Shown here piece after piece: positions 1 to 64,000 of a stretch of DNA of 64,000 nucleotides; the stretch's first letter is position 1, and the number at the start of each line of letters is the position of its first letter. The translations under genes were made by a program, and so were the position numbers. Below the pieces are notes generated by a model. It worked only from the letters and a program-made list of their open reading frames with translations. It ran no database searches and was not told the origin of the DNA. Origin of the DNA: Gemmobacter caeni (GTDB taxonomy: Bacteria > Pseudomonadota > Alphaproteobacteria > Rhodobacterales > Rhodobacteraceae); contig NZ_QBKP01000008.1 in assembly GCF_003054195.1 (NCBI RefSeq), positions 174,697-238,696 of the forward strand, in the 5' to 3' direction.

Positions 1-1
1 C

Positions 2-3000
2 GACGAACTGTCGCTGCGGGTCACCGCCGCAGAGGTGCGACTGGATGGTCAGGACGCATTGATTGAACTGAAAGCCGATGCGCTCACGGTGAACGGTATC
101 GAAGTCAGGCTCAATCAGGCCGAAGTGGACATTGACGCACTGGGCGCAGCTATCGCGCTGCGTGTGACCACCGCAGAGTTTCAGGCGGCCGAAAGCCGGC
201 TGACGGCTGCCGAAATCGTGCTGAACGCTCTGGACGTGCCGAGCATCACCGCCACGGTCACAGATCAGCGCGGTCTCGATGAATCCTTCGACGCCAGCGC
301 CTTCTCTTCGCTGGGTGCTCTGCTTGGGGGATATCGCGACCGGCAGAATACGCGCGAGGCGTTCGCATCGGCGCAGCAACAGCTGCGTGCCGTGGTCGAT
401 GAAAACTACGCCGCAGAGTCTTCTGCTCGACTGACCCTGGCAGCACTCGTCGATGATACGCGGGCCACGTTGCAGGTTGAACAGATCGCGCGTGCGACCG
501 CAGACGAGGCGATCTCCGTCCAGCTTACCAACCTTGATGCCTCGGTGACCGGCGTTTCAAGCAGCCTGAGTGCCAACTATTATACCAAGGCCCAGACTGA
601 CGCGGCGACGGCAGCCGCTACCCTTGCGCTCAAGAGCGAGATGGAAGGTGCCGGGGGCAGCATCGGCCTGCTGTCGGCAACCTTGTCGCAGGACTATTAC
701 ACCAAGGTTGCAGTCGATTTGCAGCTTGCGCAGGCATCCACGACCCTCACCTCGGGTTACGAGGGTGCGATCGAGGATGAAACCGCGTTCCGCAACCTCG
801 CCAATCTGCTGCAGGCCTATGATGCGATCAAGGGCCAGAGGCAGGCTCTCGCTTTCGCTCAGCAGCAAATCCGAACCGTGGTGGACGAAGGCTTCTCTGC
901 CGAAGCGACCGCGAGAACGCAGCTTGCCGCTCTGCTCGACAATACGCGCGCCACGCTTGAAGTGAACTATTACACGAGATCGCAGACGGATTCTGCGATC
1001 TCCACCGCGACGCTTGCGCTGGAAGCCGAATTGACCGGGCCGGACGGTATCGTCAGTCTGCTGGAAGCCTCGCTCGAACAGAACTACTATACCAAAGCAG
1101 CGACAGATTTTGCGATCGCGACTGCAACCCTTGCCCTGAAAAGCCAGATGGAGGGGCCGACCGGCAGCATCGGGCAACTGTCCGCCAACCTCACGCAAAA
1201 CTATTACACGAAGACCGCCGCTGATCTCGCGACGGCAGCGGCAACCCTTGCCCTGAAAAGCCAGATGGAGGGTGCCGGGGGCAGCATCGGGCAGTTGTCG
1301 GCCAATCTCTCGCAGAATTATTACACGAAGACTGCAGCAGATACCGCTACGGCGGCGGCAACCACCGCGCTGAAAAGTCAGATGGAAGGTGCCGGAGGCA
1401 GCATCGGACAACTGTCTGCCAATCTCTCGCAAAACTATTATACGAAGACTGCGACCGACAGCGCGATTTCCACGGCGACGACCACTCTGAAAAGTCAGAT
1501 GGAAGGTGCAGGGGGCAGCATCGGGCAACTGTCTGCCAATCTCTCGCAGAATTATTATACGAAGACTGCAGCAGATACCGCTACGGCGGCGGCTACCACC
1601 GCGCTGAAAAGCCAGATGGAAGGGTCAACCGGCAGCATCGGGCAACTGTCGGCCAACCTGTCTCAGAATTATTACACGAAGACCGCGGCTGACGTGGCGA
1701 TGGCTGCGGCCACCGCGACCTTGAAAAGTCAGATGGAAGGCGCCGGGGGCAGCATCGGGCAACTGTCTGCGACCCTGACCCAGAACTATTACACGAAGAC
1801 CGCGACTGACACTGCGATCTCGGCCGCTTTCACCACGTTGGAAAGCACGATCAATGGCGTGGGGGCGAACGTCGCGTCTCTTTCGGCCAATCTCTCGCAG
1901 AACTATTACACGAAGACTGCGGCAGACACTGCGATCTCTGCTGCAAACACGAGCCTGCGGAGCCAGATGGAAGGCTCCACCGGCAGTATCGGGCTGCTGT
2001 CTGCCAACCTGTCGCAAAACTATTATACGAAGACCGCAGCCAATACCGCGATCTCGAATGCAACCACCACGCTGAAAAGCCAGATGGAGGGCCCGACCGG
2101 CAGCATCGGGCAGTTGTCGGCAACCCTGAGCCAGAATTATTACACCAAAGCTGCTACCGACAGCGTGGTTGCCGGCGCTGTGACGACAATCAATACCTCG
2201 ATCGGGGATCTGAACGGCGACATCACTGATGTCCGGGCACTGCGTCTGAATAACCTGAACGGCACATCGTTCGGTACGCTGTTGCAGAACCTCGGCGTTG
2301 CGTCGAACGGGACATCCGCTTTCGTCACCAACGTCGGCACGGCGATCAGCGATCTTCAGGGGAATGCTTCTGCTGGCTATCTGATCAAGGCTCAGGCCGG
2401 GAACGCGGTGTCGTTGCTCGATCTGATTGCGGCCGACGGAAGCGGGGCTCCGGTTTCGATTGCAAAGATTTCGGCGCAAGACATCCTGCTGGAAGGTTCC
2501 GTCGCGGCATCGCAACTGGTTGTCACAGATTTCAGCGGCAACCTTGTGCCCAACCCGGCCTTCATTTTCGGGGATCTTCGCGGCTGGTCCGGGGTTCCGT
2601 CCAGCTTCTCGGTTGTGGCGAAAGGCGGTACACATTCGGCGCAGCAAGGTTCTCCGACCAAGAACATGCTTCGGATCGAAACGGATACCGGGACGACCCG
2701 CAGCGCCATGCTCGCATCTTTCCCGGTTGAAGGGGGGCAGACGTTCCGGTCCCGCTATCAATACGCCACGGGTGGCTCGTCTCGGGATGTTTCGCTTTCG
2801 CTGCGGTTCGCCTGGTACGATGCTGACGATGTGCAGATCAGCATTTCGACCGTCGCTGTCGCCAGCAATGCTTCCAACACTTCCTGGGTGACTTCGCCGC
2901 TGGGGCAGGCTGTCGCGCCGACGGGTGCAGCGAGAGTCGAAGTTTCGATGCGGCGTCTCTCCGGTGGCGCCGGCAATGCGTATCTGACCAACTTCGAAAT

Positions 3001-3595
3001 TATCCGCCAGCGCACCGGCTCCACGCTGCTGACACCGAACAGCATCACGACCGATCTCGTGACCACGGATGATTTTGTCGCATGGTCGACCGCTCTGTTT
3101 GGCGGGCTGATGGCCTCTACGAACTATGTCAGCGGGGAGAGCGGCTGGAGGATCAACGTCAACGGCGACGCCGAGTTCGGCACGCTGGCACTGCGCAAGA
3201 ATGCAATCACCGTGCCGGTGCGTTCCTACTCGCCGGATTTCGTCGATGTGACTTCCGACAGCAGCTGGACGACCGTCGCCCTGATCAAGGTGCGCAGAAC
3301 CGGCGTGGCGACCGAGTTCATGTTCACTTGTTCGCTTGACGGCTACGGTTCCGGCTCCGCTCAGTTCAGGTTGCTGCGAGGTACAAACAATGTCGTGCGC
3401 AGCGCAAGCGCGGTGACCGGGGAACGCGGCCGGCAGGCGCAGGTGGCCTTCGCAATGATCGACTGGGATGAAGGCACCGGCATGACCACCTACCGCATCC
3501 AGTGCAAGAAATCCGATCCGAACGTGACGGCGGGCTGGAACGCCAATCTTCGCGTGTTCCGTCGTTACTTCTCTGCGATCCAGTTCAGGAGATAA
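2..3595 (+). CDS. Tail-tip / receptor-binding protein with YYTK repeats (5' partial)
   Basis: The frame is already open at base 2, and the residues before the first start codon (GTG at 35) resemble the internal LRVTxAE motif, so the true start is upstream of the window. At least 1,186 residues. The centre has 13 copies of an [N/D]YYT[K/R] motif about 39 residues apart, alanine-rich and predicted helical or coiled coil, as in many long tail fibres. The C-terminal part carries a GWRINVNGDAEFG motif typical of lambda J-like tail-tip proteins. Expected role is host recognition at the tail tip. A broken relative with the same C-terminal motif lies at 51060-51975. Confidence 0.8.
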   Translation, partial: DELSLRVTAAEVRLDGQDALIELKADALTVNGIEVRLNQAEVDIDALGAAIALRVTTAEFQAAESRLTAAEIVLNALDVPSITATVTDQRGLDESFDASAFSSLGALLGGYRDRQNTREAFASAQQQLRAVVDENYAAESSARLTLAALVDDTRATLQVEQIARATADEAISVQLTNLDASVTGVSSSLSANYYTKAQTDAATAAATLALKSEMEGAGGSIGLLSATLSQDYYTKVAVDLQLAQASTTLTSGYEGAIEDETAFRNLANLLQAYDAIKGQRQALAFAQQQIRTVVDEGFSAEATARTQLAALLDNTRATLEVNYYTRSQTDSAISTATLALEAELTGPDGIVSLLEASLEQNYYTKAATDFAIATATLALKSQMEGPTGSIGQLSANLTQNYYTKTAADLATAAATLALKSQMEGAGGSIGQLSANLSQNYYTKTAADTATAAATTALKSQMEGAGGSIGQLSANLSQNYYTKTATDSAISTATTTLKSQMEGAGGSIGQLSANLSQNYYTKTAADTATAAATTALKSQMEGSTGSIGQLSANLSQNYYTKTAADVAMAAATATLKSQMEGAGGSIGQLSATLTQNYYTKTATDTAISAAFTTLESTINGVGANVASLSANLSQNYYTKTAADTAISAANTSLRSQMEGSTGSIGLLSANLSQNYYTKTAANTAISNATTTLKSQMEGPTGSIGQLSATLSQNYYTKAATDSVVAGAVTTINTSIGDLNGDITDVRALRLNNLNGTSFGTLLQNLGVASNGTSAFVTNVGTAISDLQGNASAGYLIKAQAGNAVSLLDLIAADGSGAPVSIAKISAQDILLEGSVAASQLVVTDFSGNLVPNPAFIFGDLRGWSGVPSSFSVVAKGGTHSAQQGSPTKNMLRIETDTGTTRSAMLASFPVEGGQTFRSRYQYATGGSSRDVSLSLRFAWYDADDVQISISTVAVASNASNTSWVTSPLGQAVAPTGAARVEVSMRRLSGGAGNAYLTNFEIIRQRTGSTLLTPNSITTDLVTTDDFVAWSTALFGGLMASTNYVSGESGWRINVNGDAEFGTLALRKNAITVPVRSYSPDFVDVTSDSSWTTVALIKVRRTGVATEFMFTCSLDGYGSGSAQFRLLRGTNNVVRSASAVTGERGRQAQVAFAMIDWDEGTGMTTYRIQCKKSDPNVTAGWNANLRVFRRYFSAIQFRR
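1082..2164 (+). repeat. 117-bp tandem repeat inside the tail-tip gene
   Basis: Ten successive NYYTK codon blocks start at exactly 117-bp spacing (1082, 1199, 1316, 1433, 1550, 1667, 1784, 1901, 2018, 2135). Each unit encodes 39 residues with the pattern NYYTK-x-A-x-D, then KSQMEG, then GSIGQLSA. Three more diverged copies lie upstream. Such in-frame repeats can expand or contract by recombination and change fibre length. Confidence 0.9.
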
Positions 3596-3596
3596 A

Positions 3597-4052
3597 ATGC
3601 CAGCCTTCATCGTCTATTCATCCCTTGAAGGGGGAACTGATCGCACTGTCATCCGGTACGGGGAGGCACCGGCAGAAGACATCGAGGATCAGGCCGGAAC
3701 AAATGAGATCGCCGTGGCGGTGCTCGCCTCGCAACTGGATAATTTCTACACCTATGCCCGCATCGTTGAGGACGCTCCCGAGAACACGAGCGGCAGCTAT
3801 GTGGCGCAGATCAAGTATTATCCAGGTGACCAGTCGTTCGGTTTCTTCATCGGCTCCAGCATCAGTTCCGACATCACAGTGAAGCAGCAACGCGACATTC
3901 TGCTTGCGGACAGCGACTGGACGCAGCTTGCCGATGCCCCGTTGACCGCGACCAAGAAGGCGCAGTGGGCGACGTACCGGCAGGCTTTGCGGGACATTTC
4001 TTCGCAGCCCGGCTACCCCGGCAGCGTGACCTGGCCCACACCGCCCTCATAA
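3597..4052 (+). CDS. Tail assembly chaperone-like protein (Phage_tail_APC type)
   Basis: 151 residues, starting 1 base after the tail-tip stop codon, so almost certainly co-translated with it. The C-terminal third (about 95-150) has the pattern RDxLLAxSDWTQLxDAPL followed by KAQWATYRQALRDI and QPGYP, which is typical of small proteins that follow tail fibre genes and assist fibre folding or assembly. The N-terminal part is not recognised. Family placement is from motif memory. Confidence 0.65.
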   Translation: MPAFIVYSSLEGGTDRTVIRYGEAPAEDIEDQAGTNEIAVAVLASQLDNFYTYARIVEDAPENTSGSYVAQIKYYPGDQSFGFFIGSSISSDITVKQQRDILLADSDWTQLADAPLTATKKAQWATYRQALRDISSQPGYPGSVTWPTPPS

Positions 4053-4125
4053 TCACTTATTAGTGGAAACTCACTCTGTAATGGTGTAACTCTTGACCTA
4101 ACTTTGTGGGCGAGAGGTTTCCAGC

Positions 4126-5346
4126 ATGGCGTGGTATCGCACCGGAACGGTGGCCGTAACGAACGGCAGCGCGACCGTGACAGGCACGAGTACACAATGG
4201 GTGTCGGCGGCCAAGACGGGCGATGCCATTCATCTTCCTGACGGTCGGATTTACGAGATCCTGACCATCAATTCCAATACCTCGATCACGCTGGCGACGA
4301 ACTATCTCGGGACCACCGCCAGCGGGCAAGGCTATGCCATTCAGCCGACGCGGGGCGTTGTGCAGAATGTCTACGATCTGCTGGTCTCCTATATGTCGTC
4401 GCTGTCGGCGCAACAGGATGGCCCGCTGTCTGGTCGTTTCGGTGACGGCACCGCTTCGGCCCCCGGCATCACCTTCCTCTCGGATCAGGATACCGGCCTC
4501 TATCGTCCGAGCGCAAACCAGCTTGCAGCCGTGACGAGTGGTGTCATGCGCTGGCTTCTCACGACCACGGGCTTCACGCTGAACCTGCCGATGACAGGCA
4601 CCGCCGTGACCCAGAACGACAAGGATACCACGGCCGGGCGGCTGCACAGGACCGATGACAATATCCTGTTCCATGCCCTGCGCCGGTTCGGCGGCTATTA
4701 TCCGGCCGGGGGCAGTGCAAATATCGACACTGCTGTAGCTGGTGATGCGGGGCTGTATGATGCCACACTCGCAGGGACATTTCCCGCTGCATCAGGTTTT
4801 TGGTGGATCACCTCGCAGGCGATATATTCGGGAACGGCACTGTTACAACGCGCCATTCGTTACACCGGAGTGGGTACGCCACCGGCGACGGCAGATGAAT
4901 ATATGCGTATCCGGGCAAACGACGGCACATGGGGCGCCTGGCGGCGGGTCTACAATAGCGGATCGGTTGTCGGTCCAGTCAGTCAGTCAGGCGGTGTGCC
5001 TACCGGGGCGCTGATCGAGCGCGGCAGCAATGCCAATGGAGAATACGTCCGCTTTGCCGATGGCACCCAGATCTGTACTGCTCAGAGGATTGATACTACC
5101 GGATTAACGGTGGCAGAGGGGCCATTCTACATCTCACCTAATGATCTGACGTGGACTTTTCCCGCGAGCTTCGTCGCCGGTCCTTCCGTGAATATCATGG
5201 GTTCTCGGAGTGACCGCTTTGGTGGCGCGTTCTTGCGAGGGGCATCGTCAACGACAGGACAAGGCTTCCGTCTATTTTCAACGGTCGCATTATCAGCATC
5301 AGTGAACCTACCGCACTCGTGCATCGCCATCGGCCGCTGGTTCTGA
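4126..5346 (+). CDS. Tail fibre protein with pyocin-knob-like region
   Basis: 406 residues. The N-terminus (MAWYRTGTVAVTNGSATVTG) is the usual opening of a family of phage fibre proteins that attach to the tail. Residues about 105-125 contain a SAPGITFLSDQDTGLYRPS segment common in fibre shafts. Residues about 205-275 (WWITSQAIYSG, then YMRIRANDGTWGAWRRVYNS) match the pyocin-knob pattern. The C-terminus may fold as a receptor-binding tip. A 73-bp gap with no visible terminator separates it from the upstream gene. Confidence 0.75.
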   Translation: MAWYRTGTVAVTNGSATVTGTSTQWVSAAKTGDAIHLPDGRIYEILTINSNTSITLATNYLGTTASGQGYAIQPTRGVVQNVYDLLVSYMSSLSAQQDGPLSGRFGDGTASAPGITFLSDQDTGLYRPSANQLAAVTSGVMRWLLTTTGFTLNLPMTGTAVTQNDKDTTAGRLHRTDDNILFHALRRFGGYYPAGGSANIDTAVAGDAGLYDATLAGTFPAASGFWWITSQAIYSGTALLQRAIRYTGVGTPPATADEYMRIRANDGTWGAWRRVYNSGSVVGPVSQSGGVPTGALIERGSNANGEYVRFADGTQICTAQRIDTTGLTVAEGPFYISPNDLTWTFPASFVAGPSVNIMGSRSDRFGGAFLRGASSTTGQGFRLFSTVALSASVNLPHSCIAIGRWF

Positions 5347-5356
5347 GGGATATACC

Positions 5357-6049
5357 ATGGACATCGTTTTTTCGCCTCTCCGCAGCGACGACAGCCTCTC
5401 GCTTCACGTCTCGGGCGACACCGTTACCTTCAACGGCATTTCGTTCAATTTCTCGCAGATCGCGGAAGGAGAAATTCTCCCCGCCTCCGCAGTCGGTTGC
5501 AACATGCTGAAAGGGAACGTCACCCGGAGCGGCGGTGCGTTGCAGCTGGAAATCCTGCTGCCCTATTCGCCCGCGGGGGATGTGAACGGGGATGGCGAGA
5601 TCACCGATATGGATGTGCCGGAAGCAATCCGGTTCCCGGCCCCGCTGTCGATCTCTGAAAATGGTCCGATCTCTGCGCCGGGTCTTTCCGAGCATCAGGG
5701 TATCACGGGGCAGGGGACAATCGACTGGTCCAAATTGGTGACCGTCGCACATCAGAAGCAGGATCGCCTGAACGAATGGCGCGCTTCCACTTCGATCCCG
5801 AAGCTGGAACTGCTTCTGAACCTGGTGAAAGCCGAAATCATCTCGGAAGAAAGCGCGATGTCGTCGGACATCCCTGCCGAGTTCGTGCCGATCATCGACG
5901 CGATGCCCAATCCGCCGCGCGCTGAAATTCGCATTCGCTGGGCGCATCTCGTCGATGTGCCTCGCTCCAGCCCGTTCGTCGGCATCGTGCAGAACGCATT
6001 CGGCTGGACTGATGAAACCGTCGACGGGCTGTTCGGCTGGGAGGACTGA
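5357..6049 (+). CDS. Unknown tail-region protein with one EF-hand-like loop
   Basis: 230 residues, not recognised as a family. Preceded by a GAGGGA ribosome binding site; its stop overlaps the ATG of the next tail gene (TGATG). Around residues 76-88 it has DVNGDGEITDMD, an acidic loop matching the EF-hand/dockerin calcium-binding consensus. There is only one such loop, so it may be a structural metal site. Position between the fibre and baseplate-like genes suggests a virion or tail-assembly role. Confidence 0.6.
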   Translation: MDIVFSPLRSDDSLSLHVSGDTVTFNGISFNFSQIAEGEILPASAVGCNMLKGNVTRSGGALQLEILLPYSPAGDVNGDGEITDMDVPEAIRFPAPLSISENGPISAPGLSEHQGITGQGTIDWSKLVTVAHQKQDRLNEWRASTSIPKLELLLNLVKAEIISEESAMSSDIPAEFVPIIDAMPNPPRAEIRIRWAHLVDVPRSSPFVGIVQNAFGWTDETVDGLFGWED

Positions 6050-8493
6050 TGAGCTTCAGCATCATCGAAGCCAGCCGGACTCTGAAGCGCCCCGTGAACC
6101 TTTACCTGTTCAAGGGCGCCGATCCCACGCTTGAATCCATGGTCCGGTCGATGGTGATGATCCCGGGCACCACGCAGTTCGGTTACGGGACCACCAAAGT
6201 CACGACCGACGACGTGCCGATGAACTTCCTCAACGGCAGCGAACTCAGCGATATCGAAGTGTCGCTGAACGATCTTCTCTCCGTCGCCCCGGACCTTGTG
6301 TCGGTCACACTGGTTGTCGCCTGGCACGGCACGGACTTGCGCTGCGGGTCGTGCCAGATCGTGCCCAAGGTAGAATCCGCAACCGGGGCAGACAGCCCTT
6401 ACGTCTGGACTGTGGGGAATGTCACCCGCGGCAACGCGCAAGTGGTCTCACAGATCAGCAGCAAGCCTGCAATCGGCGGGGCGCCATCAGATCGCTCGAT
6501 CTTCGAAGCGATTGCTGCGATCAAGGCGCGCGGGCTGAAGGTGACGCTTTACCCGTTCATCATCATGGATATCCCCAGCGGGAACAGCCTGACGGACCCT
6601 TACGGTGGCGTTCGGCAGGCAGCCTACCCTTGGCGCGGTCGGATTACCTGCAACCCTGCACCCGGTCAGCCGTCCACCGTCGACGGAACGTCCGGTGCGC
6701 AGACGCAGGTGAACTCGTTCTTCGGAGTGGCGGCGTCCAACCAATTCTCATGGGACGCGACAAACAAGAAGGTCAACTACAGCGGCCCGGTCGAATGGGG
6801 CCTGCGCCGGTTCGTCCTGCACATGGCAACCATCGCGAAAGCTGCCGGTGGGGTGGATGATTTCCTTGTAGGCTCGGAACTTGTCGGGCTGACCAGGGTG
6901 CGTGCCAGCGGCAATACCTATCCTGCCGTCTCGGCTCTGGCTTCGCTGGTCACCAACACCAAATCCTACCTGCCCGGAACGCGCGTCAGCTATGCGGCCG
7001 ACTGGTCGGAATATCACTCGCATCAGCCTGCGGGCGGCGGTCTCGTGTTCAACATGGACCAGCTTTGGGCTGCCTGCGATTTCGTGGCGATCGACAATTA
7101 TCTGCCGCTGACCGACTGGCGCAACAGCGGGTCGAACATCGACTCCGAGATCGCCTTTTCTCCCTACGACGAAACCTATCTGCGCGATAACATCGAAGGC
7201 GGCGAATACTACGACTGGTATTACGCCTCGTCGAATGATCGCACCAATCAGACGAGGACGCCCATCGACCACTGGCGGTGGCGGCAGAAGGATATCCGCT
7301 CGTGGTGGAAGAATAACCACTACAATGTTTCTGCGGCAGGGGTCGTCAGCACCACGGCGACCTCCTGGACGGCTCAAGGGAAGCCGGTTGTATTCACGGA
7401 ACTCGGCTGCCCTGCGGTGAACCTCGGGGCCAATCAGCCGAACGTCTTCGTCGATGCCAAGTCGTCCGAAAGCGCGGTGCCCTATTTCTCGAACGGAAAT
7501 CAGGATCCGGCGATGCAGCGCGCCTACATCGAGGCGTGGCTTTCCTATTGGCGCGTCTACAACGAACCCGGTTTCATCGAATACGACAGCATCGGGCTGT
7601 GGGCATGGGACGCTCGCCCCTATCCGACATTCCCTTCGCGGTCTGATTTCTGGGGCGACAGTGACAACTGGCTGAAAGGTCACTGGCTCACCGGCAGACT
7701 GGTGCCGGGCCGGGCCATCGAGTCCAGCTTCTCGCAGTTTTTCGCTTTCACCAATGCGGAAAAGCCGGTGATGCGGGATGGCATTACCTTCCAGCCGTGG
7801 CCGGTTGAGCATGGTGACTTTTCGCAGGACGGCACGCTCGACAAATCCGGCCTCGACGTGACGCTTGCCGTCGGCACCGGGATCGACGCCCTGTTCAGCG
7901 CAGGGGCTCCGAGCGGTGTGCTGAATCTGATCATCTACAAGGGGCATCACGGGCTCGGCTCTGATGCGAAAAACTGGCCGGTGGAATGGAGCGGTCAGGT
8001 TGCCGGCGTCAGCTTCAAGAACAACAACCGCCTGACCGTCAGCGCGCAGTCGATCGCCACTTCCATGTCCCGGCCCGGTCTGCGCCGCAATTACCAGTTG
8101 CATTGCCCCCATGCGCTCTACGGGGAATCCTGCCGGGCGTCACTGCGGAACGCAAGTGCACTGGTGACGATCTCCGGTGCGACCTCCACCTATGTGGCCC
8201 TGAGTTCGGCGCCGCCAGTCGCGCGCGGAAAATATGCAGGCGGCCTGCTGTTCTGGACAGATGCAAACGGCACCCGCCAGGTGCGGACTATCCTCAGCAT
8301 TTCTGCCACCAACCGGGTCAATGTGCGAGGGATCATCTCCGGTCTGTCGTCCGGGGACGAAGTGACGATCGCTCTGGGCTGCAATCGGAAAATGAATGAT
8401 TGCCGGGATTTGCACGGGAACATTCTGAACTTCGGCGGGCAGCCCTTCATTCCGCTGCAAAGCCCGGTGTCCAGCACCTCCATCTTCTATTGA
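6049..8493 (+). CDS. GTA-like TIM-barrel tail protein fused to BR0599/DUF2163 domain
   Basis: 814 residues. Residues about 150-520 look like the TIM-barrel domain of the gene transfer agent 'megatron' tail protein (FLVGSELVGLTRVR; YAADWSEY; FVAIDNYLPLTDW; VVFTELGCPAVN, with a Glu after the strand as in glycosidase folds). Residues about 575-814 match the phage BR0599/DUF2163 family, ending in a cysteine-bearing GCNRKMNDCRD segment followed by NFGGQPFIP. In gene transfer agents these are separate proteins. Likely a baseplate-hub protein that may cut or bind cell-surface glycans. The start overlaps the upstream stop. Confidence 0.75.
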   Translation: MSFSIIEASRTLKRPVNLYLFKGADPTLESMVRSMVMIPGTTQFGYGTTKVTTDDVPMNFLNGSELSDIEVSLNDLLSVAPDLVSVTLVVAWHGTDLRCGSCQIVPKVESATGADSPYVWTVGNVTRGNAQVVSQISSKPAIGGAPSDRSIFEAIAAIKARGLKVTLYPFIIMDIPSGNSLTDPYGGVRQAAYPWRGRITCNPAPGQPSTVDGTSGAQTQVNSFFGVAASNQFSWDATNKKVNYSGPVEWGLRRFVLHMATIAKAAGGVDDFLVGSELVGLTRVRASGNTYPAVSALASLVTNTKSYLPGTRVSYAADWSEYHSHQPAGGGLVFNMDQLWAACDFVAIDNYLPLTDWRNSGSNIDSEIAFSPYDETYLRDNIEGGEYYDWYYASSNDRTNQTRTPIDHWRWRQKDIRSWWKNNHYNVSAAGVVSTTATSWTAQGKPVVFTELGCPAVNLGANQPNVFVDAKSSESAVPYFSNGNQDPAMQRAYIEAWLSYWRVYNEPGFIEYDSIGLWAWDARPYPTFPSRSDFWGDSDNWLKGHWLTGRLVPGRAIESSFSQFFAFTNAEKPVMRDGITFQPWPVEHGDFSQDGTLDKSGLDVTLAVGTGIDALFSAGAPSGVLNLIIYKGHHGLGSDAKNWPVEWSGQVAGVSFKNNNRLTVSAQSIATSMSRPGLRRNYQLHCPHALYGESCRASLRNASALVTISGATSTYVALSSAPPVARGKYAGGLLFWTDANGTRQVRTILSISATNRVNVRGIISGLSSGDEVTIALGCNRKMNDCRDLHGNILNFGGQPFIPLQSPVSSTSIFY

Positions 8494-8501
8494 GGTGAAT
8501 C

Positions 8502-8741
8502 ATGCCGTTTCAGTTGCTGCCTCTGCTGTTCAATGTGCTGATCGGCTTCGCCATCCAGTTGATCGGCTACATGTTCATGCCTCGCCCGAAGGGTCCGAAG
8601 CCTGACGAGCTGAAAGATGCCGAGAGCCCGACAGCCGAAGCGGGAATGCCGATCCCGGTGCCGTTCGGGGACATCACCATCACAGGGGTGAATTATCTCT
8701 GGACCGGAGAGAAGGAGACGACGGTGGAGAAGGTCAAATGA
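8502..8741 (+). CDS. Small tail-assembly membrane protein
   Basis: 79 residues. Residues 5-27 form one hydrophobic membrane segment, followed by a MPRPKGPKP proline-lysine stretch and PTAEAGMPIPVPFG. The pattern 'membrane helix, PKP, PTA, IPVxFG' recurs in small proteins encoded just before tail-tip genes, and they are thought to assist tail-tip assembly. The stop overlaps the next start (ATGA). Confidence 0.6.
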   Translation: MPFQLLPLLFNVLIGFAIQLIGYMFMPRPKGPKPDELKDAESPTAEAGMPIPVPFGDITITGVNYLWTGEKETTVEKVK

Positions 8742-8941
8742 CCGACAGGATAACCGTCGACGATCTGCGGAAGGTGACGCTCTGCGTCAAAGGGCTGCGG
8801 CGATATTTCAATGAACGAGGTCTGGATTTCAAGGACTTCGTGAAGAACGGAATGACGGTCGAAGATGCCATGCTGCACGGTGACGAGGCGTTCATTCGGC
8901 GGGTGATCGAGATGAAAGGGCAGGGCGATGGGGAGCAGTAA
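8738..8941 (+). CDS. Conserved-looking small phage protein, unknown function
   Basis: 67 residues, no signal peptide or membrane helix. Begins with an ATGA overlap on the previous gene, and its end overlaps the following tail gene by 14 bases, so it is translated as part of a tightly packed tail operon. The sequence (VTLCVKGLRRYFNERGLDFKDFV) has the look of a small helical chaperone or adaptor. No family assigned. Confidence 0.6.
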   Translation: MTDRITVDDLRKVTLCVKGLRRYFNERGLDFKDFVKNGMTVEDAMLHGDEAFIRRVIEMKGQGDGEQ

Positions 8942-11261
8942 GGCAGGCGGCTATGCCGAAATCCCGAAGTATCACCTCAGCGCACATCTCGGCGTTTGTG
9001 TCTATCGCCAGGGCACCGAGGTGTTGCGCGTGATGGTTGGCGACAAGGTGGCCCGCAGGCAGCGCATTTCCTCCAACACGCGCCTCGATATCGACCGGCC
9101 AAACCTCTTTGGTGGCATCAAGAAGGAAGGCGGCGTATCGGGGCTGGTGGAGGTCCTGCTGGGTGCTGCCGATCAGGTGATGCCAGAACACCTCGCCCGT
9201 CGCCTCGGCCTGACCAGTGCGACCTGTCCCGGTTTCCGTGGCATCGTCAGCCTGTTTTTCACCGGCCGCGCGAACAGCGCCGAAGACCTCGAAGCCCAGG
9301 AGGGCTACTGGGTCGAACGTGAAGTCGGGAGCGAAGGAAATATCGTGCGGGAGTTCGTGCAGCCTCCCGCCCCCATGGAAGGGGAAACGCTCGGCTTCTA
9401 CTGGGGGTCGAACAATCCCTATTTCAAGCAGCCGGCTGTGCGTGTGCGGGCTATCCCCATCGGCCTGAATCCCTCCATCGCGATGATCAGGCTGCCCGAT
9501 GACAGCAAGGGGCGGCAGCAATACGGGGCGAACCCGGCCCACATGATCTTCGAGTGCCTGATCAACCGGGAGTGGGGAAAAGGCGGCAGCCTCGGGCAAT
9601 TCAATATCGCCTCCTACGAACGCACGGCTCAGACGCTCTACGACGAGGGCTTCGGCCTCGCGATGCTCTGGAAAAGGCAAAGCAAGATCGAGGATTTCAT
9701 CAACGAGGTCATCGACCACATTCAGGCTGTCCATTACGAGGATCCCGAAACCGGGAAGATGACGCTCGATCTGCTGCGCAATGACTACGACCCGGAAAAC
9801 CTGCCACTGATCGACCCGTCGAATGCCGACATGCTCAGCTTCGACCGCAAAGCATGGGGCGAAATCGTCAACGAGGTGACAGTCACCTGGACGAACCCGG
9901 AAACCGAAAAAGAAGAGACGGTCACCGCTCAGGATCTGGCAGCCATCGCCGCGCAGGGCGGGGTGAACAGCACCTCTCCGAACTACCACGGCGTCAGGTC
10001 TCAGGCGCTTGCGCAGAAACTCGCGCAGCGTGATCTGGCGGCGCAGAGCTATCCCATCGCCATTTGCGAGATGGAAGTCATTCTCGGAAACTGGAAGCTC
10101 CGTCCGGGTTCCGTCGTCAGGCTGACGTGGCCGGAACGCGGTCTGAGTGAAGTGCTGATGCGGGTTGGAGATGTGACCCGGGGGTCGTCCATGTCGAAGA
10201 AGGTCAGGGTCAAGATGCAGGAAGACATCTTCGGCCGCAGCCGTTCCGAATACAACGAGCCCGAACCGTCGCTGTGGCAGGATACCACGGTCGATCCGGG
10301 CAACGTTACCACGCTCAAGATCGGCACCGCGCCGATGTTTCTGGCGCACCTCGCACTGGATCGGGCAGACCCGGCCGACGTGCAGTATCCCAGCGCGGTT
10401 GCGGTCGTGCTTCCGGTGCGGCCGACGGCTGATTACACGGGCTACACGCTCTGGTCGACGCGCACCAAGCCGAACGGCTCCATTGTTCCGACGCAGATCG
10501 GCAGCAGAGATTTTCCGGCATCCGCACAGCTCGCTGCCGCACTTCCACAGGTTGCCAGCGGAACCCTGTCGTTCAAGAATTTCTACGGTCCTGCTGTGAC
10601 GCCTGGCGATTTCGTGATCATCGGCACCACTGCCGACAGTTCGCAGGAAATCGCCATGGTGGAATCAATCAGCAGCAGCACCATGACTGTTTCGCGCGGC
10701 ATGATGGACACGGTTCCGCGGGAATGGGCCACCGATACCCGGCTGTTCTTCGTTTCCACGGAAGACGTGTTCTTCGACAGCACGGAGCGCGCAGCCGGCG
10801 AAAGCGTTACCTATCGTCTCGCAACCCGCACCACCGCAGACGAGATGTCGTATGAAGATGCAACAGCGCGCAGCCTGACGCTGACCGATCGCGCCCATCT
10901 GCCGCTGCGGCCGGCGAATGTGAAAGTCAACGGACAGGCGTTCGGCGACTTCAATGCAGCAGGGATGTCGTCGTTCAGCATCACCTGGGCCAACAGGAAT
11001 GCTACCAGCGAAAGTCTGCAGGCTCTGCGCTGGACCGAGAGCACAGTCACACCCGACACCGGGCAAAAGACGCTGGTGAAAATCCTCGACTACAACTTCG
11101 CTGAAATCTGGGTTTCCGAGGAAATCACAGGAACCAGCTACACCCTTCCGGTAGCCCGTTTCGGGGCTTTCAACACAGCATGGGTGCAGGTTGTGTCGAT
11201 CAGGGATGGGGATGAAAGCCTTCAGGGTCATGCGATCCGGTTCATCAACGTCGGTGCCTGA
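8928..11261 (+). CDS. Tail-tip protein, phage-tail_3 / J-like N-terminal part
   Basis: 777 residues. The N-terminal 250 residues (YHLSAHLGVC; YWGSNNPYFKQPAVRVRAIP; then AHMIFECLINREWGKG) match phage-related tail proteins that form the hub above the receptor-binding tip. Residues 290-420 resemble the Phage-tail_3 domain. The C-terminal 300 residues contain beta-rich fibronectin-like segments (STVTPDTGQKT; WVQVVSIRDGDE). It ends the tail module; the lysis cassette begins 72 bases downstream. Confidence 0.75.
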   Translation: MGSSKAGGYAEIPKYHLSAHLGVCVYRQGTEVLRVMVGDKVARRQRISSNTRLDIDRPNLFGGIKKEGGVSGLVEVLLGAADQVMPEHLARRLGLTSATCPGFRGIVSLFFTGRANSAEDLEAQEGYWVEREVGSEGNIVREFVQPPAPMEGETLGFYWGSNNPYFKQPAVRVRAIPIGLNPSIAMIRLPDDSKGRQQYGANPAHMIFECLINREWGKGGSLGQFNIASYERTAQTLYDEGFGLAMLWKRQSKIEDFINEVIDHIQAVHYEDPETGKMTLDLLRNDYDPENLPLIDPSNADMLSFDRKAWGEIVNEVTVTWTNPETEKEETVTAQDLAAIAAQGGVNSTSPNYHGVRSQALAQKLAQRDLAAQSYPIAICEMEVILGNWKLRPGSVVRLTWPERGLSEVLMRVGDVTRGSSMSKKVRVKMQEDIFGRSRSEYNEPEPSLWQDTTVDPGNVTTLKIGTAPMFLAHLALDRADPADVQYPSAVAVVLPVRPTADYTGYTLWSTRTKPNGSIVPTQIGSRDFPASAQLAAALPQVASGTLSFKNFYGPAVTPGDFVIIGTTADSSQEIAMVESISSSTMTVSRGMMDTVPREWATDTRLFFVSTEDVFFDSTERAAGESVTYRLATRTTADEMSYEDATARSLTLTDRAHLPLRPANVKVNGQAFGDFNAAGMSSFSITWANRNATSESLQALRWTESTVTPDTGQKTLVKILDYNFAEIWVSEEITGTSYTLPVARFGAFNTAWVQVVSIRDGDESLQGHAIRFINVGA

Positions 11262-11332
11262 CGCACGTTTTGGTTGACTTTCAACTTTTGATGCGAGATT
11301 CATGCTCCAACGGCAATGTCGGAGGATGCGTC

Positions 11333-12049
11333 ATGCCTGCTATGAATATCGGGTACACTCAACTGATCCTGGACCATGCACACGAAGCGCGGTTCTCGAT
11401 CCCGATGAAAGCCTATGCGCTCGCCACTGCATTCTGGGAAACCAACCGGACCATGCTGCCGGTCGAAGAGGCATATTACCTCGGGGAGCGTGCGGAGGCT
11501 TATCGCAAGAAACTTCGTTATTACCCGTGGCACGGTCGGGGTTTCGCGCAGCTGACGTGGGAGTCAAATTATATCCGGGCCGGGAAAGAACTGGATGTCG
11601 ACCTGATCAGTCGCCCGGAGCGCGCAATGGAACCGGAAATCGCGGCCCGCGTTCTTGTCTGCGGGATGCGCGACGGGTGGTTCACCGGCAAAAAGATGTC
11701 GGACTATTTCACCCGCTTCAGCACCGACTACACCAGTGCCCGCCGCATCATCAATGGCACCGACAGCGCCAAGGCGATCGCAGACATCGCGCTGCAGTAT
11801 GAGCACCAGCTTTCCCCGGAACCGGACTACCCGAACATCCGCCGCGGTTCGGTGGGGGCATCTGTCTCCAAAGCGCAGATCCTGTTGTCGGCCATGGGTT
11901 ACTCGGTCGGCCCGGTCGACGGCATCTTCGGCGCCAGAACCGATGCGGCGACGAGATACTTCCAGCGGTCGGAAGCCTTGAACGCTGATGGCATCATCGG
12001 CCCGCAGACATGGGCTCGCCTTCTTTCCCACGAAACCGGAGACATCTGA
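11333..12049 (+). CDS. Endolysin: GH19-like muramidase/chitinase fold with peptidoglycan-binding domain
   Basis: 238 residues from ATG 11333, chosen over an upstream TTG (11270) because GGAGG lies 7 bases before it. Residues 1-165 resemble the lysozyme-like GH19 family of phage lysins: ATAFWETNRTMLPVEE, then YYPWHGRGFAQLTWESNY, then RRIINGTD. Residues about 170-235 form a peptidoglycan-binding_1 repeat (LSAMGYSVGPVDGIFGARTD, ending DGIIGPQTW). There is no signal peptide, so release depends on the holin gene just downstream. Confidence 0.85.
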   Translation: MPAMNIGYTQLILDHAHEARFSIPMKAYALATAFWETNRTMLPVEEAYYLGERAEAYRKKLRYYPWHGRGFAQLTWESNYIRAGKELDVDLISRPERAMEPEIAARVLVCGMRDGWFTGKKMSDYFTRFSTDYTSARRIINGTDSAKAIADIALQYEHQLSPEPDYPNIRRGSVGASVSKAQILLSAMGYSVGPVDGIFGARTDAATRYFQRSEALNADGIIGPQTWARLLSHETGDI

Positions 12050-12050
12050 G

Positions 12051-12230
12051 ATGCAAACCGAAATCGCACGTCTTGTTCGCCACGGCTGGCCCATGCTCGT
12101 CGGCTATGCCGTTGGTGCCGGCCTCATCCCGTCCGATCTGCAGCAGCCGATCATCGAGGTCGGGCTTGCCGTGGTCAGCCTCGCCGTCTCCCTCTGGGTC
12201 AGCCGCCAGCGCGACGTTGCGCGGTCCTGA
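12051..12230 (+). CDS. Putative holin (Pam3-gp28-like)
   Basis: 59 residues beginning at ATG 12051, one base after the endolysin stop. Two hydrophobic stretches (residues 12-27 and 35-50), a charged N-terminus and a basic C-terminus (SRQRDVARS) fit a small class II holin. The sequence resembles the Pam3-gp28 family found in Rhodobacterales phages (from memory). It would form the membrane lesion that lets the endolysin reach peptidoglycan. Confidence 0.65.
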   Translation: MQTEIARLVRHGWPMLVGYAVGAGLIPSDLQQPIIEVGLAVVSLAVSLWVSRQRDVARS

Positions 12231-12264
12231 GTCCGAAGGCGTCTGATCTATGCAGGGGACAGTA

Positions 12265-12633
12265 ATGCCGCTCAACGAAAACGACAGGGCCGAGCTGGCG
12301 GTTCTGAACGTCATCGCGGAGTCGATGAAGACGATGAGCGGCCTCTTGCAGGCCCAGACCGAAGAACTCAAGGGCCTCGCCAGCAAGGTTGACGACGTGC
12401 AGGCCCGCGTCATTCGTCTCGAAGAGGCGAAGCATGGTCGAGATATCGAGCGCCTGATGCGGCAGGACGAAGATTTCCGTGCCAGGATACAGGCGCTCGA
12501 ACTCGCAAACGCAACGCTTCACGGGCAAATCGGCGGTGTGAGCGGATCAGCGAACTGGGTCTATCGCCTTGGGCCTTGGGCTTTTGCCGTTGCCATGGCG
12601 GTGTTCCTCTTCTTCGAGAAACGTGGGGGTTAG
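12265..12633 (+). CDS. Coiled-coil membrane-anchored lysis-region protein
   Basis: 122 residues from ATG 12265 (GGGGAC 5 bases upstream; an in-frame ATG at 12250 is less well placed). Residues 20-85 are charged and heptad-like, and residues 100-118 are a membrane helix near the C-terminus. Position after lysin and holin suggests a spanin-, Rz- or XhlA-like lysis accessory. No cysteine or lipobox is visible, so spanin identity is unproven. It overlaps the 3' end of the convergent leftward operon by 4 bases. Confidence 0.55.
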   Translation: MPLNENDRAELAVLNVIAESMKTMSGLLQAQTEELKGLASKVDDVQARVIRLEEAKHGRDIERLMRQDEDFRARIQALELANATLHGQIGGVSGSANWVYRLGPWAFAVAMAVFLFFEKRGG

Positions 12634-12908
12634 GCTGCAGGATAACGCAGCCCGACTGCCTTCATGGCAATCGCCGTCAGGAAACCGATCTCCACAGCCC
12701 CGGTTTTAGCGGGCATCGCTTTGACGATGTGGGCGAAGACCGTAGGGTTGCCGGTTTCCTCCATGAACTTCACCAGATCGGCGGCATAGGCGTTCCCGGT
12801 CGCGCAATCCTTCTGGTAGTCGCCGGTTACTTCCGGCGCCCAGATGTGGAGTTCTTTTCCGTTCGTCTTCACGAAAGGCAGATCAGATATTTTTCGCATC
12901 TTTTTCAT
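12630..12908 (-). CDS. Unknown small phage protein at end of leftward operon
   Basis: 92 residues, no recognised domain. The ATG overlaps the methyltransferase stop in an ATGA arrangement, so translation is coupled. The sequence KMRKISDLPFVKTNGKELHIW followed by a helical region looks like a soluble cytoplasmic protein. It is the last gene of the leftward set and converges on the lysis cassette. Confidence 0.55.
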   Translation of the reverse strand: MKKMRKISDLPFVKTNGKELHIWAPEVTGDYQKDCATGNAYAADLVKFMEETGNPTVFAHIVKAMPAKTGAVEIGFLTAIAMKAVGLRYPAA

Positions 12909-13558
12909 CCAAGCAATTGAGAAAGTTCGGGTATGTCGAAAGACAACCTTGACATTTCTCTGGCGGAAGGGCGTCGAATTGGTTCGAATCGTGTTTCGGT
13001 TTCACCTTTTCGCCAAACCATCCAGCTCACATCCATCAGAGGACTGGTTCCGCGTTCCAATTCAAGAAAAGCCGGACGCCATGTGAGAGGTAAAACCCAA
13101 GATGGAGGGTGCCTCTCGAAAAGATGTATTCTGGATTTCGCGTGCCAGTACTGGCTCTTTAAAAGCATTGCCACATTATCGGTGAAACTCAGCGCCTTTT
13201 CTATGAAGGCTGCTGCCACGTCGAAGGGCGGATTTGTGATGATCCAGTCTGGTGAGTAGGTGGTGGCCACCCTTGGAACGCATTTCAGAAAATTCACACC
13301 ACCTCGACCGAAGCCACTATCTTCGCGCAGATCAGAAGCCAGAACATTGCTCTCTCCGACGTACTCCATAAGCACGCGGCTCATGGCTCCGTCTCCGCAG
13401 GCAGGCTCCCATACCTTCGTGCCGTAGGCTAAATTCAGCCATCGCAGCAGGGCAACAGTCACGTCAGGTGGGGTAGGGTAAAAATCTGCTGCTTTTCTTT
13501 TGTGAATCTTCTGAGATCGCACAACAGCAGATGCGTAAGTGTGGTCGTCGGGATTCAC
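12905..13558 (-). CDS. Phage DNA adenine-N6 methyltransferase-like protein
   Basis: 217 residues, GTG start overlapping the upstream stop. Residues about 23-60 contain FYPTPPDVTVALLRWL and the SAM-binding motif WEPACGDGAMS; residues about 105-112 contain the catalytic WIITNPPFD (NPPF, amino-methyltransferase motif IV). Short single-domain enzymes of this type are common in phages and methylate phage DNA to evade restriction. Target sequence cannot be read from the protein. It ends ELSQLLG, where the codons also carry the next gene's coupling site. Confidence 0.75.
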   Translation of the reverse strand: MNPDDHTYASAVVRSQKIHKRKAADFYPTPPDVTVALLRWLNLAYGTKVWEPACGDGAMSRVLMEYVGESNVLASDLREDSGFGRGGVNFLKCVPRVATTYSPDWIITNPPFDVAAAFIEKALSFTDNVAMLLKSQYWHAKSRIHLFERHPPSWVLPLTWRPAFLELERGTSPLMDVSWMVWRKGETETRFEPIRRPSAREMSRLSFDIPELSQLLG

Positions 13559-13848
13559 TCCAGCACCCCGAGCAATTTCGTCTTGTTGTCGCCTTCGAGC
13601 AGCTTGGCACCAGCAACCGTGCCGTCACAAAGGCGGCCGAGGGCATCCCGCCTCAGCTCGCCGTCATAGCTGATCTCGTCGAGGCGACACTTGGAGACCG
13701 TGGTCGAACCATCGTGATACAGCCGAACGAAGCCGCCCCCGTCCTTGGCGTAAAAGTAGCCATTCCGAACGTAGAGCGGGCACTGACGATAGACCCCGTT
13801 CTTCACGATGACGGCGACTTCGCCTTCGACTTCCTTGAACATGCCCAT
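13555..13848 (-). CDS. Unknown phage protein
   Basis: 97 residues, beta-rich (VAVIVKNGVYRQCPLYVRNGYFYAK, then GGFVRLYHDGSTTV). First gene downstream of the promoter-like sequence at 13876-13922. Codon use and the GTGA overlap with the methyltransferase support it as a real gene. No family recognised. Confidence 0.55.
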   Translation of the reverse strand: MGMFKEVEGEVAVIVKNGVYRQCPLYVRNGYFYAKDGGGFVRLYHDGSTTVSKCRLDEISYDGELRRDALGRLCDGTVAGAKLLEGDNKTKLLGVLE

Positions 13849-13875
13849 GCTGATCTCCGCGTGAATCGGACTAGA

Positions 13876-13922
13876 CGACTTTACCGGATGAAAGATTGAT
13901 AATCAATCTTTGCGTGATTTTG
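13876..13922 (-). promoter_or_regulatory. Leftward promoter with shared CAAAATCACG operator-like motif
   Basis: Reading the minus strand from 13922: CAAAATCACG, six bases, then TTGATT (-35 like), 17 bases, then TAAAGT (-10 like). The next gene starts 28 bases beyond the -10. The same 10-mer followed by TTGA appears at 22412, 26041 and 32181. Confidence 0.5.
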
Positions 13923-13936
13923 TATCCGACAAAACG

Positions 13937-14236
13937 TCACTGCTTCAGTCGGACAGGCCCCTCACTGCCGAGCGCTTCGGCGGCGATGCGCCCGATGCGT
14001 TTCACGGTTCCGTTCGGCGCCCGGCCAGAAGAAGCGATGCCAGAAATCTCGACGAGAGCCTGCCTGAGGCTGCGAGACTTCATCACCGCAGTCTCTGCTA
14101 TATGGATACGCGACTTCATCAGCGCCCGAGCATCGCGGCTGGCAGTCAGCGCATCCTGTGCGCTGTTGAGGTTATAGCGCAGAATTTCCAATTCGCCGCG
14201 GGTCAGCCAATTGGCCAGTTTGTAACGGAGGTTCAT
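13937..14236 (-). CDS. Unknown helical phage protein
   Basis: 99 residues, mostly helical and basic (LANWLTRGELEILRYNLNSAQDALTASRDARALM). Its ATG overlaps the thyX stop codon (ATGA). No recognised domain. An 88-base gap to the next gene holds the promoter-like site at 13876-13922. Confidence 0.5.
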   Translation of the reverse strand: MNLRYKLANWLTRGELEILRYNLNSAQDALTASRDARALMKSRIHIAETAVMKSRSLRQALVEISGIASSGRAPNGTVKRIGRIAAEALGSEGPVRLKQ

Positions 14237-15126
14237 TTCGTCACCATCATATCGGGATTGGATTCAAGGAGGACGCGGTGCTGCGCCCATCCGACGAAGT
14301 TCGCAGAACGGATGTTTCTGTCTTTGATCGCCATGCCCTGATGCTCGAACGGGCTCATGTGGCGGGCTTCCAGCAGCCGCTTCGCCAGCGCCAGATCCTT
14401 CTCGATGTCGGGGTCTGTGCCATCGTGGTTCAGATAGCTTACGCGAGCGCAGCGGGCGGCGCTGATCATTGCCCACTTCGCCCAGACCTCTTTGCCGGGC
14501 ATATTGCCGACATCTGCAAAGGACTCTTTCAGCGTGACGTAAGGCAGGTGGTTGGGCACACGGTGCGGGTTCGACTTAGCAATCGCATCCCGTATCGCCT
14601 CGGCCAGTGCCCGCATCGTGGGATCGGCGTCGGGATGGCAGCGCAGCGCGAAGAAGTTGTCCCACTCGGTCGCGGTGACGACGACGCTGATGTGGGCGAA
14701 TGGTTCGAGCAGCCGGTTGACGATCTGCTTGTGGTAGCCTGCCTTGGCAAAAGCGCTGGCGACCTCTACGGCACGGTTGCGAGCGCTGCACCATGCCAGT
14801 TCCCGTGTAAGTGTCTGGTCAAAAGGTTCTCCGAAGCTGTTGACTTCGGGAACATCCACCAGTTCGCGGCATTCCTCGCCAGCCTGCATCCCCGGCTTGT
14901 TGCTGCCCCACGCCACGGGCATCGCGGGATCGTCAATCACGTCCTGGATCATGCGTTCGATCGGGATAGCGCGGCTGCTGCTGGCGTTCCGGCTGAACAC
15001 CCGATGCGTCATAAACTCGGAATGGATAAAGCGGGGATACCGCAGTTGCAGGGTGATCAGATCAGGGACGCCCTCGGCGCGGCTGTGAGCGATAACTTTG
15101 GCGGTGATGGTCATTTTGGGTTCCAT
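14233..15126 (-). CDS. thyX: FAD-dependent thymidylate synthase
   Basis: 297 residues (an in-frame ATG at 15114 has a better-placed GGAA and could be the true start). ThyX makes dTMP from dUMP using methylenetetrahydrofolate and reduced flavin. The signature region is MTHRVFSRNASSSRAIP near residue 40, corresponding to the RHRxxxxxxxS motif; later blocks include YHKQIVNRLLEPFAHISVV and ARVSYLN. Together with dCMP deaminase (39229) it would feed dTTP pools during phage replication. The length suits the larger phage ThyX branch. Confidence 0.85.
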   Translation of the reverse strand: MEPKMTITAKVIAHSRAEGVPDLITLQLRYPRFIHSEFMTHRVFSRNASSSRAIPIERMIQDVIDDPAMPVAWGSNKPGMQAGEECRELVDVPEVNSFGEPFDQTLTRELAWCSARNRAVEVASAFAKAGYHKQIVNRLLEPFAHISVVVTATEWDNFFALRCHPDADPTMRALAEAIRDAIAKSNPHRVPNHLPYVTLKESFADVGNMPGKEVWAKWAMISAARCARVSYLNHDGTDPDIEKDLALAKRLLEARHMSPFEHQGMAIKDRNIRSANFVGWAQHRVLLESNPDMMVTK

Positions 15127-15155
15127 TCAAAGAAGGACGGATGTCTGGGTACGAT

Positions 15156-15284
15156 TTACATGTATATCAGGGTGACGTTCAGTATCAGCAGAACGAACAG
15201 GAAAACGACAAACCCGATTGCGATTGAGGTGATGAACCCTGCCCAGGTGCCGTTTTTGGGTACAGTGTCAGGGGGAGTAGGCAT
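15156..15284 (-). CDS. Small single-pass membrane protein (42 aa)
   Basis: Read directly from the sequence: ATG at 15284, TAA at 15158-15156. The product starts MPTPPDTVPKNGTW and then has one strongly hydrophobic helix of about 24 residues ending VTLIYM. It starts 6 bases after the stop of the zinc-finger gene and precedes thyX in the same direction, so it fits the operon. Short length is the main doubt. Confidence 0.45.
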   Translation of the reverse strand: MPTPPDTVPKNGTWAGFITSIAIGFVVFLFVLLILNVTLIYM

Positions 15285-15290
15285 GACTGG

Positions 15291-15536
15291 TTATCTCTGC
15301 CCCCAGTCGTTCAAAGTGGGCGAGAAAACCGCAGGCCAGAGATGCGGGTTTTGTTCCAGCGTTTCTGCTGCGCATTCGCACTTTGATCGGCAGTGCTTGA
15401 CCGAGAACATTTTACCGTCCACGGTCCCGGTGCTTATGAAGTAGCCCTCACCCCGGCTGATACGACCGCCGCAGAGCCAGCAGGTATGATCCTTCGCCGC
15501 GCGCCGCCATTGATGGCCGAATATTTGAAGGTTCAT
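15291..15536 (-). CDS. Small zinc-finger-like protein
   Basis: 81 residues from ATG 15536, which overlaps the upstream stop (TAATG); a longer frame start at 15683 lies inside the upstream gene and is rejected. Contains CWLCGGRISRGEGYF and HCRSKCEC, a CxxC plus C/H set that would bind one zinc. Unknown role in the phage early operon. Confidence 0.55.
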   Translation of the reverse strand: MNLQIFGHQWRRAAKDHTCWLCGGRISRGEGYFISTGTVDGKMFSVKHCRSKCECAAETLEQNPHLWPAVFSPTLNDWGQR

Positions 15537-15982
15537 TACGCCAGACCTCCGACAAAGACAAAGCGTGACCCAAAGCCCATTTCTTCGACGCTGCGGGCAA
15601 ACTTGACCTTGCTCGTGTTGACCTTGACCGTAGCGTAAGTCCCAGCGGTCCCCCGATATTCTGCCGGGCAGTATACGATGCAAACCGCCATGTCAGATTC
15701 GCGGAAGTGGACGCCAACGATGTCATAGAGCCCACCACTCCTGACGTGCTGAATGGTTTTGCCACACCACTGTTCGCTCGCTTCCTTTAGAATGGCGGCG
15801 AGTTCGTCGTAGCTTTTGCGTTCTTTGCTCACTTCTTTCACCCCTTGAGTTTTGTATTTGCCGGAAACGAGTTCGAAAATGGCATGCCCGACGATAACCG
15901 AGATCACGACGGCAATAAGGATTACCGTGGGCCACGGATTGTGAACCATTTCGGAGATCGGCTCAGCTAAGAAGAACCTCAT
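15536..15982 (-). CDS. Membrane-anchored protein with DUF1653-like C-terminus
   Basis: 148 residues. Residues 15-37 are a membrane helix (TVILIAVVISVIVGHAIFEL). The C-terminal half has CGKTIQHVRSGGLYDIVG and AVCIVYCPAEYRG, which resembles the DUF1653 fold (short beta domain with GxYxV motif). Starts within the stop of the previous gene. A membrane-facing superinfection or sensing role is possible but not shown. Confidence 0.5.
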   Translation of the reverse strand: MRFFLAEPISEMVHNPWPTVILIAVVISVIVGHAIFELVSGKYKTQGVKEVSKERKSYDELAAILKEASEQWCGKTIQHVRSGGLYDIVGVHFRESDMAVCIVYCPAEYRGTAGTYATVKVNTSKVKFARSVEEMGFGSRFVFVGGLA

Positions 15983-16251
15983 CCGAGCAATCCTCCCAGA
16001 TCCCCGGCATCAGCATCAGGTGGAGATGGTTCCGGTTCCTTGATCGACACATTGAAGTTGCGCAGCGCGTCGCGGATTGCTTCTTCAGTGGTGTCCCCGC
16101 GGCCCTTGAAAGCGTGAAACGCACCGTGGTCGAGATGCACCTGACACATGCGCTTTTCGCCACCGAGGTTCACCATCACCGACCGGCCGATCAGCACCGT
16201 GGCGATCTTGCCTTCGTCAATCAGGCGTTCGAGTTCGGAAAGAAGAGTCAT
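15979..16251 (-). CDS. Unknown phage protein ending DLGGLLG
   Basis: 90 residues. N-terminal helical segment (LLSELERLIDEGKIATVLIG) and a central beta region. ATG overlaps the upstream stop. Its last codons (DLGGLLG) contain GGGAGG about 9 bases before the next ATG, so the C-terminal peptide doubles as the ribosome binding site of the following gene. Confidence 0.55.
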   Translation of the reverse strand: MTLLSELERLIDEGKIATVLIGRSVMVNLGGEKRMCQVHLDHGAFHAFKGRGDTTEEAIRDALRNFNVSIKEPEPSPPDADAGDLGGLLG

Positions 16252-16478
16252 CCCAGCAGACCTCCAAGGTCATCGTCACGGGGCTCATCCTGAATGCCGA
16301 AGAAAGAACGGAGCCCCGCCTCGATCGTCGGAAATTGCTGGTCGTAAGGCTTCTGCCAGGCCATCTCGCTGATGCGGAAGTTCATCACCCAGCCGCCGCG
16401 CTGCCCGGGGCGAATGGATACGACCTGAGTTCCCCGCTTCAGCATTTCGGCTTCGACGCGCAGCAGGAAGTCGTTCAT
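16248..16478 (-). CDS. Unknown phage protein ending DLGGLLG
   Basis: 76 residues, soluble, beta-rich centre (VVSIRPGQRGGWVMNFRISE). Resembles its two neighbours in size, orientation and coupling: ATGA overlap at both ends and a C-terminal DDDLGGLLG whose codons encode GGAGGT 8 bases before the next start. The three genes may be distant paralogues. Confidence 0.55.
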   Translation of the reverse strand: MNDFLLRVEAEMLKRGTQVVSIRPGQRGGWVMNFRISEMAWQKPYDQQFPTIEAGLRSFFGIQDEPRDDDLGGLLG

Positions 16479-16729
16479 CCGAGCATCCTCAGAAGATCGG
16501 CTTCAGAGTAGGCTTTCCGCTTCGGGAAGTCTTTCGCCTTTTCGCAAGCGGAGGCGAACGCGGCTTGAAGGGTAGGGCAGGGATCTCCGGTCACAACCCA
16601 CGCACCGCTTCGCACGGTCACCTGCCAGCCGGTGCCCAGATACTCCGGGCCGCAGATCGTGACGTGGCAGAACTGCTGTTCAGCTACGGCATCTGCGAAC
16701 TGGCTGAGGGTTTCGATGGTGGCGGCCAT
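16475..16729 (-). CDS. Unknown phage protein ending DLLRMLG
   Basis: 84 residues from ATG 16729 with GAGGGA directly upstream; a longer frame (start 16786) overlaps the previous gene. Sequence ATIETLSQFADAVAEQQF, then VTVRSGAWVVTGD, resembles the two following genes in layout: N-terminal helix, beta centre, C-terminal LLxxLG. Function unknown. Confidence 0.55.
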   Translation of the reverse strand: MAATIETLSQFADAVAEQQFCHVTICGPEYLGTGWQVTVRSGAWVVTGDPCPTLQAAFASACEKAKDFPKRKAYSEADLLRMLG

Positions 16730-16736
16730 CTTTCCC

Positions 16737-17048
16737 TCACAGTTCGTCGGGTTCGTCGAGATCGTCCGGTTCACCCACAGCGTCAAGGCTGTCGAGATCT
16801 TCGGGTTCTTCTGCCATGAGCGCCGGCTGAACAGCTTCGCTCATGGTTTCGAGGATCAGCCGGTTACCGGCGTCGATCATCAGGCCGGTCTCGGTCGTCT
16901 TGCCGGTCGGAAACATCACGTCGAGCGTTTCGAGAAGGGACTTCTTCTGAACGGTGACAAGGCCGCGCGCCGGGCCGCCATAGTTCATATAGACTTTCGG
17001 ATTCCCGTCCATGCTACGGATGTGGGCTTTCAATTCTCCGAGTTTCAC
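16737..17048 (-). CDS. Unknown phage protein with acidic C-terminus
   Basis: 103 residues. N-terminal KLGELKAHIRSMDGNPKVYMNYGG is a recurring opening in small phage proteins of this size. The last 25 residues are rich in Asp and Glu and end DEPDEL. The start overlaps the exonuclease stop (ATGA). Confidence 0.55.
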   Translation of the reverse strand: MKLGELKAHIRSMDGNPKVYMNYGGPARGLVTVQKKSLLETLDVMFPTGKTTETGLMIDAGNRLILETMSEAVQPALMAEEPEDLDSLDAVGEPDDLDEPDEL

Positions 17049-17629
17049 AGCTCGATATCCTCTTCGAGATCATCGGGAACCACCGGAGGTTTGGCGATCC
17101 CGAGTTTCGTGAAGGCGGCGTGCAGGCAAGCCACCTGATGAATGCAGTCGTCCAGCGCATTGTGATGAGAACCATCGCGCACGACAGATTTCGGTTCGAA
17201 GGACGCGACCGCATATGCCGTGCGGGTGTCGCGCTTCTCCCAGAATTTCCACGGCACCTGGCCGTTGGTTGCCCGGTACATCGCTTCGAGAATGGGGTAG
17301 TCGAAATCCATGCCCTGCGACCACCAGTGCGACGGAGCGCCACCTTCGTGCGCCCATTTGGCGAAGCTGACAGCCACGTCCTTCGGATCGTCGGTCCCTC
17401 CGAAGGCTTCCTTGCGCACTTCTTCCGCCTGCCGCTGCCACCATGCGTAGGTGGTCGGATCGCATTTCAGGCCCAGAAGGACCGATTGCTTGAAGTTGAT
17501 TTTGCGGTAGAAGCGCGACTTGATCTCGCCGGTCTCCGGGTCGAAGCGAACGGCACCGAGCGTCAGGACGATGCACCCCGGCTTTGTTCCGAGCGTTTCG
17601 AGGTCGAGCATGATGCTTGATGCGGTCAC
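17045..17629 (-). CDS. DEDD-family 3'-5' exonuclease
   Basis: 194 residues. IMLDLETLGT at residues 6-15 supplies the D-E pair of ExoI; GMDFDYPILEA near residue 105 supplies ExoII; HNALDD near residue 155 supplies the ExoIII His and Asp, so the DEDDh set is complete. Resembles the Rv2179c/DUF5051 exoribonuclease branch and ExoVIII-like nucleases. It could act in RNA turnover or DNA recombination. ATG overlaps the GapR-like gene's stop. Confidence 0.75.
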   Translation of the reverse strand: MTASSIMLDLETLGTKPGCIVLTLGAVRFDPETGEIKSRFYRKINFKQSVLLGLKCDPTTYAWWQRQAEEVRKEAFGGTDDPKDVAVSFAKWAHEGGAPSHWWSQGMDFDYPILEAMYRATNGQVPWKFWEKRDTRTAYAVASFEPKSVVRDGSHHNALDDCIHQVACLHAAFTKLGIAKPPVVPDDLEEDIEL

Positions 17630-17907
17630 AGCGTATCACTCCTGCTGCCGATGGCCTGTTCGTAGAGTTCGAGGATCGCTTCTTCTTCTGCGAGCTGATC
17701 CTTGTCCTTCTTCCGGCGCTTGATTGCCGTTTTCAGAACCTTGGTGTCGTAGCCGCGCCCCTTGGCTTCGGCCATGACCTCCTTCATCTGCTCCTGGATG
17801 TCCTTCTTCTCGGATTCCAGTTGCTCGTAGCGCTCGACAAACTGACGGAGTTCGTCCGCTGTGATCGCGTAGGGATCGCTCCCCGAGTTGTGGCCGATAT
17901 TGCCCAT
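17626..17907 (-). CDS. GapR-like DUF2312 DNA-binding protein
   Basis: 93 residues. The pattern AITADELRQFVERYEQLESEKKDIQEQMKEV followed by AKGRGYDTKVLKTAIKRRKKD is characteristic of DUF2312. Caulobacter GapR of this family binds overtwisted DNA ahead of replication forks and transcription. A phage copy may manage supercoiling of replicating phage DNA or change host chromosome organisation. It lies directly behind the best promoter-like site of the leftward operon. Confidence 0.85.
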   Translation of the reverse strand: MGNIGHNSGSDPYAITADELRQFVERYEQLESEKKDIQEQMKEVMAEAKGRGYDTKVLKTAIKRRKKDKDQLAEEEAILELYEQAIGSRSDTL

Positions 17908-17929
17908 TCTGACCTCTTTGGTTGAATGA

Positions 17930-17964
17930 AACTTTAAACGTGACTTTGAGTCACGTCAAGTTTG
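17930..17964 (-). promoter_or_regulatory. Leftward promoter with 15-bp palindromic operator
   Basis: Minus strand: TTGACG (-35 like), 17-base spacer, TAAAGT (-10 like). The spacer holds GTGACTCAAAGTCAC, a palindrome with 6-base arms and a 3-base centre, positioned to block RNA polymerase. The right part reads CAAAGTCACGTTTAA then CATTCAACC, close to the site at 26041. Confidence 0.6.
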
Positions 17965-17966
17965 AT

Positions 17967-18098
17967 TCACAGGTTCAGGAGACGCCACCCCTTTTGCAGG
18001 CAGATTTTCTCCACTTCGTTCACCGGGAGTCCGGTTTTCTCTGCTACCTGCTCGACGGTCATGTTCCAGTCAGCAGGAGCGGCGGCGCGGTAAACCAT
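17967..18098 (-). CDS. Small HTH-like protein (43 aa)
   Basis: Read directly from the sequence: ATG 18098 (in-frame GTG at 18110), TGA at 17969-17967. The peptide includes MTVEQVAEKTGLPVNEVEKICLQKGW, reading like a short helix-turn-helix. It lies between the diphosphohydrolase gene and the promoter-like site. The ribosome binding site is weak. Confidence 0.45.
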   Translation of the reverse strand: MVYRAAAPADWNMTVEQVAEKTGLPVNEVEKICLQKGWRLLNL

Positions 18099-18120
18099 GA
18101 ACGGTTTCACATGGATGGAA

Positions 18121-18669
18121 TTATTGATTATGGTTTACCGAAATCGACGTTCCTTCGATGCCCGAGACATCGGTACTCCAGTCCGAAGCGTTGATTATCG
18201 CCTGAATCTGACCGAACAATGCCGTCGTCGCCGCCACCTGAGTGAACGGTGGCTTGACCACATCGTCCGGGTACTTCTCAAAGAGCGCATCCACGGCCTT
18301 TTGCAGATCGGAGCGCACCTTATCGAGATTTCCCCGAGGCGGGCGATCGTCTACCAGCATGTCCTGGATCATCGCATCGCGCAGCACGATCAGGGAGCAG
18401 ATGGCTTTGGTGATGTGGGACAGGCCGCTGTCGGCATCGGTGTCTTCACCCTCCCACCACTGACCGATGTGTCCCATCGCGGCATCGACATAGACAGAAG
18501 CGCGGACGCCGGCTGCACGATAGTTGTGCCGGCCATACTTCATCGCACCTTCCATCATGCCTATGCCGACTTCCCAGAGCACGGTCATGGGAACAGAAAC
18601 GATGTGCCGCCATTTGCGCACCCCGATCTGATCCTTCGGGTTTTCAGGATTGGTTGGTTTTGCAGTCAT
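18121..18669 (-). CDS. dATP/dGTP diphosphohydrolase-like protein (DUF5664)
   Basis: 182 residues. NPKDQIGVRKWRHIVSVPM, then GMMEGAMKYGRHNYRAAGV, YVDAAMGHIGQWWEGED and GLSHITKAICSLIVLRDA match the DUF5664/dGTP_diPhyd_N pattern of phage all-alpha NTP pyrophosphatases, with metal-binding Glu/Asp/His positions visible. Such enzymes reshape dNTP pools, in some phages to favour modified nucleotides. It sits near a MazG-like gene and ThyX in the same orientation. Confidence 0.75.
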   Translation of the reverse strand: MTAKPTNPENPKDQIGVRKWRHIVSVPMTVLWEVGIGMMEGAMKYGRHNYRAAGVRASVYVDAAMGHIGQWWEGEDTDADSGLSHITKAICSLIVLRDAMIQDMLVDDRPPRGNLDKVRSDLQKAVDALFEKYPDDVVKPPFTQVAATTALFGQIQAIINASDWSTDVSGIEGTSISVNHNQ

Positions 18670-18697
18670 TGAGATTTCTTTCGCTGGATACAGACAG

Positions 18698-18958
18698 TCA
18701 GCCCTTCGGTGGTGGTGGCGTGGTCGGTGCTGACGCTATCGGTCGAAGCGCCCCGCCGTCGTAGTGCCTTGCGCCACGATCTGCCTCCACCGCCTGCCGG
18801 ATCAGCGCCTGCACCTCGGGCAGCGCGGCGATGGCGTCACGGTCGCGGCGGACGTATTCGACGAGGCCGTAGGTATCCAAATCTTCATCGTCAGCATGGA
18901 TACTCGTGAGCGCCGTTGTGAGTGTGGGCCATGCCCAAATCCGATCCGGCCCTGTCAT
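18698..18958 (-). CDS. Unknown small phage protein
   Basis: 86 residues with proline-rich end (PTTPPPPKG). Contains EYVRRDRDAIAALPEVQALIRQA, a motif seen at the ends of many phage hypothetical proteins. Start overlaps the upstream stop (ATGA). No domain assigned. Confidence 0.5.
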   Translation of the reverse strand: MTGPDRIWAWPTLTTALTSIHADDEDLDTYGLVEYVRRDRDAIAALPEVQALIRQAVEADRGARHYDGGALRPIASAPTTPPPPKG

Positions 18959-19587
18959 GCGTCACCCCCGATAGCGCGGAGGGCTACGTTGAGAGAGACC
19001 AGCGCGTTGCAAAACTTCCACGATCCCGGCCTATCAGATGCCTCATAAACTTCCGCAGCTTTCTCGATCAGCGCGGCGATTTCCGGCACCCGCGCCGCGT
19101 CCTGTGCTGTCAACGCCACCGGCTCCACCGCAGGCGCAGGCGTCAGGTCAAGCGCGGCGAGGATACGCGAGATGAAGTCCTGCAATCTGTCGATACCAGT
19201 GGAAAAATCTTCGTGCAGCGGAAGATCATCCAGCCAAGATTTCCACTCATCGGCCTCTTGGCCGCATGTCCTCATGAAACCACAATGCTCTGGATCGGAG
19301 CAATGGACCATGCCAACAGACCGACACGGATTGCACCACCACGCAGTCCGCACCTGTGCCGCTGTCACCAAATCCGGTTGATGACAGTCAGGGGCCGCGC
19401 GGCTGGCGGCAAGGGCGGCGCGGGCAAGTGAAAGCCATCTGGCGCGCTCATCGTCGCTTGCCTCAGCGAACATATCGGCAGTCCTATTGCGCCTGACATT
19501 CGGCGCGGCGCGGTCAGCATCAGCTTTCCACATGGCAAATGCTACACGATCTTCCAGCGCCGTGATGCGGTCATTCATTGTGGTCAT
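18955..19587 (-). CDS. Unknown phage protein with cysteine cluster
   Basis: 210 residues. Two helical halves flank a cysteine/histidine-rich stretch (WWCNPCRSVGMVHCSDPEHCGFMRTCGQE), which may bind zinc. The N-terminal part (DRVAFAMWKADADRAAP, then WLSLARAALAAS) is typical of accessory phage proteins. Its start overlaps the end of a short upstream ORF (19571-19732). Confidence 0.5.
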   Translation of the reverse strand: MTTMNDRITALEDRVAFAMWKADADRAAPNVRRNRTADMFAEASDDERARWLSLARAALAASRAAPDCHQPDLVTAAQVRTAWWCNPCRSVGMVHCSDPEHCGFMRTCGQEADEWKSWLDDLPLHEDFSTGIDRLQDFISRILAALDLTPAPAVEPVALTAQDAARVPEIAALIEKAAEVYEASDRPGSWKFCNALVSLNVALRAIGGDA

Positions 19588-19732
19588 GTGGTTTTCTTTC
19601 CATCTTCACATCCATTGCGTCGAGGATTTGTTTTGCCCACAAGCCGACGTCGGCTGTTGAAAATTTCCAGCCAGTCTTGATCAGCATGCGCTCTGCGATT
19701 TTCAGGGCTACGGCCTTGTGTTCGTTGCCCAT
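19571..19732 (-). CDS. Small phage protein (53 aa)
   Basis: Read directly from the sequence: ATG 19732 overlapping the upstream stop (TGATG), TGA at 19573-19571. Sequence begins MGNEHKAVALKIAERMLIKTG and continues WKFSTADVGLWAKQILDAMD; helical, soluble. Fits the gap between two leftward genes with overlaps at both ends, which supports it. Confidence 0.5.
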   Translation of the reverse strand: MGNEHKAVALKIAERMLIKTGWKFSTADVGLWAKQILDAMDVKMERKPHDHNE

Positions 19733-20439
19733 CACTTCCCCTCCGGCTCGATCATGGCGAGGATGGCGTCGTAGAAATCACCGAAGTAATCCCATCCACC
19801 CAATCCGGGGCCTCCGCCATTTTCATACAGCTTGGCCACCTCCCTGCGCACCTTGTTCCGCTCGGCCCGCAGTCTGGCATTCATCGCGGCGGTGGCGGCG
19901 GCTGTGGGCATGGCGCGGATGAGACCTGCTGCTTGGTTTAAAGCCCATCCCTCCGACCCGTCTATCAACGTGTCATTCTCTATAGTATCAGCGTAGTCGT
20001 CGCACTTTTCCGCCGCCGCCTCATACGCCGCAGTCACCAGCGCATCCTGACCTGCGCGCAGGGCGGTGAGTTCGGCGGTCAGGCGCGCAATGTCATGCCG
20101 CATCGCCACGTTCTCGACCAACGCCTTGCGCTCTGCGTCATAGGTGGAAAGCAGCGCTTGCTCGCGAGCCTCTGCCGCATCACGCGCGACCTGAAGCTGC
20201 TGCACATTCGGCAGCAAGGAATCGAGAACGGCAAATATCGCCCGCAACTCCCCGAGCGGAACCAGCACCGTGATCTGGTCATCCATGATCTGCCGCATTT
20301 CCACCCGGTTGCGGAGATTGGCGACCCGGTCGCCTTCATCCGGCAACGGTGGATATTGGCGCGCGAGTTCCTCCGCAGTGCCCTGGACGGACACATAAGG
20401 GCTCAGGTGAATGGTTTGCATGCGGGATTTGTCAGACAT
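19732..20439 (-). CDS. Coiled-coil phage protein, unknown function
   Basis: 235 residues. Residues about 80-140 are heptad-like (QLQVARDAAEAREQALLS, then AERKALVENVAMRHDIARL). The C-terminal part contains a conserved-looking AMPTAAATAAMNARLRAERNK segment. No enzyme motif. Part of the leftward operon. Confidence 0.55.
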   Translation of the reverse strand: MSDKSRMQTIHLSPYVSVQGTAEELARQYPPLPDEGDRVANLRNRVEMRQIMDDQITVLVPLGELRAIFAVLDSLLPNVQQLQVARDAAEAREQALLSTYDAERKALVENVAMRHDIARLTAELTALRAGQDALVTAAYEAAAEKCDDYADTIENDTLIDGSEGWALNQAAGLIRAMPTAAATAAMNARLRAERNKVRREVAKLYENGGGPGLGGWDYFGDFYDAILAMIEPEGK

Positions 20440-20454
20440 GGCTGTCCTCGCGGG

Positions 20455-20670
20455 CTACTTGGGCTGGTCGAGTTCGGTTTGCAGAAGGATCACGCGAGCA
20501 CTGTTGCTGACCACCGCGCAGCCAGATCCGCGCTCGTGCAGGACGCGGGAAACCTTGCCGACTGCTTCAGCGGAAGCCTGATTGCGGATCTGCTCTGCGG
20601 TGCATCCGTCGGCCCAAGGGCCGAGGTCTTTCACCTCGACCGTGATTGTGACTGTTGCCTTCGTTTTCAT
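20455..20670 (-). CDS. Unknown small phage protein
   Basis: 71 residues with GAGG 5 bases before ATG. N-terminal beta strand (KATVTITVEVKDLGPWADGC) and helical middle (AEQIRNQASAEAVGKVSRVLHER). No family recognised. Confidence 0.5.
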   Translation of the reverse strand: MKTKATVTITVEVKDLGPWADGCTAEQIRNQASAEAVGKVSRVLHERGSGCAVVSNSARVILLQTELDQPK

Positions 20671-20733
20671 GGTTGCCTCGCTGGTTATCTGGCCCTCTGG
20701 ATTCCGCCCGGCGCGCGGACGGTCACCGGAATG

Positions 20734-20943
20734 TCAGGCAGCTCGACCCTTCGCCTTCTCACGAGCAGCAGCGCGGCGAATTTGACGGGTTTCGCGCAGG
20801 ATCACGGCAGGCTTCCGCGCGGCACGAACCTGCATCCGATGCTGGCGGCCGAAGCCTGCCGGTGTCGGGATGCGAGCAATTTCGGCTTCACCGATGCTTT
20901 CGACCAGTGGCTTGATGAAGTAGGCGAGCAAAGAATCGAACAC
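20734..20943 (-). CDS. Small basic phage protein
   Basis: 69 residues, GTG start with AAGGAGAG upstream. N-terminal helix (FDSLLAYFIKPLVESIGEAEI) then a very basic C-terminus rich in Arg and Lys, suggesting nucleic-acid contact. Upstream lies a copy of the CAGAATCACG motif (around 20974-20984). Confidence 0.45.
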   Translation of the reverse strand: MFDSLLAYFIKPLVESIGEAEIARIPTPAGFGRQHRMQVRAARKPAVILRETRQIRRAAAREKAKGRAA

Positions 20944-21051
20944 GGAATCTCTCCTTGGTTGGCTTTGTATTTTTGCGTGATTCTGAAAAGAGACCCCGGC
21001 CCCTTTTCCGATGCGCGGATCGGTACTTCTTGCCGCCTCCTACTTGGATTC

Positions 21052-21267
21052 CTACGAAAGGTGCACCTGACCTCCCCAGTCGATCAGACCAAGTGCCAAT
21101 CTGACCTCACGGCGCGCGTGCGCCTTTCCGATGCGGTAAGCTCGGTTTATGGCGGCGGCGATCTCGTCCGCCTCCATCTTGCTGTTCGCCTTGATCCACT
21201 GCCCGCCCGATTCGATGACAAAACTGCCAATCTCAGGTTGGTGGACGCTTGCGATTTCGTTGGACAT
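21052..21267 (-). CDS. Unknown small phage protein
   Basis: 71 residues. The ATG is preceded by GGGGCAAGGAA. Sequence GSFVIESGGQWIKANSKMEADEIAAAINRAYRIGKAHARREVRLALGL looks like a compact alpha/beta fold. The 108 bases below it hold a near-duplicate of the sequence around the end of the MazG-like gene. Confidence 0.5.
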   Translation of the reverse strand: MSNEIASVHQPEIGSFVIESGGQWIKANSKMEADEIAAAINRAYRIGKAHARREVRLALGLIDWGGQVHLS

Positions 21268-21295
21268 TTCCTTGCCCCTTTTTTCGATGCGCAGA

Positions 21296-21700
21296 TCAGT
21301 ATTTCTTGCCGCCCTCGGCTACCCGGTTCTGCAACTTGTGATCGGCGCGCTGCCGATTGTAGCGGTTCTTCTCGATCAGGGCGCCGGCAACATCGAGATT
21401 GAGAGCGGCGGCGGTGTCGAGGATACGCAGGATGCAGTCGGCAAACTCGACTTCGCGGCCATCGCGCCAATGCAGCTTGTCGTCCTTCGATCCCTTGCGG
21501 TCAGCTTCCAGAGCCTCGCTGAGTTCCGAATGCATCAAGGCGACAACTTCTCCGAAATTGCGCTCCACCTTCTCCCCGGTGGCAGGATCCGTGTACCATC
21601 CGGCATTCTTCGCCGTCTCGTGAGCGAGTTGCTGAAGCGCCTCGATGCCATTGTGAGCTTCGTTTTCGAGATGCGACATTTTCGGCGGGAAACGTGTCAT
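21296..21700 (-). CDS. MazG-like nucleotide pyrophosphohydrolase
   Basis: 134 residues (in-frame ATG at 21676 is an alternative start). VALMHSELSEALEADRKG supplies the ExxE helix and EFADCILRILDTAAALNLD supplies the ExxD helix of the MazG/all-alpha NTPase fold; these bind magnesium and hydrolyse (d)NTPs to (d)NMPs. In phages MazG may adjust dNTP or alarmone levels. Confidence 0.75.
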   Translation of the reverse strand: MTRFPPKMSHLENEAHNGIEALQQLAHETAKNAGWYTDPATGEKVERNFGEVVALMHSELSEALEADRKGSKDDKLHWRDGREVEFADCILRILDTAAALNLDVAGALIEKNRYNRQRADHKLQNRVAEGGKKY

Positions 21701-21748
21701 GCTGTGATGTCCTTTGTTGATGAAGGTGAAGTGCAGTTCAGCGACCGA

Positions 21749-21952
21749 TCACGTCTGCACCTCTGTCTCTTTCGGGACAAGGAACTCGCGCAGACTGTCG
21801 AGATCGAACATGTGCATTTCCTGCGGCACCTCGATCACGTTGCGAATGGTCTGCCGGGTGCCGGACTCGCTCTTCGCAGTCGGCCGGTCAGGCGAGGTGC
21901 GAGGCTGCCAGCGCCCGTAGATGTCTTTCTTTTCGTAATAGAACATGCTCAT
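21749..21952 (-). CDS. Unknown small phage protein
   Basis: 67 residues from ATG 21952, which overlaps the zinc-ribbon gene stop (ATGA). Sequence MSMFYYEKKDIYGRWQPR, then MHMFDLDSLREFLVP. A longer frame to 22114 lies within the upstream gene and is rejected. No domain known. Confidence 0.5.
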   Translation of the reverse strand: MSMFYYEKKDIYGRWQPRTSPDRPTAKSESGTRQTIRNVIEVPQEMHMFDLDSLREFLVPKETEVQT

Positions 21953-22143
21953 TCCTCGTTCCAAACGTCCTTGGCGACGGAAAGCGGAACTTCCGCTGTG
22001 GTGATCGAACGCAGACAGCTCCTGCACTGCTTGCGCCGCACGACGCACATGACGCCGTGAATGCTGCGCGGTCTCGATTCCAGCGTGGAAAATTTCTCGT
22101 GACCACATGCGCAAACTGCGGTGTGATTGTGGGCCTCGTTCAT
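21949..22143 (-). CDS. NrdR-like zinc-ribbon protein, lacking ATP-cone
   Basis: 64 residues from ATG 22143 with GGGGAAAAAG upstream. The order C-x-CGHEKF, then ESRP, VRRKQC-x-x-C, then TTAEV parallels the zinc ribbon of NrdR, the ribonucleotide reductase repressor (CPxCG, DSR, RRRRxCxxC, FTTxE). The ATP-cone domain that senses dATP in NrdR is missing. It could bind NrdR-type DNA boxes or interfere with NrdR. First gene of the leftward early operon. Confidence 0.55.
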   Translation of the reverse strand: MNEAHNHTAVCACGHEKFSTLESRPRSIHGVMCVVRRKQCRSCLRSITTAEVPLSVAKDVWNEE

Positions 22144-22179
22144 CTTTTTCCCCGAGGTATCGTTTTCTCTGAGATGCAA

Positions 22180-22472
22180 TTCTCAGGTGATTCTGCGCGC
22201 AAAGTCAAGTTTAATGTGATTTTCTCCGGGGGCTGATTTTCTCCGGGGTCCAGTCGGATGTGCTCGGCCTGATCGCATCGGATAAATCTGAATCCAGAAG
22301 GATTGAGATGGTGCCAGGGGCGAGAGGGGCTGCAGGTAGGTTGCGATGAGGCCCCAGGGCGTTATCGGGGAGGCGACGGGGCAGGAAGATTGTCACCGAT
22401 TGACACAACTTCAAAATCACGTTCAAATTGAGTTACAAGCCGAATCGAGGCGTTTACACAAAGGGGTTGACC
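22180..22472. promoter_or_regulatory. Divergent promoter region between leftward and rightward early operons
   Basis: About 290 bases without a gene. On the minus strand at 22224-22205 GAAAATCACATTAAACTTGA precedes a leftward promoter-like TTGACT. On the plus strand CAAAATCACGTTCAAATTGA lies at 22412-22431, followed by a segment (CAAGCCGAATCG) shared with the site at 26041. A 15-bp direct repeat TGATTTTCTCCGGGG occurs at 22217 and 22234. The layout resembles a phage early switch. No RNA gene seen. Confidence 0.5.
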
Positions 22473-22886
22473 ATGATTGACGATCAACTGAAGCGGGCTT
22501 TCCGGTGGCATATGCAGGAAGCGCGCGACCGGGAACAGAAGATCCAGCGGGGGCAGATTGCGGAATTTCCCGCCAAAGTGCAGCGTGACCGCGACGCCCT
22601 GATGCGCGGCAAAGCCGCCCGCGCATTGAATGATGCCCGCAACGATGTTGCCCAAGGTGTGAACCGCTATCCGGTCCCCCATGTGCCTTTCGGCGCCCGT
22701 GGCGGATACCGCGAAGATGCCGACGGGCTGCGCTATGTGCCTTTCGGCGCCCGTGGCGGATGGCGCGAAGAGGCCGACGGGCTGCGCTATGTTGGTCGTG
22801 TGAGTCCTGAGTTTCGCCGCGGTCCCTTCGGAGGGCGGGAATCCGAGGGCTGGCTGAATATTCCACTGGGTCCGACTGGACTCTGA
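22473..22886 (+). CDS. Unknown protein with 18-residue tandem repeat
   Basis: 137 residues from ATG 22473 (AAGGGG upstream; an in-frame upstream start at 22428 lies in the regulatory region). Helical, basic N-terminal half. Residues about 70-105 hold two copies of VPFGARGGxREx-ADGLRY, encoded by a nearly identical 54-bp duplication. The C-terminus is Gly/Arg-rich. Possibly a nucleic-acid-binding protein; no family recognised. Confidence 0.5.
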   Translation: MIDDQLKRAFRWHMQEARDREQKIQRGQIAEFPAKVQRDRDALMRGKAARALNDARNDVAQGVNRYPVPHVPFGARGGYREDADGLRYVPFGARGGWREEADGLRYVGRVSPEFRRGPFGGRESEGWLNIPLGPTGL

Positions 22887-22897
22887 GCTTCGATGCG

Positions 22898-23266
22898 GTG
22901 GAGGTTTGGACCAAGGCGGGCCGGGCCGAGTGTTCGGTGGATATTTCGCCCCGCTTCGCGCACCTGTATTTCCGGTTTGCCGATCCTGACCGGGCGAAAC
23001 CGTTCGATGCGCTCAATTTTCGCCTCAATCCTTGTTCCGGCAAATGGAACAACTTCGCCACCGCCGACGGTTGGCTGAAGGGCGGTAAACTGCACCCGGC
23101 AACTGCGCTTTCGGTCTTCATTGCCGAATGCCGCCGCGATTTCCGCAAGGTCGCAGAACCGAACCCGGATCCGGTCGAGGTTGCGGCCTATCGGGAAGCC
23201 GAGGCCGCCCGCGCCGCGCAGTGGGCGCAATATGTGGCCGAGATGCAAGCCGCGCCGCCCGTCTGA
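22898..23266 (+). CDS. Unknown protein, GTG start
   Basis: 122 residues. The frame stays open upstream into the previous gene with no usable start before GTG 22898, so the N-terminus is uncertain. Contains ISPRFAHLYFRFADPDRAKPFDALNFRLNP and KWNNFATADG, beta-rich. It is followed by further small genes that lead into the HerA-like ATPase gene. Confidence 0.5.
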   Translation: MEVWTKAGRAECSVDISPRFAHLYFRFADPDRAKPFDALNFRLNPCSGKWNNFATADGWLKGGKLHPATALSVFIAECRRDFRKVAEPNPDPVEVAAYREAEAARAAQWAQYVAEMQAAPPV

Positions 23267-23302
23267 ATTTCGACCCCCGCCCCTTTTCCCATGGAGTCCA
23301 AA

Positions 23303-23437
23303 ATGCACCCCGAAGACCTGACCCCGAAACAACGCCGCACCGCCGCGCGCCACTGGCAACGCCTGCAGGTGACGTTGCCGGGCATGGGCACCGGGCGCAT
23401 TTCGACCCGAAACCCGATCAAGGAGTCGCTGCAATGA
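23303..23437 (+). CDS. Small basic protein (44 aa)
   Basis: Read directly from the sequence: ATG 23303 with GGAG 6 bases upstream (in-frame ATG also at 23291), TGA at 23435-23437. Sequence starts MHPEDLTPKQRRTAARHWQR and is Arg-rich. Its stop overlaps the ATG of the next gene, and AAGGAG near its end serves that gene. Confidence 0.5.
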   Translation: MHPEDLTPKQRRTAARHWQRLQVTLPGMGTGRISTRNPIKESLQ

Positions 23438-23613
23438 TGAACCCCTGCGAAGCTGCCCACATTGTCACGATGCTGGATGAACCCGAACTGCTGTTGAACC
23501 CCGGCGAAGTGGCGCCGACCTATTCGCCCGAAGTCGAAGCCGAGGCGCGCAGGATCTGCGCCGAGGAATACAACAACTGGTTTTCCGAAACCTACGGCCA
23601 GTTGCCGAACTGA
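23434..23613 (+). CDS. Unknown small protein
   Basis: 59 residues from ATG 23434 (ATGATG pair, AAGGAG 8 bases upstream). A longer frame from 23128 runs antiparallel to nothing but overlaps two genes and is rejected. Acidic, helical: AHIVTMLDEPELLLNPGEVA, then EAEARRICAEEYNNWFSE. Function unknown. Confidence 0.5.
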   Translation: MMNPCEAAHIVTMLDEPELLLNPGEVAPTYSPEVEAEARRICAEEYNNWFSETYGQLPN

Positions 23614-23625
23614 AAGGGTGCCGTC

Positions 23626-23826
23626 ATGTGCGAGCTGCAATTCTGGAAGACCGAAGCCGAAGTTCTGGACTACATCCGCAGCGAATTTCTCGCTACGCTG
23701 AATGACGATCTGGAGCGCATGGAAGGGGCCGAGCGGCAACACTATGAGGATGAGGACCGCGAAGAGATGCGCGCCCGGATTGCCGATCTGGAATCCATCA
23801 TGCCGCGGCTGACGGTGACGCCGTGA
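23626..23826 (+). CDS. Acidic coiled-coil small protein
   Basis: 66 residues: FWKTEAEVLDYIRSEFLATL, then a charged helix (DLERMEGAERQHYEDEDREEM). The stop overlaps the start of the ATPase gene (GTGA), so the two are translated together, and it may be a partner of that ATPase. Confidence 0.5.
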   Translation: MCELQFWKTEAEVLDYIRSEFLATLNDDLERMEGAERQHYEDEDREEMRARIADLESIMPRLTVTP

Positions 23827-25013
23827 ACGGAATCCAACTGGCCCAGGGCGTCACTCTGCCGCTTTCCCATGCCTGCAAACATGCCCTTATCACTGGCGCA
23901 ACGGGGACCGGCAAAAGCACAACCGCGGGCGCCATGGTGGAAGGGCTGTCAGCCGCAGGCGTTCCGGTGCTGGTATTCGACGCGAAAGGCGACCTTGAGT
24001 CGCTGGGGGCGCGCGTCTGGTGCCCATTCGGCCAGCGCGGCGCGCATCGTGCAATCAATCTCGGGGCAGCTGGTGCCGATCTGGTGGCCCGCGCCCTGGA
24101 CCTGAGCCCGGCGCAATCCGGTGCCGTGGAAATTGTCGCGGCCTATGCCGAAGATAAAGGCTATGCTTTGGCCTGTCTCGACGATCTGCAAGCCGGGTTG
24201 CGAATCTGCACCGAACAGCGCGCCGCCGTATCCGCTCAATATGGCCTGTTTTCCCCTGCCAGCGCTGCCGCGGTTTCGCGTGCCATTCTGCCCCTGCGCC
24301 GCGCTATCGGTGACGCTTTCGGGTTGCCCGGTCTCGACCCTTTCGAAGCGGCTTCGGCGGGCGGGGTGACTGTTTACAGTTGCGGGCGTCTGGCACAGTA
24401 TCCGGGCGCCTATGCTGCCGCCGTGACCGCCTGCCTTTTGACGCTTTATCGTGATGCGGCCGAGCTGGGGCAGGTTGACCGCCCCGCGTTGGCGGTTCTG
24501 GTGGATGAAGCGCATTTGATATTTGACGGCGCGACTCCGGCGCTGGTGCGAAAGCTGGAACAGGTCGCTCGCCTGGTGCGGTCCCGTGGCGTGATGCTGA
24601 TTTTCGCCACGCAATCGCCCGCCGATCTGCCGCCCGTCATTTCTGCCCAGTTGATCACGCGAATCCAGCACGGACTCCGCGCCACCACGCCGGGCCAAGT
24701 CGCAGCGGTGCGGGCGGCAGCTATGGGGCTGCCGAGTGCAGGCGGCCGTGATCTGAGCGGCGAGATTCTGGCACTCGGGGTAGGGGAGGCGCTTTGCAGC
24801 GTGCCAGATATGCGAGGGCGACCGGGTGCCGCGGTGCGGGCGAAGATGCGCCGGGGCCGGATCGAACTTCGCCCGATCGAGGTGGCGCGGCCCGCCACTG
24901 TGCCGGTGGTCAAAGCGTTTCGGCCGGATCCGCCAGGCCCGTTGCCGGTGAAAGAGGATCGGGGATTGTGGCGCTTGCTCAATCCGATTGCGCGGCTTTT
25001 CGTGCGAATTTGA
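23823..25013 (+). CDS. HerA/TraC-like P-loop ATPase
   Basis: 396 residues. Walker A GATGTGKST at residues 25-33; VLVFDAKGDLESLG follows, typical of HerA/DUF853 proteins; Walker B LAVLVDEAH near residue 225; sensor region VMLIFATQSPADLPPVI near residue 258. The fold is that of hexameric DNA translocases (HerA-FtsK). HerA normally pairs with the NurA nuclease, which is absent here. Possible roles are DNA processing during replication or defence. GTG start overlapping the preceding acidic protein gene. Confidence 0.75.
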   Translation: MNGIQLAQGVTLPLSHACKHALITGATGTGKSTTAGAMVEGLSAAGVPVLVFDAKGDLESLGARVWCPFGQRGAHRAINLGAAGADLVARALDLSPAQSGAVEIVAAYAEDKGYALACLDDLQAGLRICTEQRAAVSAQYGLFSPASAAAVSRAILPLRRAIGDAFGLPGLDPFEAASAGGVTVYSCGRLAQYPGAYAAAVTACLLTLYRDAAELGQVDRPALAVLVDEAHLIFDGATPALVRKLEQVARLVRSRGVMLIFATQSPADLPPVISAQLITRIQHGLRATTPGQVAAVRAAAMGLPSAGGRDLSGEILALGVGEALCSVPDMRGRPGAAVRAKMRRGRIELRPIEVARPATVPVVKAFRPDPPGPLPVKEDRGLWRLLNPIARLFVRI

Positions 25014-25047
25014 ATTTCTCCGACCTGTGACTCTTTTTCTCTGGCCT

Positions 25048-25080
25048 GCCCCGGGTGACCGCGGCGGGCTTTTCGTTTTC
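25048..25080 (+). terminator. Weak terminator-like hairpin after the ATPase gene
   Basis: GCCC at 25048-25051 can pair with GGGC at 25066-25069 around a GC-rich loop, followed by TTTTCGTTTTC. The stem is short, so this is tentative. It stands between the ATPase gene and the tandem repeat array. Confidence 0.3.
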
Positions 25081-25108
25081 TCTGGCCTGAATTTCTCTGG
25101 CCCAGGTG

Positions 25109-26040
25109 CAGCCGATCACCGGATCGGGCAGCCGATCACCAGGTCGGGCAGCCGATCACCAGGTCGGGCAGCCGATCACCAGGTCGGGCAGCCGGTCACC
25201 AGATCGGGAAGCCGATCACCAGATCGGGAAGCCGATCACCAGATCGGGAAGCCGATCACCAGATCGGGCAGCCGATCACCAGGTCGGGCAGCCGATCACC
25301 AGGTCGGGCAGCCGATCACCAGATCGGGCAGCCGATCACCAGATCGGGCAGCCGATCACCAGGTCGGGCAGCCGATCACCAGATCGGGAAGCCGATCACC
25401 AGATCGGGCAGCCGATCACCAGGTCGGGCAGCCGATCACCAGATCGGGAAGCCGATCACCAGATCGGGCAGCCGATCACCAGGTCGGGCAGCCGATCACC
25501 AGATCGGGAAGCCGATCACCAGATCGGGAAGCCGATCACCAGATCGGGAAGCCGATCACCAGATCGGGCAGCCGATCACCAGATCGGGCAGCCGATCACC
25601 AGATCGGGAAGCCGATCACCAGATCGGGCAGCCGATCACCAGGTCGGGCAGCCGATCACCAGATCGGGAAGCCGATCACCAGATCGGGAAGCCGATCACC
25701 AGATCGGGAAGCCGATCACCAGATCGGGCAGCCGATCACCAGATCGGGAAGCCGATCACCAGATCGGGAAGCCGATCACCAGATCGGGAAGCCGATCACC
25801 AGATCGGGAAGCCGATCACCAGATCGGGAAGCCGATCACCAGATCGGGAAGCCGATCACCAGATCGGGAAGCCGATCACCAGATCGGGAAGCCGATCACC
25901 AGATCGGGAAGCCGGTCACCAGATCGGAAAGCCGGTCACCGGAGCGGGCAGCCGATCACCGGATCGGGCAGCCGGTCACCGGATCGGGCAGCCGGTCACC
26001 GGAGCGGGCAGCCGGTCACCGGAGCGGGCAGCCGGTCACG
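25109..26040. repeat. 46-copy 20-bp tandem repeat with internal dyad
   Basis: From 25111 the unit GCCGATCACCRGATCGGGMA repeats in exact 20-base register for 930 bases (46.5 units). Within each common unit CCGATC and GATCGG are inverted around ACCA, and each unit has one or two GATC sites. Variants: GGTCACC at the right end, and AGATCGGGAA, AGATCGGGCA or AGGTCGGGCA elsewhere. Open frames across it encode only a 20-residue periodic peptide because 20 is not a multiple of three and no stops occur. It may be a set of protein-binding sites (iterons) or a structured RNA source. Confidence 0.95.
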
Positions 26041-26075
26041 CAAAGTCACGTTTAACTTGACATTCAACCCGAATC
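26041..26075 (+). promoter_or_regulatory. Operator/promoter-like site before the small-gene cluster
   Basis: CAAAGTCACGTTTAACTTGA directly abuts the last 20-bp repeat and continues as TTGACATTCAACC then CGAATCG. TTGACA is a perfect -35 hexamer, but the -10 at 17 bases (CTTTCT) is poor, so an activator may be needed. It matches the site at 22412-22446 over about 35 bases. Confidence 0.5.
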
Positions 26076-26134
26076 GCCGCTTTCTTGTTGTCAGACAGAG
26101 ACACAAGCCGGGATGACCGGCGGAAAGGCTGACA

Positions 26135-26251
26135 ATGGGAATCGCTCAATACCTGCTGACCTGTGCCGCGCGTTGTGAAGCGCGGGGGATGATCTGCAAA
26201 GCTGCCGAATATAGGTCGCTTGCAGCAAAATTCGAGATGATGGAGGGTTGA
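26135..26251 (+). CDS. Small cysteine-containing protein (38 aa)
   Basis: Read directly from the sequence: ATG 26135, TGA 26249-26251. Sequence MGIAQYLLTCAARCEARGM, then a helix ending FEMMEG. GGAGGG near its end serves the next gene 4 bases beyond the stop. Short, so moderate confidence. Confidence 0.4.
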   Translation: MGIAQYLLTCAARCEARGMICKAAEYRSLAAKFEMMEG

Positions 26252-26255
26252 AGTA

Positions 26256-26549
26256 ATGAAAGAAATTATCAACATGCCCGGATATATGGGCAAGCCGTGG
26301 CAAGTCACCGGATACGCTAAATCCGGGCTGATTGTTCACAAGATGGGTGAAACATGGGTTGTTTCCCATATCGTGACCGGATGCCGCATCGGACCCGGAA
26401 CAAGACTCAAGCGCGATGCAATCGCTAAACGCGATAGCCTTCTCGGGCTGATAGACGACTGGACGGCGGAAAGCGTTGAGGCACTCGGAAAACAATATCC
26501 TGAGGGAACCCGCGCTTTTACCGATGCTGTCCGCTCAATCGCGTACTGA
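26256..26549 (+). CDS. Unknown small early protein
   Basis: 97 residues with GGAGGG upstream. N-terminal beta sheet (KPWQVTGYAKSGLIVHKMGETWVVSHI) and C-terminal helices (WTAESVEALGKQY). Base composition is more AT-rich than the tail or host genes, as in the rest of this cluster, suggesting separate acquisition. No family recognised. Confidence 0.5.
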   Translation: MKEIINMPGYMGKPWQVTGYAKSGLIVHKMGETWVVSHIVTGCRIGPGTRLKRDAIAKRDSLLGLIDDWTAESVEALGKQYPEGTRAFTDAVRSIAY

Positions 26550-26560
26550 GGGACAGAACA

Positions 26561-26779
26561 ATGGCTAAAGATGAATTGACCATTTGGCGCCTGACTTGGA
26601 GTCACGCCACCGGAGTTTATTGGCTTGGCATGCGGATCTGTCAGGCCAGCGACGCGGAATCTTGGTTGGATATTTTCCGCAAAAACGAAAGCGGCGTTAC
26701 TTTTGAAGCAAGCCGAAAGAAACCCGCTTTACCTGACAATGCGCGCCAAATGGCGCGCCATGTCGCAATGTTTCGCTGA
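26561..26779 (+). CDS. Unknown small early protein
   Basis: 72 residues, preceded by GAGGGACA. LTIWRLTWSHATGVYWLGMR and a helical end (DNARQMARHVAMF). One of five consecutive small genes with individual ribosome binding sites, a layout common in phage early anti-host regions. Function not known. Confidence 0.5.
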   Translation: MAKDELTIWRLTWSHATGVYWLGMRICQASDAESWLDIFRKNESGVTFEASRKKPALPDNARQMARHVAMFR

Positions 26780-26791
26780 TAGGGGGATGGG

Positions 26792-27202
26792 ATGAAAACT
26801 AGCGTCACAAATAAATTCACGACTGGCCATTATGGCTTGCGCGATACTTTCGACATACCAGAGGGGACTCCGGTCATCTTCGGCGCGCCGGATTGTGAGG
26901 GGAAGCCTTTCCCCCATTGGACTCTTTCGGTTGAAACGGCCGCACAGCTTTCCGGGAATCTGCATGACTCCGCGCATCGCTTTGTCGTCGTGCATCCCGA
27001 TCACGTCACGCCGGCTGACGGTGACGGATACGCTGCACAATTGGCTTATAGCCGGTCACAGCTGCCAACGCTGGCCGAAGTCAGATCCAAGGCGCGACGC
27101 GAAAAGAGGGAAATTGTCGAACGCGTGCTAATGGCAAATGACTCCGTTGCATGCATCAAAGCCGGGCCGCGCGGTGGCCTGAAAATTCTTGGCCGGTTCT
27201 GA
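26792..27202 (+). CDS. Unknown early protein
   Basis: 136 residues. Beta-rich N-terminus (GHYGLRDTFDIPEGTPVIFG, then HWTLSVETAAQLSG) and basic C-terminal helix (AEVRSKARREKREIVERVL). GGGGGATGGG-type ribosome binding site just upstream. No family recognised. Confidence 0.5.
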   Translation: MKTSVTNKFTTGHYGLRDTFDIPEGTPVIFGAPDCEGKPFPHWTLSVETAAQLSGNLHDSAHRFVVVHPDHVTPADGDGYAAQLAYSRSQLPTLAEVRSKARREKREIVERVLMANDSVACIKAGPRGGLKILGRF

Positions 27203-27214
27203 GGAGTCCATACC

Positions 27215-27406
27215 ATGAAACCCGACAACTGGGGCGAAGGCTACCAAGCCGGACTCACTGGCCTGACCTATGACGACAACCCGCACAAGGCGGAACCGGC
27301 CGGAATGGCATGGGCTTTCGGATGCGGCGAAGGCATGAAGGAACGGAACCGGCTGGCGTTTGCCGCTATCATGTCAGCGCTGCAGGAACAGGCGAAGCCG
27401 GAATGA
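27215..27406 (+). CDS. Ribosome modulation factor-like small protein
   Basis: 63 residues. WGEGYQAGLTGLTYDDNPHKAEPAGMAWAFGCGEG follows the RMF pattern (GYxAGxxGxxxxxNPY, then WxxGWxxG). Host RMF pairs 70S ribosomes into inactive dimers. Phage and plasmid RMF-like proteins occur, but ribosome binding has not generally been shown. AGGAG precedes the ATG. Confidence 0.55.
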   Translation: MKPDNWGEGYQAGLTGLTYDDNPHKAEPAGMAWAFGCGEGMKERNRLAFAAIMSALQEQAKPE

Positions 27407-27675
27407 CCGCCGTCAGCTACACGGCCGCCCATATCGGCCGCGACGGCGCGACGCTGAGCAGCTCAGGAAGCCGGTTCACATGCAGCGCGGCGTTGCGCAG
27501 CTGGATCCGTAACCAGTGCCAGATTGCGGGTTTTCCTGCAAATGCCAGGCGCCAAGTCTGCACGCTGACCCTGTGGCGCAACATTCGGGCAGGGCACGCG
27601 GAGTCTTTCACAATCCGAAACTACCAGCCCGGTCGCGTTAGCGCGATCCACTTCACCGGAGTCCGTCACTCTTGA
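27403..27675 (+). CDS. Unknown small early protein
   Basis: 90 residues from ATG 27403, overlapping the RMF-like stop (ATGA). Ser/Thr/Arg-rich, beta-type sequence (FTCSAALRSWIRNQCQIAGF, then RQVCTLTLWRNIRAG). A longer frame from 27310 is a shadow of the preceding gene. Unknown function. Confidence 0.5.
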   Translation: MTAVSYTAAHIGRDGATLSSSGSRFTCSAALRSWIRNQCQIAGFPANARRQVCTLTLWRNIRAGHAESFTIRNYQPGRVSAIHFTGVRHS

Positions 27676-27730
27676 CGTGCAGGCGGAACACCTAGAGCCT
27701 TTACCAGGGCTAGAGACCTAAGGGGGAAAA

Positions 27731-27976
27731 ATGTCTTCACTCAAAAAATTCAACGTAACTCTCGACGGCGTTACGCTTGGTCAGGTTAATGCCATGTATT
27801 CGCATCCCGCCTGGCCTGACTACGCCGCGGCGGTTCACATGATCCCTGCGCGCAAGAGGCAAATGTATAGCCGCCGCATTCCGACGTATGACGGCCGCCT
27901 GAGTCTGACAATCCAGATGACCAACAGCCGCGGCAAAATTTCCGGGCAGGTGAAATTTGTGCCTGTTGAAGAGTAA
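27731..27976 (+). CDS. Unknown small early protein, last of the cluster
   Basis: 81 residues with GGGGG 5 bases before ATG. FNVTLDGVTLGQVNAMYSHPAW, then RRIPTYDGRLSLTIQMTNS, a beta-rich compact protein. Its stop codon is followed within 4 bases by the hairpin and CRISPR-like array. Confidence 0.5.
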   Translation: MSSLKKFNVTLDGVTLGQVNAMYSHPAWPDYAAAVHMIPARKRQMYSRRIPTYDGRLSLTIQMTNSRGKISGQVKFVPVEE

Positions 27977-27979
27977 AGC

Positions 27980-28004
27980 GGCCGCCCACAATGAAGGGGC
28001 GGCC
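27980..28004 (-). terminator. 8-bp perfect hairpin at the end of the mini-array
   Basis: GGCCGCCC (27980-27987) and GGGCGGCC (27997-28004) pair perfectly around a 9-base loop. Read leftward, as an end to a minus-strand RNA, it is followed by GCTTTACTC, a weak T tract. It directly abuts repeat 1 of the mini-array. Confidence 0.4.
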
Positions 28005-28089
28005 TATCCCCGCGTGGGCGGGGAACGCATATCTCCCTCACAAGAGGAACCCCGATAGTGAGGGTCATCCCCGCGTGAGCGGGGAACAT
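28000..28089 (-). CRISPR. Two-repeat type I-E-like CRISPR mini-array, one 32-bp spacer
   Basis: Two copies of the core ATCCCCGCGTG-R-GCGGGGAAC (28006-28026 and 28067-28087) lie exactly 61 bases apart, which is the 29+32 unit of type I-E arrays. The 29-base repeats (28000-28028, 28061-28089) agree at 22 of 29 positions; both keep the CCCCGC/GCGGGG stem with GTGG or GTGA loop. Compared with type I-E repeats the sense strand would be the minus strand. The 3' ends that form the crRNA handle differ from each other and from the usual ATRAACCG. The intervening 32 bases can pair with repeat 2 through CCCTCAC/GTGAGGG. No cas genes are in the window. Confidence 0.65.
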
Positions 28090-28093
28090 CAAC

Positions 28094-28121
28094 AGGATAC
28101 ATAATGGCGACATATCGTCAA
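28094..28121 (-). promoter_or_regulatory. Leftward promoter-like sequence for the mini-array
   Basis: Minus strand: TTGACG at 28121-28116, 16-base spacer, TATCCT at 28099-28094. The expected start, 6-7 bases on, falls at about 28087, the first base of repeat 2. This would make an RNA of about 110 bases: repeat, spacer, repeat, hairpin. Confidence 0.4.
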
Positions 28122-28149
28122 CAGAAATACAAATAACATCACCAGCATA

Positions 28150-28176
28150 GGGCGCCGCAAGGCGCCTTTATCTTTT
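28150..28176 (+). terminator. Intrinsic terminator of the rightward small-gene operon
   Basis: GGCGCC (28151-28156), GCAA loop (GNRA tetraloop), GGCGCC (28161-28166), then TTTATCTTTT. A clean Rho-independent terminator 175 bases after the last small gene, beyond the mini-array. Confidence 0.75.
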
Positions 28177-28225
28177 GACCTGTGACCGGCCGCCCTGTGA
28201 TCTGGGGCGGCCGTTTGCATTTGTG

Positions 28226-28431
28226 GTGCTGCTCTGCTGCCCTGCGAGGTGCTGCCCTGCTGCCCTGCGTGGTGCTGCCCTGCTGCCCTGCTGCCCTGCG
28301 TGGTGCTGCCCTGCTGCCCTGCGTGGTGCTGCCCTGCTGCCCTGCGTGGTGCTGCCCTGCTGCCCTGCGTGGTGCTGCCCTGCGAGGTGCTGCTCTGCTG
28401 CCCTGCGAGGTGCTGCTCTGCTGCCCTGTGA
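28226..28431. repeat. GCTGCCCT/GCGTGGT low-complexity tandem repeat
   Basis: Blocks GCTGCCCT and GCGTGGT (or GCGAGGT) alternate, often as a 23-base unit GCTGCCCTGCGTGGTGCTG-CCCT, for about 200 bases. Open in several frames but all predicted peptides are CCPA-type periodic and not credible. It lies just after the terminator; function unknown. Confidence 0.85.
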
Positions 28432-29240
28432 TCGGATGCAAGCAGGGGGATTGTGCGCGTTGCGTGCATCCTGGCGCCGATTGATCTGGATTCACCTGTA
28501 ACACATTGATCTGAATGCGCTTTCCGTGCATCTGGCTTTGGGTCCTTCCGGTGGCGGGTGACGGGATGCGGGCAGCCCCGACCCCGATTCATGCACCTGT
28601 TCAATTTTTCCCTAGTAAAACATCAAGTAAAACAATGCCTTACACCTAAACTAAACCGTATAGTTTACTTGCAATGTTATAATATAACAAACTGAACCGT
28701 TTAGTTTAGTTTCCGGTCACCCGATGCGTTGCAGTCCGAGGTCGGGGTAGGGCTGCGAAAGCATGTGTTTTCAGGAGATAAGTCGCACACGACAGAATTT
28801 TCGGAATCAGGGGAGAAGATGCATTTAAATCGACCACGGTTGGGCTTTATGCCGAAATCACGAGGGTAAACAGAGTAGTCAGAGTGTAGACAGGTAGAGT
28901 AGTCATGTTAAGTCTTTGTTTTTACAGTTGAAGTCTCATATTCTACTCTGTCTAGTCTATTGTCTAAGGAAGCAACGTAATAAGGGCAAAGTGTTTTATA
29001 TCAACCGGGCATATAATGCCGACCAGTGGTCGGGATAAAAACACCCCTGTACGTATACTATATAAGAAGGGGGTGTAGGCATGTAGTAAGAGTAGCCAAT
29101 CGTTTTTTTTGTATAAAATTCAATAACTTAACCTGACTACTCTAGTGGCTACACCCGTGGCTACTCCCAGCAGACTAGTCGGCCTGATTGGAAACGCAGG
29201 CAACGGTGGATTGATTTATGTGAATGATCGACTTGAAACG
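28432..29240. promoter_or_regulatory. Long AT-rich noncoding control region, possible replication origin
   Basis: About 800 bases with no credible gene. Contains two copies of a 19-bp near-palindrome AAACTRAACCGTWTAGTTT (28648-28666 and 28689-28707) 41 bases apart around a TATAAT; a perfect 15-bp palindrome CCGACCA-G-TGGTCGG (29019-29033) just after another TATAAT; AGAGTAGTC at 28872 and 28896 and inverted at 29135; and ACACCCC/GGGGTGT arms near 29040-29076. It precedes the primase-helicase end and lies where replication genes turn, so an origin or switch is plausible. Confidence 0.5.
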
Positions 29241-29266
29241 AAAAAACCCGACGCGATGCGCCGGGT
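29241..29266 (-). terminator. Intrinsic terminator of the primase-helicase gene
   Basis: Read leftward: ACCCGGCGC, loop ATC, GCGTCGGGT (one mismatch), then TTTTTTCGTTTC. It lies 44 bases past the stop codon of the leftward primase-helicase gene and is a strong Rho-independent terminator. Confidence 0.8.
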
Positions 29267-29309
29267 GTAATTCAGATCAATGATGCGTTTAGATCAATCT
29301 TAGATATTA

Positions 29310-31808
29310 TCACAGATCTAAGATTTCGGTCACATTCAAAGAATACCCGTCTCTGACGTACAGCCTTTGTCTGCCGTACTTCTTCGTTCTGATCTGATAT
29401 TTAGAGACACGCTGCCACCCCGGAACCCGGTTTATCGCAGTGCCGATCTTGACCGCAGAAGCCTGATCCAGTTCTCCGATCTTCCGACCCATCATCCCGA
29501 TCCAGATATCCGCGACGCAGGTGACGTTCCGCAGGCTTTGCGGTGCGCTCGGGTCAAGATCATCAGAACCTTCTGCCGGCCCCGTGGGCTCGTTCAGCCA
29601 CGCCTCGATCTGCCCGGAAAGGGTATCGGCCACCGTCTCGACACGCCGGCTTTCCTGAAGCTCTTTTGCCTCACGCTTCGCGTCGTCGTGCTGGAGGTAA
29701 AGGGGCAGGTTCCGCTTTTTGCACGTCCTGCGCATCTCGACATAAATTTGATAGGCTTCCGCCCAAACCTGGTCGATCACGCTTTCGAGCTTATCCGTGT
29801 CGATATCCACGTCATCAGGCAGCTGGCACTTGATCGGCCAGAAGCGACGGCCCCCGGTATGGTCCCGCAGATATTCGTCATCATTGGTGCTGCCGAGGAA
29901 GACGCATTGACGCTGGAAGATCTGCGCTCGGCGGGCATAGGCCATTCGCACCTTGTCGAACGTGGCCGAGATGAAGCCCTTGAGCACGTTGGTATCCGCC
30001 CGGCTGAAGCCCTGCAGTTCCGGTATCTCGATGATCCATGCACCCTGAATCTGCTCGACCATCTGCTGCCGGTTATGGAAGTCTCCGCTCAGCTCTGCGA
30101 ACCACATCGAGCGGCCGAGAATGCTGATGAAGGTAGACTTCCTCTTGCCCTGCAATCCTTCCAGGATCGGCACGAAATCGAACTTGTGCCCGGGTTCCAT
30201 GACGCGGGCGACTGCGCCAACAAGGATCAGCCTCGCGGCCTCCCGATGGTAGGGTGTGTCGTCGCATCCGAGGAAGTCGACAAACAGCTGATCTGCGCGC
30301 GACTGACCGTCCCATTCGAGAGACTGAAGATACGCGCGTACCGGGTGGAAGCGCATGTTGTTCGCCACGATATCCACCGCGGCTTTCATATCGCGATCGG
30401 TGACCTTGAACCCGTAACCGCCCTGACCCTTGGGCGCCTCGACGACAAGCCGAAGACCCTGATCGTGGGAATCAGTCCAGAGGTGCCCATTCACGGGGTC
30501 AGATACGCGCCAAATCTCCGAATCGAGGTTCAGGACCGGCTTCGCGCTGTCCCGTTTCTTTGACACCCTCTTGGGCTCGTTGATCAGCACCGCCTCGCTC
30601 GTGAACTCATTCAGGGCGAGGATGCCGTGGCATCGAACATCGTTCTGCAGCACGAGTTTGATGTTGTGGAGGGTCGATGTGGGTTGCCCGTCGTCATTTC
30701 TGGTCAGATAGCTGGTCCAGTTTTCGTCGATCTCGGGGGCTTTGGGTGCGATATCGGGCGGCGCTGCTGCGCCGAGCAACGACATCAGCTCGTCGTCATA
30801 GGCAGAATCAGCTACGACTGCCGGCAAGTTGCGCTGCAACCGGGCTTCGTTCGCCGCCTGAATCACAGTGCGAAAGGTGACCGGCCGAAGGTCTCCCTTG
30901 AAGGATTTCCAGACCGATTTCTGGGTCTTCGGGTCATATTTTGCCGACTGCTTTGACCATTCGCACCAGAGATCGAAGCCTTTTTGGCCACCCTGATACT
31001 GATGGTGCAGTGCTGAGCCGAGCGTGACCCAGGTATCCCGGTCCTCTACCCAGTTTTCCGGCAGATCTTGTACTGCCTTTTCGACTTCTTCGTCTGAAAT
31101 GTCGACTGGCGCGGTGCGCAGTTCGCGGATGAGGTCGTCTTCGTCATCATCGAATGGATTTTCGTCAGAAACGACCTTTGCGCCCCATTTTTCGACCGTT
31201 TCCGACGAAATTGCGTCAAAAATACCCATTTCGAGGCTGAAAAAGTCAAAAGGACGCTCCCAAACGTAGGCGAGGCCGGTATCCGGGTGGATGCTCGGGG
31301 GGATGACCGCATAGGAACCAGTGCCGAGCAGGTCGATTTCCCAGTGGTTTTTCTTCACATCCCGGTTCTTCGACGGGTCAAAAACCATCGAATATCCGTC
31401 TGATTTTGCCAGTTTTCGCTTGGAAAACGGCTTGTCGGTGACGAACCAGATGTGGCGAGAATGTCCGCCCGATCCGCTGATCACCGAGGGGAAGGTTTCC
31501 CACTGCGGAAACAGATCGGACAGGGCTTTGCGAGCCTCGTCGGCCAGATCAGCGTTGCGAATGTCCAGGTCGATGATGTGGATGAAACCGAAAGGCGTGG
31601 CCGAGGGCTGTCCGAGACGGATACCGACGTTTGATTCAGGCAGATAGGACCGTCGAAGCGCATCCAGATCAGGTCTCGGTTGCGATGACCACTCAGCCTG
31701 CCTGGGGTTTTTCCGCCTCGGCTGCAGCCACATGAGACAAGCCCCGTTCCCGATCAAACCGGAACAGGCAGACAGGACGCTCTCAAGCGTCAGGGACGTA
31801 TCCGTCAT
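29310..31808 (-). CDS. Primase-polymerase / VapE-type helicase replication protein
   Basis: 832 residues. Residues about 20-200 are a prim-pol domain (GFIHIIDLDIRN with catalytic Asp pair; SGSGGHSRHIWF; WEIDLLGTGSYAVIPPSIH). Residues about 245-320 resemble PriCT-2 (TWVTLGSALHHQYQGG). Residues about 480-740 are a VapE-family superfamily 3-like helicase with Walker A LEGLQGKRKST and Walker B WIIEIPEL, followed by FLGSTNDDEYLRD. It would prime and unwind at the phage origin. Faces away from the rest of the replication genes and is preceded by a small HTH gene. Confidence 0.85.
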   Translation of the reverse strand: MTDTSLTLESVLSACSGLIGNGACLMWLQPRRKNPRQAEWSSQPRPDLDALRRSYLPESNVGIRLGQPSATPFGFIHIIDLDIRNADLADEARKALSDLFPQWETFPSVISGSGGHSRHIWFVTDKPFSKRKLAKSDGYSMVFDPSKNRDVKKNHWEIDLLGTGSYAVIPPSIHPDTGLAYVWERPFDFFSLEMGIFDAISSETVEKWGAKVVSDENPFDDDEDDLIRELRTAPVDISDEEVEKAVQDLPENWVEDRDTWVTLGSALHHQYQGGQKGFDLWCEWSKQSAKYDPKTQKSVWKSFKGDLRPVTFRTVIQAANEARLQRNLPAVVADSAYDDELMSLLGAAAPPDIAPKAPEIDENWTSYLTRNDDGQPTSTLHNIKLVLQNDVRCHGILALNEFTSEAVLINEPKRVSKKRDSAKPVLNLDSEIWRVSDPVNGHLWTDSHDQGLRLVVEAPKGQGGYGFKVTDRDMKAAVDIVANNMRFHPVRAYLQSLEWDGQSRADQLFVDFLGCDDTPYHREAARLILVGAVARVMEPGHKFDFVPILEGLQGKRKSTFISILGRSMWFAELSGDFHNRQQMVEQIQGAWIIEIPELQGFSRADTNVLKGFISATFDKVRMAYARRAQIFQRQCVFLGSTNDDEYLRDHTGGRRFWPIKCQLPDDVDIDTDKLESVIDQVWAEAYQIYVEMRRTCKKRNLPLYLQHDDAKREAKELQESRRVETVADTLSGQIEAWLNEPTGPAEGSDDLDPSAPQSLRNVTCVADIWIGMMGRKIGELDQASAVKIGTAINRVPGWQRVSKYQIRTKKYGRQRLYVRDGYSLNVTEILDL

Positions 31809-31819
31809 TACCGTGCCCC

Positions 31820-32107
31820 TTACTTCAGGAGAAACGGTGTAAGATCAACGTCTTTCAGGGGCTTGCGCTTCGTGCCCGTGGGTTTTGCTTCTGAAAGTTC
31901 CAGCAGCTTCTTCGCGTTCGACGGCGAAACACGCTCATTGCGGAACATCTGATAGAGGGTCTGCGTTCTGCGACCCATCGCCTCAGCGAGCAGCGTCACT
32001 GAGAGGCGCCCGTACTCGTGAAACTCGGGCAGCCGCTCCGAAATCAGGGCGAACAGCGCAGTTTCCCGGTAATCGAGACCTTTAGGCTTACGCCCGGCCT
32101 TGCTCAT
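31820..32107 (-). CDS. Small HTH DNA-binding protein
   Basis: 95 residues from ATG 32107. GRLSVTLLAEAMGRRTQTLYQMFRNERVSPSNAKKLLELSE is a Cro/CI-like helix-turn-helix. It lies 11 bases before the primase-helicase gene, and a copy of the CAAAATCACG-N6-TTGA motif lies in its promoter at 32181-32162. It may repress its own operon or assist origin recognition. Confidence 0.7.
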   Translation of the reverse strand: MSKAGRKPKGLDYRETALFALISERLPEFHEYGRLSVTLLAEAMGRRTQTLYQMFRNERVSPSNAKKLLELSEAKPTGTKRKPLKDVDLTPFLLK

Positions 32108-32266
32108 GGGTGTGGTCCTTCTTGCTTGCACCGGCACACTAGCATCCCGCTGATGGCAAAATCAACCGTTTCGTGATTTTGTGCAATTTATACTTGAGGC
32201 GAGGCGGGCAATGTGTTTATGATTGGTTCATTCAAGACGACCATCAACCACCGCCAGGGGAACACT
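32108..32266. promoter_or_regulatory. Divergent promoter region with shared operator motif
   Basis: The minus strand holds CAAAATCACG-AAACGG-TTGATT (32181-32160) with TAGTGT about 18 bases beyond as a possible -10. On the plus strand TATACT at 32189-32194 may be the -10 for the rightward gene. Similar motif copies are at 13922 (minus), 22412 and 26041. Confidence 0.45.
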
Positions 32267-32797
32267 ATGCCTGCATTGGAAGACCTTACCGCTGCGCTGA
32301 CTGCGAACACCGCGGAGATCCAGCGCCTCACCGCCATCACCGAAAAGCTGCTCGCAGTCCGCACCGACGCGATCGAGACCGTGAAATCGGCTGCGGCTCC
32401 GGTCGACAAGCCCGCGACCTCGAAGAAGACCGAAAAGCCGGCTGAAACCGCTGCCGCCTCGGCCGAAGAGAAACCGCAGCCCGCTTCTGCGCCGCCGAAA
32501 ATCACCATCGACGAGCTGAACGCGATCATTTCGGGCGAGAAGAAAGCCAGCGATGACGACATGCGCGCCATGGGCGCCTTCTATGTCACCTTCGGCGGCA
32601 CCGACACCGATCCCGTTCCGCAGGACGAGGCCAAGCGCCGCATGGCGACCGTCCGCACCGAGATCCTCGCTCACCCGAAGATCAAGGCCGAGACCATGGC
32701 GACGGTGCCCGAGAACATGCGCAAGGCCGCTGCGAAGAAGATCGGTGACCTGATCGCGGCGATCTCGGCACCCGCAGCCGATCCCGACGAACTCTGA
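32267..32797 (+). CDS. Unknown protein with Ala/Lys/Pro linker
   Basis: 176 residues from ATG 32267 (AGGGGAA upstream). Short N-terminal coiled coil (LTAALTANTAEIQRLTAITEKLL), a low-complexity linker (about 45-80), and a helical C-terminal domain beginning KITIDELNAIISGEKK. Ends in acidic DPDEL. First gene of the replication module; perhaps an accessory DNA-binding protein. Confidence 0.55.
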   Translation: MPALEDLTAALTANTAEIQRLTAITEKLLAVRTDAIETVKSAAAPVDKPATSKKTEKPAETAAASAEEKPQPASAPPKITIDELNAIISGEKKASDDDMRAMGAFYVTFGGTDTDPVPQDEAKRRMATVRTEILAHPKIKAETMATVPENMRKAAAKKIGDLIAAISAPAADPDEL

Positions 32798-32821
32798 TCC
32801 AGGAATCAAGGAAAACGTGAA

Positions 32822-33031
32822 ATGCAACTTTCCGACAAGCAGCTTTCCGCACTTCGCGCCGTCCGCACGGGTGGCCTCATGCCGATCATCCACGCCGGGG
32901 CGCTGAGCGACGCCGGTCTCGTCGAGAAGCTGAAGGGCCAGCACGCCTTCGGCTCGAAGCGGGGATACTCGGCGGTCATCGCCACGCAGGCCGGCAAGGC
33001 GAGGCTCGACGCGAGCAGCGACGAACTTTGA
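32822..33031 (+). CDS. Unknown small phage protein ending SSDEL
   Basis: 69 residues. QLSDKQLSALRAVRTGGLMP, then a helix and GYSAVIATQAGKARLD; this looks like a small winged-helix fold, where GYSAVI-T is the wing. AAGGAAAACGTGAA precedes the ATG. Confidence 0.5.
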   Translation: MQLSDKQLSALRAVRTGGLMPIIHAGALSDAGLVEKLKGQHAFGSKRGYSAVIATQAGKARLDASSDEL

Positions 33032-33049
33032 TCGGCTTGAATGACTGTC

Positions 33050-33173
33050 GGTGCCTCGAAAGGGGCACCCTCAGCGATGCTCGCTCCCTGCCTTTGCTGC
33101 CTGGGGGTGGGTCAACAGAAGTCCGGCTTTCGGGGAAGTCGGTCGGATTTCAGAGCGAGCATCGCTGAGGGTG
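33050..33173 (+). promoter_or_regulatory. Structured leader: 21-bp perfect inverted repeat over a ribosome binding site
   Basis: 33066-33086 is perfectly complementary to 33153-33173 (21 bases), enclosing a 66-base loop. The 3' arm holds GAGGG (33167-33171), the ribosome binding site of the GTG start at 33178. A shorter hairpin, GGTGCC (33050-33055) with GGCACC (33064-33069), shares bases 33066-33069 with the 5' arm, so the two structures exclude each other, as in translational attenuators. Confidence 0.7.
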
Positions 33174-33177
33174 TCAG

Positions 33178-33723
33178 GTGACTGCGAAGATCGAATGGGA
33201 AAACGAAGACCTGGCCAGAAAATTCGCTGGCGAAGGCTATTCGGTCGCGGACGCAGCACGGCTCTGCAATGAGAAGTTCGATCTGTTTCGTTCGAGAGCG
33301 AGGCGGAGAGGAATAGTCTTCACGGAACGACCGGAGATGACCTTGGCGAAGCATCAGATCCGCAGCCTTGTTGAGGGAATGAAAACCGCCGAGGCTGTTG
33401 ATTTCTTGCTCAACTACATAGAACTCAATGATCGGGCACACGATCCGCACGAAGTTGCGCTTCATATCCGTGATTTTGGCCTGACTCCGAAAGAAGCGCA
33501 GCTTTTCGCAATCCTGTTCGAGAAACCTGGCAGGGTGTTTGACAAAGAGCACCTTCTGTCGCGGCTTTATCCGAACCCTGACGATTATGCGGTCAGCAAG
33601 ATCATCGACGTTTATGTCTGCAAGATCAGGAAGAAGCTGAAAGACGCATGGCATCCCGGCGAGATCAAAACGCAATGGGGACTCGGGTATTACTACGAAA
33701 AGGCGAAAGAGGATGCGCGCTAA
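33178..33723 (+). CDS. OmpR-type winged-helix regulator without receiver domain
   Basis: 181 residues, GTG start. N-terminal residues 5-45 look like a GcrA-type HTH (EDLARKFAGEGYSVADAARLC). Residues about 100-178 match the PhoB/OmpR effector domain: GLTPKEAQLFAILFEKPGRVFDKEHLLSRLYP, then SKIIDVYVCKIRKKLK and KTQWGLGYYYE. No receiver domain, so not phosphorylation-controlled. Possibly a phage transcription activator or a competitor of CtrA-type regulators. Its translation is probably controlled by the leader hairpin. Confidence 0.65.
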   Translation: MTAKIEWENEDLARKFAGEGYSVADAARLCNEKFDLFRSRARRRGIVFTERPEMTLAKHQIRSLVEGMKTAEAVDFLLNYIELNDRAHDPHEVALHIRDFGLTPKEAQLFAILFEKPGRVFDKEHLLSRLYPNPDDYAVSKIIDVYVCKIRKKLKDAWHPGEIKTQWGLGYYYEKAKEDAR

Positions 33724-34093
33724 TAAGCATTTCCTCGAACGCTGTCAGCAGCGCGGCATCACGAGAACCAATACGCAAACCCTTTATAGGGAGCTTGTTA
33801 AAGCGTGCTCTGATCCTGTGAAATATGCGGACTTCGTGGAGTTTGTTGTCCGGGGCCTGACACCGGAGGATCGCGGATTTTACCGTTTCCGGGTCGAAGA
33901 AGGCGTATTTTATGCCTTTGTGAAAGCTGACGGGACGCCTGTAACCGTGGTCGATGGTCGGCAGATCAATATGCACAAGCTGCGTGCAAAAGGGCGCCGT
34001 ATTCCGCGAGGGGCATGGGAAGAGATGGATGTTCTCGGAACATCCGTAAAGGGGAAGCGCAAGTTCTCCAAAAGGCAAAGGGGAGCAGTGTGA
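33713..34093 (+). CDS. Unknown phage protein
   Basis: 126 residues, starts inside the end of the regulator gene. KHFLERCQQRGITRTNTQTLYRELVKAC, then a beta region (FYRFRVEEGVFYAFVKADGTPVTVVDG) similar in layout to small RelE/BrnT-like or DUF4258 folds, but no catalytic set is clear. Basic C-terminus. Confidence 0.5.
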   Translation: MRANKHFLERCQQRGITRTNTQTLYRELVKACSDPVKYADFVEFVVRGLTPEDRGFYRFRVEEGVFYAFVKADGTPVTVVDGRQINMHKLRAKGRRIPRGAWEEMDVLGTSVKGKRKFSKRQRGAV

Positions 34094-34212
34094 GCGTGTT
34101 TCTGGACTTCTACACCCATTCGTTCTGGACGTGGCTCGGGCTGAATCTCGGCATCTACACCGTTTTTATCGGCATCGCGATGGTAGTTGCTGCTTTCAGG
34201 GGTGGAAAATGA
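34090..34212 (+). CDS. Small single-pass membrane protein (40 aa)
   Basis: GTG at 34090 overlapping the upstream stop (GTGA), GGGGAG 5 bases upstream. One membrane helix: WTWLGLNLGIYTVFIGIAM, then VVAAFRGGK. Stop overlaps the next ATG. Unknown function. Confidence 0.5.
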   Translation: MSVFLDFYTHSFWTWLGLNLGIYTVFIGIAMVVAAFRGGK

Positions 34213-35507
34213 GCGCGCATGCCCGTCTTTCGCCTTCGGCTTGTGCGCGTTGGTCAACCTGCACCGCGAGTGTTCGCTTCGTCGAGGAATTGACTGCACG
34301 TCGCGTGGTTCCCGCGGACGATGCGACGGAATGGGCTGCCGAGGGGACGATTGCGCATCTGGTGCGCGAGATGTGTCTTGCCGAAGGCTTTGAACCTGAC
34401 GATTTCGTCGGCGCCTGGATGTCTGCCGACGGTTTCACGTTTCAGGTGACTCAGGCGATGGCTGATTACCTGTTTGAGGGTATCCAGTGGGTGCGTGAAC
34501 AGTCTGATGAACTGTTGATCGAGAAGCGCGTTGATCTTTCCAGCTGGCTGCCGGGGCAATTCGGCACCATGGACGCCGGCTGGTTTCGGTCAGGCACGGC
34601 AATCGGTCGCGTTCTTGGGTTGTCCGACCTCAAGTTCGGCATGAACCCGGTCAGCGCCGAGGATAACGAGCAGCAGAAACTTTACATGCTCGGTCTCTGG
34701 GATGATCTCGGGCGGCCTGATTTTGACGTGGGCATAATCAATATCGACCAGCCGCGGGCGTTCGGCGGTGGTTCCGATATGCCTGAAGAAATGCAGGCCG
34801 TGATCGAGGCGAACGACAGCGACATTCCGTCGGTGGGCATGAAGTTCTGGACCATCAATCAGCCCGATCTAATCGCTTTCGGTGACCGGATCAGGAACGT
34901 CTACAACGACATTGCGACGGGCAGGACGAAATTCGCGCCGTCGATCAAGGCTTGCACCTACTGCCCGGCCCGGCAGGCGCGCTCCGCAACCGGCTACATG
35001 GGATGCCCGGCGTTCAATCAGTGGATGATGGACATTATGCTCGGTGTCGTCGATTTCCGGCGCCCTTTCGGGGAAGAGATGCCTGATCCGCGCGAACTTG
35101 ATCCGGCCAAGCGGTTCGAGATCGTTCGCAACGCGAAGACGTTCATCAAATGGCTGGGCTCACTGCATGCCGCCAGTGTCGAGGCTGCAATGTCCGGTGA
35201 ACCTGATCCCGGTTCCAAGCTGGTGATCGGACGCAAGGGATCGCGTGTCTACACGGACGACAGCAAGGCCATTCAGATCATGGTGCCAGTGCTCGGAGAC
35301 GAGGCACTGAAGCCGATGGCGCCTATCGGGATCACCGATGCGCAGAACAAACTGAAGCCTGCGCGCAATCGCGCCGGGCACCCGGGCGCTTGGGAGCGCC
35401 TGAACGAGATCGTGACGCAGGCGCCGGGCAAGCCGGTCCTGGTTCCCGATACCGATGCGAGGGAAGCCTATGTTCCTGACACGCATCAGTTTGACGATAC
35501 CTTCTGA
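34209..35507 (+). CDS. DUF2800 / Cas4-like PD-(D/E)XK nuclease
   Basis: 432 residues from ATG 34209 (ATGA overlap). HARLSPSACARWSTCTASVR at the N-terminus is the DUF2800 signature. LSDLKFGMNPVSAEDNEQQKLYMLGLW carries the D-x-K catalytic pair and QxxxY motif of RecB-like nucleases, and CTYCPARQARSAT provides cysteines as in Cas4/AddB iron-sulfur nucleases. Probably a recombination exonuclease partnered with the DUF2815 ssDNA-binding protein downstream. Ends HQFDDTF, similar to SSB tails. Confidence 0.8.
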   Translation: MSAHARLSPSACARWSTCTASVRFVEELTARRVVPADDATEWAAEGTIAHLVREMCLAEGFEPDDFVGAWMSADGFTFQVTQAMADYLFEGIQWVREQSDELLIEKRVDLSSWLPGQFGTMDAGWFRSGTAIGRVLGLSDLKFGMNPVSAEDNEQQKLYMLGLWDDLGRPDFDVGIINIDQPRAFGGGSDMPEEMQAVIEANDSDIPSVGMKFWTINQPDLIAFGDRIRNVYNDIATGRTKFAPSIKACTYCPARQARSATGYMGCPAFNQWMMDIMLGVVDFRRPFGEEMPDPRELDPAKRFEIVRNAKTFIKWLGSLHAASVEAAMSGEPDPGSKLVIGRKGSRVYTDDSKAIQIMVPVLGDEALKPMAPIGITDAQNKLKPARNRAGHPGAWERLNEIVTQAPGKPVLVPDTDAREAYVPDTHQFDDTF

Positions 35508-35519
35508 AAGGAGAAGACA

Positions 35520-35762
35520 ATGGCTTTCAAATTCAAACTCAACCACGAAGTCATCATTGAGGCGTCGGGTGAGTGCGGCGTGGTTGTCGGTCGCGCCGAA
35601 TACGCCGACGGCAAACCGCAGTATCTGATCCGCTACATGGCGGCCGACGGCCGGGCTGTCGAGCAGTGGTGGAACCAGAGCGCGCTGACGACCCTTCAGG
35701 TGCTTCAACAGCATGTGCAGGACATGGGCACGCAATCGAAAAGCGGCGGGGCGTCGGAATGA
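35520..35762 (+). CDS. Unknown small SH3/KOW-like protein
   Basis: 80 residues, AAAGGAG upstream. FKFKLNHEVIIEASGECGVVVGRAEYADGKPQYLIRYM has the turn pattern of a KOW or SH3-like barrel found in small phage proteins. The stop overlaps the Acb2-like gene start (ATGA). Confidence 0.55.
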   Translation: MAFKFKLNHEVIIEASGECGVVVGRAEYADGKPQYLIRYMAADGRAVEQWWNQSALTTLQVLQQHVQDMGTQSKSGGASE

Positions 35763-35956
35763 TCGCGGCGTCCAACCCGATCATGCGCTATTTCGAGTAT
35801 GCGCATCTTCCTCCGCAGCTGCAGGAAGTGAGCAAGCCGATAGGGGAGCTTGCCGTTCTGATGAACGACAACCTTCCCGATGGTCCCGAGAAAAGCGCCG
35901 GTCTGCGGAAGCTGCTCGAAGCCAAGGACTGCCTGGTCAGGGCTCGTCTCGGCTGA
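35759..35956 (+). CDS. Acb2-like cyclic-nucleotide sponge (Acb2/Tad1 hairpin, DUF7681)
   Basis: 65 residues from ATG 35759. The pattern RYFEYAHLPPQLQEVSKPIGELAVLM, then LPDGPEKSAGLRKLLEAKDCLVRA, is the helical hairpin of phage anti-CBASS 2 (Acb2): HLPxxLQxVSxP, LAxxM, EKxxxLRKLLEAKD. Acb2 forms hexamers that bind cyclic di- and trinucleotides and so block CBASS immunity; related domains occur in the Tad1 group against Thoeris. Family recognition is from motif memory; binding in this phage is inferred. Confidence 0.75.
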   Translation: MIAASNPIMRYFEYAHLPPQLQEVSKPIGELAVLMNDNLPDGPEKSAGLRKLLEAKDCLVRARLG

Positions 35957-36009
35957 AACCTCGAAATCAAGCAACCTGAAACCTGAAACCTGAAAAAGGA
36001 AACACGAAA

Positions 36010-36690
36010 ATGGCTACCATCGAAGAACGCAGCGACGGTCGTACCGTTCAGTTGAAACGGGTGCGGCTGTCGTTCCCCGGCTCGCTCAAGGACAAGAAAT
36101 CCACGACCAAGGATGGCAGCGGGAGACCGAAGCATACGGTCAACATCATCATGGATCCGAATGATCCCGTGGGAAAGAAGTACCACGAGGAAAACAAGGC
36201 CAAGGTCATCGCTGCGCTTCGTGCTGCTGGCGAGGCGTACAAGAAGAAGCCTGATCTCTACAAAATCCTGATGGATGACGAGCCGAAGCGCTGCTGTCTC
36301 CGCAAGGGCGAGAAGATGAAAACGGCCGATGGTCAGGTTCGTGATCACTACAAGGGTACGCTGTGGATCGCTGGCGCCGGGCCGAAGGCTGGAGACGAGC
36401 GTCCTGTGCTGAAAGGCAAAGACAAGCGGATCATCGGCTACGACGAGATCAATTCGGTCTTCTACGGCGGCGTTTACGCTGACGTTGTGGTCTCCATGTA
36501 TGGCACCGACAAGGGCGGAAGTGACGGTCTGTTCAACTCTGTCGAGGTGATCCGGTCGTGGGAAGTCGGTGATCGTTTCCCCGAAGGCGGCGGCGTGCAT
36601 GTCGACGACGACGACTTCGATGACGATGATGATGATTTCGTCGGCATGGGCGGCGGGTCCGACAGTTCCGGTTTCGACGACGAACTCTGA
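36010..36690 (+). CDS. DUF2815 phage ssDNA-binding protein
   Basis: 226 residues. VQLKRVRLSFPGSLKDKKS, then PKHTVNIIMDPNDPVGKKY and LWIAGAGPKAGDERPVLKGKD match DUF2815, an OB-fold ssDNA-binding family that accompanies DUF2800 and phage polymerases. The C-terminus is extremely acidic (HVDDDDFDDDDDDFVG) and ends FDDEL, like SSB tails that recruit partners. AAAAAGGAAA ribosome binding site. Confidence 0.8.
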   Translation: MATIEERSDGRTVQLKRVRLSFPGSLKDKKSTTKDGSGRPKHTVNIIMDPNDPVGKKYHEENKAKVIAALRAAGEAYKKKPDLYKILMDDEPKRCCLRKGEKMKTADGQVRDHYKGTLWIAGAGPKAGDERPVLKGKDKRIIGYDEINSVFYGGVYADVVVSMYGTDKGGSDGLFNSVEVIRSWEVGDRFPEGGGVHVDDDDFDDDDDDFVGMGGGSDSSGFDDEL

Positions 36691-36751
36691 CGGCATCGGC
36701 ACCGGGCGGGAAAGGTCTGCGCCCGGTGTCACTTTTTAATGGATAATCACC

Positions 36752-38713
36752 TTGCATCGCTATCTCGTCGACATTGAAACCTACTCGAATTACTTCTTCG
36801 TCGGTATCAAGCGGATCGGTGAAGAAGCTCGCAGGGGTTTCGAACTCAGCGACAGGTCTGATTTTGACCGCGCCTGGATGCGGCGTTTCATCATCAACCG
36901 GGCCACAGCTACGTTCAACGGGATGAGCTATGACCTTCCGGTCCTGCTCTATGCCTGCACGCCTCTCGACAATGGCGAATATCCGACCAATGCGCAGATC
37001 AAGGAAGTGTCCGACCGGATCATCCTTGGCATGGTGAAGTATTGGGAAGTCGAGAATGTTATCGGTTTCAGGATTCCATGGGGCATCAACCACATCGACT
37101 TGATCGAGCCCCAGCCGAACCCTTTTGCCAGCCTCAAGATTTTGAATGGCCGGCTGCACGGCAAGCAGATGCAGGATTTGCCGTTCGCCCCGGACAGGAT
37201 CCTGACGCACGAGGAAATGGACCTCGTATCGCATTACTGCCTTCAGAACGATCTGGATGCCTCCGAGAACCTGTGGAACGCGATGCGCGAGCCCATGGAA
37301 CTGCGCGAGGTGCTGAGTGAAGAAATTCTCGTCGATCTGCGGTCCAAGTCCGATACGCAAATGGGCCTGGCGATCATCAAGCATCGGGCAGAAGAACTTC
37401 TTGGTCGCAAGATCGAAAAGGCATCGGTGAAACCCGGCCACAGTTTCAAATACAAAGCTCCCGCCTTCATCAAGTTTCAGACGCCGCAGTTGCAGGCGAT
37501 CCTTGAGCGCATTCAGGAGCACAGGTTCGTTGTTCGGGATGACGGCAAGGTAGATCTGCCGCCGTGGCTGGCGGATACCCCTTTAACGATAGGTGACACG
37601 ACCTATGCAATGGGTATCGGCGGCCTGCACAGCACCGAGGCCAATCGGGCTGTTGTCAGCGACGAGGACTTCGTTCTCGTGGACGCCGATGTGGCCTCCT
37701 ATTACCCGGCGATCATCCTTTCCCTCGGTCTTTACCCTGAGGCGATCGGACCCCGTTTCCTTGAAATCTATCGCGGCATCCGTGATGACCGGGTGAAGGC
37801 CAAGAAGGCCGGAAACAAGACGAAGGATAAGGGGTTGAAGATCGCCCTGAATGGCACCTTCGGCAGCCTCGGATCGCGCTTTTCGTTCGTCTATGCTCCG
37901 CATCTGATGATTTCGGTCACCCTGACCGGGCAGCTTGCCCTGCTCATGCTGATCGAGGCAGCCGAATTGCAGGGCATCCCGGTTGTCAGCGGCAACACGG
38001 ATGGTATGGTGTTCAAACTGCTTCGTGAGCACTTCGAAGGGATCACGAAAGACAGGCTGAACGGCGGGCTGCTGGCAGACATCACCGGGCGCTGGGAAAA
38101 GGCGACAGGCTTTGATCTTGAGTTTGTCGAGTATCGCGCGATCTATAACGCTTCGGTGAACAGCTACTTCGCCATCAAGGCGAATGGTGGGCACAAGCGC
38201 AAAGGACCGTTTGCAAACCCGTGGTCAGAGGACAAGAACGACTACGATCTGCGCGGGCAGATGATGAAGAACCCGCAGGCTACGATTTGCAGCGATGCGG
38301 CCTTGGCCCGGATCAAGCATGGGACTCCGCTGCGCGACACGATCATTGGTTGCCAGGATATTCGGCAGTTTGTCACCGTCATCAAGGTCAGCAAGGGCGC
38401 GACGTGGCGCGACAATTACCTTGGAAAAACGATCAGGTATTACTGGTCAACCGATGGTGATGAGGTGATCGAGGCGGAACCCAACAGCCTCGGTAACTTC
38501 AAGAAGGTTCCGAAAACAGACGGCGCAAAGCCGGCGATGCGGCTGCCGGACGATTTCCCAGATGATGTCGATTACGAGCGGTACATCTCGGAGGCTGAGC
38601 AAATCCTGAAAGACATCGGCTTCTATGGCGCCCCGGAGCCCAAAGAGAAGCGCATCCGCCTGACCAAGGTGAATAAGCAGAGGGTTTTGAGTCTATGGCT
38701 ACTCTCGGCGTGA
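36752..38713 (+). CDS. Family B-type phage DNA polymerase
   Basis: 653 residues, TTG start at 36752; the only upstream ATG is out of frame. N-terminal VDIETYSNYFF provides an exonuclease D-x-E. Palm motifs: DADVASYYPAII (motif A), KIALNGTFGSLGS (motif B), SGNTDGMVF (motif C, TDG replacing DTDS). Shorter than cellular family B enzymes, as in phage replicative polymerases. Works with the DUF2815 protein, nuclease and primase-helicase. The last 19 bases overlap the next gene. Confidence 0.85.
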   Translation: MHRYLVDIETYSNYFFVGIKRIGEEARRGFELSDRSDFDRAWMRRFIINRATATFNGMSYDLPVLLYACTPLDNGEYPTNAQIKEVSDRIILGMVKYWEVENVIGFRIPWGINHIDLIEPQPNPFASLKILNGRLHGKQMQDLPFAPDRILTHEEMDLVSHYCLQNDLDASENLWNAMREPMELREVLSEEILVDLRSKSDTQMGLAIIKHRAEELLGRKIEKASVKPGHSFKYKAPAFIKFQTPQLQAILERIQEHRFVVRDDGKVDLPPWLADTPLTIGDTTYAMGIGGLHSTEANRAVVSDEDFVLVDADVASYYPAIILSLGLYPEAIGPRFLEIYRGIRDDRVKAKKAGNKTKDKGLKIALNGTFGSLGSRFSFVYAPHLMISVTLTGQLALLMLIEAAELQGIPVVSGNTDGMVFKLLREHFEGITKDRLNGGLLADITGRWEKATGFDLEFVEYRAIYNASVNSYFAIKANGGHKRKGPFANPWSEDKNDYDLRGQMMKNPQATICSDAALARIKHGTPLRDTIIGCQDIRQFVTVIKVSKGATWRDNYLGKTIRYYWSTDGDEVIEAEPNSLGNFKKVPKTDGAKPAMRLPDDFPDDVDYERYISEAEQILKDIGFYGAPEPKEKRIRLTKVNKQRVLSLWLLSA

Positions 38714-38964
38714 ACAAGTACCCCGGCATCTGCTTTCGGTGTGGAGGCAGAGTTCCGGCCGGAGAAGGTGTCTTTCAGTACGGCAGCGGTTCAACGCCGT
38801 GGCCGTGGCCTGAGTTTCGCTTCCAGCGGGGCATTCCGCTTGTTGAGCATGTCAACTGCAACGTGATTTACAACAATACCGGGATACATTATCAACTAAA
38901 CCCTGACACGTCGAAAGAAGGATTCGATGGTGACCTCGGACTTCAAACTGACATCGACCCTTGA
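38695..38964 (+). CDS. Small zinc-binding phage protein
   Basis: 89 residues starting within the polymerase gene. KYPGICFRCGGRVPAGEGVFQYG has a CxxC knuckle, and HVNCNVIYNN supplies further ligands. Similar small proteins sit beside phage polymerase genes. Its 3' end overlaps the VRR-NUC gene. Confidence 0.6.
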   Translation: MATLGVNKYPGICFRCGGRVPAGEGVFQYGSGSTPWPWPEFRFQRGIPLVEHVNCNVIYNNTGIHYQLNPDTSKEGFDGDLGLQTDIDP

Positions 38965-39232
38965 GGCGACGGTAGAGGACACCGTGATTGCCTGGGCCGA
39001 GAACAATGGCTGGGTTCACCGTTTCATGTCCTACCGCGGGCGCCGTGGGTGCCCTGACAGCTTCTTCTTTGGTTTCGGGGTGATCGTGATGATCGAGTTC
39101 AAGAAGCCGAAGAAGGGTCTCGATCGCCTGCAGATCGAAGAACATCGCCGGCTTGAAGACGCCGGTCTGCGTCCGTGGGTCGTCTCGAAAGCTGAGACCG
39201 GCATCGAAATTCTCAGGAGGATGATGAAATGA
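38927..39232 (+). CDS. VRR-NUC nuclease
   Basis: 101 residues. ATVEDTVIAWAENNGWVHRFMSYRGRRGCPDSFFFG, then VIVMIEFKKPKKGLDRLQIEEHRRL, contains the VRR-NUC catalytic series G-x-PD, ExK and QxxxxxxL. Such nucleases cut branched DNA or flaps. AAGAAGGA upstream; stop overlaps the deaminase gene. Confidence 0.8.
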   Translation: MVTSDFKLTSTLEATVEDTVIAWAENNGWVHRFMSYRGRRGCPDSFFFGFGVIVMIEFKKPKKGLDRLQIEEHRRLEDAGLRPWVVSKAETGIEILRRMMK

Positions 39233-39660
39233 ATCCCGAATGGTCCGACTATCTCATGGGTTTCGCGCTGCATGCGGCGAAGAAAAGCAAGGATCAGACG
39301 CAAGTTGGTGCTGTACTGGTCGGTCCCCAGCGGCAGGTTCTCCTGACTGCCTACAATGGTCCCCCGATGGGTGTTCGCGACATGCCGTCCCGGCGCGACG
39401 TGCGCCCGGAGAAGTATTTGTGGGTGTCGCATGCAGAAGCGAACCTTGTCGCCTTTGCCGCTCGTCTTGGCATCCGAACCGAAGGCTGCACGGTCTATGT
39501 GACGCATTGCCCCTGTGCCAACTGCGCGAAGGCACTGGTGCAGGCTGGGATCGGCGCGGTGGTCTACGGGCCGGGAACGACCTCGATGCCGGAACACGAA
39601 TTTGATGTCGCCCGCACCATGTTCCGCGAGGCTGGCGTCAAGCTGTCGGTGGCTGAGTGA
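39229..39660 (+). CDS. dCMP/cytidine deaminase-like protein
   Basis: 143 residues. WVSHAEANLVAFAARLG carries HAE, and THCPCANCAKALVQAGIGAVVYG carries PCxxC, the zinc-binding deaminase signature. Start pattern (WSDYLMGFALHAAKKSKDQTQVGAVLVG) fits phage dCMP deaminases that supply dUMP for ThyX. Confidence 0.85.
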   Translation: MNPEWSDYLMGFALHAAKKSKDQTQVGAVLVGPQRQVLLTAYNGPPMGVRDMPSRRDVRPEKYLWVSHAEANLVAFAARLGIRTEGCTVYVTHCPCANCAKALVQAGIGAVVYGPGTTSMPEHEFDVARTMFREAGVKLSVAE

Positions 39661-39661
39661 C

Positions 39662-40831
39662 ATGATGCAGACATTGCTTGCCGGCGACTGCATCGCGGGC
39701 ATGAAAACTCTTCCCGACGGCTGTGTTCATACTTGCATCACCAGCCCGCCATACTTCGGACTTCGTGACTATGGGCATGAAGATCAGATTGGGCTCGAAG
39801 AGACTCCCGAACAATTTGTCTCTCGCTTGGTCGAGGTGTTCCGTGAGGTGCGTCGCGTTCTGCGGGATGATGGAACTTTGTGGCTGAACCTCGGGGATAG
39901 CTATAGCGGTGCGGCAGCCGGGAAGCGTACGGGCGGAAATCTGGCGGAATGGAAAAACGGCGGCCGCAGGAACCCTGATGTCGGGGAGACCGGGCACAAG
40001 AAGCCGGGACAGTCGAAGCAGTTGCTTGGCATACCGTGGCGTGTGGCCTTCGCGCTGCAAGCAGATGGCTGGTATCTGAGGCAAGACATCATCTGGTCGA
40101 AGCCAAACCCGATGCCTGAAAGCGTGAAGGATCGCTGCACCAAGGCGCACGAGTATATTTTCCTGTTTTCGAAATCGCCTCGCTACTTCTTTGATCACGA
40201 AGCGATAAAGGAAGATGCAGTCGGTCAGGCCAGCGGAAATTTGGCTCGAAAATCCCGCCCGTCTCAAAGCAGCCTGGGTAGAGGGGATCAGAAGGGATCG
40301 GTTCCGTGGGAGGGAGGCAGTCTTCGCAGCAGGCGTTCGGTCTGGACTGTGACGACAAAGCCTTTCAAGGGCGCACATTTTGCAACCTTTCCTCCTGACC
40401 TGATCGAACCTTGTGTTATGGCCGGTGCGCCGGAACGCTGCTGCTCGGCATGTGGCGCGCCGCAGGAACGGGTGGTCGAGAAAACAACGTCATTCTGGGG
40501 AGGTAGCGGCCGCGCTGGCCGCACCGCAGAAGATGTGAACGCATCGGGAAAATGGGCGGGCCAGCAATACGGCAAGAACCTGAAACTGGGTCCTTTGGTC
40601 ACATCGGAAACTGTAGGCTGGCGTCCGACCTGCGTCTGTGACGCCGGCGCACCTGTCGGCGGCACGGTGCTTGACCCATTTTTCGGTGCCGGAACCACCG
40701 GGCTCGTCGCGCAAATGAACAATCGCTCATGGATCGGCTGCGAGTTGAATCCGAAGTACGTCGAAATGGCTCGCGGTCGCCTTGGGATGCCTCCCTCGTT
40801 TGCCAGGGAACTTGAAGGGTTGCTGGGATGA
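39662..40831 (+). CDS. DNA N4-cytosine/N6-adenine methyltransferase, beta class
   Basis: 389 residues from ATG 39662. CVHTCITSPPYFGLRDYG has catalytic TSPPY, and VLDPFFGAGTTGLVAQ at the C-terminus is the SAM motif I, giving beta-class order. A middle insertion has CCSACGAPQERVV and CVCDA cysteines, probably a zinc knuckle in the target recognition region. SPPY favours N4-cytosine but N6-adenine is possible. Protects phage DNA from restriction. Ends ELEGLLG with coupling to the helicase gene. Confidence 0.85.
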   Translation: MMQTLLAGDCIAGMKTLPDGCVHTCITSPPYFGLRDYGHEDQIGLEETPEQFVSRLVEVFREVRRVLRDDGTLWLNLGDSYSGAAAGKRTGGNLAEWKNGGRRNPDVGETGHKKPGQSKQLLGIPWRVAFALQADGWYLRQDIIWSKPNPMPESVKDRCTKAHEYIFLFSKSPRYFFDHEAIKEDAVGQASGNLARKSRPSQSSLGRGDQKGSVPWEGGSLRSRRSVWTVTTKPFKGAHFATFPPDLIEPCVMAGAPERCCSACGAPQERVVEKTTSFWGGSGRAGRTAEDVNASGKWAGQQYGKNLKLGPLVTSETVGWRPTCVCDAGAPVGGTVLDPFFGAGTTGLVAQMNNRSWIGCELNPKYVEMARGRLGMPPSFARELEGLLG

Positions 40832-42399
40832 GAACCCGCCACGACCTTCGGGAAGATCAGAATACGATGTATTCCGAGATCATGGCTCGGATGGCCCTGA
40901 TGCTCGTGAGCGGTATGGGCTCCGGCAAGACAGGCGCGACGGCGACAGCCATTTTGGATATGCTCATCACTTTCGAAATTCGGAAGGCACTGCTGATCGC
41001 CCCGAAGTTCGTTGCGCTGAACACATGGCCGGATGAGTTTGCCGCCTGGGCGCATACCCGCAACATCTCCTATGCGATTTGTGTCGGCACCGAAGCTGAG
41101 CGGATCGCTGCCCTGAATCAGGATGCCGATGTCCTGATCATCAACAGAGACGTGCTTCCATGGCTGGCGAAGCATATCGGATCGGTCAAGAACTGGGTTT
41201 GGGATCTGTTGGTCATCGACGAGTCCTCGATGTTCAAGGAAGGTGCGAAGAAAACCACGCGCGCCCGGGTGAAGGCAAAAATCGGTGAGACTTGGGGCAT
41301 CTATTTCGAGGACACCGATCATCTGCTCTATGTGAGTGATCCGCTACCCAAGGCTGACATCCCAGCTTGGAAGAGAGACATGTCGCGCATGTGGGCGCTT
41401 CTTGGCTTCGATCACATCGAAATGCGCAAGATCGGGGACGTTCGCGGCACGAAGATCCGGCAGGGCGGCAACATGACCAGGTTCGGTGTTCTTTCGATTG
41501 CCCGCAAGATGGTGAAACGGGTTGTCGAATTGACCGGCACACCGACACCGAACGGGATCGAAGACATCTGGGGTCAGGTGTATTTGCTGGATCAGGGGCA
41601 CCGCCTCGGTCGCAGCCGCACAGAGTTCAGGAAGCGCTGGTTCATCGAGGATCGCTACACCTATGAACGCCAGCCGAAGGCGGGGGCAGAGCAGGAAATC
41701 CTGTCGCTGGTGAAAGACGTGGTGATCTCGATACCGCCGCGCAAGCTTGTCGATGACCCGGTTTACGTTCCCGTTCGCGTCGATCTGTCGTCAAAGGTGA
41801 TGGACGAGTATCGGCGCTTCGAGAAGACACTGTTCGCGGAGCCCTATGACGTTGAAGCCGTCACCAAGGGTGTTCTGGTCAACAAGCTGCTACAGTTCAG
41901 CAACGGTTCCATGTTTCGCGCTGACGGGTCAATCGCCCACGTCCACAGCGAGAAGCACGACGCCTTGGACGAGCTGTTCGAGAGGGCGGCCGGCGACCCG
42001 ATGCTGGTCTTCTACTCCTATAAATTCGATCTCGCTGCGATCAGGAAGCGGCACCCGGATGCCGTGGTCGCAAATGAGTGCGACGATTTCATCAGCCGCT
42101 GGAACAGCGGGAAAATCAAGAAGCTCCTGGCGCACCCGGCCTCGATCGGGCACGGCACAAATTTGCAGTTCGGCGGGCATCTGGCGTGCTGGTTCGGCCT
42201 GCCGTGGTCGCTGGAGCTGTACCTTCAGGCAAACATGCGTCTGCCTCGGCCGGGCCAGAAAAATCAGGTGGCGATCTATCAGATTCTCGCTAGAGGAACC
42301 TACGACGAGGTGCAACTTGAAGCGTTGCACGAGAAAAATGTGAACCAGGACAGGATCATAGAAGCAGTTCGCTTGCGCCGGAACCAAATGCAACATTAA
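40828..42399 (+). CDS. SNF2-type superfamily 2 helicase
   Basis: 523 residues, ATG overlapping the methyltransferase stop. Walker A LMLVSGMGSGKTGATA; motif II LLVIDESSMFK (DES replacing DEAH); motif III ELTGTPTPNG; C-terminal motifs GHGTNLQFGGHLACWFGLPWSLELYLQANMRLPRPGQ (V/VI). About 85 residues are inserted between motifs II and III. Phage SNF2-like helicases act in replication or recombination. Confidence 0.85.
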   Translation: MRTRHDLREDQNTMYSEIMARMALMLVSGMGSGKTGATATAILDMLITFEIRKALLIAPKFVALNTWPDEFAAWAHTRNISYAICVGTEAERIAALNQDADVLIINRDVLPWLAKHIGSVKNWVWDLLVIDESSMFKEGAKKTTRARVKAKIGETWGIYFEDTDHLLYVSDPLPKADIPAWKRDMSRMWALLGFDHIEMRKIGDVRGTKIRQGGNMTRFGVLSIARKMVKRVVELTGTPTPNGIEDIWGQVYLLDQGHRLGRSRTEFRKRWFIEDRYTYERQPKAGAEQEILSLVKDVVISIPPRKLVDDPVYVPVRVDLSSKVMDEYRRFEKTLFAEPYDVEAVTKGVLVNKLLQFSNGSMFRADGSIAHVHSEKHDALDELFERAAGDPMLVFYSYKFDLAAIRKRHPDAVVANECDDFISRWNSGKIKKLLAHPASIGHGTNLQFGGHLACWFGLPWSLELYLQANMRLPRPGQKNQVAIYQILARGTYDEVQLEALHEKNVNQDRIIEAVRLRRNQMQH

Positions 42400-42496
42400 G
42401 GTGAATTTAATATCTCTATGAATCACCTCTTGATTCCAAGGGGGCGGTTTCTTATTGTCAATTAGTAATTGACTATCGGCGCAAGGAACCGTGACG
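42400..42496 (+). promoter_or_regulatory. Promoter region with perfect 17-bp palindrome
   Basis: GTCAATTA-G-TAATTGAC at 42457-42473 is a perfect palindrome with 8-base arms, 24 bases before the regulator's ATG; likely the operator for that regulator. A second imperfect palindrome, ATTAA-GGTGAAT-TTAAT, is at about 42396-42412. Confidence 0.55.
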
Positions 42497-43180
42497 ATGA
42501 GTAAAGAGAAACGCAGGCATCCTGAGTTCGGCGCACGGTTCGAATTGGCCTGTGACGGCAACCCTCTTGTTCCGCCGCAGAACTACGGACGCCTGAGCTG
42601 GATTGTCAAGCAGTTCAAGGATCGCTTCGACACTGACGTGACCATCGAAAGCGTCCGCAAATGGTCGATCGGGGTGACATATCCGAGACCTGACGCCATG
42701 ATGAAGCTCGCTGCAATTCTCGCGGTGGATCAGGCGTGGCTGGCCCTCGGCACCACGTCGGAGATCAGCGAAAAGGATGCCAAAATCAGGAAGGCAGAGA
42801 TGAGCGGTGCGGTGAACCTGCTCGCCGGTATCATTCAGATGTCCGGGTGCCATCCCGCCTTCCCTGATAATGCAGATGACCGGGCTCGCGAAGAGAGCAC
42901 CGACTTGTACGCGATCATCCGCGGCGCGCAGTATCGTCTGCACGTCGCGCTCGGGCAGAAGGAAGGGGCAGCGGTGACCTTCTCGGTTCCGGTTTCAGCC
43001 GTTGACAACAATATCGTCATCGGCGTGGTGCAGGAGGAAGGATTCTGCTTTCGGTTCTTCGAGATCAACCACGATACCCTGGCCGAGGGTAAACGGAAGG
43101 ATGGTGCGGTGATCGTCCGAGTTGACGACGCGACCCAAATGCCGTTCCGTGAGATCAAGTCATTCGCTGAAAGGTTGTGA
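42497..43180 (+). CDS. Phage HTH regulator, XRE-like
   Basis: 227 residues from ATG 42497 (AAGGAA 8 bases upstream; GTG 42491 is too close). Residues about 30-75 (LSWIVKQFKDRFDTDVTIESVRKWSIGVTYPRPDAMMKLAAIL) form an XRE-like HTH. The C-terminal half is beta-rich and lacks S24 protease residues, so not a LexA-like cleavable repressor. Possibly autoregulated through the palindrome upstream. Confidence 0.65.
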   Translation: MSKEKRRHPEFGARFELACDGNPLVPPQNYGRLSWIVKQFKDRFDTDVTIESVRKWSIGVTYPRPDAMMKLAAILAVDQAWLALGTTSEISEKDAKIRKAEMSGAVNLLAGIIQMSGCHPAFPDNADDRAREESTDLYAIIRGAQYRLHVALGQKEGAAVTFSVPVSAVDNNIVIGVVQEEGFCFRFFEINHDTLAEGKRKDGAVIVRVDDATQMPFREIKSFAERL

Positions 43181-43181
43181 C

Positions 43182-43619
43182 ATGCGACTCCTTGCGCTTT
43201 GCCTTGTTCTTGCGGCTTCGCCGGCTTCGGCCGGTTGGCGCAATACCGAATGGGGGATGAACGAAGAAGAGTTCAGGAGCGCGGCGCCGTCGGAAGTGAC
43301 GATCACAGGTAAAGGTGTTGGTGTCGATCTGGATATGCAGTTCGCTGTTTCTCCGGTGTTCGATGGCGGCAAACTGGTCGAGGTGAAACTTGTTCCCACT
43401 GAGAACCGCTTCTGCCCGGCTGCCTTTTATGGGGTCACCGAAACCTACGGGGAACCCGCCTATAAGACCGAGAATGTTTCGGCGTGGGAATCTGACGGCA
43501 ACGTCGTCTTGTTCTCGCAGCGCGCTGACAGTTGCGTCGTCTCGTATCAGGATCCGGCCAAGGGGCAGCGCTCGAAGGCGGCGGATAGCTGGCCGGCCGC
43601 AAATACGACAGGGTTCTAA
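43182..43619 (+). CDS. Secreted protein, possible lysogeny-conversion gene
   Basis: 145 residues from ATG 43182. Clear Sec signal peptide MRLLALCLVLAASPASAG with AxA cut site. The mature part (WRNTEWGMNEEEFRSAAP, then a beta-rich domain with two cysteines) resembles small periplasmic proteins of Rhodobacterales. It is the only signal-peptide gene in the replication module and might alter the lysogen's envelope. Confidence 0.55.
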   Translation: MRLLALCLVLAASPASAGWRNTEWGMNEEEFRSAAPSEVTITGKGVGVDLDMQFAVSPVFDGGKLVEVKLVPTENRFCPAAFYGVTETYGEPAYKTENVSAWESDGNVVLFSQRADSCVVSYQDPAKGQRSKAADSWPAANTTGF

Positions 43620-43686
43620 AATCACTTTTTGCGTGGACTCTTTCACGTTTTGAGGGTATTTTCGGGGCATCCAGCAGGAGCCCTAA
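43620..43686 (+). promoter_or_regulatory. Possible promoter before the C5 methyltransferase
   Basis: AAAATCAC (43618-43625), TTTTT, then GCGTGGA, followed by TTTCACGTTTTG. Parts resemble the shared CAAAATCACG motif in both orientations. No clear -35/-10 pair. Confidence 0.25.
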
Positions 43687-45279
43687 ATGCGTTTTGGATC
43701 AGTTTGCTCCGGGATCGAGGCCGCGTCTATCGCATGGCATGAACTCGGATGGGATGCGGCATGGCTTGCTGAGGTTGATGTCGCAGCATCTGCAGTTCTG
43801 GCCCATCGCTTTGGTGCTACCGCCCCTCGGTTCCCTCTCGAAGGCACGGAAAAATCTCTGAAGCGCATTCGGTGGGGTGATCGCCTGGTGAACTGGGGAG
43901 ACATGACCCGGTTGCCTGATATGGTGCGATCCGGTGCAGCCGAAGCCCCGGACATCCTCTGCGGAGGAACCCCTTGCCAGGGCTTCTCTCTTGCCGGCCT
44001 GCGCGGTGGCCTGAACGATCCCCGGGGCCAGCTCACCCTTTCATTCGTGGAACTCGCCAATGCAATCGACGATCGACGCGCTGTTGACGGACAGCACCCA
44101 TGCGCAATTTTCTGGGAGAACGTACCGGGCGTCCGATCTGACAGCGGAAACGCATTCGGACATTTTCTCGCCGCGCTCGTGGGTGTGGAAGATCCCATCG
44201 AACCGGGTCCACGACCTGAACCGGGACGGTCCTCTGCCCACTGGACATGGAAAAAAGAAACCCGTGAGCATGTGGCGAAGTGGTCCCGTGCAGGTGTTGT
44301 TGCTGGACCCCGACGGACAGTCGGCTGGCGGTCCAGCGATGCCCAATATTTCGGTCTGGCCCAACGACGCGAGCGTCTGTTCGTTGTCGCAAGTGCTCGT
44401 GAGGGGTTTGATCCCCAAAGCGTATTACTTGAGTTCGACAGCCTGCGCCGGGATTCTGCGCCGAGCCGAGAGCCGGGGCGAGACGTTGCCGGAACCCTTG
44501 CTGCGGGCACTTATGTCGGCGGTATCTCGGGAAAGTGTGAAGCCGGCCTCGGCTATGTCCAGCCTGCAGGAGATGTTGGGTTAGTTCCGCAATGGTGGGA
44601 CGGATCGCCGGTCAGCCAGACCCTTGATGCCGTTCTCCACAAGGGGCAGACGATGCCCGAGAAGAACCGTTTCCCGGCTGTTTTGCAGCCTGTTCCTGTC
44701 TGCATCCACGGAACCCAAGACCCGATTGTCGGCGTCGATCTGGCTCACGCGCTCGGCCGCAATTCGGGACAGGAGAACGCTGTTTGCGTGACCGGCGACA
44801 TTACGCATGCGCTGAAAGTAGAAGGATTTGACGGCAGCGAAGACGGCACGGGACGAGGGCATCCTATTGTTCCATGGTCAATTATGCCGATGAACAGCGG
44901 CAAAGATTTCAAAGCACGCATAACAGATATCTCTCAACCGTTAATGGCGGCCGGCCCGGTGAGCGGCAATCAAGGGGGAGATTTAGTTCAGATCGGAGAA
45001 ATGGCCGTGCGCCGCCTGATGCCGGTCGAGTGCGAACGGCTGATGGGTTTCCCCGATGGGCACACCCTTGTTCCTGTGGGCAAAGGGATGGCAGCAGACG
45101 GGCCACGCTACAAGCAACTCGGCAACAGCTGGGCGGTGCCTTGTGTGACATGGATCGGGCGGCGCCTCGACATGCACCTTGCCAATTTGAACGGACAGAT
45201 CATCGACGCAGTGCCTCTTGGTGAAACGCCGACTGTGGCAGGCGGTGATGCCCTGCGCATCTGGATGTGTGTCGCATGA
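43687..45279 (+). CDS. DNA cytosine-C5 methyltransferase
   Basis: 530 residues. Motif I FGSVCSGIEAASIAW, motif IV GGTPCQGFSLAGLRGG (catalytic Cys), motif VI ENVPG, motif VIII RRERLFVV, motif IX RRLMPVECERLMGFPDG, motif X YKQLGNSWAVP. A long target recognition region (about 245-430) lies between VIII and IX. The phage thus has three DNA methyltransferases of different classes, consistent with self-protection from host restriction. Confidence 0.9.
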   Translation: MRFGSVCSGIEAASIAWHELGWDAAWLAEVDVAASAVLAHRFGATAPRFPLEGTEKSLKRIRWGDRLVNWGDMTRLPDMVRSGAAEAPDILCGGTPCQGFSLAGLRGGLNDPRGQLTLSFVELANAIDDRRAVDGQHPCAIFWENVPGVRSDSGNAFGHFLAALVGVEDPIEPGPRPEPGRSSAHWTWKKETREHVAKWSRAGVVAGPRRTVGWRSSDAQYFGLAQRRERLFVVASAREGFDPQSVLLEFDSLRRDSAPSREPGRDVAGTLAAGTYVGGISGKCEAGLGYVQPAGDVGLVPQWWDGSPVSQTLDAVLHKGQTMPEKNRFPAVLQPVPVCIHGTQDPIVGVDLAHALGRNSGQENAVCVTGDITHALKVEGFDGSEDGTGRGHPIVPWSIMPMNSGKDFKARITDISQPLMAAGPVSGNQGGDLVQIGEMAVRRLMPVECERLMGFPDGHTLVPVGKGMAADGPRYKQLGNSWAVPCVTWIGRRLDMHLANLNGQIIDAVPLGETPTVAGGDALRIWMCVA

Positions 45280-45587
45280 TCAGGGTGTGCGAAGAAACCC
45301 GTCGCCGTATTCGCGTTGCGGTCGCAGCGTGGGCTTACGAGAGGCACGCTGATCCGATCATGTCTGATGCCGAATACGATGCCTTGGCCCGGTCAATCGA
45401 CCTTGATCGCAGCACCGCAAACAGCGAAATGGACAACTGGTTTGCCCTCAACTTCGAGCCGCACACCGGGGCATGGGTGTGGGGTCATCCAGATCGGGAG
45501 GGACTGGATCGTGTTTATCGAGGTCTGCGCAGCCGGTCTCACCAGCGTAACGTGCCGGCGTTGCACCTGTGGCTGGTGACGCCATGA
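45276..45587 (+). CDS. Small protein resembling DNA-ligase domain Ia
   Basis: 103 residues from ATG 45276 (ATGA overlap). RIRVAVAAWAYERHADPIMSDAEYDALARSI resembles the N-terminal Ia helix of NAD-dependent DNA ligase (YxxDxPxxSDxEYDxL), but no adenylation domain follows. Similar short phage proteins are of unknown role. Confidence 0.5.
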   Translation: MIRVCEETRRRIRVAVAAWAYERHADPIMSDAEYDALARSIDLDRSTANSEMDNWFALNFEPHTGAWVWGHPDREGLDRVYRGLRSRSHQRNVPALHLWLVTP

Positions 45588-45856
45588 GCAGCAAGTCCGA
45601 TCAGAAGAAACCCTGGAAACCTCGGCGTTCTGACGCCTTCGCAACGTGCGACGAACTCACGGACGGAAACTGCACCTGTCGGGCCAAAGGGAAGAATCCT
45701 TGCCTCGCCTGGGTCTTACCCTTGGCTGCCTGCTACCATCTTGATCGCACTGATTACGTCGAAGCCGAGCGGGAGCGGATGGAATACAACAGAATCAACG
45801 GAACCTTCTTCAACACAGTTTTGCCATGCGCTCTGCATGCCTTGGTTACGAAATGA
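45584..45856 (+). CDS. Cysteine-rich small phage protein
   Basis: 90 residues from ATG 45584 (ATGA overlap). Cysteines in CDELTDGNCTCRAKGKNPC plus a later ACYH suggest zinc binding. Unknown function; translationally coupled to both neighbours. Confidence 0.5.
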   Translation: MSSKSDQKKPWKPRRSDAFATCDELTDGNCTCRAKGKNPCLAWVLPLAACYHLDRTDYVEAERERMEYNRINGTFFNTVLPCALHALVTK

Positions 45857-46332
45857 TCGTGGCTGGGACAGGGCACCGCCCAGACAAGATGGGAGGTTAT
45901 TCGGATAAGGTATTCTGCGGACTGGTCGAACTCGCCCGCACATGGCTTAACGACACACGGCCGAAGCAGGTGATAAGCGGCATGGCTCTCGGGTGGGATC
46001 AGGCTTTAGCTCAAGCCACGCTTGATCTCGGGATTCCTTTGACAGCGGCAGTTCCTTTCGACGGCTTCGAAGTGCGATGGCCGTTGTCGTCGCAGAAGAA
46101 AATGTGGAAGTTGCTTGATCTGGCGGATGAGGTGCACATTGTTCACCCGTACCCAGGAAGCGTTGCTCTGCAGATTCGCAACGAATGGATGGCCGACAGA
46201 GCCCATCTGATGCTTGCCCTTTGGGATGGATCGTGGGGCGGAACCTTCAACTGCATTCGATATGCGAGGAAAATCGGCAGACCAGTCGAGAATCTGTGGT
46301 CACGTTGGGAAATGCTGCAATTTCTAGGATGA
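45853..46332 (+). CDS. SLOG-domain protein (YpsA/DprA-like)
   Basis: 159 residues from ATG 45853. VAGTGHRPDKMGGYSDKVF and VISGMALGWDQALAQATLDLG with PLTAAVPFDGFEVRWP match the YpsA-related SLOG family, a Rossmann-like fold that binds nucleotide ligands. SLOG proteins act as sensors or effectors in some defence and stress pathways. Last prophage gene, 84 bases before the att-like tRNA end. Confidence 0.65.
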   Translation: MIVAGTGHRPDKMGGYSDKVFCGLVELARTWLNDTRPKQVISGMALGWDQALAQATLDLGIPLTAAVPFDGFEVRWPLSSQKKMWKLLDLADEVHIVHPYPGSVALQIRNEWMADRAHLMLALWDGSWGGTFNCIRYARKIGRPVENLWSRWEMLQFLG

Positions 46333-46415
46333 GCCTCCATTAGTCCACATTCGTCCGAAACTTTGTTGGTATTTTTGCTGGTATATACATGAAATTATCG
46401 TTAAAAATCAATATG

Positions 46416-46439
46416 TTTCGAGTCCCTCCGGGCCTACCA
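46416..46439 (+). other. attR-like tRNA 3' end
   Basis: TTCGAGT loop, CCCTC, CGGGCCT, A, CCA reads as the T-loop, T-stem, acceptor strand and CCA of a tRNA, but the 5' side needed to pair is absent (the AT-rich ATCAATATG precedes it). This is the usual scar where a phage integrates into the 3' end of a tRNA gene; the intact tRNA should lie at the left end. Upstream GTTGGTAT (46365) and GCTGGTAT (46377) could be integrase arm sites. Confidence 0.6.
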
Positions 46440-46467
46440 CTTCCCCCGGATCAGCGGGGCAGTGTGT

Positions 46468-48657
46468 TTAGCGCGCGGTAATGCGCGGCGGGCCATCGGT
46501 GATATGGCCGATCAGGCTGGCCGGGCTGCCTTCTGCATGAAGAGCCGCAAGCACGCTTTCGGCCCGCCCGGCCGGGAGGCAGGCAAGAAAGCCGCCGGAG
46601 GTTTGCGGGTCGAACAGCAATGCGGTTTCGGGGCGATCCGCAGGGGCGTCCAGCCGCCCGACCAGCAAAGCCCGGTTTGCAGGCGCCAGCGACGAGGCGA
46701 CACCTGCCGATGCCAGGGCTGCGGCGCCGGGCAGCAGCGGCAATGCCGCCAGGTGCAGATCAGCGGCGGTGCCCGAGGCCTCGCAAATCTCCAGCAGATG
46801 CCCGGCGAGCCCGAAGCCGGTCACATCGGTCAGGGCGCAGGCTTCGGCTGCGAGCAGCCTCGCCGCCGCCAGCGGTGCCGTGGTCATCGAGGCCAGCGCC
46901 GCCGCATAGGAATCCCCCAGCAGGCCACCGGGCAGACGGGTGCCCGCCATCTCGGCCGCCAGAATGGTGCCGGTGCCCAGCGGTTTGGTCAGCAGGATCG
47001 CATCGCCCGGTTGCGCGCCGCCCTTGCGGCGGATCTGCGCGGCCTCACCGGTGACGGTGAAGCCCAGGGTCAGCTCGGCACCGATGCTGGTATGCCCGCC
47101 GATGATAGCCGCCCCCGCCTCGGCAAAGGCGGCACCAGCCATGGCCATGATCTCGGCCAGCATTTCGGCCTGAAGCCGGTCTGACAGGCGGGGCAGGGTG
47201 ATCTGCGCCAGTGCGGCGCGCGGGGTGGCACCCATGGCCCAGACATCGCCCATCGCATGCAGCGCGGTGATGCGGGCCATGATGCCGGGGTCAAGGCTGA
47301 AGGCGCGCAGGTGATCGGTGGTCAGCACCTCGAACCCCGTGCCCCGCCGGATCACCGCCGCATCGTCGCCGGGGCCGGTGAGGATATCCGGGTCCGTCGT
47401 GTCGGGCAGGCGGGCCAGCGCCGCCGCGAGTGGCTCCGCGCCCACTTTCGCCCCGCAGCCGCCACAGAGCGGTTTGGGCCCCAGCGCCTCGGCCAGGCCC
47501 GCGGCGGCCGGTTGCGGCAGTGGCGGCACCGGCATCGCGGGATAGCTGGTGAACTTCGCCATGAAGGTGCGGTCGATCCGATCCTTCCAGCGCCAGAGCA
47601 GTGGATGTGTCAGCCGCAGCCCAAACTTGTCGGCCACTGCATTCCGCCGCCCGGTCGAGACCAGCTTGAGGTAATCGCGTTGCGGCTGATAGCGGCGCAT
47701 CGTGCCGGTTTCCGCCAGCGCCACGCGCAGGTTATGCAGCAGCACCGGCGCTTCGCGCACTGCAAAGACCCCGGCCTTGGGGCGCGGTGCATGGGACAGA
47801 TGCGCGCAATCCCCTGCGGCGAAGATCGCGGGGTCCGAGCTTTGCAGTGTCGGGCCGACGGTGATGAAGCCGTCGTGCAGGTCCAGCCCGGTATCGGCAA
47901 GCCAGCCCTGCGGCCGTGACCCGGCGACGGAAAGCGTGAAATCCGAGGGCAGCTCGCGCCCGTCGGTCAGGGTCACACTTTCAGCCCGTATCTTCGCGGG
48001 CGTGGCGCCTGTCAGCAGCGTTACACCCTCGCGCGTCAGTTCTGCCAGCAGGGCGGCACGCGCACCGGTGCCGATATGGGGAAGGGCGGTTGCCTCGCGC
48101 TCCAGCAGCGTGACCTGTGGGGTTACGCCAGCACCGCGCAGCCGATGCGCCGAGGCCAGCGCCAGTTCGACCCCGCCGACCCCGGCCCCCACGATGACCA
48201 CATGCGAGGCGGGCAGGGCGCGTGTGACGAAAGCCTCCCACGCCTCGGCATAGGCACCCAAAGGCTTGGCAGAAATGCCATGCGCGGCATAGCCCGGCAA
48301 CCCGGGCAGGCCCGAGCCGATGCCAATGTCAATCGAGGCGATGTCATAGGCGACCGGCCCGCGCCCCTCCAGCAGCACATGGCGGCTGGCGCGGTCGATC
48401 CCCACCGCGCGATCCAGGATCACCCGCGCGCCCGCAAAGCGCGCCAGCGGCACGAGGTCGATCATGATCTCGTCGCGCCGGTAATGCCCGGCGATCAGGC
48501 CGGGCAGCATGCCGGTATAGGGCGCCACCGGGCCGGGGTTGATCACGGTCAGCCGCGCGCCGGGTAGCGGCCGCATCCCCCACATCCGCAGCACGAGCGC
48601 ATGCGCATGGCCGCCACCCACCAGCACCAGATCCCTTGTTTGCGGAAAACCCTGCAT
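46468..48657 (-). CDS. selD: Selenophosphate synthase fused to FAD/NAD oxidoreductase
   Basis: 729 residues. Residues 1-370 are a pyridine-nucleotide oxidoreductase-like part (LVLVGGGHAHALVLRMW; HVVIVGAGVGGVELAL; FAAGDCAHL). Residues about 395-729 are SelD: CGGCGAKVG with the active Cys, PGDDAAVI, HAMGDVWAMGATPRAALAQ, IIGGHTSIGAELT, TDVTGFGLAGHLLEI. SelD makes selenophosphate from selenide and ATP for selenocysteine or selenouridine. The fusion occurs in several alphaproteobacteria; its reductase part may supply selenide. No SelA, SelB or tRNA-Sec is in the window. Confidence 0.9.
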   Translation of the reverse strand: MQGFPQTRDLVLVGGGHAHALVLRMWGMRPLPGARLTVINPGPVAPYTGMLPGLIAGHYRRDEIMIDLVPLARFAGARVILDRAVGIDRASRHVLLEGRGPVAYDIASIDIGIGSGLPGLPGYAAHGISAKPLGAYAEAWEAFVTRALPASHVVIVGAGVGGVELALASAHRLRGAGVTPQVTLLEREATALPHIGTGARAALLAELTREGVTLLTGATPAKIRAESVTLTDGRELPSDFTLSVAGSRPQGWLADTGLDLHDGFITVGPTLQSSDPAIFAAGDCAHLSHAPRPKAGVFAVREAPVLLHNLRVALAETGTMRRYQPQRDYLKLVSTGRRNAVADKFGLRLTHPLLWRWKDRIDRTFMAKFTSYPAMPVPPLPQPAAAGLAEALGPKPLCGGCGAKVGAEPLAAALARLPDTTDPDILTGPGDDAAVIRRGTGFEVLTTDHLRAFSLDPGIMARITALHAMGDVWAMGATPRAALAQITLPRLSDRLQAEMLAEIMAMAGAAFAEAGAAIIGGHTSIGAELTLGFTVTGEAAQIRRKGGAQPGDAILLTKPLGTGTILAAEMAGTRLPGGLLGDSYAAALASMTTAPLAAARLLAAEACALTDVTGFGLAGHLLEICEASGTAADLHLAALPLLPGAAALASAGVASSLAPANRALLVGRLDAPADRPETALLFDPQTSGGFLACLPAGRAESVLAALHAEGSPASLIGHITDGPPRITAR

Positions 48658-48801
48658 CCTGCCCCCGTCGCGCCTGCCGCAGCCTATCTGCCTCCAAGGG
48701 CCATGGCGAGAGGCGCGGCTGCGACATCTTGGGTCGCAGGCGGGGATGACCTTGCCCCGCGCGGCAGCTATCGGAAAGGGGCGGAACAGGAACGGCGAGA
48801 C

Positions 48802-50805
48802 ATGAAATACCTTCTGGGCGTGGATACGGGCGGCACCTACACCGATGCGGCGATCATGGACGAGGCAGCGACGCAGGTGGTGGGCAAGGCGAAATCGCTG
48901 ACCACGCGCGCTGATCTCAGCCTCGGGATTGGCCGCGCTGTCGATGCGGCACTGGCGGCGGCGCAGGTCGCGCCTGCCGACGTGGCCATGGTGTCACTGT
49001 CCACGACGCTCGCCACCAATGCGCTGGTCGAGGGGCAGGGCGGCCGCGTCGCGCTGGTATTCATCGGCTTCGATGCCGCCGATCTGGAACGCGGCGGCCT
49101 GACCGAGGCTTTGGGCGGTGATCCGGTGATCCGTCTGGCGGGCGGTCACGAACATTCCGGTGCCGAGTCCGCACCGCTGGATCTTGCCACGCTGGAGGCT
49201 GAGGCCGCGCGGCTGGCGCCCGATGTCATGGGTTTTGCCGTGGCCGCCCGTTTTGCCACCCGCAACCCGGCACATGAGGTCGCGGCCCGCGCCGCGATCC
49301 GTGCCGCGACCGGGCGGCCGGTGACCTGCTCGCACGAGCTTTCGGCCGGGCTGAACGGCCCGAAACGCGCGCTGACCGCCGTTCTGAATGCGCGGCTGAT
49401 TGGGATGATCGACCGGCTGGTCGCGGCCTGCGAGCGGCATCTGGCCGCTGTCGGCATCGACGCGCCGCTGATGGTGGTGCGTGGCGACGGCGCGCTGATT
49501 TCCGCCGCCATGGTGCGGGAACGTCCCATTGAAACCATCCTCTCCGGCCCCGCCGCCAGCATCGTCGGTGCGCGCTGGCTGACGGGCGAGCCTGATGCGC
49601 TGGTCTCCGATATCGGCGGCACCACCACCGACGTGGCGCTGCTGAAAGACGGGTTGCCCGAGATCGACCCGGAAGGTGCGCGCGTCGGTGGCTTCCGCAC
49701 CATGGTCGAGGCCGTGGCGATGCGCACCACCGGCCTTGGGGGCGATTCAGAGGTGCATCTGCTGCAAGCAGGGCTTGAGGGTGGGTTGCGGCTTGGCCCC
49801 CGGCGGCTGGTGCCGGTCTCGCTTCTGGCGGTCGATCATGCGGAGATGGTGCATGCGGCACTGGACCGTGCGTTGTCGGCCGAGGTCTCGGGCGATTTCG
49901 ACGGGCGTTTTGTCATCCCGATGCAGGGCCAGACCGGCGGGCTGACCGCGCGGGAGGCCGCGCTGCTGGCCCGGATCGACGCGCCGATGCCGATGGCCCG
50001 CCCGATCACCTCGCGACTGGAGGTAGCGGCGATGGACCGGCTGGTCGCGCGCGGGCTGGTGATGATTTCCGGCGTTACCCCTTCGGATGCCAGTCATGTT
50101 CTGGGGGGTCTGGCCGATTGGGATGCTTTGGCCTCTGAAAAGGCGCTGCGCCTGCTGGGGCGGCGGCGGACAGGGCGGGGCGAGCGTTTTGCCACCGATC
50201 CGGCGGTTCTGGCGCGGATGATCGTCGACCAGTTGACCGCGCAAACCGTCGATTGCCTGCTGGAGGCCGCCTTCGCCGAAGATCCGGCTTTCGCAGGTGA
50301 GGCGCCTGAGGTTCTGGCGCGCCACCTGCTGACCCGGCAGGGGCTGGCGCGGCATCGCGGCGTGGTTGACATCGGGCTGCGGCTGGCGGTGCCGGTGATC
50401 GGCCTCGGCGCCTCGGCGCCCTTTTATTACGGCGCGGTCGGGGATCGGCTTGGCAGCCGGATGATCCTCCCGGAACATGCCGGGGTTGCCAATGCCATTG
50501 GCGCCGTGGTCGGCCAGGTCAGCCAGCGCGCCACCGGCCTTGTCACCAGCCCCGGAGAAGGGCGCTTCATTGCCCATCTGCCCGCCGGCAACGTGCTGTT
50601 TTCCAGTGCTGATTCCGCCTTGGCCGCGCTGGAGACCGCACTTGCCGACGAGGCGCGCAGCCGCGCCGCCCGTGCCGGTGCCGAGGAAGTGCATATCGCC
50701 ACCCACCGCGACATCCGCGAGGCCGAGGTGGAGGGTAACCGCATGTTCCTTGAGGCCACGCTCAGTGTCATCGCCTCGGGGCGACCGCGCGTGGCGCATG
50801 ACTGA
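48802..50805 (+). CDS. Hydantoinase/oxoprolinase family protein
   Basis: 667 residues from ATG 48802; upstream frame extension overlaps the selD start and is rejected. Actin-like ATPase motif GVDTGGTYTDAAIMD at the N-terminus and SDIGGTTTDVALLKDG near residue 275, typical of HyuA/hydantoinase A. Such enzymes open cyclic amides using ATP, usually with a HyuB partner, which is not present here. Divergent from selD, with a 144-base intergenic region. Confidence 0.85.
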   Translation: MKYLLGVDTGGTYTDAAIMDEAATQVVGKAKSLTTRADLSLGIGRAVDAALAAAQVAPADVAMVSLSTTLATNALVEGQGGRVALVFIGFDAADLERGGLTEALGGDPVIRLAGGHEHSGAESAPLDLATLEAEAARLAPDVMGFAVAARFATRNPAHEVAARAAIRAATGRPVTCSHELSAGLNGPKRALTAVLNARLIGMIDRLVAACERHLAAVGIDAPLMVVRGDGALISAAMVRERPIETILSGPAASIVGARWLTGEPDALVSDIGGTTTDVALLKDGLPEIDPEGARVGGFRTMVEAVAMRTTGLGGDSEVHLLQAGLEGGLRLGPRRLVPVSLLAVDHAEMVHAALDRALSAEVSGDFDGRFVIPMQGQTGGLTAREAALLARIDAPMPMARPITSRLEVAAMDRLVARGLVMISGVTPSDASHVLGGLADWDALASEKALRLLGRRRTGRGERFATDPAVLARMIVDQLTAQTVDCLLEAAFAEDPAFAGEAPEVLARHLLTRQGLARHRGVVDIGLRLAVPVIGLGASAPFYYGAVGDRLGSRMILPEHAGVANAIGAVVGQVSQRATGLVTSPGEGRFIAHLPAGNVLFSSADSALAALETALADEARSRAARAGAEEVHIATHRDIREAEVEGNRMFLEATLSVIASGRPRVAHD

Positions 50806-50875
50806 AGCGGCAGGTGAGAAAAGTTGCGATTCCCGCTTGACCTCCCCGCCGGGCTTCACTAGGAACCGCGCCAGT

Positions 50876-50952
50876 GGCTAGGTAGCTCAGTTGGTTAGAG
50901 CACACGACTCATAATCGTGGGGTCGGGGGTTCAAATCCCCCCCTCGCCACCA
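50876..50952 (+). tRNA. tRNA-Met (CAU), elongator type
   Basis: 77 bases with encoded CCA. Acceptor GGCTAGG, D-arm GCTC/GAGC, anticodon stem CACGA/TCGTG with loop CTCATAA (anticodon CAT), T-arm GGGGG-TTCAAAT-CCCCC, acceptor 3' strand CCTCGCC, discriminator A. One acceptor mismatch (T4 against C69). Could alternatively be read by lysidine modification as Ile, but the body resembles elongator Met. Confidence 0.9.
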
Positions 50953-51059
50953 CTCAATCAAGTAATATCGAGCCGTTGGGTGGGGTGCCGGAAGTGGTGC
51001 GTTGGAGCGTCTAAACGATCTTCGTGTTGACGGTCCTTTTCCGGCAGATCAATGGCCCG

Positions 51060-51975
51060 ACCGGGCTGACGCCCCGGGATCGGCGATCTGTGGTTTGACA
51101 CTTCGAGCAACAGCAAATGCTACCGCTGGGGCGGGGCCAACTGGATCTCTGTGCAGGACGGCAATATTCCCGATCTGCTGTCCACCACATCGGCGCAGTC
51201 TTCGGCGATCACCAGCCTGCAGAATGATCTGGCGGGCAAGGCCCCGGCCTCGGCGCTGAATGCCCTGACGACGCGGGTGACGACGGCGGAGGGCAATATC
51301 ACCGCCAATGCCGGTGCCCTGACGGCGCTCAGCGCCGATGTGGGGAAGTTCGCGGCGGCAGGAAAGTTCCGGGTCAGCGTCGAGGCCACGCCTTCCGGTG
51401 CCACTTCGCGCATCGGCCTTTCCGCCACGGCCTCGGGCGGGGCCACCACCCAGACGGCGGCGCTGTTTCTGGAGGCCACCAGCTCGGGCGTGGGGCGGGT
51501 GCTGATCGATGCCGACCGCTTTGCCATCCTCAACGGAACCACACGGGATGTGCCCTTCGTGGTGGATGGTGGCGCCACCTATATCAGGAAGGCCATGATC
51601 AAATCCGGCGATATCGATGCCGACAAGATCGACACCGACAGCTTCAGCACTGCCGGCATGGCGCTGTTCGGCGGCACGCTGCAATCCGACAATTATGCCC
51701 CGGGCGCGGCGGGCTGGCGCATCCGCAGGAACGGTGTTGCCGAGTTCTGGGGCCTGATCGTGCGCGGCTCGATCCAGGACGGTGCGGTCTCTGACCGGGC
51801 GGTCACCGCGCGGCCGGGCGACTGGACCAATGACACGACGGGGTCCTGGAGTGTGGTGAACACCGTCACCCTGACCGGCCTGTCCCCCGATGCCATCTAC
51901 TTTGCCAATATCAAGCTGGAGAGCACCGCAAGTATGCGCCAGTATGTCCGCAGCCGTGGAGGTGAGACCGCATGA
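51060..51975 (+). pseudogene. Broken tail-tip (J-like) gene remnant
   Basis: A frame from about 51070 to 51975 encodes GDLWFDTSSNNKCYRWGGANW, then an LQNDL coiled region, GKFRVSVEATPSG and GAAGWRIRRNGVAEFWGL, the C-terminal half of a phage tail-tip protein related to the gene at 2-3595. Just upstream, GPTGLTP in another frame (51051-51074) would lead into GDLWFD, so there is a frameshift near 51070 and a stop at 51067. The N-terminal portion is missing. It begins 100 bases after tRNA-Met. Confidence 0.7.
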
Positions 51976-52190
51976 GCAACTTTGCAGGCGGTGTAATCGT
52001 GGTCCTGCTGCTGATCTTTAATGTTTGGCTCTACTTTTTCGTACCGGCGTCCATGGCGACCGAGCGCGGCCGGTCGCCTGTTGCCTGGGTCATTGTCGGT
52101 TTGTTGCTGACACCATTCGCTGCCATCATAGCGCTGGTGTTTCTCGGCGGAACTCCTGGAACGCCTCCCTCGGGTTTACGCAAGTCGTAG
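51972..52190 (+). CDS. Small two-helix membrane protein
   Basis: 72 residues, ATGA overlap with the tail-tip remnant. Two hydrophobic helices (GVIVVLLLIFNVWLYFFV and VAWVIVGLLLTPFAAIIALVF). Unknown; could be a lysis or host membrane protein. Confidence 0.5.
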   Translation: MSNFAGGVIVVLLLIFNVWLYFFVPASMATERGRSPVAWVIVGLLLTPFAAIIALVFLGGTPGTPPSGLRKS

Positions 52191-52343
52191 AAGAGAAGCC
52201 GATCTACGGACCTGTGCCTTCGGTAGCTAAGCCTTTTGCCGCTGGTCGTGACCTAGGACTTTCTGTTAGGCAGCGCTCAGCGAAACGGTCGTTCGCTTGA
52301 TGCCGCAGTTCGATAACTCGGTGCAAACCGTTGGTCTAGGCGT

Positions 52344-52751
52344 TCAAGTTCCGATGATGGATCTGACAAAGAGATCAAGGGTCCGCCCTGCCGGACGATG
52401 CGAGATTGACGCGCATCGATGGGCGAGATGCTGAACGATGTTTGCATCCTCATAGAGCTCGGTCTCAAACAATTCGAGGACCCCAATGGCCCGACCGATG
52501 TCTTTGCCGTAGGCTGCCAGATCAACTTTCTGGTTCTGGAAACCAGCGGCCTTGGTCGGGAAAGGATAGGCGATGTTCAATTCGAAAATTCGATCATTCG
52601 CACTGCGAACAAGGAAGGCTTGCCCGTAATGGGTATCGTTGCCGAAATTCGAGTTAGGATCCTTGGCGCCGAAGTCGATATAGGCATACCGATAAGGATC
52701 GCTGATTGGCAGCAGGACAGTGCGCCCGCGCGGGAAACGTTCATGAAGCAT
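52344..52751 (-). CDS. Unknown protein on the strand opposite to the tail genes
   Basis: About 135 residues. The minus frame avoids rare codons, while the overlapping plus ORF (52419-52943) uses several ATA and AGG codons, so the minus reading is preferred. Sequence YRYAYIDFGAKDPNSNFGND, then AYPFPTKAAGFQNQKVDLAAYG, looks like a natural soluble protein. No ribosome binding site is clear and no family is recognised. Confidence 0.4.
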   Translation of the reverse strand: MLHERFPRGRTVLLPISDPYRYAYIDFGAKDPNSNFGNDTHYGQAFLVRSANDRIFELNIAYPFPTKAAGFQNQKVDLAAYGKDIGRAIGVLELFETELYEDANIVQHLAHRCASISHRPAGRTLDLFVRSIIGT

Positions 52752-52770
52752 CGGCTGAGGAGGCCGCAGA

Positions 52771-53184
52771 ATGAGCATCGACTGGAGCAGGACGATTACC
52801 GCCGAGGCCCGCGCCGCAACCGCGCTGGAGGCCGCCAAAGCCGAGGCCCGTGTCACGCTGGCAGCGGCCGTCACCGCCGCCCGCGCCACGCTGATCACCG
52901 ATCTGCCGGGGCAGAGCATGATCTACCTCGCCAAGGAAGCTGAAGCCCGCGCCTGGATGGCCGATCCCATACCGGACCCCGCCGCCTATCCGCTGCTTTC
53001 GGCCGAGCTGGGCATCACCGCCCCCGATGGCGCCAGCCTCGCGCAGATCTGGCTCAACCTCGCCACCCTCTGGCGCAGCACCGCCGCCGGTCTGGAGGCC
53101 CTCCGCCTCACCGCCAGCGCCGCAATCGACGCCGCGACGACACTTGAGGAGGTCGGCTCGGCGATGGAAGGCCTGGTGATTTGA
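52771..53184 (+). CDS. Small phage tail-region protein, alanine-rich
   Basis: 137 residues with AGGAGG 8 bases upstream. Helical, alanine-rich (TITAEARAATALEAAKAEARV), then PIPDPAAYPLLSAELGITAPDG; this resembles the small proteins encoded after tail fibre genes in Rhodobacterales prophages. A leftover of the tail module. Confidence 0.55.
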   Translation: MSIDWSRTITAEARAATALEAAKAEARVTLAAAVTAARATLITDLPGQSMIYLAKEAEARAWMADPIPDPAAYPLLSAELGITAPDGASLAQIWLNLATLWRSTAAGLEALRLTASAAIDAATTLEEVGSAMEGLVI

Positions 53185-53826
53185 GGGCTGGCGTTAACCG
53201 GGGCTTTGCAGCACCCTTTGACGGTAGAGGCAAAAAATCGCTCTGCTGCAGGATTTGGTGTAAAACTCTGCAGCTTTTGCCGTCACGCTACATCAGTCAC
53301 GCTACAGCCGTCACGCTACAGCTGTGAGTTGACACAGAAAACTGCACAAAGGTGGGAACAGTCGGGAAGGAGTGGGATGCTTTGGTAAGTCATTGGTTCA
53401 AGGTAGTTTTATGAGGTTTAGATCTCGCTCCGGCTGCTTGCCTGTCGGGGAAACTATGAACGCAAGCGCGTAAGCCCCTTTATGTTAGATCTTCGAAACG
53501 GGCGATTTGCCCTGCGGAGAAGGGACCGTTTAAGTGTCCGTTTTCACGACGAGAAATTGCGATCTTGAGCCTGTGGCGGCTGAAAATCGCGGCTGAACTG
53601 GCCATCCGAACATGCAAATCGGGCCGCAAGTTTCCGGAGCCAGTTGCATGTTCGGTTAAGTCATTGATTTTGCGTCGGTTTGACCTACAGAGCCGCGCAA
53701 TGCCTCGCCCAGAACATGCAACTGATTTTTCGCCTGCGGATGCTTGATTGGCAGGGGTCTTCTATGAGGCGGGCGACTGCGTCGAAGGGTAACTCAGGCG
53801 AAACGCCTGAGGGATTTCTGCACAGT
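53185..53826. repeat. Gene-free segment with short repeats and hairpin
   Basis: About 640 bases without a credible gene. Holds three copies of GTCACGCTACA in 14-base steps (53282, 53296, 53310); a 13-bp inverted repeat CAGTTGCATGTTC (53641-53653) and GAACATGCAACTG (53712-53724); another GAACATGCAA near 53607; and a hairpin CTCAGGCG-AAA-CGCCTGAG (53793-53811) between the tail remnant and the res gene end. Confidence 0.6.
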
Positions 53827-56619
53827 CTAAGAATGCCTCGAAACGATGTCATGCACCTGCGCGGCCTCAAATGCGACGTCGCATGCCCATGTTCCAAAAC
53901 CGCCTGCAGAGTTGATGGCACTTACCCATTCGGCCAGCGCGTCGCGCTTGGCCTTATTCTGTGGGCTGTCTACCCCTTTGATTTCAAGCGCGAGGGTGAC
54001 GCCATTCCGTAACCGGACTATGAAATCCGGGACGTAACGCCGCCGCGATCCTTGCCAGAGGTAGTGGATATGGAATCCAAGGTGATCATTCTTGGCGAAG
54101 GACACGACTTCATCCCGCGTCTCGAAGACGTTCGCGGCATAGCCTTCCCAAGCGGAGTCCCCGACCACGTGGCTGATATGGGACTTGATGGTCGGGTAGT
54201 TGGGCTTCGTCGTATACCAAGGGCGCATCTGGCTGGTGCTGCCGATAGGGTTTTCCTCATCAAAGACCGGCGTCAGCTCGGTCGTGTTCTGGCTGGTAAC
54301 GAACCGCATCAGGTGCTGAACCACGGTGTCGATGTTCAGCGCAATCAACACACGGCGGCGGATAGGGTCGGCGTGGAACAAAGACGGGATGTCCACCTTT
54401 GCACTGGCGAGGAAGGTTTCGACCAGACGGATCAACTGCAGCAGGAGGTATTCCTCGTTACCGCTGAAGTTACCCTTCAATGTAGAGAAGGCCTTTCGCG
54501 CCGCAACGAAGGTAAGCCGTTGCAGCCGAAAGCCCTCGGGCAACGATGCCAGATCGATACTGCGGACCTTGCTCATGTCCGTGGCGCCGCCAAGCGCGGG
54601 GGCAAGTTCTGCTGAGATCGCTGTGGCTGCCGGATCGAGGGTCAACACATCGACAGCATCCCAGTCGACCGTCAGAACCGGCTTCACCACGGTTTCGATC
54701 CGCAGTATATTCGGCCAGCACAGTTCGAATTCTGCCCGTTCGGGGATCACGTCGATCTGGGTAGAAGGCTTCGGTGGCGGTGGCGCCTCACCGCCCTCAG
54801 CGGGTTCGTAAATCGACAGCGGCACGCCGAAGACGTTGACGTATTCCGGGCGGAACAGACCATTTTCGTCGGTGTCATAGGTCACGCGCCGAAGGCCACG
54901 GCCGATGACCTGTTCGCAGAGCAACTGCGAGGTGAATGCCCTGAGCCCCATGATGTGTGTGACGTTCTTCGCGTCCCACCCCTCGGACAGCATGGCGACC
55001 GAGATGACTTTTTGAAGGTCCTGCCCGGCGCCGCCGCGTTTGCCGACGTTGTCGACGATCTCGCGCAGAAGCTCCTCTTTCTTGAGGGCCTTGAGCCGAT
55101 CCTTCCGGGACTCCGGGATCCGGGCCGCATCCACGATCCCTTGCAGCCGCTCCTCATAGCCCTTGTCGGCCGTGGCGGTCTCCCCGACCTCGGCCTTCTC
55201 GAGCACGCGCGAGTCGACGCGAAGGGTCTGCATGGGCGAGGACAGTTCCTGCCAATGCACGTCGCCCTGATTGAAGTAGTGCTCGATCCTGGCGGCGGTC
55301 TCTGTCCGATTGCAGACCGTCAGCATCACGGGGGGGGAGTGGTGTCCTGCCTCCGCCCACTGGCTCCGGGTTTCGCGCCAGTCCGCGCCCAGCAGGGTGT
55401 AGGCGTCCTGCACCAGCTTTGGCAGTGCTTCGTGCGGTTCCGCACCTCTCCTGTTCAGGTCGTCTGACACCTCCTTCTCACGGTAGAGGTGATAGAGTTT
55501 TGGGCGAAGTGTCTGGGCATTCGGCATTCCGCCATCGCGCACTACGACGCGCGGCGTCTTGACCAGCCCCGCCTCGATCGCGTCGTTCAGACCGAAGTCC
55601 GAGACGATCCAGTCGAACAGCGCGGTGTCGGTGCTGGCTTTGCCAGTTGGCGCAAAGGGGGTGGCGGACAGGTCGAAGCAGCGCTGGATGCGGCGGGTCT
55701 TGTGCAGCCGGTCCAGCCCATCGATCCAGCGCGTCGCCTCGTCCAGGTCGATTCCCTGTTCCGCGGCCGCCTTCTTGCTGATCTTCACCTCGGCGGGCTT
55801 GCGATAGGCATGGTGCGCTTCGTCGTTGATCACGACGATGTCCTTGTGCGCCGCCAGCTTGCCTAGCACGCGCCGGGTAAAGGCCTCGTCGGACTCAGCG
55901 CCTTTTTTCACGACGGACCGCTTCGGTTCGGCCGCGGGCATCAGCGTATGCCAGTTCTCGATCCGCACCTCGGCCTGGTTCAACTTCTGGCGCATCGCCT
56001 CGGACGGGCACAGGTTGAACTCGTCGTAATAGCTGCCCTCGCTGGGCATCAGCACCTGCAGCCGTTCCTTCACGGTCAGCCCCGGCGCCACGATGAAGAT
56101 CGCCCGCGCGAAATCTTTGTTCCGCTTGGGATAAGTCAGCGCGTTCAGCACCTGCCAGGTGATGATCATCGACATGACCGTGGTCTTGCCCGACCCGGTT
56201 GCCATCTTGTTGCAGAGCCGCTCCCACGGGCCACCATCGCCCGGAATGACGATCCCCTGCTTGAATTCCTCGGCCCCCTCGACCCACCAGATCAGGGTCT
56301 CGATCGCCTCCAGCTGGCAGAAGTAGAAGGGATAGGGCCGGATGCCCTCGGTCCGGTCGTGCCAGTGTTCCAGCAGTTTGCGCGTGACGATGGTGATGCC
56401 GGGCCAGCCTGCCGCGCGCCATGCATCCACCCGGCCGCGGATCGTGTTCACCAGGTTAAGCGTTTCCACCCGTTTGGTGTTGTTGCGCGAGTCGATCACT
56501 TCGTAACTCGCAGGGCGGCGTTCGGGCTTAATTTCCAGCTTCGCGCCCTGGCCTTCCACCCAGTGCTGGGCCGGGCAAACGAAGGGCGAGTTGATGATCA
56601 GGGACTTCGGCTTCTCCAT
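53827..56619 (-). CDS. res: Type III restriction enzyme, Res subunit
   Basis: 930 residues from ATG 56619 (TTG 56628 is possible but overlaps the mod stop). Superfamily 2 helicase: Walker A MATGSGKTTV; motif II VINDEAHHAY; motif III DLSATPFAP; motif V/VI SEGWDAKNVTHI and EQVIGRGLRR. C-terminal PD-ExK nuclease: YVPDFIVRLRNGVTLALEIKG. Needs Mod to find unmethylated sites and cuts after meeting a second complex. Starts 5 bases after mod. Confidence 0.9.
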   Translation of the reverse strand: MEKPKSLIINSPFVCPAQHWVEGQGAKLEIKPERRPASYEVIDSRNNTKRVETLNLVNTIRGRVDAWRAAGWPGITIVTRKLLEHWHDRTEGIRPYPFYFCQLEAIETLIWWVEGAEEFKQGIVIPGDGGPWERLCNKMATGSGKTTVMSMIITWQVLNALTYPKRNKDFARAIFIVAPGLTVKERLQVLMPSEGSYYDEFNLCPSEAMRQKLNQAEVRIENWHTLMPAAEPKRSVVKKGAESDEAFTRRVLGKLAAHKDIVVINDEAHHAYRKPAEVKISKKAAAEQGIDLDEATRWIDGLDRLHKTRRIQRCFDLSATPFAPTGKASTDTALFDWIVSDFGLNDAIEAGLVKTPRVVVRDGGMPNAQTLRPKLYHLYREKEVSDDLNRRGAEPHEALPKLVQDAYTLLGADWRETRSQWAEAGHHSPPVMLTVCNRTETAARIEHYFNQGDVHWQELSSPMQTLRVDSRVLEKAEVGETATADKGYEERLQGIVDAARIPESRKDRLKALKKEELLREIVDNVGKRGGAGQDLQKVISVAMLSEGWDAKNVTHIMGLRAFTSQLLCEQVIGRGLRRVTYDTDENGLFRPEYVNVFGVPLSIYEPAEGGEAPPPPKPSTQIDVIPERAEFELCWPNILRIETVVKPVLTVDWDAVDVLTLDPAATAISAELAPALGGATDMSKVRSIDLASLPEGFRLQRLTFVAARKAFSTLKGNFSGNEEYLLLQLIRLVETFLASAKVDIPSLFHADPIRRRVLIALNIDTVVQHLMRFVTSQNTTELTPVFDEENPIGSTSQMRPWYTTKPNYPTIKSHISHVVGDSAWEGYAANVFETRDEVVSFAKNDHLGFHIHYLWQGSRRRYVPDFIVRLRNGVTLALEIKGVDSPQNKAKRDALAEWVSAINSAGGFGTWACDVAFEAAQVHDIVSRHS

Positions 56620-56624
56620 GCGCT

Positions 56625-59600
56625 TCAAGCCCCCAGCGCGATGATCTTGAGGCTTTCGATCCCCCGGTCATCGACGATCTTTACCGCAACCCGCCGCTGA
56701 TCCCCCGCCTCGAAGGGCAGCGACACCGTGCCGTGGAACTGCTCCAGCAGGTCCTCGTCCAGCTCGGCGCGGATGGTCTTTTTCAGGCGGTTCCAGCCGT
56801 CCTTCGCCCCGGCCATGGGGAAGAACACCTGATGCGGCATCAGGCTACGACCGTCATAGTCGGTATCCAGCGACCACATGGCGATGTTCTGCGGCCCACC
56901 GCCTTCAAGCTTTCCTGTTCTTGGGTCGAAATAATCAAAGCCAACTACATGGATACGATACATCCCATTTGGGAGCTCTTCGGGGTAGGCTTCAGGCTGG
57001 CCCATCAGCCAGAAGCTCTGGTTCGATGATTTCGCCTTTTTCAGATCCTCGGTCAGCAGGTCAGTGTTCATCTGCGCCTTCAGCAGGGTCACGCCCGGCC
57101 ATTGCATCTCGTCGATATCCTTGGCGGCCTCGGGGTCAAAGGTGAAGGCGCAGAACACCACGAACTTGGGCTTCGGCACCAGCTTCTGCGCGTCCTCGAT
57201 GGCGCGTTCGACCTGCTTTTGCTCCAGCGCGGCGTGTTCGGGGCCGAAACTGACGGCAATCGTCTCGCCCGTCTCGGCGACCGAGCCCACGGCATGGATA
57301 TGCGACAGGCCGGGGGCGACCTGCAGATCGGTGATCTTCAGCATCGCGCCGCCCTTGGCGCGCAGGCCGGTGCGGACCAGTTCATCGCGCCACTGCGTCT
57401 GGCGCGAGGTTTCACCGGACCGCGCGACCGTGGCATCAGCCTGGTCGGGGGCGATCACATCGTCCAGCGACAGGACCGATGGCGCGGGCACAGCCTCGAC
57501 GCTGAAGGGGCCGGTGATGCGCAGGCGGGTCTTGTCCACCTCTGGCTTGTCATACAGCGTTTCCTGATCGGCATGGGCCTTGATGCTGGCATCCATCGCG
57601 GCCTGCATCGCCTGCCGCGCGGCGTGGAACGCGGCGAAGGGTTCGGCAGCGGCGGCGGGCCAGTCGTCGGGCAGATCAAACGGCACTTCCCATTCCTCCA
57701 GCCTCTCGCCCTTGGCGAAGGTCACGGGCTTGCCCTTGCGCGCGCCTTGGGCGGGGCGGAAGGGCGGGGCGTTGCTGAGGGTGGCGTTCAGCGCGTCCAG
57801 CGCCGTGACGATGGCGGGGTGTTTGCTGTCGTAGATCGAGTCGATCTCAGGGTTGGTGACGATTGACTTCAACATGATGTGGGGGATGGTCTTGTAAACG
57901 AACCCACCTTTCAGCCCTTCATGTGGATAGGCGAGACGGAAGTAGTCGAAACTGGCGGTCATCAGCCGCTGCTTGGCCAGCGTGATCGCCACGCGGCTGG
58001 TGTCGCAGGTGATCCAGCGGCGGCCCCATTTTTCGGCGACGAAGGCGGTGGTGCCCGAGCCGCAGGTTGGGTCGAGCACCAGATCGCCTGGGTCTGTGGT
58101 CATCAACATGCAGCGTTCGACGACCTTCTGAACCGTCTGAACAACATAAACTTTATCCGCCATAAAGCTCGCGCCGACATCGGTCCAGTTGTTCGAGATA
58201 GGAAATACAGGGAAGTCGTCGAGGAAGCGGACATAACCGATACGTGAGTCTGTTCCCTCAATGCGGGCGGCCTTTTTTAGCCGCTCCATGCCCTCCTCGT
58301 TGGTTTTCCAGCGAACTTGCATGGATGGACGATATTCTTGCCCGCACAGCGAAACGGGGAACCAAGAGGCCGCGCCCTCGCCCTTTTCACGGCCTGCGCC
58401 TTGGCTTGTTATGTTGTCTAGACTGTAGATTTTGGAGCCGGGGACAGCAGAGGCCGGAACGTCATCGACGTAGGAATTGGCGCTAACGCTACCAAACTTA
58501 GGATTGAAAACCCGATTATAGTTAGTGCCGCCAGCTTCGCCAGCCGCCTTCTCATTATATATCGGTCGAAACTTTATTTTCCCGTCTTTGACCGACTTTC
58601 CATACCACACAATGTAATCTGCGACATTCGATAGATTGTCGTTTGTTGAGCTTGAGGTTTTAACAAATGTGATCACAGAGACAAAATTCTCAGCTCCAAG
58701 AACCTCGTCGAGAATCTCTCGCACATGATGCAAGTTCTCGTCGCCAATCTGCACGAAGACCGACCCGCTCTCGTGCAGCAGCTCTTTGGCCAACCACAGC
58801 CGGTCGCGCAGATAGGTCAGGTAGGAATGGATGCCCAGTTCCCAGGTGTCCCGGAACGCCTTGATCATCTCGGGTTCCTGGGTCAGGTCCGCATCCGCGC
58901 CGTCCTTCACGTCGCGCTTGTTGGTGAAGGGCTGAAAGTTCGACCCGTATTTGATGCCATAGGGCGGGTCGATGTAGATCATCTGCACCCGGCCCGCCAT
59001 CGCCTCTTTCTGCAAAAGCGAGTTCATCACCAGCAGGCTGTCGCCCGCGATCAGCCGGTTCGACCAGCCCTTTTCGTGGTGGTAGAAATCCAGCGCCTGC
59101 CGCAGCGGCAGGTTTTCGAACGGAGCGGCGAACAGATCGGCCTGACGCCAGACCTCGGCCGCCTTCGCCTCACCCTTCAGCCGCTTGCGCGCATTGGCCA
59201 GAATCGTCGCCGGGTCCACCCGTTCATGGACATGCAGGGATACGGTATCGACCTGAAAGCTCGTCCTCTCCGCCTTGCCCGCCCAGTTGAGGTAAGGCGC
59301 CTGCAACGCGCGCAGTTCCGCCAGCGCATCCTTCATCGTGGCAGGATTGTCCGAGGCCAGCGCATCGTCGATCAGCTTTTCCACCCGGGCGCGCTGGCTG
59401 TCGAACATCAGCGCCGGGTCAAGGTGCGGATCATAGGCCCAGACGGTTTTCGGCTGGTCGGGGTCATTGTCGGGGTGGACCATGCCGACCTCGGGGTTGT
59501 TCACCCGCGTGTCGGTGTGGCGATAGCTGATGACCTGCGCCGGTTCACCCGACTTGCGCGGCGCGGCCTTGGCCTTGGCAGCAGGGCGTTTCGCCTTCGG

Positions 59601-59867
59601 TGCGGGTTCCTCGGTCGGGGTCAGTTCGAAATCGTCGTCCTGATCCTCGTCCTCGTCATCCTCGGTGATCAGGTAAACCGACCCGCCGCGCCCCTTGCCC
59701 TTGCCAAGGATGCCTTCATCCACCAGCGCGTCCTTGGCCGCGGCGTAATCCTCGTCCGTCAGATTGGGCAGGGTTTCCCGCAGCCGCGCGATCAGGGCAC
59801 CATTGCCGATGGCAGAGCCGTCTTCGGGAATATGGCTAAGGACAAGATCACGCAGTGAATCGGACAT
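56625..59867 (-). CDS. mod: Type III modification methyltransferase, Mod subunit
   Basis: 1,080 residues, longer than typical Mod (about 600-700). Residues 1-68 look like a winged helix (SLRDLVLSHIPEDGSAIGNGALIARL), followed by an acidic then Lys/Ala-rich linker (69-108). Catalytic motif IYIDPPYGIKYGS near residue 300 and motif I VLDPTCGSGTTAFVAEKWG near residue 600 give the beta-class N6-adenine order. The target recognition region between them (about 58,170-58,700) is visibly more AT-rich than the rest, suggesting an exchanged specificity domain. The C-terminal 300 residues contact Res. Confidence 0.9.
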   Translation of the reverse strand: MSDSLRDLVLSHIPEDGSAIGNGALIARLRETLPNLTDEDYAAAKDALVDEGILGKGKGRGGSVYLITEDDEDEDQDDDFELTPTEEPAPKAKRPAAKAKAAPRKSGEPAQVISYRHTDTRVNNPEVGMVHPDNDPDQPKTVWAYDPHLDPALMFDSQRARVEKLIDDALASDNPATMKDALAELRALQAPYLNWAGKAERTSFQVDTVSLHVHERVDPATILANARKRLKGEAKAAEVWRQADLFAAPFENLPLRQALDFYHHEKGWSNRLIAGDSLLVMNSLLQKEAMAGRVQMIYIDPPYGIKYGSNFQPFTNKRDVKDGADADLTQEPEMIKAFRDTWELGIHSYLTYLRDRLWLAKELLHESGSVFVQIGDENLHHVREILDEVLGAENFVSVITFVKTSSSTNDNLSNVADYIVWYGKSVKDGKIKFRPIYNEKAAGEAGGTNYNRVFNPKFGSVSANSYVDDVPASAVPGSKIYSLDNITSQGAGREKGEGAASWFPVSLCGQEYRPSMQVRWKTNEEGMERLKKAARIEGTDSRIGYVRFLDDFPVFPISNNWTDVGASFMADKVYVVQTVQKVVERCMLMTTDPGDLVLDPTCGSGTTAFVAEKWGRRWITCDTSRVAITLAKQRLMTASFDYFRLAYPHEGLKGGFVYKTIPHIMLKSIVTNPEIDSIYDSKHPAIVTALDALNATLSNAPPFRPAQGARKGKPVTFAKGERLEEWEVPFDLPDDWPAAAAEPFAAFHAARQAMQAAMDASIKAHADQETLYDKPEVDKTRLRITGPFSVEAVPAPSVLSLDDVIAPDQADATVARSGETSRQTQWRDELVRTGLRAKGGAMLKITDLQVAPGLSHIHAVGSVAETGETIAVSFGPEHAALEQKQVERAIEDAQKLVPKPKFVVFCAFTFDPEAAKDIDEMQWPGVTLLKAQMNTDLLTEDLKKAKSSNQSFWLMGQPEAYPEELPNGMYRIHVVGFDYFDPRTGKLEGGGPQNIAMWSLDTDYDGRSLMPHQVFFPMAGAKDGWNRLKKTIRAELDEDLLEQFHGTVSLPFEAGDQRRVAVKIVDDRGIESLKIIALGA

Positions 59868-59985
59868 AGGGAACCTTCGGCATCATAATTCAGGGTCAAG
59901 CTAAGGAATTTTCGGTTAGATTACAGCCCCTAGTTGATGAGTGTGGTCAGGTCATCGGAACCAGGTTCTTTTCACTCAGAGCCTG

Positions 59986-60078
59986 CTACTGCGCGACCGG
60001 AAAATTCGACACCTGAAGCTCGGCCTGCGCTTCGGGTTTGTCGCCTCCGCTGCGGCTGATGGTTTCGCTGGTGGTCAC
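59986..60078 (-). CDS. Possible 30-aa peptide downstream of the repressor
   Basis: GTG start 60078 preceded by GGAGGAAACCGCC, TAG at 59988-59986; read directly from the sequence. Ser/Thr/Gln-rich peptide MTTSETISRSGGDKPEAQ. The excellent ribosome binding site is the main evidence; it could be fortuitous. Confidence 0.3.
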   Translation of the reverse strand: MTTSETISRSGGDKPEAQAELQVSNFPVAQ

Positions 60079-60105
60079 GGCGGTTTCCTCCGCAGCGAAG
60101 TTCCT

Positions 60106-60819
60106 TCATTCTCGGTTCGTATGCCCCCACCAGACTACCTTACCGATAATGTTGCTTTCGGCCCCCTCGGTTAGTTGCATAATTCGAGGTAAGTAGTCGG
60201 GATTGTCACTGACCAGTAGCAGTTGGTCTTCGGCAGGTCGAAGCAGCCGCTTAACCTGAGCACCATCTGTGCCGCGCAGCGCGAAAATCGGGGCACGATG
60301 CCGAACATCAATCGTATGGGCGGTGCGCAAAGGCGGAGTTCGTTTGCTGGTATCGATAAGCACCACATCGCCGGGGGCGATTGTTGGCATCATACTGTCG
60401 CCCTGCACACGGGCCAGCCGTGCAGCCGAGGTGTTGATGCCCTCACGCTTAAGCCAGTCACGCTTAAACGCCATGTGTTCAACGACGTGTTCAGTGCTGT
60501 TTTCCATGCCACCGCCAGCAGCCAGTGATGCGTCATGGAGCGGGATTTGCGCATAGTCCGAGCCATTGATCATGACTTGTTGGACCGGCCCTGTTTCCCG
60601 TGGCGGGCCAAAGTAACATTCTAGCCCCAGAACATCTGCCAACTTTTGCAGCGCATGGAAGTTCGTCCGGCGATCTTCAGGGGATGTGGCTCGGGAAGAG
60701 CGTAGATTCTTGATCAGCGCATAGTTCCCAACTGCGAGTTTCGACGCAGCTGCATCAGACAGGCCCTTCCGGGCCAGCGCTGCATCAATCGTCGATAGGA
60801 GCTCGTCCATTGGGTCCAT
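60106..60819 (-). CDS. Mu-like c repressor, S24/LexA-type
   Basis: 237 residues. N-terminal HTH-like region (LLSTIDAALARKGLSDAAASKLA). C-terminal S24 peptidase domain: ARVQGDSMMPTIAPGDVVLID with the nucleophile Ser and GAQVKRLLR with the general-base Lys, so DNA damage could trigger self-cleavage. Divergent from the early genes, with three operators between. Confidence 0.85.
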   Translation of the reverse strand: MDPMDELLSTIDAALARKGLSDAAASKLAVGNYALIKNLRSSRATSPEDRRTNFHALQKLADVLGLECYFGPPRETGPVQQVMINGSDYAQIPLHDASLAAGGGMENSTEHVVEHMAFKRDWLKREGINTSAARLARVQGDSMMPTIAPGDVVLIDTSKRTPPLRTAHTIDVRHRAPIFALRGTDGAQVKRLLRPAEDQLLLVSDNPDYLPRIMQLTEGAESNIIGKVVWWGHTNRE

Positions 60820-60829
60820 TCGACTTCTG

Positions 60830-60899
60830 TTAGCCGATTCGGGCTAAATCGACAATACATAGCCGATACGGGCTTGAATATATCGGCCCGTATCGGCTA
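60830..60899. promoter_or_regulatory. Three repressor operators
   Basis: TAGCCGATTCGGGCT (60831-60845), TAGCCGATACGGGCT (60860-60874) and the inverted TAGCCGATACGGGCC (minus strand, 60899-60885). The first also forms TTAGCC/GGCTAA arms (60830-60847). They fill the gap between the repressor and the early genes, as Mu O1-O3 do. Confidence 0.8.
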
Positions 60900-60909
60900 A
60901 ATTTGCTGT

Positions 60910-61155
60910 ATGGAACAGAAGCAAGCCCTCATCACTCTCGCGGACACGCTGGCCAAGCACCAAGGCGTGACGCACTTCGCGATCTCGATGCGCGCCCTCG
61001 GCAAGGGCGACTTCTTCAAAAAGCTGAAAGGCGGCGGGGATTGCCGCACTGCGACTGCCGCCCGTGTTCTTGCGTGGCTTGATCAGTATTGGCCGATCGA
61101 TCTCGCATGGCCCGCTGACATCTCGCGCCCCTCGAAATCGAAGGATGCCGCGTGA
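60910..61155 (+). CDS. Ner-region DNA-binding-like small protein
   Basis: 81 residues. TLADTLAKHQGVTHFAISMRALGKGDFFKKLKGGGDCRTATAARVLAWL reads like an HTH protein in the position of Mu Ner. First rightward early gene behind the operators; likely a negative regulator of early transcription. Confidence 0.6.
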   Translation: MEQKQALITLADTLAKHQGVTHFAISMRALGKGDFFKKLKGGGDCRTATAARVLAWLDQYWPIDLAWPADISRPSKSKDAA

Positions 61156-61412
61156 TGTCGTTTCAACCCTTTTCGCCGGGGTCGGTTGGCCCCTGCCGCG
61201 GCGAGGGCCGCCCCGATCCGGCTGGTAAGGCAGTCCGGCTGGATCGGGGTGTGCCGCGCCCGTCGCTCTGGCGGCGCCTGCGCGCGCTGGATGACCGCAT
61301 CAATGATTGCTGGATCGGTGACCTCCTCGGCATCGCCTCGCTGGTGGCGCTGGTGGTCTGCACGCCGGTCCTGCTGCCCATGTTCATCATCATTTTCGGA
61401 GGAAACCCGTGA
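61155..61412 (+). CDS. Small membrane protein
   Basis: 85 residues from ATG 61155, overlapping the previous stop. Basic, proline-rich first half, then LWRRLRALDDRINDCWIGDLL and a membrane helix (GIASLVALVVCTPVLLPMFIII). GGAGGAAA near its end serves the next gene. Unknown function. Confidence 0.5.
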   Translation: MSFQPFSPGSVGPCRGEGRPDPAGKAVRLDRGVPRPSLWRRLRALDDRINDCWIGDLLGIASLVALVVCTPVLLPMFIIIFGGNP

Positions 61413-61660
61413 AGGATCACATCGAACCCCTGTCGAAGTGCCAGTTGTTTGAGGCCATCCGCCACCACGCGAAAATCTATCGCGAGCAGGATCGCCTGCA
61501 CGGTGATGCCGTGATTGCAGGCAATCTGGATTTGGCTGACTCGCACCTTGAGGCGTCCAGCGATGCCTTTGCCGAGTGCGTCTTTGCCATGGCCATGGCC
61601 GAGGAATGCGGGCTGATGGACGAGCTGGCCGGTTTCCTGACCGCCAGCTACGGGGGCTGA
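61409..61660 (+). CDS. Unknown small early protein
   Basis: 83 residues, GTG start with GGAGG 7 bases upstream. Helical: LSKCQLFEAIRHHAKIYREQD, then LDLADSHLEASSDAFAECVFA. No family recognised; Mu-like early region. Confidence 0.5.
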   Translation: MKDHIEPLSKCQLFEAIRHHAKIYREQDRLHGDAVIAGNLDLADSHLEASSDAFAECVFAMAMAEECGLMDELAGFLTASYGG

Positions 61661-61664
61661 GGCG

Positions 61665-61988
61665 ATGCTTGGCACCTTCAGCGCCCCCGAACAGCGGATC
61701 CACGTCGAGCGGATCGGCGGCCGGCTCCGGGTGATCAGCCCCGAAGGCAAGCTTGTCGGGCCGCCCTTCGAAAGCCGCCGGGCCGCCGTGGAGGCCGCGC
61801 GGGCGATGCAGGCAGAGGCAGACCGCCATGCCAAACGCGGGCCGCGCCCCTGCATGTGCTGCGGGCGAAACTTCGACAGCGAGGGCATCCACAACCGGCT
61901 GTGCGCGCATTGCCGCAACCGGGGCGATGCCGCCTCGCTGAGCATTCCGACCAATTCGATAGCGAAGATCCGTCGCGCGGCGTCGTGA
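61665..61988 (+). CDS. Zinc-finger early protein
   Basis: 107 residues. C-terminal PCMCCGRNFDSEGIHNRLCAHCR is a four-cysteine zinc knuckle of the type seen in Mu-like phage early proteins (CxxCGxxFxSxGxxNRxCxxC). The N-terminal part is a beta-hairpin-helix. GAGG upstream. Confidence 0.6.
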   Translation: MLGTFSAPEQRIHVERIGGRLRVISPEGKLVGPPFESRRAAVEAARAMQAEADRHAKRGPRPCMCCGRNFDSEGIHNRLCAHCRNRGDAASLSIPTNSIAKIRRAAS

Positions 61989-62012
61989 CGGCGAAGACCA
62001 AGGGGCCAAACC

Positions 62013-62918
62013 GTGAAACCACCGACCTTGATGCAGCAGAACCGGGTGCGGATCGCCGATATCGTGATCGATTCCCGCCTGCGCCCGGTCAGCGCAGCGG
62101 GCGTTGAAAGCCTGATCACCTCGATCAGCGAAACCGGGGTGATGAAGGACGCCATTCATCTGCGCAAGAAGAAGGATGGCAGCCTGCACCTGCTGGCAGG
62201 CGCCCATCGCACCGAAGCCGCCCGGCGTCTGGGCTGGGACGAGATCGAGGCGAAGATCTGGACGGACGTGACCGACGACTGGGCGCGACTGATCGAGATT
62301 GACGACAACCTTGCCGGTGCCGAAATGAACGCCCTTGATACGGCGGTGTTTCTGGCCACCCGCAAGGCCATCTATGAGCGCCTGCACCCGGAAACGCGAC
62401 GTGGCGTTGCCGGTGCCGCTGGGCGTTGGGATGCAACTGAACCGAGTTCAGTTGCATTCGTGAAATCCACTGCCGACAAATTCGGCATGACCGAGCGGCA
62501 GGTTTTTAAGATCGTCGCCGCCGGTTCCAGACTTGGCCCCGACGAGGTTGCAAGCCTGCGCGCGGCGCCGCGTCAGGTCAGCCTGAAAGACCTGACCGAA
62601 ATCGCGAAGATCAGCCAGCCGACGGATCGCTATGATGTGGTGCGCCTGCTGTCCGAAGGGGGCGCGAAATCCGCAGCCGAGGCCATGCGCAGCCTCAGAT
62701 CCGGTCTTCAGCCCATCGTAAAAGACCCAGTTGACGAAGAATTCAAGGCGCTTCTGAACGCCTGGTCGCGCGCACGGCTCGTGGCGCGGCGCCGGTTTGT
62801 CGAGGATGTCTTTGCGGACCTTTCGCCCCTGATGACTGCGCAGACCAGCCCCGGCGACGGGGCCGAGGCGGCGGAGATCGTGCCGTTCCGGTCGCGGGGT
62901 CGGGAGGGGCAGGCATGA
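62013..62918 (+). CDS. ParB-like nuclease-domain protein of Mu-like phage
   Basis: 301 residues, GTG start with AGGGG upstream. Residues 10-95 match the ParB/Srx N-terminal fold (IADIVIDSRLRPVSAAGVESLITSISETG; LHLLAGAHRTEAARRLGWDEIEAKI; DDNLAGAEMNALDTAVFL). The middle HTH region (STADKFGMTERQVFKI) follows. This protein sits before muA in many Rhodobacterales Mu-like prophages and may aid transposition or regulation. Confidence 0.75.
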   Translation: MKPPTLMQQNRVRIADIVIDSRLRPVSAAGVESLITSISETGVMKDAIHLRKKKDGSLHLLAGAHRTEAARRLGWDEIEAKIWTDVTDDWARLIEIDDNLAGAEMNALDTAVFLATRKAIYERLHPETRRGVAGAAGRWDATEPSSVAFVKSTADKFGMTERQVFKIVAAGSRLGPDEVASLRAAPRQVSLKDLTEIAKISQPTDRYDVVRLLSEGGAKSAAEAMRSLRSGLQPIVKDPVDEEFKALLNAWSRARLVARRRFVEDVFADLSPLMTAQTSPGDGAEAAEIVPFRSRGREGQA

Positions 62919-64000
62919 CGCTGACTCCGAAACAGGAATGGTGGACCACCACGGAACTGGCAGCCAGCGGCCTGCCGGATGTGCCGGACACGCGGCAGGG
63001 TGTCGATGCCATGGCCGAGCGCCAGCACTGGCGCGCGCATCCGCATTACGCCCGGCGTCGCTCCGGTCGCGGCGGTGGCTGGGAATATTGCTGGCGACTG
63101 CTGCCCGCGCGGGCGCAACGGCGCCTGCTGGCCGAGGTTGCGCCAGCGGGCGGGGCAGGGGCCGAGCGTCCGGAGCGCGATACCGCATGGGCATGGTTCG
63201 AACGGCTGCCCGAGGCGGTGCAGGGCAAGGCGCGTGCGAAACTTCTGGTGATCCAGGCGGTCGAGGCGCTGGAGCCGGTGCTGGGCCGGGATCAGGCGAT
63301 CCGGCAGGTCGCAGCGGCTGAAGGCAAGGGCGTGCGCACGATCTGGGGCTGGCTCTCGCTGGTCGAAGGCGTGCGGCCCGATGACCGTCTGCCCTATCTC
63401 GCGGATCGCCACCGCGTCGAAACCGCGCCCCGGGGGGCAAGATCGGAGGTTGCGCCGGATTTCTTCGAACTGATCAAGAGCGATTTCCTGCGGTCCTCGG
63501 GGCCGAGCTTTTCGAGCTGCTATCGGCACCTGCATATCGACTTCGACGAGGCGCTGCGCGACGGGCTCTATCAGCGGATCTGCCTGCGCACCGGCGATGC
63601 CTGGACGCCTGCGGCCGAGGCGGGCTGGCGGCAGGAGATCATCGACTTCTATGGCGAGGGCGCGGATGAGGAACTGTTCTGCATCCCGGCGCTCGGCTCC
63701 GGGGCCTGGCTGCCCGCGCCGCTGATCGAGGCGCGGATGACCGCGCCCGGCAGGGTGATGCGGCTGGAGCTTCCGGCGGATTACCTGCACCGCCCGGCGC
63801 TGGATCAGGAAGCGCTGATGGCGCCGTTTCTGGAGGAGCTGGGCGAGGTGCTGGCCGGGATCGACCTTGGGCCGCTCTATGCCTTCGGCTTCGACTTCGG
63901 CCGGGTGGCCGACCTGTCCACGGTCAGTTTGCTGGCCATTGAAGCCGGTCTCAAACGCCGCGAGGCGCTGGCGCTGGAAATGCGCAACGTGCCCGGCGAC
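62915..64000 (+). pseudogene. MuA transposase N-terminus fused to Mu-type terminase C-terminus (3' partial)
   Basis: The frame is open from ATG 62915 (ATGA overlap) to the window end, 362 residues. Residues 1-65 are the Mu-type DNA-binding HTH (KQEWWTTTELAASGLPD; GRGGGWEYCWRLLP). Residues about 135-207 continue as MuA (WGWLSLVEGV; FFELIKSDFLRSSGPSFSSCYRHL). From about residue 208 it becomes a Mu-gp28-like large terminase: DEALRDGLYQRICLRTGD, ELFCIPALGSGAWLPAPLIEARM, AFGFDFGRVADLSTVSLL. The DDE transposase core and the terminase ATPase are absent, so neither activity is likely. This suggests an in-frame deletion. Confidence 0.75.

What the first reader, a model, noticed from the sequence alone, without database searches (positions are those of the whole stretch)
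27978..28121. Phage-borne type I-E-like CRISPR mini-array with its own promoter-like sequence
Two hairpin repeats of the type I-E kind lie exactly 61 bases apart (29+32), in a prophage without cas genes. On the crRNA-sense (minus) strand, TTGACG-16-TATCCT would start transcription at the first base of repeat 2, and an 8-bp hairpin closes the unit, giving an RNA of about 110 bases. The 3' handle of both repeats deviates from canonical forms, and the handle of repeat 2 can pair with the spacer (CCCTCAC/GTGAGGG). Phage solitary repeat units are known RNA anti-CRISPRs (Racr) that capture Cas proteins; mini-arrays can also target rival phages. This copy sits behind a cluster of tiny early genes and may be a decoy or a superinfection-exclusion guide.
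Basis: partly seen in the sequence, partly recalled or inferred. Interest (0 to 1): 0.82.

Follow-up and report, generated by a model that had tools for sequence, protein, structure and literature searches.

The report
Prophage copies host's CRISPR-guard antitoxin RNA
A dormant phage carries a near-exact copy of a guide sequence that sits inside its host's own CRISPR locus, a guide predicted to make the CRISPR complex silence a built-in toxin, so the phage would likely use its copy to tie up that defence without setting the toxin off.

Summary
It matches, 28 of 29 nt, the guide of a degenerate mini-array inside the host's own complete type I-E cas locus, between cas3 and cas8e. Just downstream of that host unit lies a partly matching site with an AAG PAM and a full seed match. 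Sixteen cas8e upstream regions (this host and 15 other loci), with different sequences, show the same guide/PAM/target layout; 13 of them also carry a ribosome-binding site and a very short ORF rich in the rare codons AUA and AGA (0 of 500 shuffles reach this). That is the anatomy of CreTA, the CRISPR-repressed toxin-antitoxin RNA pair. The phage has the antitoxin guide (CreA) without target or toxin. The 66-kb prophage (att repeats at a tRNA-Met) is itself matched 32/32, with AAG PAM, by a spacer of the host's array. Best reading: a CreA-mimic RNA anti-CRISPR that occupies Cascade while keeping the guard toxin off. Expression, toxicity and inhibition are untested, only this one phage shows it, and CreR-like repression of the cas genes is the main rival.

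The parts
28061..28089 (-). first repeat of the phage unit (psiR1-like), ATGTTCCCCGCTCACGCGGGGATGACCCT; near-canonical stem, predicted 5' handle ATGACCCT
   Evidence: 4 of 29 mismatches to the host's array repeat, 9 of 29 to the host psiR1
28029..28060 (-). guide (spacer), CACTATCGGGGTTCCTCTTGTGAGGGAGATAT; copy of the creA-like guide in the host cas locus
   Evidence: 28 of 29 nt equal to L022:8461-8489; at most 3 mismatches in 1 of 394 family genomes, this one, at two places
28000..28028 (-). second repeat of the phage unit (psiR2-like), GCGTTCCCCGCCCACGCGGGGATAGGCCG; handle deviates, no PAM and no target behind it
   Evidence: 7 of 29 mismatches to the host psiR2
28094..28121 (-). promoter-like site TTGACG-16-TATCCT in front of the unit
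   Evidence: 9 of 12 matches; 0.4 expected; weak
27980..28004 (-). hairpin that closes the unit, possible terminator (overlaps the end of the second repeat)
   Evidence: fold; no long T run, not listed as a minus-strand terminator
46417..46439 (+). attR, 23-bp copy of the 3' end of the tRNA-Met at C8:154951-154973 (attL)
1..46439 (.). part of the 66-kb prophage that lies in the window (whole prophage C8:154951-221135; window = C8:174697-238696)

Best explanation
The prophage carries a copy of the guide of a creA-like gene in its host's cas locus, between repeats of the same kind, and this RNA would likely be processed by the host's Cas6e and loaded into Cascade, occupying the complex while steering it to the host site that is predicted to keep the CRISPR-guard toxin CreT silent. 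Shown by sequence: the host has a complete type I-E locus; between cas3 and cas8e lie psiR1, guide and psiR2, then an AAG PAM and a partly matching target, a TTGACA box, a ribosome-binding site with the mini-ORF GTG CAT AAA ATA CCC TGA, and a terminator-like hairpin; the phage has guide and both repeats but no PAM, target or mini-ORF; a host spacer matches the same prophage 32/32 with an AAG PAM. Inferred: transcription of the phage unit, Cas6e processing, loading, repression at the target, toxicity of the mini-ORF RNA, and starvation of the array's crRNAs. Why it would pay: a decoy that takes Cascade away should release CreT; a decoy that is itself CreA should not.
For: Guide copy: 28/29 nt, a 69-nt block at 93%, in 1 of 394 family genomes. 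Target: guide core with positions 6, 9 and 12 left open fits without mismatch at exactly three places of the 5.1-Mb genome: phage guide, host guide, host target C34:8520-8536 with AAG. Layout conserved: 12 of 75 cas8e upstream regions have a psiR1-like end, seed match and PAM, shuffled guides give 0.01; looser search 16 of 75 against 11 of 1500 shuffles. Toxin-like part: 13 of 16 leaders have a ribosome-binding site and mini-ORF, all 137-178 nt from the target; 500 shuffles give 2.1 on average, at most 6; AUA 8 and AGA 4 of 59 inner codons, against 0.8 and 0.4 per 1000 in 11 longer ORFs. Published CreT and creA features agree (PMC8501985, PMC9458426). Need for an anti-CRISPR: spacer 39 matches the tape-measure gene of the same prophage, with cas genes matched over most of their models.
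Against: One phage and one host; no second phage found, and the two other genomes searched for a second copy of their own guide had none. No RNA or activity data. The phage promoter is weak. In this host the TTGACA box lies 54 nt from the target start, against 17-39 nt in the 12 other loci that have one, and no promoter was flagged on that strand. The host mini-ORF has one AUA, published CreT ORFs have two consecutive rare codons. A terminator-like site follows the mini-ORF in only 4 of 12 loci examined, this host among them. Tolerance of the self-matching prophage could be due to a protein anti-CRISPR or to silent cas genes.
Confidence: 0.55

Rival explanations
1. Phage-borne CreR: the same RNA-guided binding, but the promoter that is hit drives the cas8e-cas2 operon, so the phage lowers cas expression by adding more of the host's own autorepressor.
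For: CreRs are reported for types I-B, I-E and V-A, acting by partial promoter complementarity (PMC13131331 passage). The target lies 293 bp upstream of cas8e. In 8 of 12 loci no terminator-like site was found between the mini-ORF and cas8e.
Against: The conserved ribosome-binding site and rare-codon mini-ORF are not needed for a CreR, and in this host an 11-bp stem with a T run stands between mini-ORF and cas8e.
Confidence: 0.25
2. Plain Racr-like decoy: the repeats alone capture Cas6e/Cas7e, the guide is irrelevant.
For: Solitary repeat units in phages and plasmids inhibit type I-E, I-F, I-C and V-A systems (PMC10651486 passages and Discussion).
Against: Two repeats and a 5' handle are kept, and the guide is a copy of the host's own and keeps the seed match to the host target. 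The RacrIF1 subcomplex lacks Cas5 and Cas8 because that RNA has no 5' handle.
Confidence: 0.1
3. Passive relic: a creA fragment was captured by recombination and does nothing.
For: The shared block is 93% identical throughout, so selection on the guide alone is not shown; the Fisher test guide against repeats gave p 0.025 and was set aside for that reason. Only one phage carries it.
Against: The first repeat is nearer to the canonical repeat (4 of 29 mismatches) than the host psiR1 is (7 of 29), both stems are intact, and the prophage lives with a perfectly matching spacer.
Confidence: 0.08
4. Superinfection guide: the spacer aims host Cascade at a competing phage.
For: Viral mini-arrays with such spacers are described (PMC11656645 passages; PMC6858448, listing and start of abstract only).
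Against: The guide matches host cas DNA; the near-exact pattern occurs in IMG/VR only in a copy of the same prophage.
Confidence: 0.02

Closest known systems
CreTA, CRISPR-regulated toxin-antitoxin RNA pair (Li 2021, not read; PMC8501985, PMC9458426)
   Same: Two degenerate repeats around a guide that partly matches a promoter region with PAM; psiR1 keeps the 5' handle, psiR2 loses it; downstream mini-ORF with rare Ile or Arg codons.
   Different: The phage unit has the antitoxin half only, in trans, on a mobile element, with a near-canonical first repeat; the host module is type I-E and its mini-ORF has a single AUA.
CreR, cas-regulating RNA (Liu 2023, not read; PMC13131331 and PMC12737573 passages)
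   Same: crRNA-like RNA from the cas locus that represses through Cascade by partial promoter complementarity.
   Different: CreR is host-encoded and represses cas genes; here a phage carries the copy and the site is followed by a toxin-like mini-ORF.
Racr, RNA anti-CRISPRs (PMC10651486)
   Same: Prophage-encoded small RNA that resembles host CRISPR repeats; type I-E examples were tested there.
   Different: Racrs are solitary repeats that build dead-end subcomplexes; this unit has two repeats, a 5' handle and a guide aimed at the host.
Pseudo-ToxI of phage phiTE (PMC3475682, abstract)
   Same: A phage RNA that mimics, or was taken from, the host's antitoxin RNA to escape a suicide system.
   Different: ToxI neutralises a protein toxin directly; CreA acts through Cascade on a promoter.
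Viral CRISPR mini-arrays for inter-virus conflict (PMC11656645 passages; PMC6858448 listing)
   Same: Array without cas genes that uses host-type repeats.
   Different: Most of their spacers match related viruses; this one matches the host cas locus.

Membership tests
CreTA (host module, L022:8432-8790) | creA inside a cas locus: two diverged repeats around a spacer-like guide, psiR1 keeping and psiR2 losing the 5' handle | tested here: met
   definition from PMC9458426 and PMC8501985
CreTA (host module, L022:8432-8790) | guide partly complementary to a creT promoter, with PAM | tested here: inconclusive
   PAM AAG, seed match and 15 of the first 18 positions met; TTGACA box present but 54 nt from the target start, no promoter flagged on that strand
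CreTA (host module, L022:8432-8790) | CreT RNA that is toxic when Cascade is lost | not testable with these tools
   only the anatomy: ribosome-binding site, mini-ORF with one AUA, hairpin
CreA (phage unit as a member) | guide matches the creT-side target with PAM, and repeats suited to Cas6 and Cas5 | tested here: met
   16 of the first 18 positions, mismatches at 6 and 9; stems and handle kept
CreA (phage unit as a member) | linked to a creT and a cas locus | tested here: not met
   no target or PAM behind the unit and the cas locus is on another contig; so a mimic that works like CreA, not a CreTA module
CreR | represses the cas operon promoter | not testable with these tools
   target lies 293 bp upstream of cas8e; transcript ends unknown
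Racr | solitary repeat unit without guide or 5' handle | tested here: not met
   two repeats, guide and handle
Racr | inhibits CRISPR-Cas by taking up Cas proteins | not testable with these tools
   needs an experiment; the lysogen with a self-matching spacer is indirect support
Inter-virus mini-array | spacer matches another virus | tested here: not met
   at their sensitivity; the match is to the host

The most novel reading that the evidence does not exclude
A dual-action RNA anti-CRISPR: the phage feeds the host's Cascade the one guide that fills the complex and at the same time holds down the toxin meant to punish Cascade loss, so a single stolen antitoxin RNA defeats both CRISPR and its guard and lets the prophage live in a host whose array matches it perfectly.
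Probability: 0.45. Interest if true: 0.92.

Novelty: new variant of a known kind. Interest (0 to 1): 0.82.

Why it matters
CreTA is described as a guard that punishes elements that disable Cascade. A phage that carries the antitoxin guide would show how that guard is beaten, joining RNA anti-CRISPRs, antitoxin mimicry and CRISPR-regulated toxins in one RNA of about 110 nt. It also gives a search rule: look for phage mini-arrays whose guide matches the gap upstream of cas8. Besides, the comparison indicates that creA/creT-like modules recur in type I-E loci, most of them Rhodobacteraceae (16 of 75 upstream regions here). The literature searches made here (open-access PMC only, listings) showed no paper on a phage-borne CreA or CreR; the two founding papers on CreTA and CreR are not in that library's answers and were not read.

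Tried and rejected
Superinfection guide: no phage target found. A second phage with the same trick: 109 guides (this prophage's own included) from 37 viral loci against 79 cas8e upstream regions: this prophage scores 14 of 15 with AAG; the others with a PAM reach 11-12, those without a PAM up to 14. 41 single-guide units from 96 viral loci: next best with a PAM 12. The primase found one other viral relative (48%) without repeats on its 11-kb stretch, and 1 other of 198 family genomes (37%, part of the protein). The host creA region: 1 of 11 genus genomes, this one. Plasmid records: no match for either unit. Known anti-CRISPR proteins: 10 small ORFs against NCBIfam, none.

Results that weaken the reading: the reversed control of the genome pattern had more loose matches (32 with up to 2 mismatches) than the pattern itself (14), so only its three perfect matches count, and its open positions 6, 9 and 12 were chosen from the guide-target comparison. 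The six-base pairing rhythm is only partly there: among the 12 loci identity is 3 at position 6, 6 at 12 and 5 at 18, but also 7 at 9 and 6 at 15. One search scored 40 of 73 candidates, so other partial self-matches may be missed.

Rows dropped: one search kept 80 of 83 relatives. L100 and L137 were not used; L087, L091 (arrays) and L098, L122 (too short) were left out, giving 75. In one search 16 of 75 scored 12 or more; L108 was dropped (no repeats beside it) and L113 (score 11, full layout) added, giving the 16. One search repeats the test without that choice. A Fisher test of guide against repeats (p 0.025) was set aside, because the shared block is 93% identical throughout.

Full report
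WHAT IS THERE. On the minus strand 28089-28000 is repeat, 32-nt guide, repeat, with a promoter-like site in front (28121-28094) and a hairpin behind (27980-28004). The repeat pair is not chance (0.01 expected).

ONE PROPHAGE. A 23-bp exact repeat, the 3' end of a tRNA-Met at C8:154951-154973, recurs at window 46417-46439. An integrase lies beside the left copy. Between them are large terminase and portal, neck and tape measure, tail proteins, endolysin and primase/helicase, exonuclease and DNA polymerase. Length about 66 kb. Beyond the right end are genes with oxidoreductase/AIRS and hydantoinase domains. The IMG/VR contig IMGVR_UViG_2596583642_000003 (L051, L155) is the same prophage: over 2.7 kb the only difference is a 23-nt length change, in a tandem-repeat stretch.

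THE HOST SYSTEM. Contig C34 carries repB, repC, cas3, cse1 (cas8e), cse2, cas7, cas5, cas6e, cas1 and cas2, the cas proteins matched over most of their models, and an array of 61 repeats, mostly CTGTTCCCCGCACACGCGGGGATGAACCG.

THE GUIDE IS THE HOST'S. Between cas3 (stop codon 8454-8456, inside psiR1) and cas8e (8813) lie psiR1 8432-8460, guide 8461-8491, psiR2 from 8492, AAG 8517-8519 and a target from 8520. Phage and host guides agree at 28 of 29 positions; the units share a 69-nt block at 93%. The one change within those 29 is at guide position 12 and makes the phage guide equal to the target there. With positions 6, 9 and 12 left open, the first 17 nt fit without mismatch at three places of the genome: phage guide, host guide, host target. 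With up to 3 mismatches the 26-nt guide occurs in 1 of 394 family genomes, this one, at the phage and host units.

THE LAYOUT IS GENERAL. Of 75 usable cas8e upstream regions, 23 have a psiR1-like end and 12 of these have a seed match (1-5, 7, 8) behind an AAG or ATG PAM; shuffled guides give 0.01 per replicate. Sixteen regions were looked at in full: PAM AAG in 14, ATG in 2; identity 5/16 at position 6, 10 at 9, 15 at 10, 16 at 11, 7 at 12, 13 at 13, 13 at 14, 9 at 15, 13 at 16, 13 at 17, 6 at 18, 10 at 19, then about 4. Position 6 was free in all searches, and its dip fits a type I-E Cascade, which flips out every sixth base (recalled); 12 and 18 dip too, but so do 9 and 15 more mildly, so the rhythm is suggestive only. 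The pairing ends after about 20 positions, as expected of a guide that binds without cutting. TTGAC lies within 90 nt of the target start in 13 of 16.

A TOXIN-LIKE MINI-ORF. In 13 of 16 a ribosome-binding site and an ORF of 2-13 codons (start included) lie 137-178 nt from the target start; 500 dinucleotide shuffles give 2.1 on average and at most 6, and none reaches 8 AUA codons. AUA makes up 8 and AGA 4 of 59 inner codons, against 0.8 and 0.4 per 1000 in 11 longer ORFs of this genome. Published CreT toxins sequester tRNA-Ile(CAU) or rare tRNA-Arg with such mini-ORFs (PMC8501985), and published creA genes have a psiR1 that keeps and a psiR2 that loses the 5' handle (PMC9458426). I therefore call the host module CreTA-like; toxicity is not shown, and its ORF has one AUA where the published ones have two rare codons in a row.

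WHAT THE PHAGE TOOK. Guide, both stems and the handle; its first repeat is nearer to the array repeat (4 of 29 mismatches) than the host psiR1 is (7 of 29). No PAM, target or mini-ORF follows. That is an antitoxin guide without its toxin.

WHY IT WOULD PAY. Spacer 39 of the array matches the tape-measure gene of this prophage, 32 of 32 with AAG. It was the only full-length spacer match in the window, C8:150000-174700 and C34 outside the array (60 spacers plus the 3' flank) and among the scored candidates of the whole genome (40 of 73). It lies behind 38 leader-proximal spacers, so it is probably old and the prophage probably entered against existing immunity (inference). A decoy that removes Cascade should release CreT; a decoy that is CreA should not. 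I commit to this mechanism at 0.55; CreR-like repression of cas genes gets 0.25.

LIMITS. One phage, one host, no RNA or activity data; promoter evidence is weak on both sides; a protein anti-CRISPR or silent cas genes could explain the tolerated spacer match. Other viral two-repeat units with a deviating second handle exist (L059, L160, L186, L187, L195), but their hosts are unknown here.

LITERATURE SEEN. PMC10651486: passages and Discussion; PMC11656645, PMC12737573, PMC13131331, PMC12948488, PMC10097628: passages; PMC9458426: abstract and two sections; PMC8501985: passages and Discussion; PMC3475682: abstract and outline; PMC6858448: listing. Li 2021 and Liu 2023: not read.

Noticed in passing
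L198 (IMGVR_UViG_3300050510_000334), reverse strand about 6150-6320; L183 (IMGVR_UViG_3300043783_000043), about 835-1030: 2 of 41 single-guide viral mini-arrays have a PAM-flanked, partly matching target on their own contig right beside the array, at or in the next phage ORF: phage mini-arrays that may aim Cascade at the phage's own gene.
   Followed up: partly
L186 (IMGVR_UViG_2784746772_000003), about 290-530: Viral contig with three diverged type I-E-like repeats, a deviating last handle and two guides that both begin with TGCT, in front of an ORF; creA-like layout, host unknown.
   Followed up: no
L121, about 1560-2120: The creA-like guide and target lie in front of what looks by eye like a longer, helix-turn-helix-like protein ORF instead of a clear mini-ORF (alignment); may be a protein-toxin variant.
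   Followed up: no
window 24988-26116 and 28220-28430: Two tandem-repeat stretches; the first runs through long ORFs with a repeated GQPITRSGSRSPDRAADHQ motif, the second is a 23-base repeat whose length differs from the IMG/VR copy.
   Followed up: no
window 53827-59867: Two adjacent minus-strand ORFs with ResIII and N6/N4 DNA methylase domains: likely a restriction-modification pair just outside the prophage.
   Followed up: no
window 27215-27406: 63-aa phage ORF with weak similarity to ribosome modulation factor (E 6e-4, below the curated cut-off).
   Followed up: no
L022 (C34) 3573-5930: repB and repC plasmid genes directly in front of cas3: the CRISPR-Cas locus and its creA-like unit probably sit on a repABC plasmid.
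   Followed up: no
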